Of a DNA stretch of 64,000 bases, positions 1 through 64,000 are shown piece by piece. The position numbers and the translations under genes are program-made. Below the pieces are notes generated by a model, which made no database searches, was not told the origin of the DNA, and saw nothing but the letters and a program-made list of their open reading frames with translations. The DNA is taken from NCBI GenBank assembly GCA_010093485.1, contig MU001497.1, positions 1,295,773 to 1,359,772 on the forward strand, read 5' to 3'. The stretch's first letter is position 1; every line of letters starts with the position of its first letter. This DNA is from Karstenula rhodostoma CBS 690.94. Its lineage: Eukaryota; Ascomycota; Dothideomycetes; Pleosporales; Didymosphaeriaceae.

Positions 1-2166
1 TTTAGCCTTTTACTTATATAGTCTATATAGATTATAATAAGTATTAATTACTAGTCTAAAAAAGTATAATCTACTATATTCTTTTTTTATTAAGTCTAAT
101 AAATAAATAAGGAAGAGCTTAATCCTAATAGTACTCTATTCTAGAGTAGAAAATTAATACTTTAGAGATATAAAAAATACCTATCTATACTTAATAGCCT
201 CTACTATATTAATTTCCTTTTATATTTTAATTATAAGAGTAAAATCCCCTCTAGGTAATTTAGGGCTAAACTATATATCCTATTCTATTATCTATAGTAC
301 TCTCCTATATTAGATCTAGCCTACTTCTATTATATTAAGTTTATATTTTATTATTCCTTCTAGTATATAAATAATATTTATAACTTTTAAGGATAGTTAT
401 TTAAGACTAATACTAAGGCCTATTACTATTATTATATATATTATACCTATAAGTATATTAATTATTATAGAGATAATCTTAATTAGGTAAAGATAAAGGA
501 CTTAGAATTTAAAGAAATACCTATTTAAAACTAATTTAAGTTAAATAAGCTAGTAGCTTAAGGACCTACTATTAATAGTAAACTAGTTAACTAAGATATA
601 TTAGGGTCTAGGCCTATTAACTATACTAAGGACTAGAGTACTAAGGAATATAATAACTACTAGAATCTAAGTAATTTAATCTACTAGAAGTAGTTAATCT
701 AGGAGTATTCTATTACTAGAGTAGAATAGCCTAATACTAATTCTAATACTCTAGCTACTTAATAAAGGATTACCTTTAATATAGTAATAAATTATTTTAA
801 AGTAATCCTTAATAAGAGGATATTACTATACCTTCTTATTAATCTTAATAGGAAAGCTAGTACTAGTAAAACCTATATTATTAAAATAATTTTAACTTAC
901 CTTAATTAACTAGCTAAGGAAGTAGGTATACTATCTTCTATTATCTAATCTATACCTATTAAAATTATTATATTTCTAATTAATAGCTAAATAATTAATA
1001 GTCTTTTCTAGATTCTAATTATATATATAGGAGGGATTATACTACTACTATCTACTATTATTCTATAGTAGTTATAGTTTACTTTCTCCTCTATATACTA
1101 TTTTATTATTAATAAGAAGTTTATAGTTAGTCTTAATATACTAGTTTAGATTAGTATTTAACTTAGTAAGATCTATCTTTAATTTATATACCTCCCTTTT
1201 ACTAGTCTAAATATTATTATATCTAGAGATTTTTATTAGTTACTACCTATTATCTAGTAACCTTTATATAATCTATTACTAAGTAAAGGACCTATTAATA
1301 CCTATATAAAGTAGCTCTACTAGTAATTCTTAAAAACTATTATTTTTAATACTATTTAATACTAATAAGGAAATAGTAAAGCTAACTTTTAGAATACCCT
1401 CTTATAACTTTAAGTTAATAAAAGTACTTAGTAGGACTAGTTACTATTCTAAACTTATTATAAGGCTATTCTTTTAAATTTAGAGATAAATATTTTTTAT
1501 AATTCTATATACCTCTATACTAAGTACTATAAGGTTAATATAATTAATTATAATTATTTTTAGGACTAATACTAGCTAGTATTAGCCTACTATACTAAAT
1601 ATAATAACCTTATATATATAATAATACTATTAATAGAAGCTAGTAATCTAGAGAATAAACTTCTCCTTTTTATTAATACTAAAGTTATACTTCTAGCTAA
1701 TACTTAGACTAAGTATAGTCTTATTAATAGAGCTATTAGTAAGGTTAATAATATTATATAGTATCTAGCTACTATAAACTATATAAAGGAACCCCCTTTA
1801 ACTATTTTTACTACTTTTAATTAGTATATAGGGCCTAGTCTATATACTATAGAGATAGGTAAAATAGCTATACCTATTTTTCTTATATCTTATAAATTCC
1901 TTTATAACTAAATAGTTATTATATAGGTCTAGTTTCCTCTCTATTTAGTATAGGCTATTATAGTATATAAGTCCTAAGGTTTTAATTTTACTTTAACTAG
2001 AATATTTATATCTAGAGAAAAGAACTTTATTACTAGTTTACTATATATTACCCTATTATATATATAGAGTATTAAAAGTTTTATATTTAAAACTTCTTTT
2101 CCTTTCTAGTATTTAAGGTCTAAAGATAGGAAATATATAAAAATAAAAAAGAAGAATAAATAATAA
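1..2166 (+). pseudogene. PIF1-type DNA helicase relic (Helitron-like)
   Basis: This is a decayed superfamily-1 helicase of the PIF1 type, the helicase half of Helitron Rep/helicase proteins. Its motifs lie in one frame (codon starts at positions 1, 4, 7...). Walker A at 847-873 reads NRKASTSKT, which becomes DGKAGTGKT when G-to-A changes are reversed. The Walker B-like IINKK at 1105-1119 corresponds to IIDEK. RDFY*LLP at 1225-1248 corresponds to GDFYQLPP. AIIVYKS*G at 1954-1980 corresponds to the AxTVHKSQG box. The C-terminal part up to about 2166 fits the end of the PIF1 fold. The frame holds for over 1.1 kb despite dozens of stops, so the damage is point mutation and not indels. The 5' part, where a Rep domain would be, lies outside the window. 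A host PIF1 copy is possible, but the residues upstream of Walker A fit the Helitron linker better. Confidence 0.85.
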
Positions 2167-3882
2167 AGATTAAATTAGTTACTTTTATATTTAGGAATTA
2201 TCTTCTAGCTATTATAAAGTCTAATACCTTTTAGTATACCTAATACTATACTTTCTACTAATTTATTATCTAGTCCTTATTTTTAATACTATAAAGTATA
2301 TCTATAATTTAATTTATATTATTAGGTAAATTTTCTTTATTACTAAATATTATATCTAGAATATAAGTAGCCTCTTTATTAGTAAATCTACTTACTTTAA
2401 ATATATAGTCCCTAACTTATTAGTAATATCTAATACTATAGCTAATATTTTACTTATAAAGTAAAGTATAGTATATACTTTTTATATAAACTAGGAAGTA
2501 GTAGAGTAATATCCTCTTTATATATATTCTAGTATACTATATAGACTATAGATTAGTAGAAAAAGCTAGTAAATTAGACTATATAGAATAGACTAATAAG
2601 TATTCTCTCTTATTTAGACTATAGAATTATAAATAGTAGGTAAGTAATTCTTAAAATCTTATATATAGAGAGATATTATATAGCTAATAAGGTTACCTTA
2701 TATAGTATATAATACTATATTAAATTAGTTAAGAATACTATAGTTTAAATAGGAACTTACCTTTATACTCTTTTAAGCTAATATTTTTTTTATTAGAATT
2801 AAATTCTAAACTTATATATCTAATCTAGCTAGTATCTATTTAATCTATATCTAGTAGGTATTAATAAGGTATTAGTTTTAAAATACTTATATACTTATAA
2901 ATAGGAAATCTTTATCCTATAGGTTATTAAGAAAAGTTTTAAAACTTTAGTAAAAATAGTTCTACTTCTTATATAGAGTTTTAAAGTATTTAGTAGTCTT
3001 ATCTTTTATAATAATCTAGGTATTAAGTATAGTTATATTCTTAATACTAATCTTAGTATTAAAAACTTTTTATCTAAAGGCCTTCTAGTTTATTTTAACT
3101 TCTTCTTTTTTATTTCTCTTAAGAATAGTAGATAAGTTAAGTAATTACTAATCTAAAGTCTTTAATAATAAGGCTTTAGTATTAATTAAAATATTAAGTA
3201 GTTAGGTAGATATTAATATTATTAGAATTAGAGTAAAGAAACTAGAAATATTAAAATACTAAGCTTACTTCTTTATAAACTACTTAGCCTTAATTTTACT
3301 AATATCTTAGCTAGTATAAGCTACTATTTTATAGTATTAAGTAGTTCTAGTATTAAAGCTATTAAATATATTAGTACCTAATACTACTTAATATTTCTTT
3401 AACTTACTATATTATATTATATATATTATTTAACTAGATATATAACTACTTTAGTATATTAGACTAGTCTCTTATTAGTAGCTAATTAATAATTAGCTAT
3501 ATAGCTAGTAGAAAGGTATTTTTCTAGAACTTAGAATAATATATATTATCTACTATTTTATTATACTCTATAATAAGCTCTTTACTAGTCTTTTTTATTT
3601 AAGTAGCTATATTTTTCTTTATACTTTTATTTAAAGAGTACTCTTTAGTACCTTTATACTATTTAATATTAAATAGGTCTATTATAGTAGAGGTATTAGG
3701 TAAGTATTAGATATAAGGTAATAGGTAGGTATTAGGTATAGAATAAGTAACTATATAGTCCTATAATATAGAGTATAAAAGAAAGGTAATAAAGGTAAAT
3801 AGAAAAAGTTATTAATAAATATTATAAATAAATTTTATATAATTAAACCCTACTATTATATATCTATCTATTAAGTACTTAT
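2167..3882. other. unassigned RIP-degraded sequence
   Basis: No motif could be recognised in any frame. Composition matches the neighbours, with CA and TG nearly absent. It follows the helicase relic directly, so it may be the 3' part of the same Helitron-like element, but no Helitron terminus (hairpin followed by CTRR) was found. Confidence 0.4.
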
Positions 3883-4235
3883 ACTATAAATACTAAAATA
3901 TTTTTACTTATTTAAGTAAAGATAAATATACCTTACCTAAAAGTAGGAATATTCTATTACTTTTTTTATTATATAGACTAATACTACCTAATACCCTATA
4001 TATATTTAAGATAGTTTAAATATATTAAGTTTTTATAGAGTTAGAATATATTTACTTTTTATTCTTACTATAAATACTAAGGCGCCTTTATAATTTATTT
4101 ATTAAAGTAAAGGTAAATATATCTCGCCTAAAAGTAGAAATATTTTATTACTTTTTTTACTATATAAACTAATACTATCTAATACCTTATATATACTTAT
4201 AATAGCTTAAATAGGTTAAGTTTTTATAAATATAG
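3883..4235. repeat. tandem duplication, period about 184 bp
   Basis: Unit 1 (about 3883-4040) and unit 2 (about 4067-4232) share the same order of blocks: ACTATAAATACTAA, then AAGTAAAGRTAAATATA, a CTAAAAGTAGRAATATT block, a T-rich run, AGACTAATACTA and a final AAGTTTTTATA. Unit 2 keeps GGCGCC and TCGCC where unit 1 has AT-rich sequence, so the two units were mutated independently after duplication. Confidence 0.7.
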
Positions 4236-4592
4236 AGTTCTTTTTCTAATTTATTACCTTTTACCTTTACTTTTTTCTAGTTTACTTTTACTTATATTAT
4301 ATACGCGCGCTAAGTAAGCCTATTATATAATTTATATAAGTACTATAATTTTTACTCTTTTACCCTCTCTCTTCTTTACCTTAATACTATAAACTATTAA
4401 CCCTCTTTAATTAATTCTACCTATAAATAATCTCTATAAATTTACTAGTATAGTATTATATAAAAAGATTAAGCCTTTATACTCTATTAATAGTAAGGGT
4501 AAGGATAAGGCTAAGACTTAAAATAAGTTAAGTATTAGTTCTAAGTATTAGCCCTATACTTATATATTATAGCTAGTCTATCTAGTTATCTA
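4236..4592. other. unassigned interval before the H3-like pseudogene
   Basis: No recognisable coding. A small CG-bearing patch (ACGCGCGC near 4303) survives. By position this would hold the promoter of the H3-like gene, but no promoter element can be identified with confidence. Confidence 0.3.
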
Positions 4593-5130
4593 ATAACTAC
4601 TAAAACCCTTTATAAGACTACTACTTCTAGTTTACCTACTAAGGCTTAGTAATCTACTCTAACTATTAGTAGTATTAAAAAGCCTTATTACTATAAATCT
4701 AGTAGTAAGTATAGTACTAGTATTAGGCTAGTATTAGGCTAATATTCTTTAGCTATAGCTTTTTATAAGATTTATTAGTTCTAGAAGAATACTAACTTAT
4801 TTATCCCTAAGCTACTATTCTAGTGCCTAGTAAGGGAGATAGCTATTAATTATAATATCTTCTACTTTACCTACTATACTCTCCCTAAGACTATTAATAA
4901 AAACTTAGTCTATAGTTTTTATTTCTAGCCTAATACTATTATAGTTCTTTAAGAAGTCTCTAAGGCCTTTCTAGTTTATTTTTTTAAGTATAAGTACTAG
5001 TTCTAGTATTAGGCTCTATTATATTTATTAACTAAATTTAGGTATACTACTAGCCTATATCTATACTAAGTATATTATTATTATAAAATATAATATCTAG
5101 TATATTTACTAACTTACTAGGATAATTAAT
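4593..5130 (+). pseudogene. RIP-destroyed histone H3-like gene with introns
   Basis: Four blocks line up with histone H3, and most mismatches are C-to-T or G-to-A. Tail: 4653-4703 reads STLTISSIKKPYYYKSS against H3 residues 28-44 (SAPATGGVKKPHRYKPG). Helix N and alpha-1: 4755-4844 matches V46-A75, including KLLF*CLVREIA for KLPFQRLVREIA. Alpha-2: 4917-4988 matches L82-E105, including L*EVSKAFLVYFFK for LQEASEAFLVxLFE. C-terminal block: 5059-5115 matches I112-L130, reading ITK-YIIII then NI* and IY*L. The blocks are separated by a 48 bp insert with intron signals (GTAAGTAT at 4705, CTAAT branch site, TTTAG ending at 4752) and by about 54 and 52 bp of extra sequence, also intron-sized. A likely start is ATA at 4593 (from ATG). 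The K-K-P-H-R-Y tail and PFQR favour canonical H3; F at residue 99 recalls CenH3. Non-RIP mismatches exist (for example P at R63, and residues 76-81 and 106-111). Confidence 0.85.
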
Positions 5131-5554
5131 CCTTACTAGAATATATTATTTTAGTTTATCTAGCGCTAGGCTTATATATAAGTATTAGGCTAGATATTAG
5201 AACTAATACCTCTATTTACTAATTATATTTTAGGGTATTTATATATAAAGAATAAAGTTTATAATAGTAATAAGTTTTTATTAATTAGGTTTTTAAGGAA
5301 AATACTACTCTCTAGAGTTTAGTAGGTAATTTAGTACTACCTTAATAGTAGTATAATACTAGGTAAAATACCTCTTTAGTATAGTTAGATAGTTCTAGCC
5401 TATTTAGCCCTACTAACTATACTTTCTTAAATTTTTTTTTTTTCTATACTATAATTCTTATATAGTTACTATATACTTCCTCTTTTATCTTTATAGGTAA
5501 TAAGGGTTTATTATAAATATACTAATTTAGTTTATATAGATTAGTAATATATTT
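5131..5554. other. unassigned interval
   Basis: AT-rich sequence between the H3-like pseudogene and copia copy 1. It may include the 3' flank of the H3 gene. No copia LTR is present here, so copy 1 ends abruptly at about 5555. Confidence 0.3.
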
Positions 5555-8500
5555 TTTATTTTCTAGTAGGTCTACCCTATAAATAGCTAAGAGATAGACT
5601 TATAAGAGGCTATATATACTTTTAAATATAATATATCTACTCCTTATAAGTATTATACTTTATAGTAACTCTATAAAATAGGCCTAAATATTAATTATTA
5701 TAGTATAGATTAGTAGTAGTCTAATTTTAATTACCCTAAGAAGTATTTATATAGTTATAATAAGTTTTTTAAAATTAAGAAATTTCTTATTTATAGTTAG
5801 GGTAGCTTTAGATATAGGTATTTTAAATACTCTAATATATTAGAAATATAGTAGTATACTTAGTTTTATAAGCTCTTTAATTAGATACTTAATATATTTA
5901 AGTAGAATAAATTTTTTTTATTTTTTTTTTATTTTTTCTTTTATTCTCTAGTTAAAAAGTATTTTTTATAATTAAATCTAATAAATCTTTATTTACTTTA
6001 CTTCTTTTATATTTATAATTATAAAACTTATATCTTAAAGGTTAAATAGCTATATAAATTTAATAAACTACTATTTTAATAGTACTTTTATTAAGCTATT
6101 TATAGGTATTTTACTTATTTTAAGATATAAAACCTTAAATAATCCTTTTATATATTCTTATTATAGCTATATATTCTAGATATTAATATAGTAAAGGTAT
6201 ATAGTAATTCTTTTATTTTTTCTAATTACTAGTCTAATTATCTACTAGTTATTATAGTAGATTTATTAGAGTAATCCTAAGTCTAGTATAAGTTTAGTAA
6301 AAAAGTACTTTAAAACTATTATTTCTTTATTAATATACTCTAGAGTAAGAAGCTCTACTTCTATAGTTAAAATTATAATTATACTTTAATAAGCTATCTT
6401 CTATAGAATAGTACTACTAAATAGTAAAGTAATATACCTATAAAATAATTATTTTATTAATAGATTATCTATAAAAGATATATTTCTATAGATAAGTAGG
6501 TTTAGACTATTATATCTACTAAACTAAATTACTTTCTAGCGTATCCTATAGAGGTATAAAATTACTTAATTAACTACTACTTTATACTTTATACTTAGGT
6601 TAGTAAAAAAGAAGGATAGCTTTAATATAGTAAATATAATATTTAATTATAGTATAATTACTATATATAATACTAATCTAATCTTTTTTTAATAACTCTT
6701 AATCTATTATAGTAATATTTTACTTTTACTTTTTTTTAAGCTTATTAATTAAGAAAGGAGTAGGTAGAAAGCTATTAGTTTTATAAAGTTTAAATTTTTT
6801 TATAATCTTATTAATATATATATTATATATAAGTATAATTATCTAATTATCTTAGTTTCTAATTACTTATACTTTAAAAAACTACTTAATTAGTCTCTTA
6901 TCTTTAATTTTATATTTATTTATAACCTTATTCTATAGTATTTAAGCTTACTCTCTATAATTATTATAATATAAAAGTAGTATATTATCTATATAAAATA
7001 GTATTAGAATTTTCTAATTTCTAGAAAGGAATAAATAAGGCTCTTCTTTTAAAGCTTTAAGCCCTTTAGCTTTAAATAAGCGGGAAAACTCTTTATACTA
7101 GAGAAATAATAAGTTTTTTAAACTATAAAGAGCTTAATTTAATCTTATATATATTTCTAGTATTTTAAACCTATCTAGAAGTTTATAGGTTATAGAATTA
7201 TCTATTATAATTATAATATTTAGAAATACTTCTATAATATTATATTATTTAATCTTAAGGTTAAACTCTATAGTAATTATTATTACTACTTAAAATAACC
7301 TTACTATAAGTATAGTAGTATAGATTAAGTATAGAATATTTTTTAGTTAAAAGTCCCTTTTAACTATAATATAAGCTTTATAATTCTTAAATTAACTATT
7401 CTAATTAAGCTTATATATAAATATCTATTTTAATAGAAGTAGGTATTCTATTACTTATAATTAAAGTAGTTTTATTTAAGTTCCTTTCTACTATAGGGTA
7501 GTAATCTCTTTAATTATAGCCTATTTAAATAGCTTTTCTAAAGAATAAGAAAATAGATATTTCTAGAATATTAGTTCTAATAATAGCTTATTTCTATATA
7601 GATAAGCTAGTAATATTACTAATTTTAGTTTCTTAAGTATAGCTATTATAACTACTATATTTAGTATTTTATAGCCTTTATACTTATTCTAGGTTTTATT
7701 TACTCCTAGTATAAATATATATATAAAGTTAATCTAGAAACTATTTTTTAAAGATAGATTTACTATTAGTATATATATACTAAAATTTAATTTATCCCTT
7801 AGTTAATTATTATAATCTATATTTTATTATCTTAACCTTTAAACTAGTAAATACCTATTTATTAATTAGTTAATTTTAGATATTTTTTTTTAAAGTTATC
7901 TACTTACTCTATTTACTATAAGGAAGATACACTATTACTTTTAGCTTATTAGTAAATTTCTTACTTTATTTAGTAGTATAGAGTTAGTTATACTAGATTA
8001 AAAGATAGTAGTAGGGTTTTAAAGCTCTTACTTTAAAAAAATATTATTTTAAGGCTCTAATTTACTAACTCTTTTAGTTAAATTCTAATTCTAGTAGTTT
8101 CTAATATCTTTATAATTATATTAATTAGTTTTTATAATATCTAGCTATAGTATTATATCTAGGGTTATAAGTCCTATATTTAAATCTTAGTTTCTATAAA
8201 TTTTTAACTACTAGCTAGCTATATCTATAGCTTATATAGTAGTTAATATTATTACTTTTTAATTCCTTAGCTAGCTATTCTTAGAATCTATCTATTCTAA
8301 TTCTTTACTTTTAAGTAATTACTTAATATTTTTAATTCTTATAGTACTTATATACTTATTTAAGCTAGAAGTAAGATTAATTATATTAAATATATTTTCT
8401 AGATTATTAATTTTATCCTTATAAATACTTTCTATAATTCTTAAAGTTTTTATTTTAAAAAGCTTAACTTTATATACTCTCTAATAAAAGGTTATCTTAT

Positions 8501-11438
8501 TAAATATAATATTCTTAGTTATAATTATTTAATTAAGTATAAAAACCTATATTCTATAAATATTAGAAGTTTAATAGCCTATTAAATACCTAATATAAGC
8601 TTTTAAATTTATTTTAAATCCCCTTCTATTATACCTAGCTTTATAATTCTTTATTAAAGAATATACTTAGTATTTATAGGTATAAATTCTACTCTAGTCT
8701 AGATAGAGATCTACTATTATATATTATATAATTACTAGCTTATAGTATTAAAAGTATTATTAGAACTAGCTATCTAATATTTTATTTAGTAATTAGAAGC
8801 TATATATTATACTTAGGCTTATATTATATAACTAAACTACTATATTTATAATCTCTAACTATAGCTTTATTAGTAGATTCGTGCTAGACCTTATTTTTAC
8901 TATTTATTTAATTAGCTCTTTTCTAGTTTACTCTACTAAACTATTAGTTTTATATATATAAGGTAGTAAAGGGTTAATTATAATTTCTTTTTTAATTATC
9001 TATTCCTTATATTATAATATCCCTTATTATAGAAGTATTATTATATTATTATTCTACTAGATTTATATAATTTAGAGCTAGTACTTATTCTTTATAAAGG
9101 TTAATAGATATTTTATTAATTATAGAATTTCTAAAAGTATCTTCCCTTATAAATTAAAATTATAGAACTTCCTACTAAATTCTTCCTTTATTATAAGAAT
9201 CTAGGATTTAAGTATTTATCCTTACTCTATATTAAATAGGTCTTATATAATATAGTAGAATAGATATAATAAATATTTATATAATTATTATAAGATTACC
9301 TTACTTATATATATAATTATATAATACTTATATTCTTATTATTATATTCCTTTAATTAATATACTATATATACTAGAAACTAGAGCTTATAAAGCCTTTT
9401 TTCTAAAGTATTCTAATTACTTATACTATAGTTCTTTACTATCTAAGTAGGAGATATTTTCTCTTAATAGCTTAGATAATTAAATTATATTTATAACTAT
9501 AGGATAAGAGTATATAGGCTTATATTTAAAAAAAATAAAATTATACTTATACTATAGATTTATTATTATAATACTTTATTTAATTATTCTAATTCTTAGG
9601 GTATTATCTAAGCTAAGATACTAAATACTAACTTTTTTAAATTAAGCTTCTAAAATAATATTTATATAAAAGTTCTTAACTACTTTTATATTTTTAAGTA
9701 GTAGATTCTCTAATTATTTTTTATTCTTACTATAAAGAATATTCTTAATTAGTTAATTTCCTATTCCTAAAATAGATAGAGCTTAAATTCCTATTTTAAC
9801 TTAGTCTTCTATAGTTACTTTCTTAAAAGAACTAGTAACTAGAAGGTTCTAATTATTAATAAAGTAAATAGTAGCTATACTATCTAAAATTATACTCTTA
9901 GAAAGTAGATAAGAATTCTATATTATATTATAGATTCTATTCTTAAAGACTTTACTTAAAAAATTAATTAGATTAATAAGAGCTATTATAATACTACTAA
10001 AATAGTTAATAGTAAGCTATTTTTTATTATTTATTTTCTAATTAGTACTATTAATCTTAGTCTATAGCTTTAACTATTATAGGAATTTTAGATAGCTTAA
10101 AATCTTATTTTACTTTTTATTAGAAAGGTTAAATACTTAGAATCTATTAATTAGAGTACTAGTAATAACTATCTATAAGTATTAGTATTTAATTAGTTAC
10201 TATTTATATTAGGTATTCTTATAGAAGTAGTTAAAATAATTATTATTTTATATATTATTAGATAATTCCCTACTAGACTTAGTAGTCTAACTACTAAATA
10301 TTATATAGATACTAGTTCTTTTATAATTAGGGTAGAGTAATTATTTCTAGATTAATACTAAAAATACCTTTCTAATCTTAGAAAGTATTATTATAGGCCT
10401 TCTAAATATCTTATTAAGTAGGATTTATTACTTAATTAAGTAAGACTACTTAGGGGTAATCTTCTTACCTAAAGCTTTAAGGAAATTATAGGTTATAAGT
10501 ACTTCTTTAGTTTTTTTAATTAAGTATATAATTACTTTATAGTAAAGAAGTTACTATTTTTTAAATTAAGTTTTTAGATTCTACTATCTACTCTTTACTT
10601 TATTAAAATAAGTATAATACTATACTTAAATAAAGTTCTTAATTACTTCTTTAGTAGGTACTAAATTATTCTTTAGTATATAAAGTAGATATTATAAGGT
10701 AGATTTATTATTTTTAACTATATTAATTATTACTAGAGTAAGGAGATCTTAGGAGATAGTAGTATAAATCTAGTTCTAGAAATTTTATAGTTTAGAATAG
10801 TATATCTACTAGTTAGAAACTATAGTATAATATTCTATAATTCTTAAAATATAGCTTTCTTTATTCTTCTTATATAATTTAAGCTCCTACTTATAATCTT
10901 TAAGATTATTTAAAGTAACTAGTTAATATAGTTTCTCTAGAATAACTAGTTAAATAGGGTAATTATCCTTAATTAAAGGAACTATTAGACTATCTAGATT
11001 AATTTTAGACTAAATACTTTTAGAGTTTACTTAGAAATATAAGCTTATAAATTAATAAGACTAGCTTATTTAATTAATAAACTAGATTTAAGTAACTAGA
11101 ATAGTTAAATTACTTATAGCTTTATTAAATAAAGAAGACTTTTAGTATAATAGGAGAACCTAAAAGGGTATATTTAAGTAGTAAAGTATATAGAGAGAAT
11201 TATTCTATATTCTAAGTACTAGACTTATAATTATAGTAGAGAAAAGTAGCTTAAATATCCCTTTATTTAGGGAGTGAATTAATTAGATTACTATATAAAA
11301 AAAGATTTACTAAAAAGGCTAATTATATACTATACTTATCCTAAATTAGTTTAGTGCTTAGATTAAGGTACCCCTTATCGTGGCTAATTAGAGCTCTATA
11401 AACCCTAATATTACTAAGTATTATTTATATTCTTAATA
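5555..11438 (-). mobile_element. Ty1/copia retrotransposon copy 1, 3'-truncated
   Basis: Collinear with copies 2 (minus) and 3 (plus) of the same family. Read on the minus strand it has a 5' LTR (11232-11438), a primer site, gag-pol, and pol ending in RNase H. The reverse-transcriptase YVDD region falls near 6985-7000 on the minus strand. Homology stops at about 5555, inside the lysine-rich tract downstream of RNase H, so roughly the last 1.1 kb and the 3' LTR are missing. All frames are full of stops. The right flank of the LTR is ATTTA; no partner duplication exists because the other end is lost. Confidence 0.85.
11232..11438 (-). repeat. 5' LTR of copia copy 1
   Basis: 207 bp, matching the LTRs at 16390, 23222, 55556 and 62578 and the solo LTR at 15559. 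On its own strand it begins TATTAAGAATA and ends CTACTATA, that is, TG...CA ends after RIP. The CCTTATCGTGGC patch keeps CG and TG, so this LTR is less mutated than some others. Confidence 0.85.
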
Positions 11439-11574
11439 ATTTAATATTAGGTTTTTACTAAAATACTATATTAGTACTAACCTAATATCTATATTAGAAA
11501 AAAAAATTATAGTACCTTTTATTACTTACTTATTTAATAGTTTAATTCTCTTAACTATCCTTAATTATATTTAA

Positions 11575-12665
11575 CCTATACTTACTTAAAACTATATATA
11601 TTTATACTATATTCTATTATATTTAATACTTTTATAATATAATATACCTAGGAGTTTATTTATATTTAAAAATTACTTTAAAAACTATATTATTTAGCTT
11701 AATATAAACGTTTTATTTATAAATATCTATATTTCTATAACTTATAAAAAATAGATATTTTATAATATATTATTTATTTAAAATATATATTTAAGGTATA
11801 TAATATATTTAAAGTAGATAATTTAAATATACTATACTTCTAAACTTTAGAACTTTTAAAAGTTAATTAATATACTATCTTTATTAATATATCTCTTTTT
11901 TCTTTAAATATATACTATATATTCGTGTATTAGTAAAGTATAACGTACCTTTTTATCTCCCCTACTTTATTAAGTTACCCTACCTTATAGTGAATCTCTA
12001 TAATATATATACTATAATTTCTATAATAAGCTATTTAATAATACTTTATTAGTATATCTAGAGTTTAATACTTAGAGTAATAACTAGACTAATATCTAAA
12101 CTAATATCTAGACTAATATATATACTAATATCTAGACTAATACCTACTCTAATCTCTACTTACTTAAAACTATTTCAATTTATAGTATATTCTACTATAT
12201 TTAATCTTTTTATAGTATATTATATCTAGTACTCTATTTATATTTAAAAATTACTTTAAAAACTTTATTATTTAGCTAAATATAAATATTTTATTTATAA
12301 ATTTCTAAATTTCTAGAATTTAAAGAAAAATAGATATTTCTAAATATACTATTTATCTAAAATATATATTTAAGGTATATAATATAATTAGAGTATAGAG
12401 TTACTTTATTTATATTATTAAAGTAGTTAATTTAAATATACTATATTTCTAAATTTAAAACCTTTTTTAAATTTATTTATATATTATCCTTATTACTATA
12501 TCCCTTCTTTACTTATATATATAGTATAATTTCTATATTATATTACTTAATTATACTTTATTAGTATAGTTATAGTCTAATATCTAGACTAATATCTAAA
12601 CTAATACTTAGACTAATACCTAGTCTAATATCTAGACTTATACCTAGGCTAATATACTAGAAAGT
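11575..12665. repeat. large tandem duplication, units of about 0.5-0.6 kb
   Basis: Unit A (about 11575-12160) and unit B (about 12160-12665) share CTTACTTAAAACTAT, a long TTTATATTTAAAAATTACTTTAAAAAC block and ATATATTTAAGGTATATAAT in the same order. Each unit closes with a run of degenerate 12 bp repeats built on CTAGACTAATAT (about 12065-12150 and 12570-12655). Unit A is longer because a D retroposon (11920-12005) landed in it. No coding potential is seen. The source of the repeat is unknown. Confidence 0.75.
11920..12005 (+). mobile_element. D retroposon, 86 bp 5'-truncated copy (D10)
   Basis: Only the last 86 bp of the D family, ending GTGAATCTCTATAAT. The duplication TATATACTATA (11 bp) lies at 11909-11919 and 12006-12016. 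The copy keeps TTCGTGTATT and AACGTACC, so it is only partly RIP-mutated. Confidence 0.75.
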
Positions 12666-12779
12666 ATCTAGTATCTATATTATTCTATAATTTAGTATTT
12701 AAATAAGTCTTTATTACTTATTTATATATAAAATAAGCTAGTTTATATTAAAATAAATATAGTTTATATATATACTACT

Positions 12780-13304
12780 TATTAAACTCCCTAGAAAAAG
12801 TAACTTCGTGTTTCGCGGACGCTAGACCTAACCTAAGCACTAAAAATGGCAGTTTAGTAGTAGGGTAGGGGATAAGATCGCCCTAATAAGGAGGTATTAA
12901 ATCCTATTAAAGTTAGTCTATTAAATATAACTTTAAAAGTTTAAAAAAGTAAGGTATTACTTTAATTTATACTAGTCTTTATTAGGGGATGAAAAAATTC
13001 CTAATTAAGTTAGAGATAACTTATAAATAAATATCTAAAAGGAAAAAATAGGGAAAGTTAATCTAAATAGACTAGAAACTACCTAAATAGGAATAGTTTA
13101 ATTCCTAAATAGGCTAGTATAGCGAACTAGTCCTAAATAGGAATAAAAACTAGGCCTAAATAGGAAGGGACTAGGCCTAAATAGATAACTTATTAAAAAG
13201 AATAATTATAGAGCTAGCGATAGAATTATATAGGATATCTAGATATTTCCTTAATACTAGGTAGCTCCTCCTAGGGGTTTATTTTAAAAAAAAAAAAAAA
13301 AAAA
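12780..13304 (+). mobile_element. poly-A retroposon H with unmutated 5' region
   Basis: A 525 bp segment ends in a pure A run (about 13286-13304) and is flanked by ATATACTACT (12770-12779 and again at 13304-13313, where the first A belongs equally to the A run). This is a 9-10 bp target-site duplication typical of LINE-mobilised retroposons. The first ~100 bp (TTCGTGTTTCGCGGACGC, AAGCACTAAAAATGGCAG) keep CG, CA and TG, unlike the surroundings. Between 13080 and 13190 the block CCTAAATAGG recurs five times at about 22-26 bp spacing. No clear RNA polymerase III A and B boxes are visible, and no open frame. No second copy is seen in this window, which may explain the weaker RIP. Confidence 0.65.
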
Positions 13305-13598
13305 TATACTACTCTATAGAATACTAATATATATACCTAATTTACCTACTTTTAAATTTAATAATAAACTTATAAATACTAATTTAAAACCCTTTTTATA
13401 AATATTATTAATTAGTAATATTTAATAAATATAAACGTTAATAAGGTATTTATACTATATTAAATTTAATATTTCTTTTTTAATTAAAATAAAAACCTTT
13501 CTTAAAATTAAATAAATAAGAAGTAATTTAGTTATTAAAAATATAAAGTTTATTATAAATATACTAATAGAGTTTTACGTAAATTAGTAAGATATTTT
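13305..13598. other. unassigned interval
   Basis: About 290 bp of AT-rich sequence between retroposon H and copia fragment 4. Nothing is recognisable apart from the H target duplication at its left edge. Confidence 0.3.
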
Positions 13599-15271
13599 AA
13601 GATATCTTATTAGAGAAATATTACTATATTATTATCTTATTAAATTTATATTATTTAAAGCTAGTACTTATTTTTTACTAAGGTAGATAAGTATTTTATT
13701 AATTTTAGGATCTTTAAGAGTATCTTTCTTTATAGATTATAGCTATAGAATTTCCTACTAAACTCTTCTTTTATTATAAAAATCTATAATTTAAGTATAT
13801 AGTATTACTCTATATTAAAAAGATCCTATATAATAGAATAGAATAGATATAGTAAATACTTATATAGTTATAATAAAATTACTTAGCTTATATATATAAC
13901 TATATAGTGCTTTTAATTTCTTTATTATATTCTTTTAATTAATATACCTTATATATTAGAAACTAGAGCTTATAGAGCTTTCTTTTTAAGGTATTTAAAT
14001 TACTTATACTATAGTTTTTTATTATTTAAGTAAAGAATATTTTCCTTTAATTATTTAAATAGTTAAATTATATTTATAATAGTAGGATAAAAGTATATAG
14101 GCTTATATTTAAGGAATATAAAGTTATACTTATAATATAAATCTACTATTATAATACTTTATTTAATTAATCTAATTCTTAAGGTATTACTTAATCTTAA
14201 ATACTAGACTCTAGCTTTTTTAAGGTAAGCTTCTAAAATAATATTTATATAAAAGTTTTTAATTATTTTTATATTTTTAAGTAGTAGATTCTCTAATTAT
14301 TTTATATTCTTTCTATAAAGAATATTCTTAATTAGGTAATTTCTAATTTCTAAGATAGGTAGAACTTATATCTATACTTTAATATATTCTTCTAAGGAAA
14401 ATTTTCTAAAGAAACTAGCTACTAGAAGGTTTTAATTATTAATAAGGTAGATAGTAGCTATACTATCTAGGATTATATTCTTAGATAGTAAATAAGAATT
14501 CTATATTATATTATAGATTCTACTCTTAAAAATTTCTTTAGAAGATTAATTAAATTAATAAAAGTAGCTATAATACTTCTAGAGTAATTAATAGTAAACT
14601 ACTTATTATTATTATTTTCTAATTAGTATTATTAATCCTAGTTTATAGCTTTAACTATTATAGAAGTTTAAAATAACCTAAAATTTCTTTATACTTCTTA
14701 TTAAATAAAATAAATACTCTAGATCTATTAAATAAAGTACTAGTAATAGCTATCTATAAGTATTAATATTTAATTAGTTACTATTTATATTAGGTAATCT
14801 TATAGGGGTAGCTAAAATTATTATTATTCTATATATTATTAGATAATTTCCTACTAGATCTAGTAGTTTAACTACTAAATATTATATAGATACTAGTTCT
14901 TTTATAATTAGGTTAGAGAAATTATTTCTAAATTAGAGTAAAAAATATTTTTTTAATTTTAAAGAGTATTATTATAGGTCTTTTAAATATTTTATTAAGT
15001 AGGATTTACTCCTTAATTAAATAGGACTACTTTAGTGTAATTTTTTTATATAGTACTTTAAGAAAATTATAGGTTATAAGTACTCTTTTAGTTTTTTTAA
15101 CTAAGTATATAATTACTATATAGTAGAGAAGCTACTATTTTTTAAATTAAGTTTCTAGATTCTACTATCTACTCTTTACTTAATCTAGATAGATATAATA
15201 CTAAGTTTAAATAAGATTCTTTATTACTCCTTTTATAGGTACTAGATTATTCTTTAGTATATAAAGTAGGT
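13599..15271 (-). mobile_element. copia fragment (copy 4), internal part only
   Basis: Collinear with copia copy 1 from about 9020 to 10690, covering the gag to integrase part on the minus strand. It has no LTR. The right edge is cut by the T-tract of C element C-a (15272), which must have landed inside it. The left edge at about 13600 is a truncation with no obvious signal. It is more AT-rich than copies 1 and 2, suggesting it is older. Confidence 0.75.
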
Positions 15272-15467
15272 ATTTTTTTTTTAATATAAAGCTACTATTA
15301 TAACTATCTAGTAATAAGGAAATATCTAAAAGTACTATATAGATCTATTAAATAGCTCTAAGAGATAGTACTATTTATAATAAGAAAAAAAGAAAAAAGG
15401 ACGCCTATAATACTAGGCTTAATTAACTAAATATTAATCTACCTATATATATTATATAATATAGTAA

Positions 15468-15558
15468 CACTATAATACTATAATACTATAATACTATAAT
15501 ACTATAATACTATAATACTATAATACTATAATACTATAATACTATAATACTATAATAC
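15468..15558. repeat. 8 bp minisatellite (ACTATAAT)n
   Basis: About eleven near-perfect copies of ACTATAAT. Other C copies have only two to four copies here (for example near 28605 and 40320), so the array expanded in this copy. Confidence 0.9.
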
Positions 15559-15764
15559 TATAGTAGAGAAAAGGAATTTAAATATCCCTTTATTTAGGGA
15601 GCGAATTAATTAGATTACTATATAAGAAAAGATTACTAAAAAGACTAGTTATATACTATACTTATTTTAAATTAGTTTAGTACTTAGATTAAGGTACCCC
15701 TTATTATAGCTAATTAGAGCTCTATAAATCCTAATATTACTAAGTATTATTTATATTCTTAATA
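15559..15764 (-). repeat. solo copia LTR with AATAC duplication
   Basis: 206 bp, full-length LTR with no internal sequence. AATAC precedes it (15554-15558) and follows it (15765-15769). A 5 bp duplication around a lone LTR shows a complete element once sat here and was removed by LTR-LTR recombination, leaving the solo LTR inside C-a. Confidence 0.88.
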
Positions 15765-15815
15765 AATACTAATAGGGTAGTATACTTTTTATTTACTAAT
15801 ACCTAATATATAATT

Positions 15816-16389
15816 TAGCCTAGATTCTAATCTAGGCCTATAGGACTATATAGTATATTTATAATAAAAGAGAGCTTTTTATTTTTCTTTAATACTTATT
15901 TTATATATTTTTATACTTTTTTAATTATTAATATAATACTAACTATTATTTAAATACTAATTCTTCTATTTACTTATACTTACTAATATCCTTAACTTTT
16001 ATCTATAGTTTATAACTTATAACTTATAGCTTAGTATATTATTCTACTACTATTAATATTAATATTATCTATTTATTATTACCTACCTATTATTATTATT
16101 AATATTACCTACTACTTTTTACTTTACCTACTATAGGGTAGCTACTATTACTTTTATATTTATTAACTATATAGGCTTCTCTAACTCCTTAATTATAATT
16201 ATCTTTATTATAAAGTCTAGCTTCTTTTAGCCCTTAAAAACTATTATAATTATCTTTTACTATTTATATATAAAGTCCTTATTCTTAGCTAACTATTATA
16301 GTATTATCCCTATATAGCCTAGGTTAGTAATATTATATTAGTAATACTATATATATATATATAAGAAATTTACTAATAGACTCTATAAT
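15816..16389 (+). mobile_element. C retroposon C-b, 5' half
   Basis: It begins at the C-family 5' terminus TAGCCTAGATTCTAATCTAGG, a RIP-mutated hairpin. It runs through the CTTATAGCTT repeats and the TATTATTA-rich tract to CTCTATAAT, where copia copy 3 interrupts it. It resumes at 23429 and ends in poly-A at 24040. No coding frame is recognised. Confidence 0.82.
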
Positions 16390-16596
16390 TATTAAGAATA
16401 TAAATAATACTTAGTAATATTAGGATTTATAGAGCTCTAATTAGCCGCGATAAGGGGTACCTTAACCTAAGTACTAAACTAATTTAGAATAAGTATAGTA
16501 TATAACTAGCCTTTCTAGTAAATCTTTTCTTATATAGTAATCTAATTAATTCGCTCCCTAAATAAAGGGATATTTAAGCTCCTTTTCTCTACTATA
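16390..16596 (+). repeat. 5' LTR of copia copy 3
   Basis: Starts TATTAAGAATATAAAT (from TGTTAAGAATA) and ends CTCTACTATA (from CTACTACA). It keeps GCCGCGATAAG and TTCGCTCCC. It contains AAGTATAGTATATAAC, a possible TATA region. Confidence 0.88.
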
Positions 16597-16612
16597 GTTA
16601 TAAGCCTAGTAC
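16597..16612 (+). promoter_or_regulatory. primer-binding site, half-tRNA-iMet type
   Basis: GTTATAAGCC starts directly after the LTR. Reversing one G-to-A change gives GTTATGAGCC, the complement of GGCTCATAAC from the anticodon arm of initiator tRNA-Met. Priming from an internal tRNA-iMet fragment is known for copia-type elements. Copies 1 and 2 have the same site on the minus strand (GACTTATAAT, GGCTTATAAT). Confidence 0.7.
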
Positions 16613-16839
16613 TTAGAATATAGAATAATTCTTTCTATATACTTTACTACTTAAATATACCCTTTTAGGTTCTTCTATTATACTAAAAGCCTTTTTTATT
16701 TAATAAAGCTATAAGTAATTTAACTATTCTAGTTACTTAGACCTAGCTTATTAATTAAATAAGCTAGTTTTATTAGTTTATAAGCTTATATTTCTAAGTA
16801 AACTCTAAAGGTATCTAGTCTAAAATTAATCTAGATAGT

Positions 16840-19800
16840 CTAATAGTCCCCTTAATTAAAAATAATTACCCTATTTAACTAGTTATTCTAGAGGAATTAT
16901 ACTAACTAGTTACTTTAAATAACCTTAAAAATTATAAGTAAGAGCTTAAATTATATAAGAAGGATAAAGAAAGCTATATTTTAAGAATTATAGAATATTA
17001 TACTATAGTCTCTAACTAGTAGATATACTATTCTAAGCTATAAAATTTCTAGAACTAGGTTTATACTACTATCTCCTAAAATTTCTTTACTCTAGTAATA
17101 ATTAATATAGTTAAAGATAATTATATACTTAGTTAAAAAAACTAAAAAAATACTTATAACCTATAATTTCCTTAAAGTTTTAGGTAAGAAGATTACCCCT
17201 AAGTAGTTCTATTTAATTAAGTAATAAATCCTATTTAATAAAATACTTAAAAGGCCTATAATAATACTTTCTAAAATTAGAAAGGTATTTTTAATACTAA
17301 TCTAAGAATAATTACTCTACCTTAATTATAAAAGAACTAGTATTTATATAATATTTAGTAGTTAGACTACTAAGTCTAGTAGGAAATTATCTAATAATAT
17401 ATAGAATAATAATTATTTTAACTACCCCTATAAGAATATCTAATATAAATAGTAACTAATTAAATACTAATATTTATAGATAGCTATTACTAGTATTCTA
17501 ATTAATAGATCTTAAGTATTTAACCTTTCTAATAAAGAGTAAAATAAGATTTTAAGCTATCTAAAATTCCTATAATAGTTAAAACTATAAACTAAAATTA
17601 ATAATACTAATTAGAAAATAAGTAATAAGAAATAGCTTACTATTAACTATTCTAGTAGTATTATAGTAACTTTTATTAATTTAATTAACTTTCTAAGTAA
17701 AGTCTCTAAGAATAGAATCTATAATATAATATAGAATTTTTATCTATTTTCTAAAAGTATAATTCTAGATAGTATAGTTACTATTTACTTTATTAATAAT
17801 TAGAACCTTTTAGTTATTAGTTCTTTTAAGAAAGTAACTATAGAAGACTAAGTTAAAGTAGAAACTTAAACTCTACCTATTTTAGGAATAGGAAATTACT
17901 TAATTAAGAATATTCTTTATAGTAAGAATAGAAAATAATTAGAGAATCTACTATTTAAAAATATAAAAATAGTTAAGAACTTTTATATAAATATTATCTT
18001 AAAAACTTAACTTAAGAAAGTTAGTATTTAGTATCTTAGCTTAGATAATACCTTAAGGATTAGAATAATTAAATAAAGTATTATAATAATAGACCTATAA
18101 TATAAATATAACTTTATTTTCTTTAAATATAAGTTTATATACTCTTATTTTACTATTATAAATATAATTTAATTATCTAAGTTATTAAGAGAGAATATCT
18201 CCTACTTAGATAGTAAAGAACTATAATATAAATAATTAGAATACCTTAAAAAAAAAGCTTTATAAACTCTAGTTTCTAGTATATATAGTATATTAATTAA
18301 AGGAATATAATAATAAAAATATAAGTATTATATAGTTATATATATAAGTAAGGTAATTTTATAATAATTATATAAGTATTTACTATATCTATTCTACTAT
18401 ATTATATAGAACCTATTTAATATAGAGTAAGGGTAAATACTTAAATTCTAGATTCTTATAATAAAGAAAGAATTTAGTAGGAAATTCTATAATTTTAATT
18501 TATAAGGGAAGATACTTTTAGAGATTCTATAATTAATAAAACGCCTATTAACCTTTATAAAGAATAAGTACTAGCTCTAAATTATATAAATCTAATAGGA
18601 TAATAATATAATAATACTTCTATAGTAAAGGATATTATAATATAAAAAATAGGTAATTAAAAAAAAAATTATAATTAACTCTTTACTACCTTATATATAT
18701 AAAACTAATAGTTTAATAAAGTAAACTAGAAAAGAGCTAATTAAATAAATAGTAAAAATAAGGTCTAGTGTGAATCTACTAATAAAGCTATAACTAGAGA
18801 TTATAAATATAGTAGTCTAGCTATATAATATAAACCTAAGTATAATATATAGTTTTTAATTACTAAATAAAGTATTAGATAGCTAGTTCTAATAGTACTT
18901 TTAGTACTATAAGCTAGTAATTATATAATATATAATAGTAGATCTCTATCTAGACTAAAGTAGAATTTATACCTATAGATATTAAGTATATCCTCTAATA
19001 AAGGATCGCGAAGCTAGATATAATAAAAGGGGATTTAAAATAAATTTAAAAGTTTATATTAGGTATTTAGTAGACTATTAAACTTCTAATATCTATAGAA
19101 TATAGGTTCTTATACTTAATTAAGTAATTATAACTAGGAATATTATATTTAATAAGATAATCTTCTACTAAGGAGTATATAAAGTTAAGCTTCTAAAAGT
19201 AAAAATTCTAAGAATTATAGAAAGTATTTATAAGGATAAAGTTAATAATTTAAAAGATATATTTAATATAATTAATCTTACTTCTAGCTTAAATAAGTAT
19301 ATAAGTACTATAAGAATTAAGGATATTAAGTAACTATTTAAGGGTAAAAAATTAGAGTAGATAAATTCTAAAAATAGCTAGCTAAGAAATTAAAAAGTAA
19401 TAATACTAACTATTATATAAGCTATAGATATAGCTAGCTAGTAGCTAGGAATTTATATAAATTAAGATTTAAGTATAGAACTTATAACCCTAGATATAAT
19501 ACTATAGCTAGATATTATAAAAACTAATTAATATAATTATAAAAATATTAAAAGCTATTAGAATTAAAATTTAACTAGAAAAGCTAATAAACTAGAACTT
19601 TAGAATAATACTTCCCTAAAGTAGGAGCTTTAAAACTCTACTACTACCTCTTAATCTAGTATAACTAACTTTATATTATTAAATAAAATAGGAAATTTAC
19701 TAGTAAGCTAAAAGTAATAGTATATCTTCCCTATAGTAAATAAGGTAAGTAAATAACTTTAAGAAGAGGTACCTAAAATTAACTAACTAATAAATAGGTA

Positions 19801-21660
19801 TTTACTAATTTAAAGGTTAAGATAATAAGATATAGATTATAATAATTAGCTAAAGAGTAAATTAAATTTTAGTATATATATATTAATAATAGATTTATTT
19901 TTAAAAGATAGTTTTTAGATTAACTTTATATATATATTTATACTAAGAGTAGATAAAATCTAGAATAAGTATAAAAGCTATAAGATATTAAATATAATAG
20001 TTATAGTAGCTATACTTAAGAAATTAAAACTAGTAATATTACTAACTTATCTATATAGAAATAAGCTACTACTAAAACTAATACTTTAGAAATATCTATT
20101 TTCCTATTTTCTAGAAAAGCTATTTAAGTAGGCTATAATTAAAGAGATTATTACCCTATAGTAGAAAGGAACTTAGATAAAGCTACCCTAATTATAAGTA
20201 ATAGGATATTTATTTTTATTAAAATAAATATTTATATATAAGTTTAATTAAAATAGTTAATTTAAGAACTATAAAGCTTATATTATAATTAGAAGAAACT
20301 TTTAACTAAAAAATACCCTATACTTAACCTATACTATTATATTTATAGTAAAGTTATTCTAAGTAATAATAGTAATTACTATAGAGTTTAATCTTAAAAT
20401 TAAATAATATAATATTATAGAAGTATTTTTAAATACTATAATTATAGTAGATAATTTTATAACCTATAAACTTCTAGATAGGTTTAAAATACTAGAAATA
20501 TATATAAAATTAAATTAAGCTCTTTATAGTTTAAGAGACTTACTACTTTTTTAATATAAAGAGTTTTCCTACTTACTTAGAACTAAAGGGTTTAAAATTT
20601 TAAAGGAAGAGCCTTATTTATTCCTTTCTAAAGATTAGAAAATTCTAGTACTATTTTATATAGATAATATACTACTTCTATATTATAATAACTATAAAGA
20701 GTAAGCTTAAATACTATAGAATAAGGTTATAAATAAATATAAGATTAAAGATAAAAAACTAGTTAAGTAGTTTCTTAGAGTATAAGTAATTAGAGACTAA
20801 GATAATTAGATAATTACGCTTATATATAATATATATATTAATAAGATTATAAAAAGATTTAAACTTTATAAAGCTAGTAGCTTTCTACCTACTCCTCTCT
20901 TAATTAATAAGCTTAAAAAGAGTAAAGATAAAGTATTACTATAGTAGATTAAGAATTATTAAAAAAAGATTAGATTAGTATTATATATAGTAATTATACT
21001 ATAATTAGATATTATATTTACTATATTAAAGCTATTCTTTTTCCTTACTAACCTAAGTATAAAATATAAAGTAGTAATTAATTAAGTAATTCTATATCTC
21101 TATAGAATACGCTAGAAAATAATTTAATTTAGTAGATATAATAGTCTAGACCTACTTATCTATAAAGATATATCTTTTATAAATAATCTACTAATAAAAT
21201 AATTATTTTATAGGTATATTACTTTACTATTTAGTAGTACTATTCTATAGAAAGTAGCTTACTAAAATATAATTATAATTTTAATTATAAAAGTAGAGCT
21301 TCTTACTCTAGAGTATATTAGTAAAGAAGTAATAGTTTTAAAGTACTTCTTTACTAAACTTATACTAGACCTAGGATTACTTTAGTAAATCTACTATAAT
21401 AACTAGTAGATAATTAGACTAGTAATTAGAAAAAATAAAAGAATTACTATATACCTTTACTATATTAATATCTAGAATATATAGCTATAATAAGAATATA
21501 TAAAAGGATTATTTAAGGTTTTATATCTTAAAATAAGTAAAATACCTATAAATAGCTTAATAAAAGTACTATTAAAATAGTAGTTTATTAAATTTATATA
21601 GCTATTTAATCTTTAAGATATAAGTTTTATAATTATAAATATAGAAGAAGTAAAATAAAT
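16840..21660 (+). pseudogene. copia gag-pol polyprotein relic
   Basis: The order gag, integrase, reverse transcriptase, RNase H is that of Ty1/copia. The integrase C-terminal half near 18680-19260 reads NSLLPY, then NSLIK at the catalytic glutamate (18719-18721, now AAG from GAG), with fungal-copia NIYRI and NIIFN motifs further on. The reverse-transcriptase box FYIDNIL at 20654-20674 corresponds to FYVDDIL. RNase H runs from about 21160 (LIYKDISFINN) through VELLTLEYISKE (TTEAEYxALxxxxKE in the family) to IYYNN and KIPINSLIKVLL before the end near 21660. Protease and zinc knuckle could not be placed. Frame breaks are mostly stops rather than indels. Confidence 0.88.
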
Positions 21661-21699
21661 AGAGATTTATTAGATTTAATTATAAAAAGTATTTTTTAA

Positions 21700-23221
21700 C
21701 TAAAGAATAAAAGAAAAATAAAAGAAAAATAAAAGAAATCTATTCTACTTAAATATATTAAGTATCTAATTAAAGAGCTTATAAAGCTAAGTATACTACT
21801 ATACTTTTAATATATTAGAGTACCTAAAATACCTATATTTAAAGCTACCCTAACTATAAATAGGAAATTTCTTAGCTTTAAAAAATCTATTATAACTATA
21901 TAGATACTCTTTAAGGTAATTAAAGTTAGGCTACTACTAATTTATACTATAATAACTAATATTTAGGCCTACCTTATAAAACTACTATAAAGTATAGTAC
22001 TTATAAAAAGTAAGTATACTATACTTAAAAGTATATATAGCCTTCTATAAGTCTACCTCTTAATTATCTATAAAATAGACCTACTAGAAAGTAGATAAAG
22101 TAGGAATAAAAGTAGTAAAAGTAAAAATAAAAGTAAAAAAAGTAGAGATAAAAATAGGAATAAAAATAAATAAAAATAAAATAGAAGTAGATAAAATAGA
22201 AATAAAAATAGAAAAAGTAAGAAAAAAGCTAGTTATTAAATAGGAGTTTTATAAAAGTATAAAAAGGGTTTTTTAATTTTTATTCTAATCTTTTAGTATA
22301 GCTTAAATATACTACTATAAATAATTAACCTTATAAACCTATATATAGTTAGTAAAAATCTAAGTAATAAGGAAAATAAGGAAAACTTATACTAGAATTT
22401 AGATTATTATAGAATAGAATAAAATATATTATATATATAACTAAGAATAGTAGACTATAATAATTAATAAAACTTAATTAGATAAATAGAGAATCTAGCT
22501 TATATTAATTTATATAAGTATATATAATAATAAAAGTAGTACCCTATTTACTAGTTTATAATATTATAGTAGAGACTATCTAACCTACTACTTAAAATAC
22601 TTATTAAGTAACTAAAGTAGCTTATTAGCTAGATAGCCCTAATATATTCTTCTTTTATAGTTAGGGGAGTATATAATACTATTAGAGAAGCTTAGCTAAA
22701 AGTATAGGAAGTAGACTAAATAAAAAGATAACTAAATTAATAAGTTATTTAAAGAGTTATAGTAAATCTTTTAGTAATAACTATTTATTTAGTTTTAAGT
22801 CTCTCTTTTTATTTATATACTTTAGTAGTATTATTAGCTATCTAAAAGGTATAAGTAGAGTATTAAAAAGTAAAAGGTAAGAATATACTATAAAATAGAA
22901 TAATAGGGATAAAAAAAAAAACCTTAAAAAGTATAAAAAATATTTTTTTATTCTACCTACCTCTACTAGTTTATACTATATAATAATTATTTATTTTATT
23001 TACTATTATTTACTATACCTAGTTATAAGTCTATTACTATTTATAAGTACTATACTAAGTACTAGAAGACTTTTACTCTAACTAATTAGTATTATAATAT
23101 TAATAATAGTATAATATAAGTAGGAAATTATAATCTAAGCTATATATTTCTAAGGAAAGCTAATCTAAATAATTAAATTCTACTAGTAAATAAATAATAA
23201 GTACTATTTACCTAATAGGTA
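21700..23221 (+). pseudogene. long region after copia RNase H, possible extra ORF
   Basis: Copia elements usually end soon after RNase H, but here about 1.5 kb lies between RNase H and the 3' LTR, and copy 2 has the same region (55762-57260). It contains a purine-rich tract (about 22083-22235) that reads as lysine alternating with valine, isoleucine or glutamate. A second stretch (about 22620-22900) translates with few non-RIP breaks as a glutamine- and lysine-rich, possibly coiled-coil peptide. No family is recognised. It may be an accessory ORF or captured sequence. The last bases before the LTR (CCTAATAGGTA; CCTAAAGGATA in copy 2) would hold the polypurine primer. Confidence 0.5.
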
Positions 23222-23428
23222 TATTAAGAATATAAATAATACTTAGTAATATTAGGGTTTATAGAGCTCTAATTAGCCGCGATAAAGGGTACCTTAATCT
23301 AAGTACTAAACTAATTTAGGATAAGTATAGTATATAACTAGCCTTTCTAGTAAATCTTTTCTTATATAGTAATCTAATTAATTCGCTCCCTAAATAAAGG
23401 GATATTTAAGCTCCTTTTCTCTACTATA
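23222..23428 (+). repeat. 3' LTR of copia copy 3
   Basis: 207 bp. It differs from the 5' LTR of the same copy at a handful of positions, nearly all C/T or G/A (for example AAGGGG versus AAAGGG, and TTAACCT versus TTAATCT), as expected for RIP. Confidence 0.88.
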
Positions 23429-24040
23429 ATAATTATATAGTCTATAGCTATAATTTATAATATTTATATACTAGATTAATTATTATACTAATAGAGATTA
23501 ATTTACTAGATAATATATTAGATCTTATAATATATATAGTTAGATATATCTAGATTACTAATAGATTTACTACTAGTATATACTATATTATATTTATTAT
23601 TAAGGATTAGTTACTTATTATTATTAGCTATTTTAATAGAGTAGGATATAGTATAGGTCTTTTCTTATAAAAGCTAGCTTTTATATATAGTACTATAAGT
23701 TACTTACTACTAATAGGTAACCTCTCTTTTATATTCTTTTTTAAATTATAATATCCTTAATATTTCGCGACTTCTCTATAATTATATATTAAGTATTAGT
23801 AAATAAGGAGTATACTACCCTACTAGTATTATATAGTATTATAGCGTTACTATATTATATAATATATATAGGTAGGTTAATACTTAGTTAATTAAGTCTA
23901 GTACTATAGGCGCCCTTCTTTTTCTTTTATTATAAATAGTACTATCCTTTAGAGCTATTTAATAGAACTATATAATATTTCTAGATATTTCCTTATTACT
24001 TAGTAGTTATAATAGTAACTTTATATTAAAAAAAAAAAAA
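23429..24040 (+). mobile_element. C retroposon C-b, 3' half with poly-A
   Basis: It continues C-b after copia copy 3 and ends TTTATATT followed by an A run (about 24028-24040). It keeps TTTCGCGAC near 23764 and AGCGTTAC near 23842. The two halves sum to about 1.18 kb, close to the full C length. Confidence 0.82.
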
Positions 24041-25019
24041 TTTATATATATATATATAATTATAGAGAAGTAATAAAATATTAAAGATATTATAAAATAT
24101 TAAGAATATTATATATTAATAATATTATAATTTAAAAAAGAATATAAAAAAGAGGTTACTTCCTAGTAGTAAGTAACTTATAGTATTATATATAAAGGCT
24201 AGCTTTTATAGGAAGAGACCTATACTATATCTCTATTAAAATAGCTAATAATAAGTAAATAATTATTAGTAATAAATATAATCTTATATATACTAGTAGT
24301 AGTACTAACTTTATCTACTACTTAAGACTAAATATTTTAAAAAACCTCTATAAGGTTAAATATATTCTCTAGTAAGTTAACTTTATACTACCCTACTAGT
24401 ATTATATAGTATTATAGCGTCGCTATATTATATAACGCGTATAGGCAAGTTAATACTTAGTTAATTAAGCCTAATACTATAGGCGCCTTTCTTTCTCTCT
24501 TATTATAAATAGTACTATCCTTTAGAGCTATTTAATAGAACTATATAGTACTTCTAGATATTTCCTTATTACTAGGTAGTTATAATAATAACTTTATATT
24601 AAAAAAAAAAAAAAAAAAAAAAGTTAACTTATATTAGTATAATAATTAATCTAGTATATAAATACTATAAGTTATAGCTATAGACTATATAATTATAGAA
24701 TCTATTAGTAAGTTTTTTATATAGGTATATATACGCGCCTATAGTATTACTAATATAATATTACTAATCTAATATAGAATTACCTCTATAGTAGTTAACT
24801 AAGAATAGGAACTTTACTACTAAATAGTAAAAGATAATTATAATAGTTTTTAAGGGCTATAAGGAGTTAGACTTTATAGTAAAGGTAATTATAATTAAGT
24901 TTAAGTAACCTATATAGTTAATAAATATAGAGTAGGTAATAGTTACCCTATAATAATAGATAAAGTAAAAAGTAGTAGGTAATATTAATAGTAATAATAA
25001 GTAGGTAATTATTATAATT
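24041..25019 (-). mobile_element. C retroposon C-c (rest of C-a)
   Basis: C sequence on the minus strand from ATATATAATTATAGAG to the (GTAATA)n-rich tract. It is interrupted by C-d (24384-24620). It is cut at 25019 by the 5' LTR of gypsy-1, and its own 5' end (about 200 bp with the hairpin) is absent, including from the far side of gypsy-1. Confidence 0.75.
24384..24620 (+). mobile_element. C-d, 5'-truncated C copy (about 237 bp)
   Basis: Only the last ~215 bp of C plus a poly-A run (24601-24622), inserted in C-c. AAGTTAACTT is duplicated at 24374-24383 and 24621-24630. It keeps AGCGTCGCTAT, AACGCGTATAGGC and GGCGCC, so it is among the least RIP-mutated C copies. 5' truncation with poly-A and a 10 bp duplication is the classic LINE-type product. 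Confidence 0.82.
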
Positions 25020-25536
25020 ATAATAGAACTAGACTAGAAGAAAGGAAAGAATTATATATAAAATATTAGTAATAGAGATAAAGCTAATAGGTACTTATAT
25101 ATAAGTTTATAAAGTAGCTTATATTATAAGTTATATAACTATAATTCTACTAAAAGTATAAAATTCTAGAAATATTAAGTCTTAGTAGGAGTAAAGTAAA
25201 TACTCTTACTAAGAGGGTAGAATCTATAGGAGTAGACTAGGGGATTTTAAAATAATAAAAATTAAAATAACTAGTATATAATTTAAGAAAATTTTTATAT
25301 AGTTTCTATTTTTTATAATTAATTTTAAATATTATTTAGAAGTAGTTTACTTTTATACCTAAATTAAAGCTATTTATATATATAAATACTTAGTTTTCTT
25401 TTAATATTATTATATTATATTATATTATAGTATAGAATTATTATCTAACCTTATATTTACTTCTATTATATCTTATTCTTTAAATAATCTTTAAGGTATA
25501 GATTTAGATTAGGTATATAGAAAACCCCTTATAATA
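25020..25536 (+). repeat. 5' LTR of gypsy-1
   Basis: About 517 bp, starting TATTATAATTATAATAGAAC and ending CCCCTTATAATA. It matches 35956-36484 throughout. Confidence 0.85.
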
Positions 25537-25559
25537 TTTTAACTATTTAAGAATTTAAG

Positions 25560-28400
25560 TTAATATAGTATTACTAAATATATCTACTAGTATAGGAGGC
25601 TTAAGTAGAAGCTTAACTTTAGGCCTAGCTAGTAGTCTAGCTACTCTCTTAGCTATATAAGCTAAGAAGATAGAATAGCTTAAAGCTTAGCTAACTACTA
25701 TTTTAGAGTAGATATAGACTTTAGTAGTAATAACTAACTTAATATAAGTTAACTTTAAGATTCTAGAAAATTATAATAAAGAAGTTAAAAGTAACCTTAA
25801 AACTTTTCTTATAAATATAAAATTATACTATAAGTATAATAGTAATATATTTAGAAATAACTAGACTAAAGTTCTAGTAGCTATAATATATATAATAGAA
25901 AAGGCTATAGAATAGATATACCCTATTATTAAAGACTTTCTAGTATATAAAATAGAGCTAGATAGATAGGATAATAAAACTATAAAAGTATTTAAATTCT
26001 AAAGAGGATTTAAGAAATAAATTAAGATTATATTTAATAAAATAGATAAAGAATAATAAATTAAATAATTTATCTAATATATTAAGTAAATAGAATTAGC
26101 TAGAAAATACTCTACTATATTCTAATAGCTCTAGGCTAAAATTAATTAGAATAATACCCTACTATAGGTAGTATACTATAATAGCTTAAAGGAGTTAGTT
26201 AAGAATAAATTACTCTATTATAAGAAGCCTAATAGTCTAAAAACTCTAATTAAACTAGTAGTATAAATTAACTATTAATTATATAAATAATAGCTAGAAA
26301 AGAAAGAATTTACTAAACTAGTATTTAGTCTAAGGGCTAATATATAGAAGCTATATTATAAGTAAAGAAATTATAATAGAGATATAATTATAGGAGATAA
26401 GGCCTATAAAAAGAAGGAATAAACCTTATAGTAAAAGAAGTAGAATAATATCTAATAATTAAAAATAAGACTTATCTAAACTATAGAGAGAAAGTATACT
26501 TTAAGACTAAATATTTTTTTAAAAAGTTCTAGAATAAGTAAGTCTAAATAATAAAGATAGCTATAGTAATACTATAGTCTAGAACCCCTATACTACTATA
26601 GGGGAATATTATAGATAATAAATTTAAAACCTCTAAACTACTAATAGAAGTCTAGTAAATAACTAATAAAAAGAATATTATAAACTAAATCCTATAAAAC
26701 CTATATTAAATATATAAAAATAGTAAATACTTTATACTAGTTTAAAACTATAAGATTAAGATTATAGGTATAAATACTAACTAAATATACTATAGGATAA
26801 TAGAAAAGTAAGGTAGAATACTAGCCCTAGTATAGTAAATTTAAATAAATAATAACTATTTAATAATTATATAGTAGTACTATAGATTTACTAAATATAA
26901 ATACTATAAAAGGAAAAAAGATATAGTAGTAAAAGTACTTAGTAAATTAGAGTATAAAGGAATACTAAAAGAAGATTATACTATAGAGTTATACTATATA
27001 TATAGGTATAAGGAATAGAAAGAATACTATAATACCTTAAAATAGTATTAATATTACTTATAGTATTATTTAATATACTAGAAATAGAAATATATAGTAG
27101 AATATTAGCCTATAAAATATAACTTAAAAAAAACTAAAAAGCTTTATAAGTATAATAATAATACTTATCTCTTATAAAAAAACCTAAAATATATATAATA
27201 AGTTTAATAGGAAGACTATAACTATATAAAGGAATATCTAGAATATCTTAGTAAAAAGAAAGAAATTACTAATAGCTAATAGAAAAAATATTATAAATCT
27301 ATTATATTATATAACTATTTAGTTATAAGATACTCTATATACTAAAATTAAGTAAGTAAAGAAGAACTTATTTAAATTCTTAAGGTAGAATAATACTAAA
27401 AGTATATATATTAGAATTACCCTAAAACCCCTTAGAAACACTAATAGAGTAACTAGAGATAATATATAAAAGAGTTTAAGAAAATAAAAGACCTATAATA
27501 TAATAACTATTTACTATATAATAAATATAAGTATATAAAAGTCTATAATAAAACTTAAATAATATTAAAAAACTAGGATACTACTAGGTAATAAGCTAAG
27601 CTAGTAAAGGTATTATAAAGGCTTAGAGAGTAAATAAAAATAGTAAGGCTATAGAATTCTATATAAAAAAATAAATTATAGTTAAAGAATTCTAAGTAAA
27701 TATACTAATAGACCCTAGTACTACTAGATATCTAATTTTATTTAGGATAGTAAAAAAATATAACTTACTATATTAAAATAAAATAGAACTAGTCTAATTA
27801 AAATAGTAAATAGGATATTTTTCTAAAGGTATAATAAAGGCTAGTTATACTTTAAAATACTACTATTACTAGTAAATATTAAAGGATTTAAGAGCTAATA
27901 TAGCTTTATTATAATAAATATAGAAAGCTTTAAAGCTATTATAGACTATAACTAGTTATTAAAAAATAATCTAAATATTAACTAAAAAAGTTAAATAATA
28001 TATAGCTAAGAATTAATATTATAGATTACTAGTATAAGGTATCTATAGAAAGTAAAGTAAAAAGCTCTAGATACTTTAACTAAGTAGGCTATATAATAAT
28101 AGACTAAAAGGATTTTAGCTACTAAAATTATTAGAATTCTAAAAAAAAATCTAAAATAAGTATAAATTATCTAGGTATAATACTTAGATCTCTAGGTTAT
28201 AAAAAAACTATTAATAATTTTACTAAAATATAAAAAGTATATAGAACTCTTTAAAGAAATTAAAAGGAAAGAACTACTAGATTACTAAAAATAAAATTAT
28301 AAAATATTTCTAGAAAAGAATATAAAACTATAACTAAAATAGCTAAGGCTAATATTAGTAAACTAAGAAAAAGAAGTATAAAAGTACTTATAAAAGAACT
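25560..28400 (+). pseudogene. gypsy-1 gag, protease and start of RT
   Basis: This is the first half of the gypsy polyprotein. The part up to about 26450 has the position and charged composition of gag; no zinc knuckle could be read. Protease should lie before 28150, but the D-S/T-G site was not found with certainty. From about 28195 the sequence matches the RT lead-in: LPKYKKYIELFKE (family LPxEYxxFxDVFxE), then LEKNIKLQLK (LxxGxxPPxxP) and NQEKEVQKYLQKN with Q restored at stops. The C-f retroposon enters at this point, in the codons of QKN. Confidence 0.75.
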
Positions 28401-29050
28401 TTTTTTTTTTTTTTTTTTTTAATATAAAGTTACTATTATAACTATCTAGTAATAAAGAAATATCTAGAAGTACTATATAGTTCTATTAAATAGCTCTAAA
28501 GGATAGTACTATTTATAATAAAAGAGAAAAAAGGGCGCCTATAGTACTAAACTTAATTAACTAAGTATTAACCTACCTATATATATTATATAATATAGTA
28601 ATACTATAATACTATATAATACTAGTAAGGTAGTATACTCCTTATTTACTAATACCTAATATATAATTATAGAGAAGTCGCGAAATATTAAAAATATTAT
28701 AAAATATTAATAATATTATAATTTAAAAAAGAATATAAAAGAGAGATTACCTACTAGTAGTAAGTAACTTATAGTATTATATATAAAGGCTAGCTTTTAT
28801 AGAAAAAGACCTATACTATATCTCTATTAAAATAGCTAATAATAATAAGTAACTAATTCTTAGTAATAAATATAATATAGTATATACTAGTAATAAATCT
28901 ATTAGTAACCTAGATATATCTAACTATATATATTATAAGATTTAATATATTATCTAGTAAGTTAACCTCTATTAGTATAATAATTAATCTAGTATATAAA
29001 TACTATAAGTTATAGCTATAGACTATATAATTATAGAGTCTATTAGTAAG

Positions 29051-29086
<36 letters not shown>

Positions 29087-29372
29087 TTACTAATCTAAGG
29101 TAGAATTACCTCTATAATAGTTAACTAGAAATAGGGACTTTACTAGTAAGTAGTAAGAGCTAATTATAATAGTTTTTAAAAGTTAAAAGGAGCTAGACTT
29201 TATAGTAAAAGTAATTATAATTAAGTTAAAATAACTTATATAGTTAATAAATATAGAATAGGTAGTAGTAACTTTATAGAATATATAAGAAAGTAGCGGG
29301 TAATATTAATAGTAATAATAAGTAAGTAATATTAATAGTAATAATAGATAAATAGTATTAATAGTAATAGTA

Positions 29373-30653
29373 ATATTATATATAATTACTATAAGGGTAG
29401 GTAAATTAATAAAGTAAGGGGGATAAAAAGGTATATTATACTTTACTAATATATAAATAAAGGGGGACTAAAAAAGTAGCTAAGGTTTACCTAGTATCTA
29501 TATATAGGCTAACTAAAAAAGGTATAGTACTAAGCTAGTTAAAATAGACTTAGTATATACCTACTAATATATTAGAAATCTAATAATAGAGAGTTAATAA
29601 GGTATTAAAAAGAATAGTTTTTATTAAGACTAGAAGAAAAATATATATAGATAAGTACTACTATTTATATTACTTTCTCCTATCCTATACTCTATTAGTT
29701 ATTAATAATATATATATAAAAAAAGAAAAGAATATAAGTAAAATATCTATCCCTAATATATTATAAATCCTACTTAATAATATAGTATAATACTTATAGT
29801 TCTAGACTTACTAATATATTATCTATACCTTAGAATTAATCTAACTAATAAATCTATATAGGTAGTAATATACCTATTCCCTACTATCTATCTAAGAATA
29901 CTAATAACTAATACCTATAATAAAGTAAAAAAGTATAATAAGAGTATTTAAATAATAATAGTAATAATAGGTAATAGTTATAATATCTAAGAAATTAAGA
30001 GCTAGCTAGAATCTAAATTTAAAGTATATATAAATATAAAAGAAGTACTTAAACTATATAAGCTAAGTTAGCTAGTAATATAATACTTATTATCTCCTAG
30101 CTATAAATATATACTATAGTAATAAGAGATATAAGATATATAAAATTACTATAATAATAAAAAAAAGACTAAAGAGGATAAGAAGTTTATAATAAAAATA
30201 ATAAGTAATAAAGTAAGTATTTACTAGATATAAGAGATTCTATATAGTATAGTAGTATAAGTATAAATAATAATAATAGTAATAGTAAAAGAGTTTTAAG
30301 TCTTATCTTAAGTTTTAAGTATAGAGTCTATAAGGTAATATATAAAGAATAAAGAATAAAAAATAAAGAATAAGAATAGGAATAATAACTATATATAGTT
30401 AGTATTTAATAATAGTAATAGGGGTATATAGTATTTAATTATAAAATACTAAGTATAGGAGCTTAGTATTATATTAATAGTAAAATAAAGTAATAAGGAT
30501 TATAATATAGTTAACTAGTATCTAGTTATAATTAGTAGCTTTTAATAGATCTTAATAACTAGTTCTAGGGAAAGATAGTAATTAAATAAACTTAACTTAG
30601 TAAAGTAAGGATTTTAAATAAATAAATAAAAAGGTAATTAACTAATACTAGTC
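29373..30653 (-). mobile_element. D retroposon D1, full length (about 1.28 kb)
   Basis: One of three ~1282 bp D copies (with D2 and D3). It sits in the (AGTAAT)n tract of C-f, so its duplication (about AGTAATAGTAAT) merges with the microsatellite. Its own 3' end is at the left (complement of CTATAAGGGTAGGTAAATT). Read left to right, 30000-30380 gives an asparagine/glutamine- and lysine-rich peptide-like stretch, but no domain is recognised and the stretch runs against the retroposition strand. Confidence 0.75.
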
Positions 30654-30654
30654 T

Positions 30655-30781
30655 AGTAATAGTAATAGTAATAGTAATAGTAATTATAATAGTAATAGTA
30701 ATAGTAATAGTAATAGTAATAGTAATAGTAATAGTAATAGTAATAGTAATAGTAATAGTAATAGTAATAGTAATAGTAATA
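30655..30781. repeat. (AGTAAT)n microsatellite
   Basis: About 20 copies of a 6 bp unit with one interruption near 30681. It is an internal feature of all C elements, and its length varies between copies. Confidence 0.95.
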
Positions 30782-31010
30782 GGGTAATATACTAAGCTAT
30801 AAGCTATAAGCTATAGATAAAAGTTAAGGATATTAGTAAGTATAAATAAAGAGAGTTAGTATTAAATAATAGTTAGTATTATACTAATAATTAAAAAAGT
30901 ATAAAAATATATAAAATAAGTATTAAAGAAGGATAAAAAGCTCCCTCCTATTATAAATATACTATATAGTCCTATAGGCCTGGATTAGAATCCAGGCTAA
31001 TAAAAGAACT

Positions 31011-32054
31011 TAGAATAGAAGTATATTTAGAAAAGTTATAGTCCTATAGCTTTTCTAATTCTATAGGTATCTAAAAAGAATAGTAAGCTATAACTCTATA
31101 TAAATTATAGATAGCTAAATAATACTATAATTAAAAATTAGTATCTATTATCTTTAATTATAGAGCTTATAGATTATCTCTAAGGAACTAAGTAATTTAT
31201 AAAATTTAATATATATAATAGATATTACTATATATAAATTACTAAAGGGTATAAATAAAAAATAATATTTAGAACTAAGTATACTCTTTATAAATACTAA
31301 GTTATACTATTTAAATTAATAAATACCCCTATAATATTTTAGGTAGTTATATATTATATACAATCACTATAAGGGTGGGTAAATTAATAAAGTAAGGGGG
31401 ATAAAAAAACGCGTTATACTTTACTAATACACGAATAAAGGGGGACTAAAAAAGCGGCTAAGGCTTACCTAGTATCTATACGTAGGCTAACTAAAAAGGG
31501 TATAGTGCTAAGCTAGTTAAAACGGGCTTAGCGCGTGCCTGCTAATATATAAGAAATCCGATAATAGAGAGTCGATAAGGTATTAAATTAGGTAGTTATT
31601 AATAAGATATAATATAAATACTTAAATATATTCTATATAATATACCTTAATAATATACTTATCTACTTTACTAGAATACTAAAGAAATATATTAGATATA
31701 TAAAAAAAGTACTTAAGAAGATAAAGAAATATTAGTTACTTTTCTATCTAAATAAATATAAGTTCTATATTACTAAAATAGAGTATCTAGAATTTATTAT
31801 TTTAAAAGAAAGTATATTAATAGATCTAAAGAAGATTACTATAATATAGAAATAGCTAGTTTCTAAGTTAGTAAAGAATATCTAGTTCTTTTTAAAGTTT
31901 ACTAACTTCTATTAGAAGTTTATAAAAGACTATTCTAAAACTATTATACTACTAATAGATTTTATAAAGAAAAGTAATAATAAAATTATATAACTAATTT
32001 AAAAAAGGCTATTAGAGGTATTTAGGAAATTATAGGTAATATTCCTAATAGTCC
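31011..32054 (+). pseudogene. gypsy-1 reverse transcriptase, palm part
   Basis: The frame continues after C-f. The catalytic box at 31640-31663 reads IYLNNILI, that is VYLDDILI after undoing two GAT-to-AAT changes. The linker to RNase H follows: IEYLEFII (VEFLGFIV), then FFLKFTNFYQKFIKDYSK (FLGFxNFYRRFIxxYSK), a hallmark of Ty3/gypsy. D4 interrupts it at 31351-31587, upstream of the YLDD box. It ends where C-g enters at 32055. Confidence 0.88.
31351..31587 (-). mobile_element. D retroposon D4, short copy (237 bp)
   Basis: Flanked by TTAGGTAGTTAT (31339-31350 and 31588-31599), a 12 bp duplication. It is one of the least mutated D copies, keeping ACAATCACTA, AACGCG, ACACGAATAAAG, TAGCGCGTGCCTGC and GTCGATAAGG. 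Its own 5' end is TTTAATACCTTAT, nearly the same breakpoint as D5, so short D copies may be a real subfamily. Confidence 0.82.
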
Positions 32055-33320
32055 TTTTTTTTTTTTTTTTTTTTAATATAAAGTTACTATTATAACTACC
32101 TAGTAATAAGGAAATATCTAGAGGTACTATATATTTCTATTAAATAGCTTTAAAAGATAGTACTATTTATAATAAGAGAGAAAGAAGGGTACCTATAGTA
32201 CTAGGCTTAATTAACTAAGTATTAACCTACCTATATATATTATATAATATAGTAATACTATAATACTATAATATTATATAATACTAATAGAATAGTATAC
32301 TCCTTATTTACTAATATCTAATATATAATTATAGAAAAGTTATAAAATATTAAGAATATTATAATTTAAAAAAGAATATAAAAGAGAGGTTACTTACTAA
32401 TAGTAAGTAATTTATAGTACTATATATAAAGGCTAGCTCTTATAGAAAGAAACCTATACTATATCCTACTCTATTAAAATAGCTAATAATAATAAGTAAC
32501 TAATTCTTAATAATAAATATAATATAGTATATACTAGTAGCGAGCCTATTAGTAATCTAGATATATCTAACTATATATATTATAAGATCTAATATATTAT
32601 CTAGTAAGTTAACTTTTATTAATATAATAATTAATCTAGTATATAAATATTATAAGTTATAGCTATAAACTATATAATTATAGAGTCTATTAGTAAGTTT
32701 TTTATATATATATATATATATAGTATTACTAACCTAGAGTAGAATTATCTTTATAGTAGTTAACTAGAAATAGAGACTTTATTAGTAAATAATAAAAGCT
32801 AATTATAATAGTTCTTAAAAGTTAAAAGGAACTAGACTTTATAGTAAAAGTAATTATAATTAAGTTAAAGTAACCTATATAATTAATAAATATAGAGTAG
32901 ATAGTAGTAGCTTTATAGAATATATAAGGAAGTAGTAAGTAATATTAATAGTAATAATAGGTAAGTAATATTAATAGTAATAATAGGTAGGTAATATTAA
33001 TAGTAATAATAGGTAGGTAATATTAATAGTAATAATAGGTAAGTAATATTAATAGTAATAATAAGTAGGTAATATTAATAGTAATAGGAATAATAATTAG
33101 GTAATATACTAAGCTATAAGCTATAAGCTATAGGTAAAAGTTAAGGATATTAATAAGTATAGGTAAGAAGAGTTAGTATTAAATAACTATTAGTTAGTAT
33201 TATACTAATAATAAAAAAAGTATAAAAATATATAAAATAAGTATTAAAGAAGGATAAAAAGCTCTCTCCTATTATAAGTATACTATATAGTCCTATAGGC
33301 CTAGATTAGAATCCAGGCTA
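32055..33320 (-). mobile_element. C retroposon C-g, complete uninterrupted copy (1266 bp)
   Basis: The best reference copy of the family. The T-tract (32055-32073) is followed by AATATAAAG, and the hairpin end ATCCAGGCTA lies at 33320. The duplication is CCTAATAGTCC (32044-32054) and CCTAATAGCCC (33321-33331), differing by one C/T change. Internal parts in order from the own 3' end: the variable (CTATAATA) block, a TATA-rich block, the TAATATTAATAGTAATAATAG repeats (about 32940-33100), then AAGCTATAAGCTATAAG and the terminal hairpin. No coding motif was found. Confidence 0.87.
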
Positions 33321-35300
33321 CCTAATAGCCCTACTTTTATAAATATTTAACTTATAAAAACTAGTAAGGGTTAAAATAGATATATCTAATTATATATTAA
33401 GAGTAATTCTCTTATAACTAAATAAAAATAAAAAATAGAGATTAGTATTTTATTATTTATAAAAAATTTTAAAAGTAGAACTTACCTATAATATTTATAA
33501 TAAGAAACTACTAGTAATAATAAATATTTTTAAATAATAGAAAGTATAACTTATAGGAGCCTATTTTAAGGTAGAAGTATAGATAGATTACTAGAACCTT
33601 ACTAGCTTTATATTAACTAAAAAGCTTAACTAATAATAAGTATAATAAATAGAATTCTTAGTAAACTTTAATTTTATAATTTACTATTAACTTATAATTC
33701 TTAATAGTATAGTAGATACTTTAAGTAAATAATTAGACTTAACTAAGGATAAAGTTAAGCTATATAATATAGTACTATATAAATATAAAAATAGTATACT
33801 TAAGTATAACTAGCTAAAGATTAGAGTATAAATAACTAGTCTAAAGTATATAAAACTAGAAATATAAAACTTTTAGGACTACTAAAAACTTAATTAAGGC
33901 TAAAAAGAGGAATATAATCTCTTTAAGTATAATTTTAATAAAACTAGATAAGACTACTAATAGTAAATTATTATTAATAATAGATATATACTTATTCTAA
34001 TTAGAAGACTATATAAATTAAGAGAATAGAAATATCTAGGTATTAAAGAAATAATATATTATATTATAAATAAATATACTATCCCTAAGCTTAAGTAATT
34101 AGTTATAATAGAGATAAGTAACTATTTAGCTTATTATAAAAATAAGTCTAAGAGATATAAGCCTTATAGACTCCTATAATTACTACCTATAGTAAAATAA
34201 CTATAATAAAGTATAATTATAGATTTTATTATAAAACTTCTAAAATTACTATAGTTAAGGATAAAGTATATATATAATACTATTATAGTAATAGTATATA
34301 GACTTATAAAGATAGCTAAGTTTAGGCCTATAAAAGAGTTTATAATAGTAAAAGAACTAGCCTATAAGGTTAATAATATATTATTCTTTAAGTATAAATT
34401 ACTAAAAGAATTTATTATAAATAGAGATAAACTTTTTACTTTAAAGTACTAGAATACTTTTACTATAGCTCTAAAAATAAACTAAAAGCTATTAATAAAC
34501 TTCTACTCTAAAATAAATAAATAAATAAATAAATAAATAAAATATATAAATTAAATACTTAAGTAGTATTTATAATTTTATATTAATAAGTAATAGAATA
34601 ACTAAGTAAAACTTCTACTAAATATATAGTTAGTATATAATAGCTTAAGGTTAGGTATAATAGAATACTTACCCTACTATATAAATTATAAATATAAGCT
34701 AGTTACTTATTAAAATCTAAAAGATATAGAAAGTATCTCTACTAGAGCCTAAAATAAAGCTTAGAAGATAAAGAAACTTTATAAAGTCTTATAAAAAAGG
34801 ATTATCTATAGAGCCTTTATAGTATTTAAGAATATAAATATATAAAAGATTAAAAAACTAATTTTTAAAAAAGGGGATAAAGTTTTCCTATTATAGAAAA
34901 ATCTAAAAATAAAATAACTAAGTAAGAAACTAGATTATCTTTAGATAAAACCTTTTAAAGTTTAAGAAATAAAAAAACTAGTTATAACTAAACTACTTCT
35001 ACTAATAAGTATAAAAATATACTTTATTTTTTATAAATTATTTTTAGATCTAGTACCTCTAAATACTCTAATTAAGATCTAGCTAGAGTTAAAAAATAAT
35101 AAGTATAAAGTTAAAGTAATTAAGAACCTATAAATAATTAAGAATTAGTAAAAATATCTAGTTAAGTAGAAAGAATAAATAGAATAGTATAATATTTAGG
35201 AACTAAAAAGAAACCTAATAAACTATAAAAAACTACTAAAAAACTTCTACTAGTTAATAATAAAAAATTAACTTTAAAGGGGTTTATTAATAAAGATATT
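33321..35300 (+). pseudogene. gypsy-1 RNase H, integrase and chromodomain
   Basis: RNase H starts near 33367 with RVKIDISNYILRVILL (RVETDASDYALGAVLS in the family). It continues with VFYYL, ELTYNIYNKKLLVIINIFK (YDxELLAIVxAFK) and INLTSF-like motifs. The integrase zinc-finger region precedes 34200. The core begins with IIDFIIKL near 34216 (MDFITxLP). It continues with IVIVYRLIKIAKFRPIKEFI, where the family has D in place of the Y, and INRDKLFT near 34428 (SDRDxLFTS). A chromodomain-like end near 35105-35240 reads YKVKVIKN, then KYLVK-KE and LKRNLINYKKLLKNFY, matching YxVExIL, YLVKWKGY and W-P-NLxNxxxLLxxF. This places the element among chromoviruses. Confidence 0.87.
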
Positions 35301-35941
35301 AATTTAAAATTAGAAAAAAAGTTAGAAAAGGTAAAAAAAATTAATAATAGAAGAATTAGTCTATAATTAGCTTAGATTAGTTAAGGGTCTATATAGTAAT
35401 AATATAGAAGTAGTACTAATATTTATACTTTTTAAAGCCCCCTTTTTTAGATAATCTAGTATACTAAATATATAAATATTATAAATTATAAATAACTACT
35501 TCTACTTTTCTATCTCTATAATCTCTACTTTTAGGTAAGCCTTAATATAGAGAAAAGTAAAATATTTTTTATACTTTTTAAACTAAATATATTTTTACTT
35601 TTTTTTAGAAACCTAAAGACTATACTCTATATTAATAGTAATATATATAGTATACTTTCTAGTTAAAGTATTTATAAAATACTTTAGAACCCTCTTCTCT
35701 ATATAATAAGTATACTTTATTAGTATTACTAGACTATAATAATAAACCTTATTAGTATAAATATAATAATAATTAGTTAATAATTATTTTAGTACTTTAG
35801 GTATAGTTAGGGAAGCTTAAGAAATCTAGAGGAGAAGATAATACTATATCTAAAGGTATAGAAGGATAAATTTTTATACCCTTAAACTATACTATAATAG
35901 TAGGTTATAAGGTAATAATAGAGTATTAAAATAATAATCTT

Positions 35942-35955
35942 AAAAAGAGGGATAA
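35942..35955 (+). promoter_or_regulatory. polypurine tract of gypsy-1
   Basis: AAAAAGAGGGATAA directly before the 3' LTR, the expected plus-strand primer site. Confidence 0.7.
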
Positions 35956-36484
35956 TATTATAATTATAGTAGAACTAGACTAGAAAAAAGGAGAGAATTA
36001 TATATAAAATATTAGTAATAGAGATAAAACTAATAAGTACTTATATATAAACTTATAAAATAGCTTATATTATAAGTTATATAACTATAATCTTCCTAAG
36101 AGTATAAAATTCTAAAAGTACTAAGTCTTAATAAGAGTAGAGTAGATACTCCTACTAAAAGAGTAGGATCTATAGGAGTAAATTAAGAAATTCTAAAATA
36201 GTAAGGATTAGAATAATTAATATATAATTTAGAAGGATTTTTATATAGTTTCTATTTTTTATATTTAACTTAAAATATTATTTAGAAGTAGTTTACTTTT
36301 ATACCTAAATTAAAGCTATTTATATATATATAAATATTTAGTTTTCTCTTAGTATTATTATATTATATTCTATTATAGTATAGGATTATTATCTAATCTT
36401 ATATTTACCTCTATTATATCTTATTTCTTAAATAATTCTTAAGGTATAGACCTAGGTTAGGTATATAGGAAACCCCTTATAATA
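35956..36484 (+). repeat. 3' LTR of gypsy-1
   Basis: About 529 bp, matching the 5' LTR, with differences mostly C/T and G/A plus a few small indels. It is followed at once by a truncated C element. Confidence 0.85.
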
Positions 36485-38529
36485 CTACTCTATTAAAATA
36501 GCTAATAATAATAAGTAACTAATCCTTAGTAATAAATATAATATAGTATATACTAGTAGTATATTATATATAATTACTATAAGGGTGGGTAAATTAATAA
36601 AGTAAGGGGGATAAAAAGGTATATTATACTTTACTAATATATAAATAAAGGGGGACTAAAAAAGTAGCTAAGACTTACCTAGTATCTATATATAGGCTAA
36701 CTAAAAAGGGTATAGTACTAAGCTAATTAAAATAGGCTTAGTATATACCTACTAATATATAAGAAATCTAATAATAGAGAATTAATAAGGTATTAAAAAG
36801 AATAGTTCTTATTAAGATTAGGAGAAAAATATATATAGATAGATACTACTACCTATATTACTTTTTTCTATCCTATACTCTATTAGTTATTAATAGTATA
36901 TATATAAAAAGAGAAAAAAATATAAATAAAATACTTATCCCTAATATACTATAAATCCTACTTAATAATATAGTATAATACTTATAATTCTAAACTTACT
37001 AATATATTACCTATACCTTAGAATTAACCTAATTAATAAGTCTATATAGGTAGTAATATACCTATTCCTTATTATCTATCTAGAGATACTAATAACTAAT
37101 ACTTATAATAAAATAGAGAAGTATAGTAAAAGTATTTAAATAATAATAGTAATAATAGGTAATAGTTATAATATCTAAAAAGTTAAGAGCTAGTTAGAAT
37201 CTAAATTTAAAGTATATATAGGTATAAAGAAAGTACTTAAACTATATAAGCTAAATTAGCTAGTAATATAATATCTATTATTTCCTAGCTATAAATATAT
37301 ATTATAGTAATAGAAAATATAGAGTATATAAAATTACTATAATAATAAAAAAAAGACTAAGGAGGATAAGAAATTTATAATAAAAGTAATAAGTAATAAG
37401 GTAAGTATTTACTAGATATAAGAGATTCTATATAGTATAATAGTATAGGTATAGATAATAGTAATAATAATAATAAAGAAGTTCTAAATTCTATTCTAAG
37501 TTCTAAGTATAGAGCCTATAAGGTAATATATAAAAGGTAAAAAATAAAGGATAAAGGATAGAAATAGAAATAATAGCTATATATAGTTAGTATTTAATAA
37601 TAGTAATAGGGGTATATAATATTTAATTATAAAATACTAAGTATAGGAGCTTAGTATCGCGTTAATAATAGAATAAGGTAATAAGAATTATAATATAGTT
37701 AATTAGTATCTAGCTATAATTAATAGCTTTTAATAGATCTTAATAACTAGTTCTAGAGAAAGATAGTAATTAAATAAACTTAACTTAGTAAAGTAAGGAT
37801 TCTAAATAAATAAATAAAGAGGTAACTAACTAATACTGGCCTACTAGTAGTAAGTCTATTAGTAACCTAAATATATTTAACTATATATATTATAAGATTT
37901 AATATATTATCTAGTAAGTTAATCTCTATTAGTATAATAATTAATCTAGTATATAAATACTATAAGCTATAACTATAAACTATATAATTATAAAGTCTAT
38001 TAATAAGTTTCTTATATATATATAGTATTACTAATTTAGAGTAGGATTACCTTTATAGTAGTTAACTAGGAATAGGGACTTTATTAGTAAGTAGTAAGAA
38101 CTAATTATAATAGTTTTTAAAAGTTAAAAGGAGCTAGACTTTATAGTAAAAGTAATTATAATTAAGTTAGAGTAACCTATATAATTAATAAATATAGAGT
38201 AGGTAATAACTTTATAGGATATATAAGGAAGTAGTAGATAATATTAATAATAATAATAAGTAGGTAATATTAATAGTAATAATAGGTAGGTAGTATTAAT
38301 AGTAATAATAATAGTAATAGGGTAAGTTATAAGTTATAAGCTATAGGTAAAAGTTAAGAATATTAGTAAGTATAGGTAAGGAGAGTTAGTATTAAATAAT
38401 AGTTAGTATTATACTAATAATTAAAAAAGTATAAAAATATATAAAATAAGTATTAAAAAAGGATAAAAAACTCTTTTCTATTATAAGTATACTATATAGT
38501 CCTATAGGCCTGGATTAGGATCTAGGCTA
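36485..38529 (-). mobile_element. C retroposon C-e, missing its 3' part, with D2 inside
   Basis: C sequence begins abruptly at CTACTCTATTAAAATAGC next to the gypsy-1 LTR, so about 400 bp with the poly-A end are missing. D2 interrupts it at 36560-37841. It ends in the hairpin GGCCTGGATTAGGATCTAGGCTA at 38529, where TG is kept on one arm only. Confidence 0.8.
36560..37841 (-). mobile_element. D retroposon D2, full length (1282 bp)
   Basis: Inserted in C-e with TACTAGTAG duplicated (36551-36559 and 37842-37850). Joining the flanks restores the C sequence seen at about 28895. The own 3' end is on the left. It keeps TACTGGCC at the own 5' terminus and ATCGCGTTAAT near 37657. Confidence 0.82.
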
Positions 38530-38832
38530 GAACTATTTTTATTATAATTTTAATATTTTAATAAAGAACTAAATAGACTAGAATTCTATAATATTAATAC
38601 TAACTTATATTAGTATTATAATAGTTTAATTAACTATAATATTAAAGTATATATTTAGTAATACTAATTTTAGTTAAAAAATTATAACTAAGTAATTACT
38701 TAGTTACTATTACTATTACTATTTACTAATTACTTAGTTACTATTTACTATTACTATTTACTTAGAGTAAATTAATTACTCTATTATTATTTACTTAGTT
38801 ATATAGTAATTACTTAGTTATTTATAACACTA
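38530..38832. mobile_element. hAT-like element, right-end fragment
   Basis: It matches the last ~260 bp of the element at 43993-45485, including the TTACTATTACTATTTACT subterminal repeats. It ends GTTATTTATAACACTA, which gives the terminus CAGTGTTG... after allowing for RIP. It is truncated on the left against C-e and followed by D9. Confidence 0.6.
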
Positions 38833-38837
38833 CTACT

Positions 38838-39150
38838 TATATATACTTTTTTTCTAGTTTTAATAAAAACTATTCTTTTTAATATTTTATTAACCTTCTA
38901 TTATTAGATTTCTTATATATTAGTAAATATATACTAAACCTATTTTAGTTAGTCTTTTACTAGTCCCTTTTTAGTTAGTTTTATACTATATCCTTTTTAG
39001 TTAGCCTATATATAAATACTAAATATACCTTAGCTACTTTTCTTTTTAGTTCTCTTTTATTTATATATTAGTAAAGTATAATATATATTTTTATCTATTC
39101 TATTTAATTTAGTTACCCTATCTTATAGTAAATCTCTATAATATTATATA
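38838..39150 (+). mobile_element. D retroposon D9, 5'-truncated (about 313 bp)
   Basis: The last ~310 bp of D, ending TAGTAAATCTCTATAATATT. It is strongly RIP-mutated, and the C-rich block near the 3' end has decayed to TTTTTATCTATTCTATTT. The duplication is not clear because the left border abuts the hAT-like fragment. Confidence 0.7.
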
Positions 39151-39195
39151 CCCTTTACTATTATATAATCTCTAGCTAAGTACCTAGTACTTAAG

Positions 39196-39463
39196 TTTTT
39201 TTTTTTTTTTTTTAATATAAAGCTACTATTATAACTACCTAGTAATAAGGGAATATCTAGAAATACTATATAAATTTATTAAATAGCTCTATAAGATAGT
39301 CCTATTTATAATAAAAGAGAAAGAAAAAAGAGTACCTATAGTATTAAACTTAATTAACTAAGTATTAACTTATCTATATATATTATATAATATAGTAATA
39401 CTATAATACTATAATATAATAATACTATAATACTATATAATATTAATAGGGTAATATATAATT
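39196..39463 (-). mobile_element. C-h, 3' part of a C retroposon
   Basis: A T-tract (39196-39213) and the C 3' module, up to TAATATATAATT, where a plus-strand C copy begins. The junction is the same as that between C-a and C-b at 15815/15816. Confidence 0.75.
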
Positions 39464-40121
39464 TAGCCTAGATCCTAATCCAGGCCTATAGGACTATATA
39501 GTATACTTATAATAAGTAAGAGACCTTTTTATCCTTCTTTAATACTTATTTTATATATTTTTATACTTTTTTAATTATTAGTATAATACTAACTAATAGT
39601 TATTTAAATATAAATTCTTCTACTTACTTATACTTACTAATATCCTTAACTTTTATTTATAACTTATAGCTTATAGCTCTATATATTACCCTGTTACCGT
39701 TACTATTACTATTAATACTACTTACCTATTATTAGTATTAATATTATTTACCTATTATTACTATTAATATTACCTATCTATTATTACTATTAATATTATA
39801 TACTACTTCTTACTTTACCTACTATTATAGGGTAGCTATTACTTACTCTATATTTATTAACTATATAGGTTACTTTAACTTAATTATAATTATCTTTACT
39901 ATAAAGTCTAGCTCTTCTTAGCCTTTAAAAACTATTATAATTATCTCTTACTACTTAGTAGTAAAGTTACTATTTCTAGTTAACTACTATAGAGGTAATT
40001 CTACCTTAGGTTAGTAATACTATATATATATATATATATAAGAAACTTACTAATAGACTCTATAATTATATAGTTTATAGCTATAATTTATAGTATCTAT
40101 ATAATAGGTTAATTATTATAA
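39464..40121 (+). mobile_element. C-i, 5' half of a C retroposon
   Basis: It begins at the 5' terminus TAGCCTAGATCCTAATCCAGG. It runs about 658 bp and is cut by the T-tract of C-j at 40122. It keeps ACCCTGTTACCG near 39690. The expected 3' half is not present beyond C-j except possibly as the A-rich tract at 41360-41380. Confidence 0.75.
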
Positions 40122-41359
40122 TTTTTTTTTTTTTTTAATATAAAGTTACTATTATAACTATCTAGTAATAAGGAAATATCTAGAGATACTATATAGTTCT
40201 ATTAAATAGCTCTAAAGGATAGTACTATTTATAATAAAAGAAAAGGACACCTATAGTACTAGGCTTAATTAACTAAGTATTAACCTACCTATATATATTA
40301 TATAATATAGCGACGCTATAATACTATAATACTATAATACTATAATACTATATAATACTAATAGGGTAGTATACTTCTTATTTACTAATACCTAATATAT
40401 AATTATAGAGAAGTTATAAAATATTAAAAATCTTATATATTAATAATATTATAATTTAAAAAAGAATATAAAAGAGAGATTACCTACTAGTAGTAAGTAA
40501 TTTATAGTACTATATATAAAGGCTAGCTCTTATAGAAAGAGACCTATACTAGAATATCTCTATTAAAATAGCTAATAATAAGTAACTAATTATTAGTAAT
40601 AAATATAACCTTATATATACTACTAATTCTATATATAATATAAATCTAAATAATATAGACTTTTATAAGGTTAAGTATATTCTCTAGTAAATTAACCTCT
40701 ATTAATATAATTAGCCTAGTATATAGATACTATAAGTTATAGCTATAAACTATATAATTATAAAGTCTATTAGTAAATTTCTTATATATATATATAGTAT
40801 TACTAATATAATATTACTAACCTAGGGCTTACTAGAATTACCTCTATAGTAGTTAACTAAGAATAGGAACTTTACTACTAAGTAGTAAGAGATAATTATA
40901 ATAGTTCTTAAGGGCTAAAAGGAGCTAGATTTTATAGTAAAAGTAATTATAATTAAAATAAAATAATTTATATAATTAATAAATATAGAATAGGTAATAG
41001 CTACCCTATAGTAGTAGGTAAAGTAGAAAGTAGTAGGTAATATTAATAGTAATAATAGGTAAGTAATAGTAATAGTAATAGTAATAGTAATAGGGTAATA
41101 TACTAAGCTATAAGCTATAAGCTATAGGTAAAAGTTAAGGATATTAGTAAGTATAGGTAAAGAGAGTTAGTATTTAAATAACTATTAGTTAGTATTATAC
41201 TAATAATTAAAAAAGTATAAAAATATATAAAAAAAAGATCTAACTTATATAAATAAAGGTCTAAAAGTAAGTAAATAAGTATTAAAGAAGGATAAAAAGG
41301 TCTCTCTCTTATATAAGTATACTATATAGTTCTATAGGCCTAGATTAGGATCCAGGCTA
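40122..41359 (-). mobile_element. C-j, near-complete C retroposon
   Basis: T-tract at 40122-40136, terminal hairpin ending GGATCCAGGCTA at 41359, length about 1.24 kb. It carries a local insertion, near 41230-41275, between AAAATATATAAAA and AAATAAGTATTAAAG. It keeps AGCGACGCTATAA near 40310. A clear target duplication could not be matched. Confidence 0.8.
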
Positions 41360-41378
41360 GAAAAAAAAGAAAAAAAAA

Positions 41379-41981
41379 AAACCTTATACTATATTCTACT
41401 CTATTAAAATAGCTAAGAATAAGTAACTAGTTATTAGTAATAAATATAACTTTATATATACTAGTAATAGTACTAACTTTATCTACTATTTAAAATTAAA
41501 TATTTTAAAAAACCTTTATAAAATTAGATATATTCTTTAGTAAGTTAACCTATATTAGTATAATAATTAACCTAGTATATAAATACTATAAGTTATAGTT
41601 ATAGAGTATATAATTATAAAGTTTATTAGTAAATTTCTTATATATATATACCTATAGGGTTACTAATATAATATTACTAATCTAGAGTAAAATTACCTCT
41701 ATAGTAGTTAATTAGGAATAGAAACTTTACTATAAAGTAGTAAGAGATAATTATAATAGTTCTTAAAGGCTAAAAGAAACTAGACTTTATAATAAAAATA
41801 ATTATAATTAAGTTAAAATAATCTATATAGTTAATAAATATAGAGTAGATAATAACTATTTTATAGTAATAAATAAAATAAAAAGTAGTAAGTAATATTA
41901 ATAGTAATAATAGGTAGGTAATAATAGGTAAGTAGTATTAATAGTAATAGTAATAGTAATAGTAATAGTAATAGTAATAGC
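41379..41981 (-). mobile_element. C-k, internal C fragment
   Basis: C sequence from CTTATACTATATTCTACTC to the (TAATAG)n tract. It lacks both ends and is preceded by an A-rich stretch (41360-41380). Confidence 0.7.
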
Positions 41982-42238
41982 TAGTCTAGATTCTAATCTA
42001 GGCCTATAGGACTATATAGTATACTTATAATAAAAGAGAGCTTTTTACTCTTTTTTAATATTTATTTTATATATTTTTATATTTTTTAATTATTAGTATA
42101 ATACTAACTAATAGGTATTTAATACTAATTCTCTTTATTTATACTTACTAATATTTTTAACTTTTATCTATAGTTTATAGCTTATAGCTTACCCTATTAC
42201 TATTACTATTACTATTAATACTACCTATCTATTATTAG
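41982..42238 (+). mobile_element. C-l, 5' end of a C retroposon
   Basis: It begins TAGTCTAGATTCTAATCTAGG and runs about 257 bp to CCTATCTATTATTAG, then stops against unrelated sequence. With C-k it forms a head-to-head pair. Confidence 0.7.
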
Positions 42239-43199
42239 GATTCTAGTATAAGTAATATAGCTTTAACTTTAGAGGTAGGTAAAGGGTATAGTATTAAATA
42301 GATAAATTACTACTAAATTCTTTTATTAGTATTTATAGCTATATACCCCTTATTATTATATAACTTCTCTAGCTAGGTATAAAGTACCTCTAGTTATAAT
42401 ATTATCCTCCCTTAAAGGGTACTCTTATTCTAAAGGTATTAAGTTTTACTAATAGTATACTCTATAGGTCTATTAGAACTTAGTAGAGCTAGATAGAGCT
42501 ATTTAGATATAAGTAAGTATTAATAGATTTAGACTTAACTTTTTAGTTATATAATATTAATAGATAGTAATATATCTATCCTATATTTAAGCTATTAAAA
42601 TTATAACTAATTTTTATTTATACTTATTACTTAGTATATATACAGGCCTATACTAGTAGGCTATATAATATAATAAATTATAAGTCTTAGTATAGCTACC
42701 CTACTAGAAATATTATATACTAGTAAAATAAATTTAATTAGATAGTCTATATTTTTTAATTAAATAGGTTTTACTAACTCTACTATTTTACTATTATCTA
42801 GTTAAGTTAATATTTATAGACTCCCTTACCTAGCTATTTATAAGGCTATAGTATCTATAAGGTTTTATTTACTATAAGTATTTTTTAATTAATTAGGCTT
42901 TAAATAGTGCTACCTAGTATTAACTAGTATAAGTAGGACTATTCTAACCCCTATTAGTTTCTATTAGTAATAATATTTAATATTTAACTTTTTCTAATAA
43001 TATTTAACTTTATCTAGTATTATCTAGACCTATTTAGTACTATTAGACTATACTAGAACCTATTTAACTATATTTTCCTTTACTATATATACTATAGCTT
43101 ATATAGATAATAAGACTAATAATACTCCCTTAATATATATAGGCTATATAATATATATAGTTAAAGAGATAGATAATAGAATAGATATAGAGACTCTAT
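42239..43199 (+). other. decayed element F, part 1 (unidentified)
   Basis: Not C, D, copia or gypsy-1. Plus-strand translation with RIP stops ignored gives long stretches of leucine-, isoleucine- and tyrosine-rich sequence, but I recognise no motif. It is continuous with 43495-43992 once D6 is removed (11 bp duplication), and probably with 45486-46855 once the hAT-like element is removed. Confidence 0.4.
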
Positions 43200-43494
43200 A
43201 TTATAGATAATTACTATAAGGTATAGTAAATCTATAAAGTAAGGGGGATAATAAAGTATTATACTTTACTAATATATAGGAACTAAAAAAGTGGCTAAGG
43301 CGCGCCTAGCGTCTATATACAGGCTAACTAAAAAGGGTATAGCGCTAAGCTAGCTAAAATAGGCTTAGCGCGTACCCACTAATATATAAGAAATCTAATA
43401 ATAGAGAGTTAATAAGGTATTAAAAAGGATAGTTCTTATTAAGACTAGGAGAAAAGTATATATAGGCAGGTACTACTACCTATATCGCTCCTAT
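43200..43494 (-). mobile_element. D retroposon D6, 5'-truncated (295 bp)
   Basis: AGAGACTCTAT (11 bp) is duplicated at 43189-43199 and 43495-43505. It keeps GTGGCTAAGGCGCGCC, TAGCGTC, TACAGGC and TTAGCGCGTACCC, so it is moderately unmutated. Confidence 0.83.
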
Positions 43495-43992
43495 AGAGAC
43501 TCTATTTCTAGCTTATTATTTTCTAATTTCTAGTACTAACTAGCTAAAGTTCTACTATACTAATTAAATAGGAGATAAGTACTAGATAGCCTATAAGTAC
43601 TACTTTATAAAGAACTAAAAGAATTACTATTTAGTATATTCCTTTTCTAGTAATTTTAATTTAATAGGTACTACTTAGCTCTACTTAGTATAAGCTAGCC
43701 TTTTTTAGACCTAATAGACTCTAGTTTAGTATAGTAAAAGAGAATATACTTAAGTAGATATATAAGGCCTATATCTAGCTTAATTAGATAGTATTAGTTA
43801 CTTTTATAACTAAGGAGCCCCTATATTATAAGAATATATAGGTTATAATTATAGATAGTATAAATATTAACTTTTATAATATATTCTAAACTTAGCTAAC
43901 TATTATTTATAATAATAATAAGTATTAGGATCTTTATAACTAGTATAGGTACTTATTAGATATCTAGAATTATACTAAAACTAAGGTAGTCC
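43495..43992 (+). other. decayed element F, part 2 (unidentified)
   Basis: Continues part 1 in the same style. Its last 53 bp (43940-43992) recur, diverged, at 45486-45538, immediately on the other side of the hAT-like element. Confidence 0.4.
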
Positions 43993-45485
43993 CAGTATTA
44001 TAAAAAATAGTAATTAAGTATTACTAAGTAACTAAGTAATTACTATATAGTATTACTAAGTAATTACTTAATTACTATTACTCAGTTACTATTACTCAGT
44101 TACTAATTACTATTACTAATTACTTAAAAAATAAAATAGTAACTAAGTAATTACTTAGTTACTATATTTAGTAATTATTTTTAAATCTATAACTAAATTT
44201 AAAGTTATTATAAGTAAAGATTAAACTTTAATTAGTATTTTATATACTTTAAAGGCTTTAATATATAGTATTTTTTAATATATTATTATTCTTTAAGCTA
44301 TTTAAAGACGCTTAAGCTTATAGTAAAAAACTTAAAAAGATTATATAAATTAAATACCCTAAATAATAACTAGTTTTTAAAATATTATAATAAGCTATAA
44401 TAGATACTAATACCTATAATAATTATTATTATTTATAAAATACTTATAGTTATATAAAAAATATTTTATTAAAAAAAGCTTTATAATTACTTTAGAGTAG
44501 TAGAGACATTAATACTTTTAGTAAAAAAATTAAAAAGACTATATAATTAATTTAGTTTATATAGTAACTAATTTTTAAAATATAGAACGATAGTAAAATA
44601 TATAATTATACTAATAAAAATACTAATAATAGTATAATAATTAGTTATATATATATAAATAATTCTATTATAAAAACTTTATAATTCTTTAAGGGCCTTT
44701 ACAGCCTCAAGACTTTTAGTAAGAAATCTAAAAAGACTATATAATTAAATTTAGTTTATATAGTAACTGATTTTTAAAATATAGAAGTATGGTAAAATAT
44801 ATAATTATACTAATAAAAATAGTATATATAAAATAGTATATTTCTTTATATCCTTTTCTTATAGTTAATAAACTTTTTATAGAAGACTTTATATACCTTT
44901 ATATAAAGGTAATTAGAAAGAAAATTATTTTCCCTATAATATATTACCTTATATAATAGTCTAGTAATTTTAATAGTAATAGTTTCTAAATTTAGATTTA
45001 TTATATATCTTAGTATAAGCCTAGCGCCTAAGCTAATTATATTTATTTAATATTTTAGATTATATAGTAAAGATCTAAACAGATTATATCCTTTTTTTAA
45101 AAAAGAAGTTAGAAGAACTAAATAAATTCCCTATAATATATAGACTTTAAATATAGTTAAATAGTTCTTATAATTATAAATCTATATTCTAGATATTATT
45201 AATATTTTTATACTAGGCTAGTATAGAAATAAGACTATTTTTATTATAATTTTAATATTTTAATAGAGAACTAAATAGACTAGAATTCTATAATATTAAT
45301 ACTAACTTATATTAGTATTATAATACTTTAATTACCTATAAAATTAAAGTATATATTTACTATTACTATTACTATTCACTAATTACTTAGTTACTATTTA
45401 CTATTACTATTTACTTAGGGTAAATTAATTACTTAGTTACTATTTACTTAGTTATATAGTAATTACTCAGTTATTCGCAATACTA
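43993..45485. mobile_element. hAT-like DNA transposon relic (1493 bp)
   Basis: Terminal inverted repeats: the left starts CAGTATTATAAAAAATAG; the right, reverse-complemented, is TAGTATTGCGAATAACTGAG. The fragment at 38530-38832 has the same end as TAGTGTTATAAATAAC, so the ancestral end was about CAGTGTTGCGAATAAC, a hAT-style CAG terminus. Both ends carry subterminal repeats of GTAACTAAGTAATTACT (44010-44160 and 45350-45475). Inside are three units of a ~198 bp tandem repeat (near 44330, 44530, 44728). No transposase motif could be read, so it may be non-autonomous. An 8 bp duplication is not visible; instead a 53 bp direct repeat flanks it exactly. Confidence 0.55.
44320..44825. repeat. ~198 bp tandem repeat inside the hAT-like element
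   Basis: The blocks TTAAAAAGACTATATAA, TAGTTTATATAGTAACT and ATTTTTAAAATATAGAA recur at about 44530 and 44728, with a weaker copy from about 44330. Isolated CA and TG (ACAGCCTCAAGAC, GTATGGT, ACTGATTT) survive in the third unit. Confidence 0.7.
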
Positions 45486-46855
45486 CTAGTATAGGTACTT
45501 AATAGATATTAAGGATTATACTTAGGCTAAAGAAGTCCTAATTAACTTACAAGCTAACTTAGCTAAATATACTTAAGTAGGCGCGCCTTAGCCACTTTTT
45601 TAGTCCCCCTTTGTTCGTGCATTGGTAAAGCACAACGTGCCTTTTTATCCCCCCTACTTTATTAAGTCACCCTACCTCATAGTGAATCTCTACAATATAT
45701 ACTTAAGTTACTATTAAAAAGGGTAGTTATACTAAATATTTCTAACTTTATAGTAGAGCTATATCTCTAGCTAATTATTATATATAATCTAATATTACTA
45801 AGTATAAGTAGGACTATTCTAATAATAAAATATATTATAAGAAGAAGGTTTATAATATCTACTACTTTTTTAGTACTAGTAACTCCTTAAAGAAGGTAAT
45901 ATATCCCCTTAGAGTTAAAAAGTTTTAAATTAAACCTATTAAATACTAACTAGTATAGGTTTTTAAAGAGATTTACTAGAATATACTAACTAATCTTAAA
46001 AAGCTTTACTAGGTTCTAATTAGTACTATCTAGTCTATTTAGAACCTATTAGTTTATACTTTAGTTACTTTATTATATTTTATAAAAGATATCTATAAGG
46101 CTAAGTTAAAGACTAAGCTTAAAGAGGTTATAGATAAATATCTCTTAATTTATAAAAGTAATCTCTATACTTATATTACTAGAAAAAATAAGTATTACTC
46201 TAATATTTATAAATAGATTATTAAGGAGTTATTTAAATAGTTAGATATATACTACTATACCTATTATTATTTTAAAATTAAATATAATATTACTTAGATA
46301 GAGCTAAACTAGTATTAGGTATATACTAATATTACTAAGGCTAAAAAAATCTTTACTAGTAAGGACTAGTATAAGAAGGTCTAATTAGTCTTATTTATTA
46401 CTATTAGGTTCTATTTAGGCTTAATAGTCTAAAGGTAGATTTAGTATAATAAAAGTATAATAAGTATATAATAATTTTTTTAATTAGTTTCTTTTTATAG
46501 CTTTTATACTAGTTTTCTCTAGTCTTTAACTTTAATTTTTATAGAAATAATACTAATTCCTATATATTTAGTACTAGTAGAAGTTATTTAGTATAAAGTA
46601 ACTTAACTTAGTCCTATTATCCTTCCTTTAGAAGTAAGTAATATAAATAAAACTAGTTATCTATCTTTTTTTATTCTCCTATAATTTATTCTTAATAGAT
46701 AAGAAAGTTTTATACTTAGAGATTTTTTATAACTTATCCCCTATTAAAATACCTTTACTTAGTAAGGTATTATCTACTACTAAACTCCTAGTAGGAAATA
46801 TATATAGACTTTAAAAGTATAAAAAAGTAAATAGCTCTATTATAGATTATATATA
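45486..46855 (+). other. decayed element F, part 3 (unidentified), with D7 inside
   Basis: D7 splits this part at 45579-45696. Ignoring RIP stops, the frame from about 45960 to 46440 gives a long lysine- and tyrosine-rich peptide-like stretch with few indels (for example KAKLKTKLKEVIDKYLLIYK near 46100). This suggests a former protein of several hundred residues. I do not recognise a family. Confidence 0.4.
45579..45696 (+). mobile_element. D retroposon D7, 118 bp, nearly unmutated
   Basis: ATATACTTAAGT (12 bp) is duplicated at 45567-45578 and 45697-45708. It keeps GGCGCGCCTTAGCCAC, TTTGTTCGTGCATTGG, AAGCACAACGTGCC and CTCATAGTGAATCTCTACAA. It is the best guide to the pre-RIP D 3' end. Confidence 0.87.
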
Positions 46856-48138
46856 AGCTAGTATTAGTTAGTTACCTCTTTATTTATTTATTTAGAATCC
46901 TTACTTTACTAAATTAAGTTTATTTAATTACTATCTTTCCTTAGAACTAGTTATTAAAATCTATTAAAAGCTACTAATTATAGCTAGATACTAGTTAACT
47001 ATATTATAATCTTTATTACCTTATTCTATTATTAATATAATACTAAACTCCTATACTTAGTATTTTATAATTAAATACTATATACTACTATTACTATTAT
47101 TAAATACTAATTATATATAGCTACTATTCTTATTTCTATTCTTTATTTTTTATTTTTTACCCTTTATATATTACTCTATAGGCTTTATACTTAGGACTTA
47201 AAATAAGATTTAGAACTTCTTTACTATTATTATTACTATTACTTATACTTATACTACTATACTATATAGGATTTTTTATATCTAGTAGATATTTATCTTA
47301 TTACCTATTACCTCTATTATAAACTTTTTATTCTCTTTAATTTCTTTTTTATTATTATAGTAATTTTATATATCTTATATCTTTTATTATTATAGTATAT
47401 ATCTATAGCTAAGAGATAATAAATATTATATTACTAGCTAATTTAGCTTATATAGTTTAAGTACTTCCTTTATACCTATATATACTTTAAATTTAGATTC
47501 TAGCTAGCTCTTAACTTTTTAGATATTATAACTATTACCTATTATTACTATTATTATTTAAATACCTTTACTATACTTTTTTATTTTATTATAGATATTA
47601 GTTATTAGTATCCCTAAATAGATAGTAGGGAATAGGTATATTACTACCTATATAGGTTTATTAATTAGATTAATTCTAAGGTATAAGTAATATATTAGTA
47701 AGCTTAAAACTATAAGTATTATACTATATTATTAAATAGGATTTATAGTATACTAAAAATAGATATTTTATTTATATTTTTTTCTCTTTTTATATATATA
47801 CTATTAATAACTAATAGAGTATAGAATAGGAAAAAGTAATATAGATAGTAATACCTACTTATATATATTTTTCTCTTAGTCTTAATAAGAACTATCCTTT
47901 TTAATACCTTATTAACTTTTTATTATTAAATTTCTTATATATTAGTAGGTATATACTAAGCCTATTTTAACTAGCTTAGTACTATACTCTTTTTAGTTAG
48001 CTTATATATAGATACTAGGTAAGTCTTAGCTACTTTTTTAGTCCCCCTTTATTTATATATTAGTAAAGTATAATATACCTTTTTATCCCCCTTATTTTAT
48101 TAATTTACCTACCCTTATAGTAATTATATATAATATAT
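46856..48138 (+). mobile_element. D retroposon D3, full length (1283 bp)
   Basis: AGATTATATATA (46844-46855) and AGGTTATATATA (48139-48150) form a 12 bp duplication with one G/A change. The own 5' end is AGCTAGTATTAGTTAGTTACC and the 3' end is CTTATAGTAATTATATATAATATA. Length and ends match D1 and D2. No coding motif is recognised. Confidence 0.83.
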
Positions 48139-48150
48139 AGGTTATATATA

Positions 48151-48248
48151 TTTATTTTCTAAATAATACACTTTATTAATACTAGAAATAATTAAAAAGG
48201 GTTAATTTAGACTAACTAAGTCTAAATAGGGCTAAATAGAACTTTATT
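48151..48248. other. short flank between D3 and C-m
   Basis: About 100 bp with no identity of its own. By target duplications it was once joined to F (left of D3) and to the gypsy-2 relic (right of C-m), so F and gypsy-2 may be parts of one locus. Confidence 0.4.
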
Positions 48249-48251
48249 CTT

Positions 48252-48257
<6 letters not shown>

Positions 48258-48292
<35 letters not shown>

Positions 48293-49956
48293 AAGCTGCT
48301 ATTATAACTACCTAGTAATAAAGAAATATCTAGAGGTATTATATAAATCTATTAAAAGGCTCTAAAAAATAGTACTATTTATAATAAAAGAGAAGTATAC
48401 CTATAGTACTAGGCTTAATTAATTAAATATTAATCTATCTATATATATTATATAATATAGTAATACTATAATATTATAATACTATATAATACTAGTAGGG
48501 TAGTATACTCTTTATTTACTAATACCTAATATATAATTATAGAGAAGTCACGAAATATTAAAAATATTATAAAATATTAAGAATATTATATATTAATAAT
48601 ATTATAATTTAAAAAAGAATATAAAAGAGAGGTTATATACTAGTAATAAGTAATTTATAGTACTATATATAAAGGCTAGCTCTTATAAGAAGAGACCTAT
48701 ACTAGAATATCCTACTCTATTAAAATAGCTAATAATAATAAATAACTAATTATTAGTAATAAATATAATTTTATATATACTAGTAGTACTAATTCTATAT
48801 ATAATATAAATCTAAATAATATAGACCTCTATAAAATTAAGTATATTCTCTAGTAAGTTAATCTCTATTAGTATAATAATTAATCTAGTATATAGATACT
48901 ATAAGTTATAGCTATAGACTATATAATTATAGAGTCTATTAGTAAGTTTCTTATATATATATATATACTTATAGTATTACTAATATAATATTACTAATCT
49001 AAGGCTTACTAGAATTATCTCTATAGTAGTTAACTAGGAATAGAAACTTTACTACTAAGTAGTAAGAGATAATTATAATAGTTTTTAAAGGCTAAAAAGA
49101 GCTAGACTTTATATTAAAAGTAATTATAATTAAATTAGAGTAATTTATATAATTAATAAATATAGAATAAGTAATAGTAGCTTTATAGGATATATAAGGA
49201 AGTAGTAGATAATATTAATAGTAATAATAGATAGGTAATATTAATAGTAATAATAGATAAGTAGTATTAATAGTAATAGTAAAGGTAATCCTGGTATATA
49301 GGTATTATACTAGTAAACCTATATTATATAAGCGTTGCGCCGTTAAGGAGGATTTATAGTATACTAATAATAGCTATTTCGCGCGCGTGCTATTAATAAC
49401 TAATAGAGTGTAGAATAGAGGGAGTAATATAGGTACCTACCTACGTGCACTTTTCTCTAGTCTTAATAAGAACTATCCTTTTTATCTATTAATAACTCTC
49501 TATTATTAGAATTCTTATATATTAGTAAGTATACACTAAGCCTATTTTAGCTAGTTTAGTACTATACTTTTTTTTAGTTAGCCTATATATAAACGCTAGG
49601 TATACCTTAGTTACTTTTTTAGTCCCCCTTTATTTATATATTAGTAAAGTATAACGCGCCTTTTTATCCCCCCTACTTTATTAAGTTACCCTACCTTATA
49701 GTAAATCTCTATAATATATAGTAATAGTAATAGTAATAGGGTAATATACTAAGCTATAAGCTATAAGCTATAGGTAAAAGTTAAGGATATTAGTAAGTAT
49801 AGGTAAAAAGAGTTAATATTAAATAATATTTAGTATTATACTAATAATTAAAAAAGTATAAAAATATATAAAATAAATATTAAAGAAGGATAAAAAGCTC
49901 TCTCTTATTATAAATTTACTATATAGTTCTATAGGCCTAGATTAGAATCTAGACTA
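48258..49956 (-). mobile_element. C retroposon C-m, complete, with D8 inside
   Basis: T-tract at 48258-48286, the longest in the window. CTTATTTACTT is duplicated at 48249-48259 and 49958-49968. The hairpin end GAATCTAGACTA lies at 49956. D8 sits in its (AGTAAT)n tract. It keeps TCACGAAATATT near 48548. Confidence 0.84.
49283..49719 (+). mobile_element. D retroposon D8, 5'-truncated (about 437 bp)
   Basis: Ends GTAAATCTCTATAATATA inside the microsatellite of C-m. The upstream part keeps CCTGGTATA, GCGTTGCGCCGTTAAGG, TTCGCGCGCGTGCTATT and TACGTGCAC, a striking CG-rich patch (about 49312-49455) in a RIP-mutated copy. Confidence 0.72.
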
Positions 49957-49957
49957 G

Positions 49958-51661
49958 CTTATTTACTTCCTCTTTTTTTTTAGAAGTTATTTTTAACCTT
50001 ACTTAATTTATAGTTTAATTATTAATATAGATCTTCTTAAAGAAACTTTTAATTTTTTCTAATATTCTTTTAATATATTACTACTTATTAAAGTATTTAG
50101 TTTCTAAAAGTTCTCTTTATTATTATACTTTAACTATTTAATTAGATATTCCTATTATCTATTTACTCTTTATTAACTATTAACTATTTAGTTAATATTA
50201 TAGATATTATCTTTAAAATAGTATAAAATTTCCTTAATTAGATTTTATAGGTATAGATTATCTATATAGAATTAGTATAGCTCTAATAAAAAAAAATAGA
50301 ATACTAGATAAACTTTACTAAGCTATAGTAAGTTAATTTAGTAAGTAGTTAGTAGTAAGCTAATATATTCCTTAACTACTTTAGGTTTTAGAAATTTTTA
50401 ATCTAGTTTCTTATTTAGCCTTATTTACTTTATATACTAATTTAATATCTATACCTTATTACCTACTTTTAGTTCTAACTTAAATCTTTTTTTATTTTAA
50501 AAAGCTTTTTAGTACTTCTAAATAGTTTCTAGCTTCTACTATATATATATTTATATAAAATTAGAGGAATTTTAAAGTAATTATAAACTTTTTAAAACTT
50601 TTACTATTATCTAGTAGCTATTTAGACTAATTAGAGTTAAATAGATTATATCTAAAATAAAACTTAATAGGGAGTATACCTAATAAATATATATTTACTA
50701 TTATTATATATAAACTCTACTAAAGAGATCTATATAGCCTAATTATCCTACTTTAAAGAATAAAAGATTTAAAAATAATATTCTAGTATCTAGTTTTATT
50801 ACTTAGTTTACCTATCTATCTATAGATAGAAAGCTAATATTAAAATATACTAAAAGTTTAAATAGTAATAAAAAGTATTCTAATATTTTAATTTTATTAC
50901 TAAATCTCTATATAATAATATAGTCTTTAGATTTCTATAGAGTCTAATAACTTTATAAATCTAAGTCTAAATTAAATTAATACTATTCTAGTCTATTCTT
51001 ATAGGTATATAATAAGCTATCTTTAAAAAATAGTTAATAATAACTAGAATTATATTATATATAAGCCTAGTAAAATAATTTAGAAGTAGATTAATAATAA
51101 AATCTCTTATAATATACTACTATAGTTAATTTAGAATAGGTAGAGATCTAAAAAGGCTATATAGCTTATACTTCTTTAAATTTATCTACTAGTAGTATTT
51201 ATAATTATAGATATAGTTAAATATTTTTTTAACTATTCTAGTCTAGTAATACTTTTACTATATATACTTTAAAGTATAAAATATACTAAAGTATCTAGAA
51301 AGTAGACTATTATAGTAACTTTTAATTATATTTATTTACTCTAGGGGTATTTTAAGCTATATAAGGCTAGACTACTTTAAATAAAACTAATTTAAACTAT
51401 TTTATACTTATTTATCTTTATTATTATCTAATAAGTCTAAACTCTCTACTTTAAGCTACTTTTAATCCTTAAATAGTAGAGACTTATCTAGAGTTTCCTT
51501 ATCTATTTTATAGAAGTATTAAATCTAAGCCTCTAACTTTTAATTCTACTTTTAGTTACTATATATATAAGTAGTAATTATTAAAATAAGTACCCTATTA
51601 ATATTTTACTTAGATAATATATTAGTAAATAGTTTAATAAAAGCTTTATTATTAATTTTTA
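49958..51661 (-). pseudogene. gypsy-2: integrase relic, minus strand
   Basis: A second Ty3/gypsy lineage. On the minus strand the integrase zinc-finger region (about 51330-51180) matches the HHCC layout. It is followed by YSLFRSLPILN (YGLLxPLPIPx) and IIRDFIINL (SMDFITGLP) near 51120-51095. NIILVIINYFLKIAYYIPI (DAILVVVDRFTKMAHYIPx) lies near 51050-51000, and a YHPxTDGQTExVNQ-like stretch near 50820. Both edges are cut: the right (51662) by the T-tract of C-n, the left by C-m. LTRs were not found. Confidence 0.72.
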
Positions 51662-51907
51662 TTTTTTTAATATAAAGCTACTATTATAACTATCTAGTAA
51701 TAAGGAAATATCTAGAGGTCCTATATAGATCTATTAAATAGCTCTAAGGAATAGTACTATTTATAATAAGAGAGAAAGAAAAAAGGATACCTATAATACT
51801 AGACTTAATTAACTAAGTATTAACCTATATAAGTATTATATAATATTATAATATATAATACTATACTATAATATTATAATACTATATAATACTAGTAAGG
51901 TAGTATA
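51662..51907 (-). mobile_element. C-n, 5'-truncated C copy (about 246 bp)
   Basis: A short T-tract then the C 3' module up to GGTAGTATA. It is joined head to head with C-o. Confidence 0.72.
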
Positions 51908-52140
51908 TAGTCTAGATTCTAATCTAGACCTATAGGACTATATAGTATACTTATAATAGGAGAGAGCTTTTTATCTTTCTTTAATATTTATTTTATATAT
52001 TTTTATACTTTTTTAATTAGTAGTATAATACTAACTATTATTTAAATACTAACTCTCCTACTTATTTATACTTACTAATATCCTTAACTTTTATCTATAG
52101 CTTATAGTTTATAACTTATAGCTTAGTATATTACCTTATT
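51908..52140 (+). mobile_element. C-o, 5' end of a C retroposon
   Basis: It begins TAGTCTAGATTCTAATCTAG and runs about 233 bp to AGCTTAGTATATTACC, then meets the T-rich start of C-p. Confidence 0.72.
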
Positions 52141-54157
52141 TTATTTTATTTTTTTTAATATAAAACTACTATTATAACTATCTAGTAATAAGGAAATATC
52201 TAGAGGTACTATATAGATTAATTAAAAGGCTCTAAAGGATAGTACTATTTATAATAAAAAAGAAGGGCGCCTATAGTACTAGACTTAATTAACTAAATAT
52301 TAACCTACTTATATATATTATATAATATAGTAACGCTATAATACTATAATACTATATAATACTAATAGAATAGTATACTCCTTATATACTAATACCTAAT
52401 ATATAATTATAGAGAAGTTATAAAATATTAAAAATACTATAAAATATTAATAATATTATAATTTAAAAAAAATATAAAAAAGAGGTTACTTACTAGTAAT
52501 AAATAACTTATAGTATTATATATAAAGGCTAGCTCTTATAGAAAGAGACCTATACTATATCTTTATTAAAATAGCTAATAATAAGTAACTAATTATTAGT
52601 AATAAATATAACCTTATATATACTAATAGTAGTACTAATTTTATATATAATATAAATCTAAATAATATAGACCTTTATAAAATTAAGTATATCTTTTAGT
52701 AAGTTAACTTCTATTAATATAATTAACCTAGTATATAGATACTATAAGTTATATCACGAAAAGTTTTTCAGGAGAGCTGCGCAGATGTGCACATTTGTGC
52801 GCATTTGTGCCCATACTGTCTAGAGTGCGCAGGTACGCGCAGGTATACACAGGTGTGCGCAGGCGTGCGCAGGCGTGCGCAGGTGTGCCAGATTTGCACA
52901 AAATCTCTATAAAAGAGAATTTCTTTATTCTTTAATAACTTTTATAATAGTAAAGCTATAATTATAATTTTTTAATAGATTTATAGAGAAATCCTTATAT
53001 AATTTTATTTATTTAAAAAAGTCTATATTATATTATATAGTTACTTAATAATATAAAGAAAACTTTCTTTATTATTAATTTAAATATATATTATATAATA
53101 TTATATTATATTTATATACTATTAGTATTATATAATTATATTTTTTTAATAATATTATTAAAAAGTCTATTAGTTATAGAGTTATTAATTAATATTTAAA
53201 ATAAACTAGTTTTCTTTACTAAGCTACTAGTTTTCGCCTATTCTAGTTTTTTAAATATATTATAAAATTATATTTTTTATATTTTTAATATAATAAAACC
53301 TTATATTTTAGGTTAAGGTAGTAGAATTTTTATATAGATTACTAGTATAACTAATCTATTATATTATTATATAGTAGTAAGGCCTTTAAAGTTTTAAATT
53401 TATAAATCTTTTATTTTTTTTTATTTACTAAGCTACTTACTAATATATTATTAATTTACGTAAATATATATAGGCTATAGATATATATATATATATATAT
53501 AAAAATATAGGGCTGGCCAGTATATACTAGGCGCCTAGGGCACTTAATTATACGCGAGTATACACAGGACTGCGCTAGCCGCCTATACGTACTAGTAGGG
53601 TAAAAACTTTTTATAATATATAATTATAGACTATATAATTATTAAGTCTATTAGTAAGTTTCTTATATATATATATATATAGTATTACTAATATAATATT
53701 ATTAATCTAGAATAAAATTACCTCTATAGTAGTTAACTAGGAATAGGGACTTTACTAGTAAGTAGTAAGAACTAATTATAATAGTTTTTAAAAGTTAAAA
53801 GGAGCTAGACTTTATAATAAAAATAATTATAATTAAGTTAAAGTAACTTATATAATTAATAAATATAGAGTAGATAATAATAGTTTTATAGAATATATAA
53901 AGAAATAATAAGTAATAATAATAGTAATAGTAATAGGGTAATATACTAAGTAATAAGCTATAAACTATAGATAAAAGTTAAAAATATTAGTAAGTATAAA
54001 TAAGGAGAGTTAGTATTAAATAACTATTAGTTAGTATTATACTAATAATTAAAAAAATATAAAAAAATATAAAAAAAATATTAAAAAAGAATAAAAAGCT
54101 ATTTTCTATTATAAGTATACTATATAGTTCTATAGGTCTAGATTAGGATCTAGACTA
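52141..54157 (-). mobile_element. C retroposon C-p, complete, with a TIR element inside
   Basis: A T-rich start (TTATTTTATTTTTTTT), then the C 3' module and middle to ATAAGTTATA (52753). It resumes after the TIR element at about 53617 and ends in the hairpin AGGATCTAGACTA at 54157. The C part alone sums to about 1.15 kb. Confidence 0.8.
52754..53616. mobile_element. TIR element G with GC-rich arm (863 bp)
   Basis: It interrupts C-p. The left end is TCACGAAAAGTTTTT; the right end reverse-complements to TTATAAAAAGTTTTT. These are the same repeat apart from C-to-T and G-to-A changes, hence terminal inverted repeats. The flanks share TATA, so the target duplication is probably TA or TATA. 52772-52905 is not RIP-mutated and carries a degenerate 10 bp repeat of the type GTGCGCAGGC. 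The right arm (53512-53595) also keeps GCTGGCCAG, GGCGCCTAGGGCAC, GCGAGTATACACAGGACTGCGC. The centre is very AT-rich. No transposase is seen, so it is probably a MITE-like element. Confidence 0.6.
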
Positions 54158-55555
54158 GATATTATAAATTATAATATTAAAAGTCCTATCTTTATAACTA
54201 CTAATTTAAAAATAACTATATAAGTATTTTTAAAAGGATAGATATAACTATAACTACTAAGGAAATAATTATAAGCTATATTTCTAATTATTTATAAAAT
54301 ATTTTATATTAGATTCCCTAAAGATTAATTATACCCTCTAATTTATTACTAATATATATAAAACTTTATAAAGAATAGAGATTTAATTCTAATAATTATA
54401 GAATTCTCTATAAACTAGAATTTAGAAGGCCTTATAAGTAAAGATATTATAAGCTTTAGAATCTCTTAAAAAATAATACTAATTAGTATATAATTAGCTT
54501 AAAAAGTACTAATAATAGCTATATTAATTACCTTATAATATTTTAAATTATATATAAGGATACTAGAAAGAACTTAAAATAATTAATAATAAATAGTAGA
54601 AACTTAAGTATATAGAATATCTTTTACCCTATATTTAATAAAGACTATAAGCTATATTATAGATAATTACTATAAGATAGGGTAAATTTATAAAATAAGG
54701 GGGATAATAAGGTATTATACTTTACTAATATATAGGAACTAAAAAAGTGGCTAAGGTATACCTAGTATCTATATATAGGCTAACTAAAAAGGGGATAGTA
54801 CTAAACTAGCTAAAATAGACTTAGTATATACCCACTAATATATAAGAAATTTAATAATAGAGAGTTAATAAGGTATTAAAACTATAAGCTATATAATCTA
54901 AATTTAATATAATAGTTATTAATATTAAATAGTAGGCCTCTATTATTTATTATACTAAATAACTAAACTATATAACTATTAAAAATAGTTACTAGCTAAA
55001 TTAAATAGATAAAGGCTTATAGTCTAAAGTAAACTTTAGAGGAGATAATAAAGCCTAAGAAAAGAATAAATATAGTAGAAAATAAAGAAATAGCCCTAAT
55101 TAGTCTAAAATAGTACTAAATAGAGTTACTAATACTAATTAACCTATAATATACTAGTATTATAATAAGTAAAGATATATTAAATATAATTATCTTTTTT
55201 TAAATAAGCCTACTATTACTAGTATAAATAATATAAAGTTTACTAAGAATAAATTATATAATTTAGAAAAAGGTAAGATATAAATAGGATTATAGCTATT
55301 CTTTCTATCTATATTAATATAATTATAAATTATATTAACTAAGTTTTAGAGGTTAAGAATATTAGCTCTTTATTTAACTAGTTATATAACTAGTTTAAGG
55401 GGATATTAATAATTAAGGCTAAAGTTAATAAAGAACTATTTAATACTTTTATAGACTTAGTATTAGTGCTTAACCTAGTATTACTATAGATAGTAATAAA
55501 GTTTAAAGCTAATATTATACCTTTAATAGAATTACTATTAAAAGTAGTAAATAAC
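54158..55555 (+). pseudogene. gypsy-3: gag and protease relic
   Basis: Starts after C-p. D5 splits it at 54656-54880. From about 54880 the frame gives gag-like sequence. Near 55455-55500 it reads FIDLVLVLNLVLL, close to a retroviral-type protease ALIDSGASxNLISP after reversing RIP. Copia copy 2 enters at 55556. On its far side (62784 on) the same polyprotein continues, with IKVYNIIVLKI and then IIIYNIFLELF, matching the protease end GYDIILGxxWF and the linker to RT. It is a Ty3/gypsy type but distinct from gypsy-1 and gypsy-2. LTRs are not in the window. Confidence 0.7.
54656..54880 (-). mobile_element. D retroposon D5, short copy (225 bp)
   Basis: ACTATAAGCTAT (12 bp) is duplicated at 54644-54655 and 54881-54892. 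The own 5' end TTTAATACC matches D4. Confidence 0.85.
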
Positions 55556-55761
55556 TATAGTAGAGAAAAGTAGCTTAAATATCCCTTTATTTAGGGAGCG
55601 AATTAATTAGATTACTATATAAGAAAAGATTACTAGAAAGGCTAGTTATATACTATACTTATTCTAAATTAGTTTAGTACTTAGGTTAAGGTACCCCTTA
55701 TTATAGCTAATTAGAGCTCTATAAACCCTAATATTATTAAGTATTATTTATATTCTTAATA
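55556..55761 (-). repeat. 3' LTR of copia copy 2
   Basis: 206 bp, with GAGCGAATT kept. It differs from its partner only by C/T and G/A changes at the positions compared. Confidence 0.88.
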
Positions 55762-57259
55762 TATCCTTTAGGTAAATAGTACTTATTATTTATTTACTAG
55801 TAAAATTTAATTATTTAGATTAGCTTCCCTTAGAAATATATAGTTTAGACTATAATTTCTTACTTATATTATACTATTATTAGTGTTATAATACTAATTA
55901 GCTAGAATAAGAGTCTCCTAGCGCTTAATATAGTACTTATAAATAGTAGTAGCCTTATAACTAGGTATAATAAGTAATAGTAAATAAAGTAAGTAATTAT
56001 TATATAATATAAACTAGTAGAGGTAGGTAGAATAAAAAGGTATCTTTTATACCTTTTAAACTTCTCTTTTTTATCCCTATTATCCTATCTTATAATATAT
56101 TCTTACCTTTTACTTTTTAATACTCTACTTATACCTTTTAGATAGCTAATAATACTACTAAAGCTTACACTACTAAAGTATATAAATAAAAAGAGAGATT
56201 TAAAGCTAAATAAGTAGTTATTACTAAAAGATTTACTATAATTTCTTAAATAATTTATTAATCTAGTTACCCTCCTACTTAGTCTACTTTCTATACTTTT
56301 AGCTAAGCTTCTCTAATAGTATTATATACTCCCCTAGCTATAAAAGAAAAGTATATTAGGGCTATCTAGTTAATAAGCTATTTTAGCTACTTAATAAATA
56401 CTTTAAGTAGTAAGTTAGATAGCCTCTACTATAATATTATAAACTAGTAGACTAGATATTATTTTTACTATTATATATATTTATATAAATTAATATAAGC
56501 TAGATTCTCTATTTATTTAATTAAGTTTTATTAATTATTTTAGTCTACTATTTCTAGCTATATATATAATATACTTTATCCTATTCTATAATAATTTAAA
56601 CTTTAGTATAAACTTCCCTTATCTTCCTTATTACTTAGATTTTTACTAACTATATATAGGCTTATAAGGTTAATTATTTATAGTAGTATATTTAAGCTAT
56701 ACTAAAGAATTAAAATAAGGGTTAAAAGACCCTTTTTATACTTTTATAGAACCCCTATTTAATAACTAGCTCTTTTCCTACTCCCTTTACTCTTATTCCT
56801 ACTTTACCTATTTTTATTTTACTTTTATCTATTTTTATTTTTATTTCTATCTCTACTCCTTCTACTTTTATTTTTACTTTTATTACTTCTATCCCTACTC
56901 TATCTACTTTCTAGTAAGTCTATTCTATAGATAGCTAAGAGGTAGGTTTATAAGAGGCTATATATACTTTTAAGTATAGTATACCTACTTTTTATAAATA
57001 TTATACTTTATAGTAGCTTTATAAGGTAGGTCTAAGTATTAGTTATTATAATATAAATTAATAGTAACCTAACTTTAATTACCTTAAGGAGTATCTATAT
57101 AGTTATAATAAGTATTTTAAAACTAAAGAATTTTTTATTTATAGTTAGGATAGCTTTAAATATAGGTATTTTAGGTACTCTAATATATTAGAAGTATAGT
57201 AGTATACTTAGCTTTATAAGCTCTTTAATTAAATATTTAATATATTTAAATAGAATAGA

Positions 57260-60200
57260 TTTTTTTTATTTTTCCTTTATTTTTCTTTTATTCTCTAGTT
57301 AAAAAGTACTTTTTATAATTAAATCTAATAAATCTCTACTTATTTTACTTTTTCTATATCTATAATTATAAAACTTATATTTTAAAAGTTAAGTAGCTAT
57401 ATAAATCTAGTAAACTATTACTTTAATAGTATTTTTATTAAACTATCTATAGGTATTTTACTTATTTTAAAATATAAAATCTTAAATAATCCCTTTATAT
57501 ACTCTTATTATAGCTATATATTCTAGATATTAATATAGTAAAGATATATAGTAATCCTTTTATTTTTTCTAATTACTAGTTTAATTATCTACTAGTTATT
57601 ATAGTAGATTTACTAGAGTAATTCTAAGTCTAGTATAAGTTTAGTAAAGAAGTACTTTAAAGCTATTACTTTTTTACTAATATACTTTAGAGCTAGAAGC
57701 TCTACTTTTATAGTTAAAGTTATAATTATACTTTAGTAAGCTACCTTCTATAAAATAGTACTACTAAATAGTAGAGTAATATACCTATAAAATAATTATC
57801 TTATTAGTAAATTATTTATAAAAGATATATCTTTATAGATAAATAGGTCTAGACTATTATATCTATTAAATTAAATTATTTTCTAGTATATTTTATAAAG
57901 GTATAGAATTATTTAATTAACTACTACTTTATACTTTATACTTAGGTTAGTAAGGAAGAAGGATAGCTTTAATATAGTAAATATAATATCTAGTTATAGT
58001 ATAATTACTATATATAATACTAATCTAACCTTTTTTTAATAACTCTTAATCTACTATAGCGATACTTCGCCTTTACTCTTTTTAAGCTTATTAATTAAGA
58101 GAGGAGTAGGTAGGAAGCTACTAGCTTTATAAAGCTTAAATTTTTTTATAATCTTATTAATATATATATTATATATAAGCGTAATTATCTAATTATTTTA
58201 GTCTCTAATTATTTATACTTTAAGAAACTACTTAACTAGTCTTTTATCTTTAATTTTATATTTATTTATAACCTTATTCTATAGTATTTAAGCTTACTCT
58301 CTATAATTATTATAATATAGAAGTAGTATATTATCTATATAGAATAGTACTAGGATTTTCTAATCTCTAAAAAGGAATAAATAAAACTCTTTCTTTAAAG
58401 CTTTAAGCCCTTTAGCTCTAAGCGAGTAGGAAAATTCTTTATACTAAAGAAGTAGTAAGTCTTTTAAACTATAGAGAGCTTAATTTAATCTTATATATAT
58501 TTCTAGTATCTTAAACCTATCTAGAAGTTTATAAGTTATAGAATTATCTACTATAATTATAGTATTTAGGAATACTCCTATAATATTATATTATTTAATT
58601 TTAAAGTTAAACTCTATAATAATTATTATTACTACTTAGAATAACCTTACTATAAGCGTGGTAGTATAGGTTAAGTATAGGGTATCCTTTAATTAAAAAT
58701 CCCCTTTAACTATAATATAAGCTTTATAGTTTTTAAACTAACTATTCTAATTAAGCTTATATATAAATACCTATTTTAATAGAAGTAGGTATTCTATTAC
58801 TTATAATTAGAGTAGCTTTATCTAAGTTCCTTTCTACTATAGGGTAGTAATCTTTTTAATTATAGCCTACTTAAATAGTTTTCCTAGAGGATAGGAAAGT
58901 AGATATTTCTAGAGTATTAATTCTAGTAGTAACTTATCTCTATATAAATAAGCTAGTAATATTACTAATTTTAGTTTCTTAAGTATAACTACTATAATTA
59001 TTATATTTAGTATTTTATAGTCTTTATACTTATTCTAGATTTTATTTACTCCTAGTATAAATATATATATAAAGTTAATTTAGAAACTATCTTTTAAAGA
59101 TAGATTTACTATTAGTATATATATACTAAAATTTAATCTATCCTCTAGCTAATTATTATAATCTATATCTTATTATCTCGATTTTTAAACTAGTAAATAC
59201 CTACTTATTAGTTAGTTAATTTTAGGTACCTCTTCTTAAAGTTATCTACTTACCTTACTTACTATAGGGAAGATATACTATTATCTTTAGCTTACTAATA
59301 GATTTCCTATTTTATCTAATAGTATAGAGTTAGTTATACTAGGTTAAGAGGTAGTAATAGAGTTTTAAAACTCCTACTCTAAGGAAGTATTATCCTAAGG
59401 CTCTAGTTTACTAGCTTTTCTAGTTAAATTCTAATTCTAGTAGCTTCTAGTATTCTTATAATTATATTAATTAGTCCCTATAATATCTAGCTATAGTATT
59501 ATATTTAGGGTTATAAGTCCTATACTTAAATCTTAGCCTATATAAATTTCTAGCTACTAGCTAGCTATACCTATAGCTTATATAATAGTTAGTATTATTA
59601 CTTTCTAATTTTTTAGCTAGCTATCCTTAGAATCTATCTACTTTAATCCTTTACCTCTAAATAGTTACTTAGTATCCTTAATTCTTATAGTACTTATATA
59701 CTTATTTAAGCTAGAAATAAAATTAATTATATTAAATATATCTTCTAAATTATTAACCTTATCCTTATAAATACTTTCTATAATTCTTAAAACTTCTATC
59801 TTTAGAAACTTAACTTTATATACTCCCTAATAGAAGATTATCTTATTAAATATAATATTCCTAGTTATAATTACTTAATTAAGTATAGAAACCTATATTC
59901 TATAAATATTAGAAATTTAATAGCCTACTAAATACCTAATATAAGCTCTTAGATTTATTTTAAATCCCCTTTTATTATACCTAGCTTCGCGATCTTTTAT
60001 TAGAGGATATACTTAGTATCTATAGGTATAAATCCTACTCTAGTCTAGATAGAGATCTACTATTATATATTATATAATTACTAGCTTATAGTACTAAAAA
60101 TACTATTAGAACTAGCTATTTAATATTTTATTTAGTAATTAGAAGCTATATACTATACTTAGGCTTATATTATATAATTAGACTACTATATCTATAATCT

Positions 60201-62560
60201 CTAGCTATAGCTTTATTAGTAGATTTATACTAGACCTTATTTTTACTATTTATTTAATTAGCTCTTTTCTAGTTTACTTTACTAAACTATTAGTTTTATA
60301 TATATAAGGTAGTAAAGAGTTAATTATAATTTCTTCTTTAATTACCTATTCCTTATATTACAATATCCCTTACTATAGAAGCATTATTATATTATTATCC
60401 TACTAGATTTATATAATTTAGAGCTAGTACTTATTCTTTATAAAGGTTAATAGGTATTTTATTAATTATAGAATCTCTAAAAGTATTTTCCCTTATAGAT
60501 TAAAATTATAGAACTTCCTACTAAATTCTTCCTTTATTATAAGAATCTAGGATTTAAGTATTTACCCTTACTTTATATTAAATAGGTCCTATATAATATA
60601 GTAGAATAGATATAATAAATACTTATATAGTTATTATAAAATTACCTTACTTATATATATAACTATATAATACTTATATTCTTATTATTATATTCCTTTA
60701 ATTAATATACTATATATACTAGAAACTAGAGCTTATAAAGCCTTTTTCCTAAGGTATCTTAATTACTTATACTATAGTTCTTTACTATCTAAGTAGGAGA
60801 TATTCTCTTTTAATAGCTTAAATAGTTAAATTATATTTATAATAGTAGGATAAAAGTATATAGGCTTATATTTAAAAAAAGTAAAATTATACTTATACTA
60901 TAGATCTACTATTATAATACTTTATTTAATTATTCTAATCCTTAGGGTATTATCTAAGCTAAGATACTAAATACTAACTTTTTTAAATTAAGCTTCTAAA
61001 ATAATATTTATATAAAAGTTCTTAACTACCTTTATATCTTTAAGTAGTAGATTCTCTAATTATTTCCTATTCTTACTATAAAGAATATTCTTAATTAGGT
61101 AATTTCCTATTCTTAAGATAGATAGAGCTTAAATTTTTACTTTAACTTAGTCTTTTATAGTCGCTTTTTTAAAAGAACTAGCGACTAGAAGGTTCTAATT
61201 ATTAATAAAATAAATAGTAATTATACTATCTAGAATTATACTCTTAGAAAATAGGTAAGGATTCTATATTATATTATAAATTCTATTTTTAGAAACTTTA
61301 CTTAGAAGGTTAATTAGATTAATAAGAGCTACTATAATACTATTAGAGTAGTTAATAGTAAGCTATTTCTTATTACTTATTTTCTAATTAGTACTATTAA
61401 TTTTAGTTTATAACTTTAACTATTATAGAAGTTTTAAATAGCTTAAAATCTTATTTTACTCTTTATTAGAAAGGTTAAAAGCTTAGGATCTATTAATTAG
61501 AATACTAGTAATAGCTATCTATAAGTATTAATATTTAATTAGTTACTATTTATATTAGGTATTCTTATAGAGATAGTTAAAATAATTATTATTTTATATA
61601 TTATTAGATAATTCCCTACTAGGCTTAGTAGTTTAACTACTAAATATCGCGTAGATACTAGTCCTTTTATAATTAGGGTAGAGTAATTATTTCTAGATTA
61701 GTACTAAAAATACCTTTTTAATCTTAAAAAGTATTATTATAGACCTTTTAAGTATCTTATTAAGTAGGATTTATTACTTAATTAAGTAGGACTACTTAGG
61801 GGTAATCTTCTTACCTAAAGCTTTAAGGAAATTATAGGTTATAAGTACTTCTTTAGTTTCTTTAATTAAGTATATAATTACTTTATAGTAGAGGAGCTAC
61901 TATTCTTTAAACTAGGTCTTTAGATTCTACTATCTACTCTTTACTTTATTAAGATAAGTATAATACTATACTTAAATAAGATTTTTAGTTACTTCTTTAG
62001 TAGGTACTAGATTATTTTTTAGTATATAAAGTAGATATTATAAGGTAGATTTATTATCTTTAACTATATTAATTATTACTAGAGTAAGGAGATCTTAGAA
62101 GATAGTAGTATAAACCTAATTCTAGAGATTTTATAGCTTAGAATAGTATATCTACTAGTTAGAGACTATAGCGCGATATTCTATAATCTTTAAAATATAG
62201 CTTTTCTTATCCTTTTTATATAATTTAAGTTCCTACTTATAATCTTTAAGATTGTCTAAAGTAACTAGTTAGTATAGTTTCTCTAAAATAACTAGTTAAA
62301 TAGGGTAATTATCCTTAATTAAGAGGACTATTAGACTATCTAGATTAATTTTAGACTAGATACCTTTAAAGTTTACTTAGAAATATAAGCTTATAAACTA
62401 ATAAGACTAGGTTATTTAATTAATAAGCTAGGTCTAAGTAACTAGAATAGTTAAATTACTTATAGCTTTATTAAATAAAGAAGGCTTTTAGTATAATAGG
62501 AGAACCTAAGAGGGTATATTTAAGTAGTAAAGTATATAGGGAGAATTATTCTATATTCTA
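57260..62560 (-). pseudogene. copia copy 2 gag-pol relic
   Basis: The same order as copy 3 read on the minus strand: gag near the 5' LTR (about 62300-61000), the integrase C-terminal part near 60300-59700, and reverse transcriptase with the FYIDNIL (FYVDDIL) box near 58331-58350. RNase H (LIYKDISFINN-type) lies near 57850-57820, ending about 57330. Stops come from CAA, CAG, TGG and CGA positions. It keeps more C and G than copy 1 at several sites (for example GCGCGATATT near 62171 and GCGATACTTCGCC near 58060). Confidence 0.85.
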
Positions 62561-62577
62561 AGTATTAGGCTTATAAT

Positions 62578-62783
62578 TATAATAGAGAAAAGTAGCTTAA
62601 ATATCCCTTTATTTAGGGAGTAAATTAATTAGATTACTATATAAGAAAAGATTACTAGAAAGACTAGTTATATACTATACTTATCCTGAATTAGTTTAGT
62701 ACTTAGGTTAAGGTACCCCTTATCGTGGCTAATTAGAGCTCTATAAATCCTAATATTATTAAGTATTATTTATATTCTTAATA
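62578..62783 (-). repeat. 5' LTR of copia copy 2
   Basis: 206 bp. It keeps TTATCCTGAATTAG and CCTTATCGTGGC, where the 3' LTR has TTATTCTAAATT and CCTTATTATAGC, so the two LTRs of one element were RIP-mutated unequally. Confidence 0.88.
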
Positions 62784-63061
62784 ATAACTCTAGAATAAAG
62801 GTATATAATATAATAGTACTTAAAATAGCTATTATAGATTTATAAGGCTATAAATAATTATAAATAATATTTTTTATAATAGCTAATATTATTATATATA
62901 ATATCTTCTTAGAGTTATTTTAATTTAATAAATATAATTTAAAGGTTAATATTACTAGTAAATATATTCTCTTTTAAAAATACTATACTAAAATAGAGTA
63001 ACCCTTTAAAAAGATTAGTATAGAAGAACTAGAATAGTTTAATTATACCTTTTAAGATCTA
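62784..63061 (+). pseudogene. gypsy-3 continued: protease end and RT linker
   Basis: Resumes after copia copy 2 (ATAAC duplication). It reads IKVYNIIVLKIAIIDLYGYK, then IIANIIIYNIFLELF and YYTKIE, fitting the DxILGxxWL protease end and the following linker. It is cut by D11 at about 63062. Confidence 0.7.
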
Positions 63062-63249
63062 TATATATTATAGAGATTTACTATAAAATAGGGTAACTTA
63101 TTAAAGTAGGGGGAATAAAAAGATATATTATACTTTACTAATATATAAATAAAGGGGGACTAAAAAAGTAGTTAAGACTTATCTAGTATCTATATATATA
63201 AACTAACTAAAAAGGGTATAGTACTAAACTATCTAAAATAGAACTAGTA

Positions 63250-63306
63250 CCTTTTTATCCCCCCTACTTTATTAAGCCACCCTACCTTATAGTGAATCTC
63301 TATAAT
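63250..63306 (+). mobile_element. D retroposon D12, 57 bp copy
   Basis: Just the last 57 bp of D. ATAGAACTAGTA (12 bp) is duplicated at 63238-63249 and 63307-63318. It keeps CCCCCC, AAGCCACC and AGTGAATC. It is the shortest insertion in the window that still has a full duplication. Confidence 0.78.
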
Positions 63307-63318
63307 ATAGAACTAGTA

Positions 63319-63567
63319 TAAGACTAATTATAGTATTATATAGTATTATAATATAGTATTACGTATTATAACGTTATATAATACTTATATAGGTTAATAT
63401 TTAATTAATTAAGTCTAGTACTATAGGCGCCCTTTCCTCTTTCTCTCTTATTATAAATAGTACTATCCCTTAGAGCTATTTAATAGATCTATATAGGACC
63501 TCTAAATATTTCTTTATTACTAGGTAGTTATAATAGTAGCTTTATATTAAAAAAAAAAAAAAAAAAA
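63319..63567 (+). mobile_element. C-q, 5'-truncated C copy (about 249 bp)
   Basis: The C 3' module ends TTTATATT plus an A run (63549-63567). It keeps TACGTATTATAACG and GGCGCC. It is inserted in D11, whose sequence AGCTAATTAAAATAGACTTAG continues right after the A run. Confidence 0.76.
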
Positions 63568-63929
63568 GCTAATTAAAATAGACTTAGTATATATTTACTA
63601 ATATATAAGAAATCTAACTATAGAGAGTTAATAAGGTATTAAAAAGGATAGTTCTTATTAAGACTAGGAGAAAAATATATATAAGTAGGTACTACTACCT
63701 ATATTACTTTCTCCTATTTTATACTCTATTAATTATTAATAGTATATAAGAAAAGAATATAATTAAAATACCTATTCCTAGTATACTATAAACTCTACTT
63801 AATAATATAGTATAATATTTATAGTTCTTATTAGGCTTATTAATATATTATTTATATCTTAGAATTAACCTAACTAATAATAAACTAATATAGATAATTA
63901 TATACCTATTCCCTATTATCTATCTAGGG

Positions 63930-64000
<71 letters not shown>
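63930..64000. repeat. (ATA)n microsatellite at window end
   Basis: More than 20 perfect ATA units, continuing to the last base. D1 and D2 have only a few impure units here, so this is an expansion inside D11. Confidence 0.95.

Follow-up and report, generated by a model that had tools for sequence, protein, structure and literature searches.

A histone H3-like gene among the RIP-mutated copies of a predicted Helitron-type element in Karstenula rhodostoma

Histone H3 is essential and nearly invariant. What, then, is a broken H3-like gene at positions 4593-5130 of the 64-kb window (the whole stretch of Karstenula rhodostoma DNA that was analysed), and how did it come to be there? An earlier note on this DNA, made from the letters alone, had read it as a duplicated H3 gene destroyed by RIP, perhaps multiplied by a transposon, and had warned that the genome thereby risked mutating an essential histone gene.

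A diverged member of the histone H3 family

Translation of 4593-5121 in the window copy contains all four H3 blocks, in order, as the earlier note had it. With exons joined and stops replaced by X, this copy retrieves PDB H3 chains at a best E of 2.6e-10; its score against the Pfam Histone model is under the cut-off of 26.4 (13.2 bits, E 0.11), and the unspliced window frame has no Pfam match. The joined exons of L035, the least mutated copy among those read and used for reading only, reach E 1.4e-11 with PF00125 and E 8.5e-19 with PDB H3 chains. Searches of the H3-like translation against proteins returned nothing at E 0.001 (among 10 and among 381 candidates), probably because RIP leaves few shared words. 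We conclude that the gene is a member of the histone H3 family, with histone-fold similarity.

When the window copy is aligned with the intact host H3 gene (L001), 149 bases in the 102 codons compared (residues 26-77, 82-105 and 107-132) are identical, where 1000 shuffles of the host codons never gave more than 93. The differences comprise 102 C>T or G>A changes, 3 transitions in the reverse direction (T>C or A>G) and 52 transversions, in agreement with the earlier claim that most mismatches are of RIP type. When 21 of the 46 copies described below are pooled, the host amino acid together with RIP would explain 83 of the 102 residues. It would not explain the other 19, a group that includes residues 27, 54, 63 and 99 and several in the C-terminal block, which is the weakest (22 of its 78 bases neither match nor are of RIP type). 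With every C>T or G>A difference counted as a former match, the pooled copies agreed with host H3 before RIP at 254 of 306 aligned bases at most (83%), and this agreement lies in pieces interrupted by the intron and by an insertion. Codon 27 is CAA (Gln) in one copy of 21 and TAA (stop) in the other 20, and the tail before the KKP motif is about eight residues shorter than that of H3, with 4593 taken as the start codon; the canonical tail seen by the earlier note did not withstand this, and the divergent variant that it had allowed for gained from the underivable residues. Because 19 residues cannot be derived, residue 27 is Gln or a stop, and loop 1 carries an 18-residue insertion, the gene has neither the near-invariant sequence nor the full tail of canonical H3.

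Table 1. Features of the H3-like gene and its predicted carrier, in window coordinates
Feature	Position	Strand	Remarks
RepHel C-terminal part (PIF1-type helicase, predicted), many RIP stops	1..2142	+	frame runs on for about 827 nt (Rep part) to the left of the window
Element between RepHel and H3-like gene	2181..4592		no domain recognised
H3-like exon 1	4593..4704	+	probable RIPed start ATA; tail short and divergent; block resembling KKPHRYKPG; ends with base 1 of the Thr45 codon
Intron in Thr45 codon, phase 1	4705..4752	+	position as in host H3 gene
H3-like exon 2	4753..4988	+	residues 45-77 and 82-105, 18-residue net insertion in loop 1
Putative second intron	4989..5043	+	phase not exactly restored
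H3-like C-terminal block, residues 107-132	5044..5121	+	+1 frame, weakest block
Element 3' end	5122..5555	+	right boundary common to window copy and 20 other copies

Codon 4593-4595 is ATA in all 21 copies, the product expected of RIP on ATG, and 4593 is probably the start codon of the gene; a further exon may lie upstream. The intron in the Thr45 codon keeps GTAAGT in 16 of the 21 copies and ends in CTAG or TTAG in every one, and host H3 has an intron at exactly this place, its codon likewise split after the first base, which is the shared position that the earlier note had named as support. The host intron near residue 9 has no counterpart in the H3-like gene. Where H3 has 12 nt between residues 77 and 82, this gene has 66, a net in-frame gain of 18 residues within 4851-4916, and we read this insertion as coding because its reading frame is free of stops in 21 of 21 copies and both other frames are stopped in all of them. 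The 55 nt of the putative second intron are intron-like (GTATAAGT ... TTTAG in L035 and L024), and their ends put the last H3 block one base out of phase, so that the gene may have been broken by a frameshift before it was amplified. Exonic stops are present in each of the 21 copies read base by base.

In its F at residue 99 and its extended loop 1 the gene also resembles CenH3, which raises the alternative that a copy of the centromeric histone gene was wrecked here. At the 17 residues where host H3 and host CenH3 differ, only CenH3 fits the H3-like gene at 3, a further point for the divergent variant of the earlier note, but only H3 fits at 9, both fit at 2 and neither at 3. Alignment to H3 and CenH3, as the note had proposed and here with the two host proteins, puts H3 closer, with 69 of 85 compatible residues against 63 of 85 for CenH3. 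Host CenH3 is moreover split at about residue 71, not 45, and reads through at Thr45, and an insertion of 18 residues far exceeds the usual CenH3 loop extension. On the diagnostic residues we reject CenH3 identity, and we regard a centromeric origin as very improbable.

The repeat that carries the gene

A protein search of the genome with the H3-like sequence gives at least 48 matches, of which 46 are copies of the family and the other two are host H3 and a C11 fragment, and a DNA search with positions 4200-5500 gives at least 40 long matches, the window included (40 scored of 64 candidates). The repeat family extends over 2300-4500 (40 scored of 70 candidates) and still over the 1000 nt to the left of the window (again 40 scored of 70). 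In 41 of the 46 copies a helicase piece lies on the same strand within 12 kb upstream of the H3-like gene, at a spacing of 2447-2478 nt in 31 (exactly 2472 nt in 25) and of 1.3-10.7 kb in the other 10; the remaining 5 copies have no helicase piece within reach. The 484-residue helicase stretch itself has at least 68 matches in the genome.

A helicase profile made from three copies (A1) aligns over its whole length, at E 2e-105 and 34% identity, with P0001, a 1022-residue protein that contains Helitron_like_N (PF14214) and PIF1 (PF05970). By tblastn, residues 20-1000 of P0001 match the window copy in one frame from window position -827 to 2142 (L044 173-3142; E 1e-85), an alignment that takes in the Rep stretch, and at a limit of E 0.1 the genome contains at least 51 matches to the Rep half of P0001. 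PF05970 reaches E 7.8e-5 and 22.8 bits in L035, under its cut-off of 25.9. A search of the RIPed genome with the PF14214 model gave no match, its controls being silent too; two Rep-side pieces compared with Pfam yielded neither PF14214 nor another relevant match; and six frames of about 2170-4050 and four frames to 4600 in L035 gave no Pfam match at a sensitivity lowered by RIP. Judged from these alignments, a Rep HUH region and a PIF1-type helicase appear to share one frame, as expected of the Helitron superfamily, and we assign the carrier of the H3-like gene, read from RepHel to its 3' end, as a predicted RepHel-encoding, Helitron-type element. The multiplication by a transposon at which the earlier note could only guess is thus seen in 46 copies, and the transposon would be of Helitron type. 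Between RepHel and the H3-like gene the element also contains a direct duplication of about 170 nt (82%; 3882-4045 and 4066-4236), present in other copies read as well.

Canonical Helitron1 elements end in CTRR at the 3' side, with a hairpin just inside, and the preferred Helitron target lies between TTA and T. The copies here end in ...TAATATATTTT, which is not derivable from CTRR by RIP, and because its 3' end lacks CTRR we do not file the element as a canonical Helitron1. Three 3' junctions (the nested L027 and L040, and the window copy) fit insertion between TTA and T, provided that the last T belongs to the host. Beyond the common TTTT, 20 of 20 other copies continue with A and the window copy with T, and a site between T and A would also fit. 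A LINE, suggested by a common right end with varying left ends, was dropped, as the frames show RepHel and two of the variable ends are the nested insertions L027 and L040. One copy (L029) seemed to pass the common right end, but it sits at a different point of another copy of the LTR-type repeat described below, in which the window copy appears to lie. In the C5 copy L025 the terminal 60 nt or so of the 3' end are repeated side by side, as might follow from a slip in rolling-circle termination.

Could a smaller element with terminal inverted repeats (TIRs), or one of hAT type, have brought the H3-like gene into the Helitron before the latter spread? H3 genes carried by hAT elements are known from Dothideomycetes (PMC3538342, PMC6710886), and the gene here lies between the arms of an imperfect inverted repeat of 38 nt (4530-4567 and 5174-5211). 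That repeat is not clearly above shuffled sequence, however: its score of 18 in the window copy was exceeded by 1 of 25 shuffles, its score of 17 in L035 was reached by 3 of 25 shuffles of that copy, and L024 has its best inverted repeat at another place. The C11 fragment (L045, C11:939450-940250) has no adjoining helicase match and loses similarity at window position 5208, beside the right arm of the inverted repeat, but it is a single case whose left side is cut by another repeat. By eye, no target-site duplication was seen in the 21 copies, and no hAT domain was found in the L035 frames searched, where RIP lowers sensitivity. We consider this route improbable, and prefer uptake by the Helitron-type element itself. 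L045 itself corresponds to about 4798-5208 of the window and comes after a different repeat (40 scored of 229 candidates); taken at one point for a second H3 lineage, it proved to be the same sequence, truncated, more heavily RIPed and lying beside another repeat.

The surroundings are also rich in repeats. RIPed copies of one element that resembles an LTR retrotransposon, three long and one 3' piece, occupy window positions 5557-11466, 13592-15792, about 16360-23433 (minus strand) and 55551-62811, with LTR-like 239-nt repeats at 11228, 15554, 55551 and 62573 and, inverted, at 23222. The H3-carrying element appears to lie inside the first of these copies, whose first 1350 nt or so are absent on its right side. 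Several more repeat families (D1, D2, D5 and D7) fall within 24000-54000, each with 5-10 copies among the matches listed.

RIP in the repeats and the host histone genes

The window, part of contig 6 and at 19.5% GC, is RIPed throughout, with a CpA+TpG count of 132 against 5126 for ApC+GpT, and in 4593-5130 the two counts are 1 and 55. The repeats that carry the H3-like gene combine high copy number, CpA/TpG depletion and a C>T and G>A bias, and are RIP-inactivated. Across 16 full-length copies, variation that is neither C/T nor A/G is confined to 17 of 5540 columns; these copies were therefore near-identical when RIP struck, and a burst of amplification is likely. In the H3 exons no such change occurs in any of 358 columns. 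The least RIPed kilobase of the window, 52001-53000, has a (CpA+TpG)/(ApC+GpT) ratio of 0.38 against 0.03 overall and is possibly a younger insertion.

A PF00125 search of the 44.3-Mb genome for host histone genes gave 8 matches. Host H3 is intact in L001, where the neighbouring L008 is taken as H4, and host CenH3, over L002/L007 (C7:884 kb), is apparently intact as well, its exons parted as noted above. CpA+TpG and ApC+GpT stand at 480 and 398 over the host H3 locus and at 42 and 39 in its coding part: the gene shows no RIP signature, and its CpA/TpG content is ordinary.

The reading from which we started, in which RIP struck a duplicate of host H3 and put the essential gene at risk, can be weighed against these results. 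The dominance of RIP-type changes and the intron position held in common with host H3 speak for it. The locus is, however, one repeat in 46 copies with a helicase piece upstream in 41, RIP of host H3 could not have produced 19 of its 102 aligned residues, and the host gene is free of RIP. Copy number and fixed spacing refute this reading as a complete account, and we give it next to no credence. The intact H3 gene that the earlier note had asked for does exist, but without the RIP scars that the note thought it might carry, and the supposed danger to it finds no backing in ordinary dinucleotide counts or in a pre-RIP agreement of at most 83%, broken into pieces.

Proposed history and known histone cargo

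We propose, with a probability of roughly 0.83, that the H3-like gene was a Helitron passenger: a captured H3 or diverged H3 variant that was amplified with RepHel and then RIPed. In this model, a genomic H3 gene with its intron, or an already diverged variant, would have joined a RepHel rolling-circle element downstream of RepHel; the kept intron suggests uptake at the DNA level. The element would then have burst to at least 46 places with the H3-like gene as a constant component, after which RIP would have detected the repeats, converted almost every CpA/TpG of the copies read to TpA, and wrecked RepHel and the H3-like gene alike. Host H3, single-copy and already too different, would have escaped.

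As for function, the likeliest view from the sequence is that of a hitch-hiking gene with no proven benefit to the element, whose protein may or may not have been made, though it was possibly expressed before RIP. A bolder view holds that at least two unrelated superfamilies (hAT and Helitron) recruit H3 because a diverged H3 counters chromatin silencing, and that the Helitron H3 worked until RIP; it would draw on the replacement of Lys27, apparently by Gln, and on the extended loop 1. We think this unlikely, and rate it no lower because H3 cargo recurs in two transposon superfamilies. If such captures do recur, the benefit to transposons of a histone of their own can be tested by comparing intact with RIPed copies between species.

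Transposon-borne H3 genes are already known from hAT elements. In Pyrenophora tritici-repentis, H3L occurs in hAT elements in 26 mostly intact copies (Manning 2013, PMC3538342). Like the gene described here, H3L is a fixed cargo of a DNA transposon, neither true H3 nor CenH3, with changes in the tail and helix regions; its hAT carrier has terminal inverted repeats, its copies are near-identical and it has ESTs, whereas here the carrier is of predicted Helitron type, the copies number at least 46, and 21 of the 21 read are RIPed (PMC3538342). Pseudocercospora fijiensis has 784 H3-like copies that are hAT-borne, RIPed and taken as intronless (Dhillon 2019, PMC6710886), and hAT-borne H3-like repeats occur in five further Mycosphaerellaceae, six in all (PMC6710886). 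Those repeats share with ours a transposon-multiplied H3-like gene, AT-rich RIPed blocks and an intact host H3, and each element holds two H3 copies, one with a 16-residue insertion that resembles the insertion found here (PMC6710886). They differ in their hAT carrier, with 20-bp TIRs and 8-bp duplications, and in intronless copies taken as captured transcripts, whereas here a Helitron-type element retains the intron at Thr45 (PMC6710886).

Other selfish elements offer partial parallels. Genes captured by the HELPO1 Helitrons of Pleurotus ostreatus are placed, as here, downstream of RepHel, in autonomous elements, but their origin is given as unknown and the word 'histone' is absent from the main text (Castanera 2014, PMC4289320). 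TET/JBP genes, found in Helitrons and further DNA transposons of fungi, Pezizomycotina included, are likewise chromatin-related cargo, but encode a methylcytosine-oxidising enzyme rather than a histone (PMC12730594). Viral H3-like histones show a selfish element encoding a diverged H3, as here, although in viruses and not in a transposon (PMC9145170). Among the open-licence papers (PMC) that our searches listed, none is known to us as an earlier report of H3 in a Helitron. What is new is the Helitron-type carrier with an intron-bearing, diverged H3. With it, H3 would now be cargo of two unrelated fungal transposon superfamilies, and the intact host gene indicates that RIP can erase an amplified H3 relative without marking the essential H3 gene.
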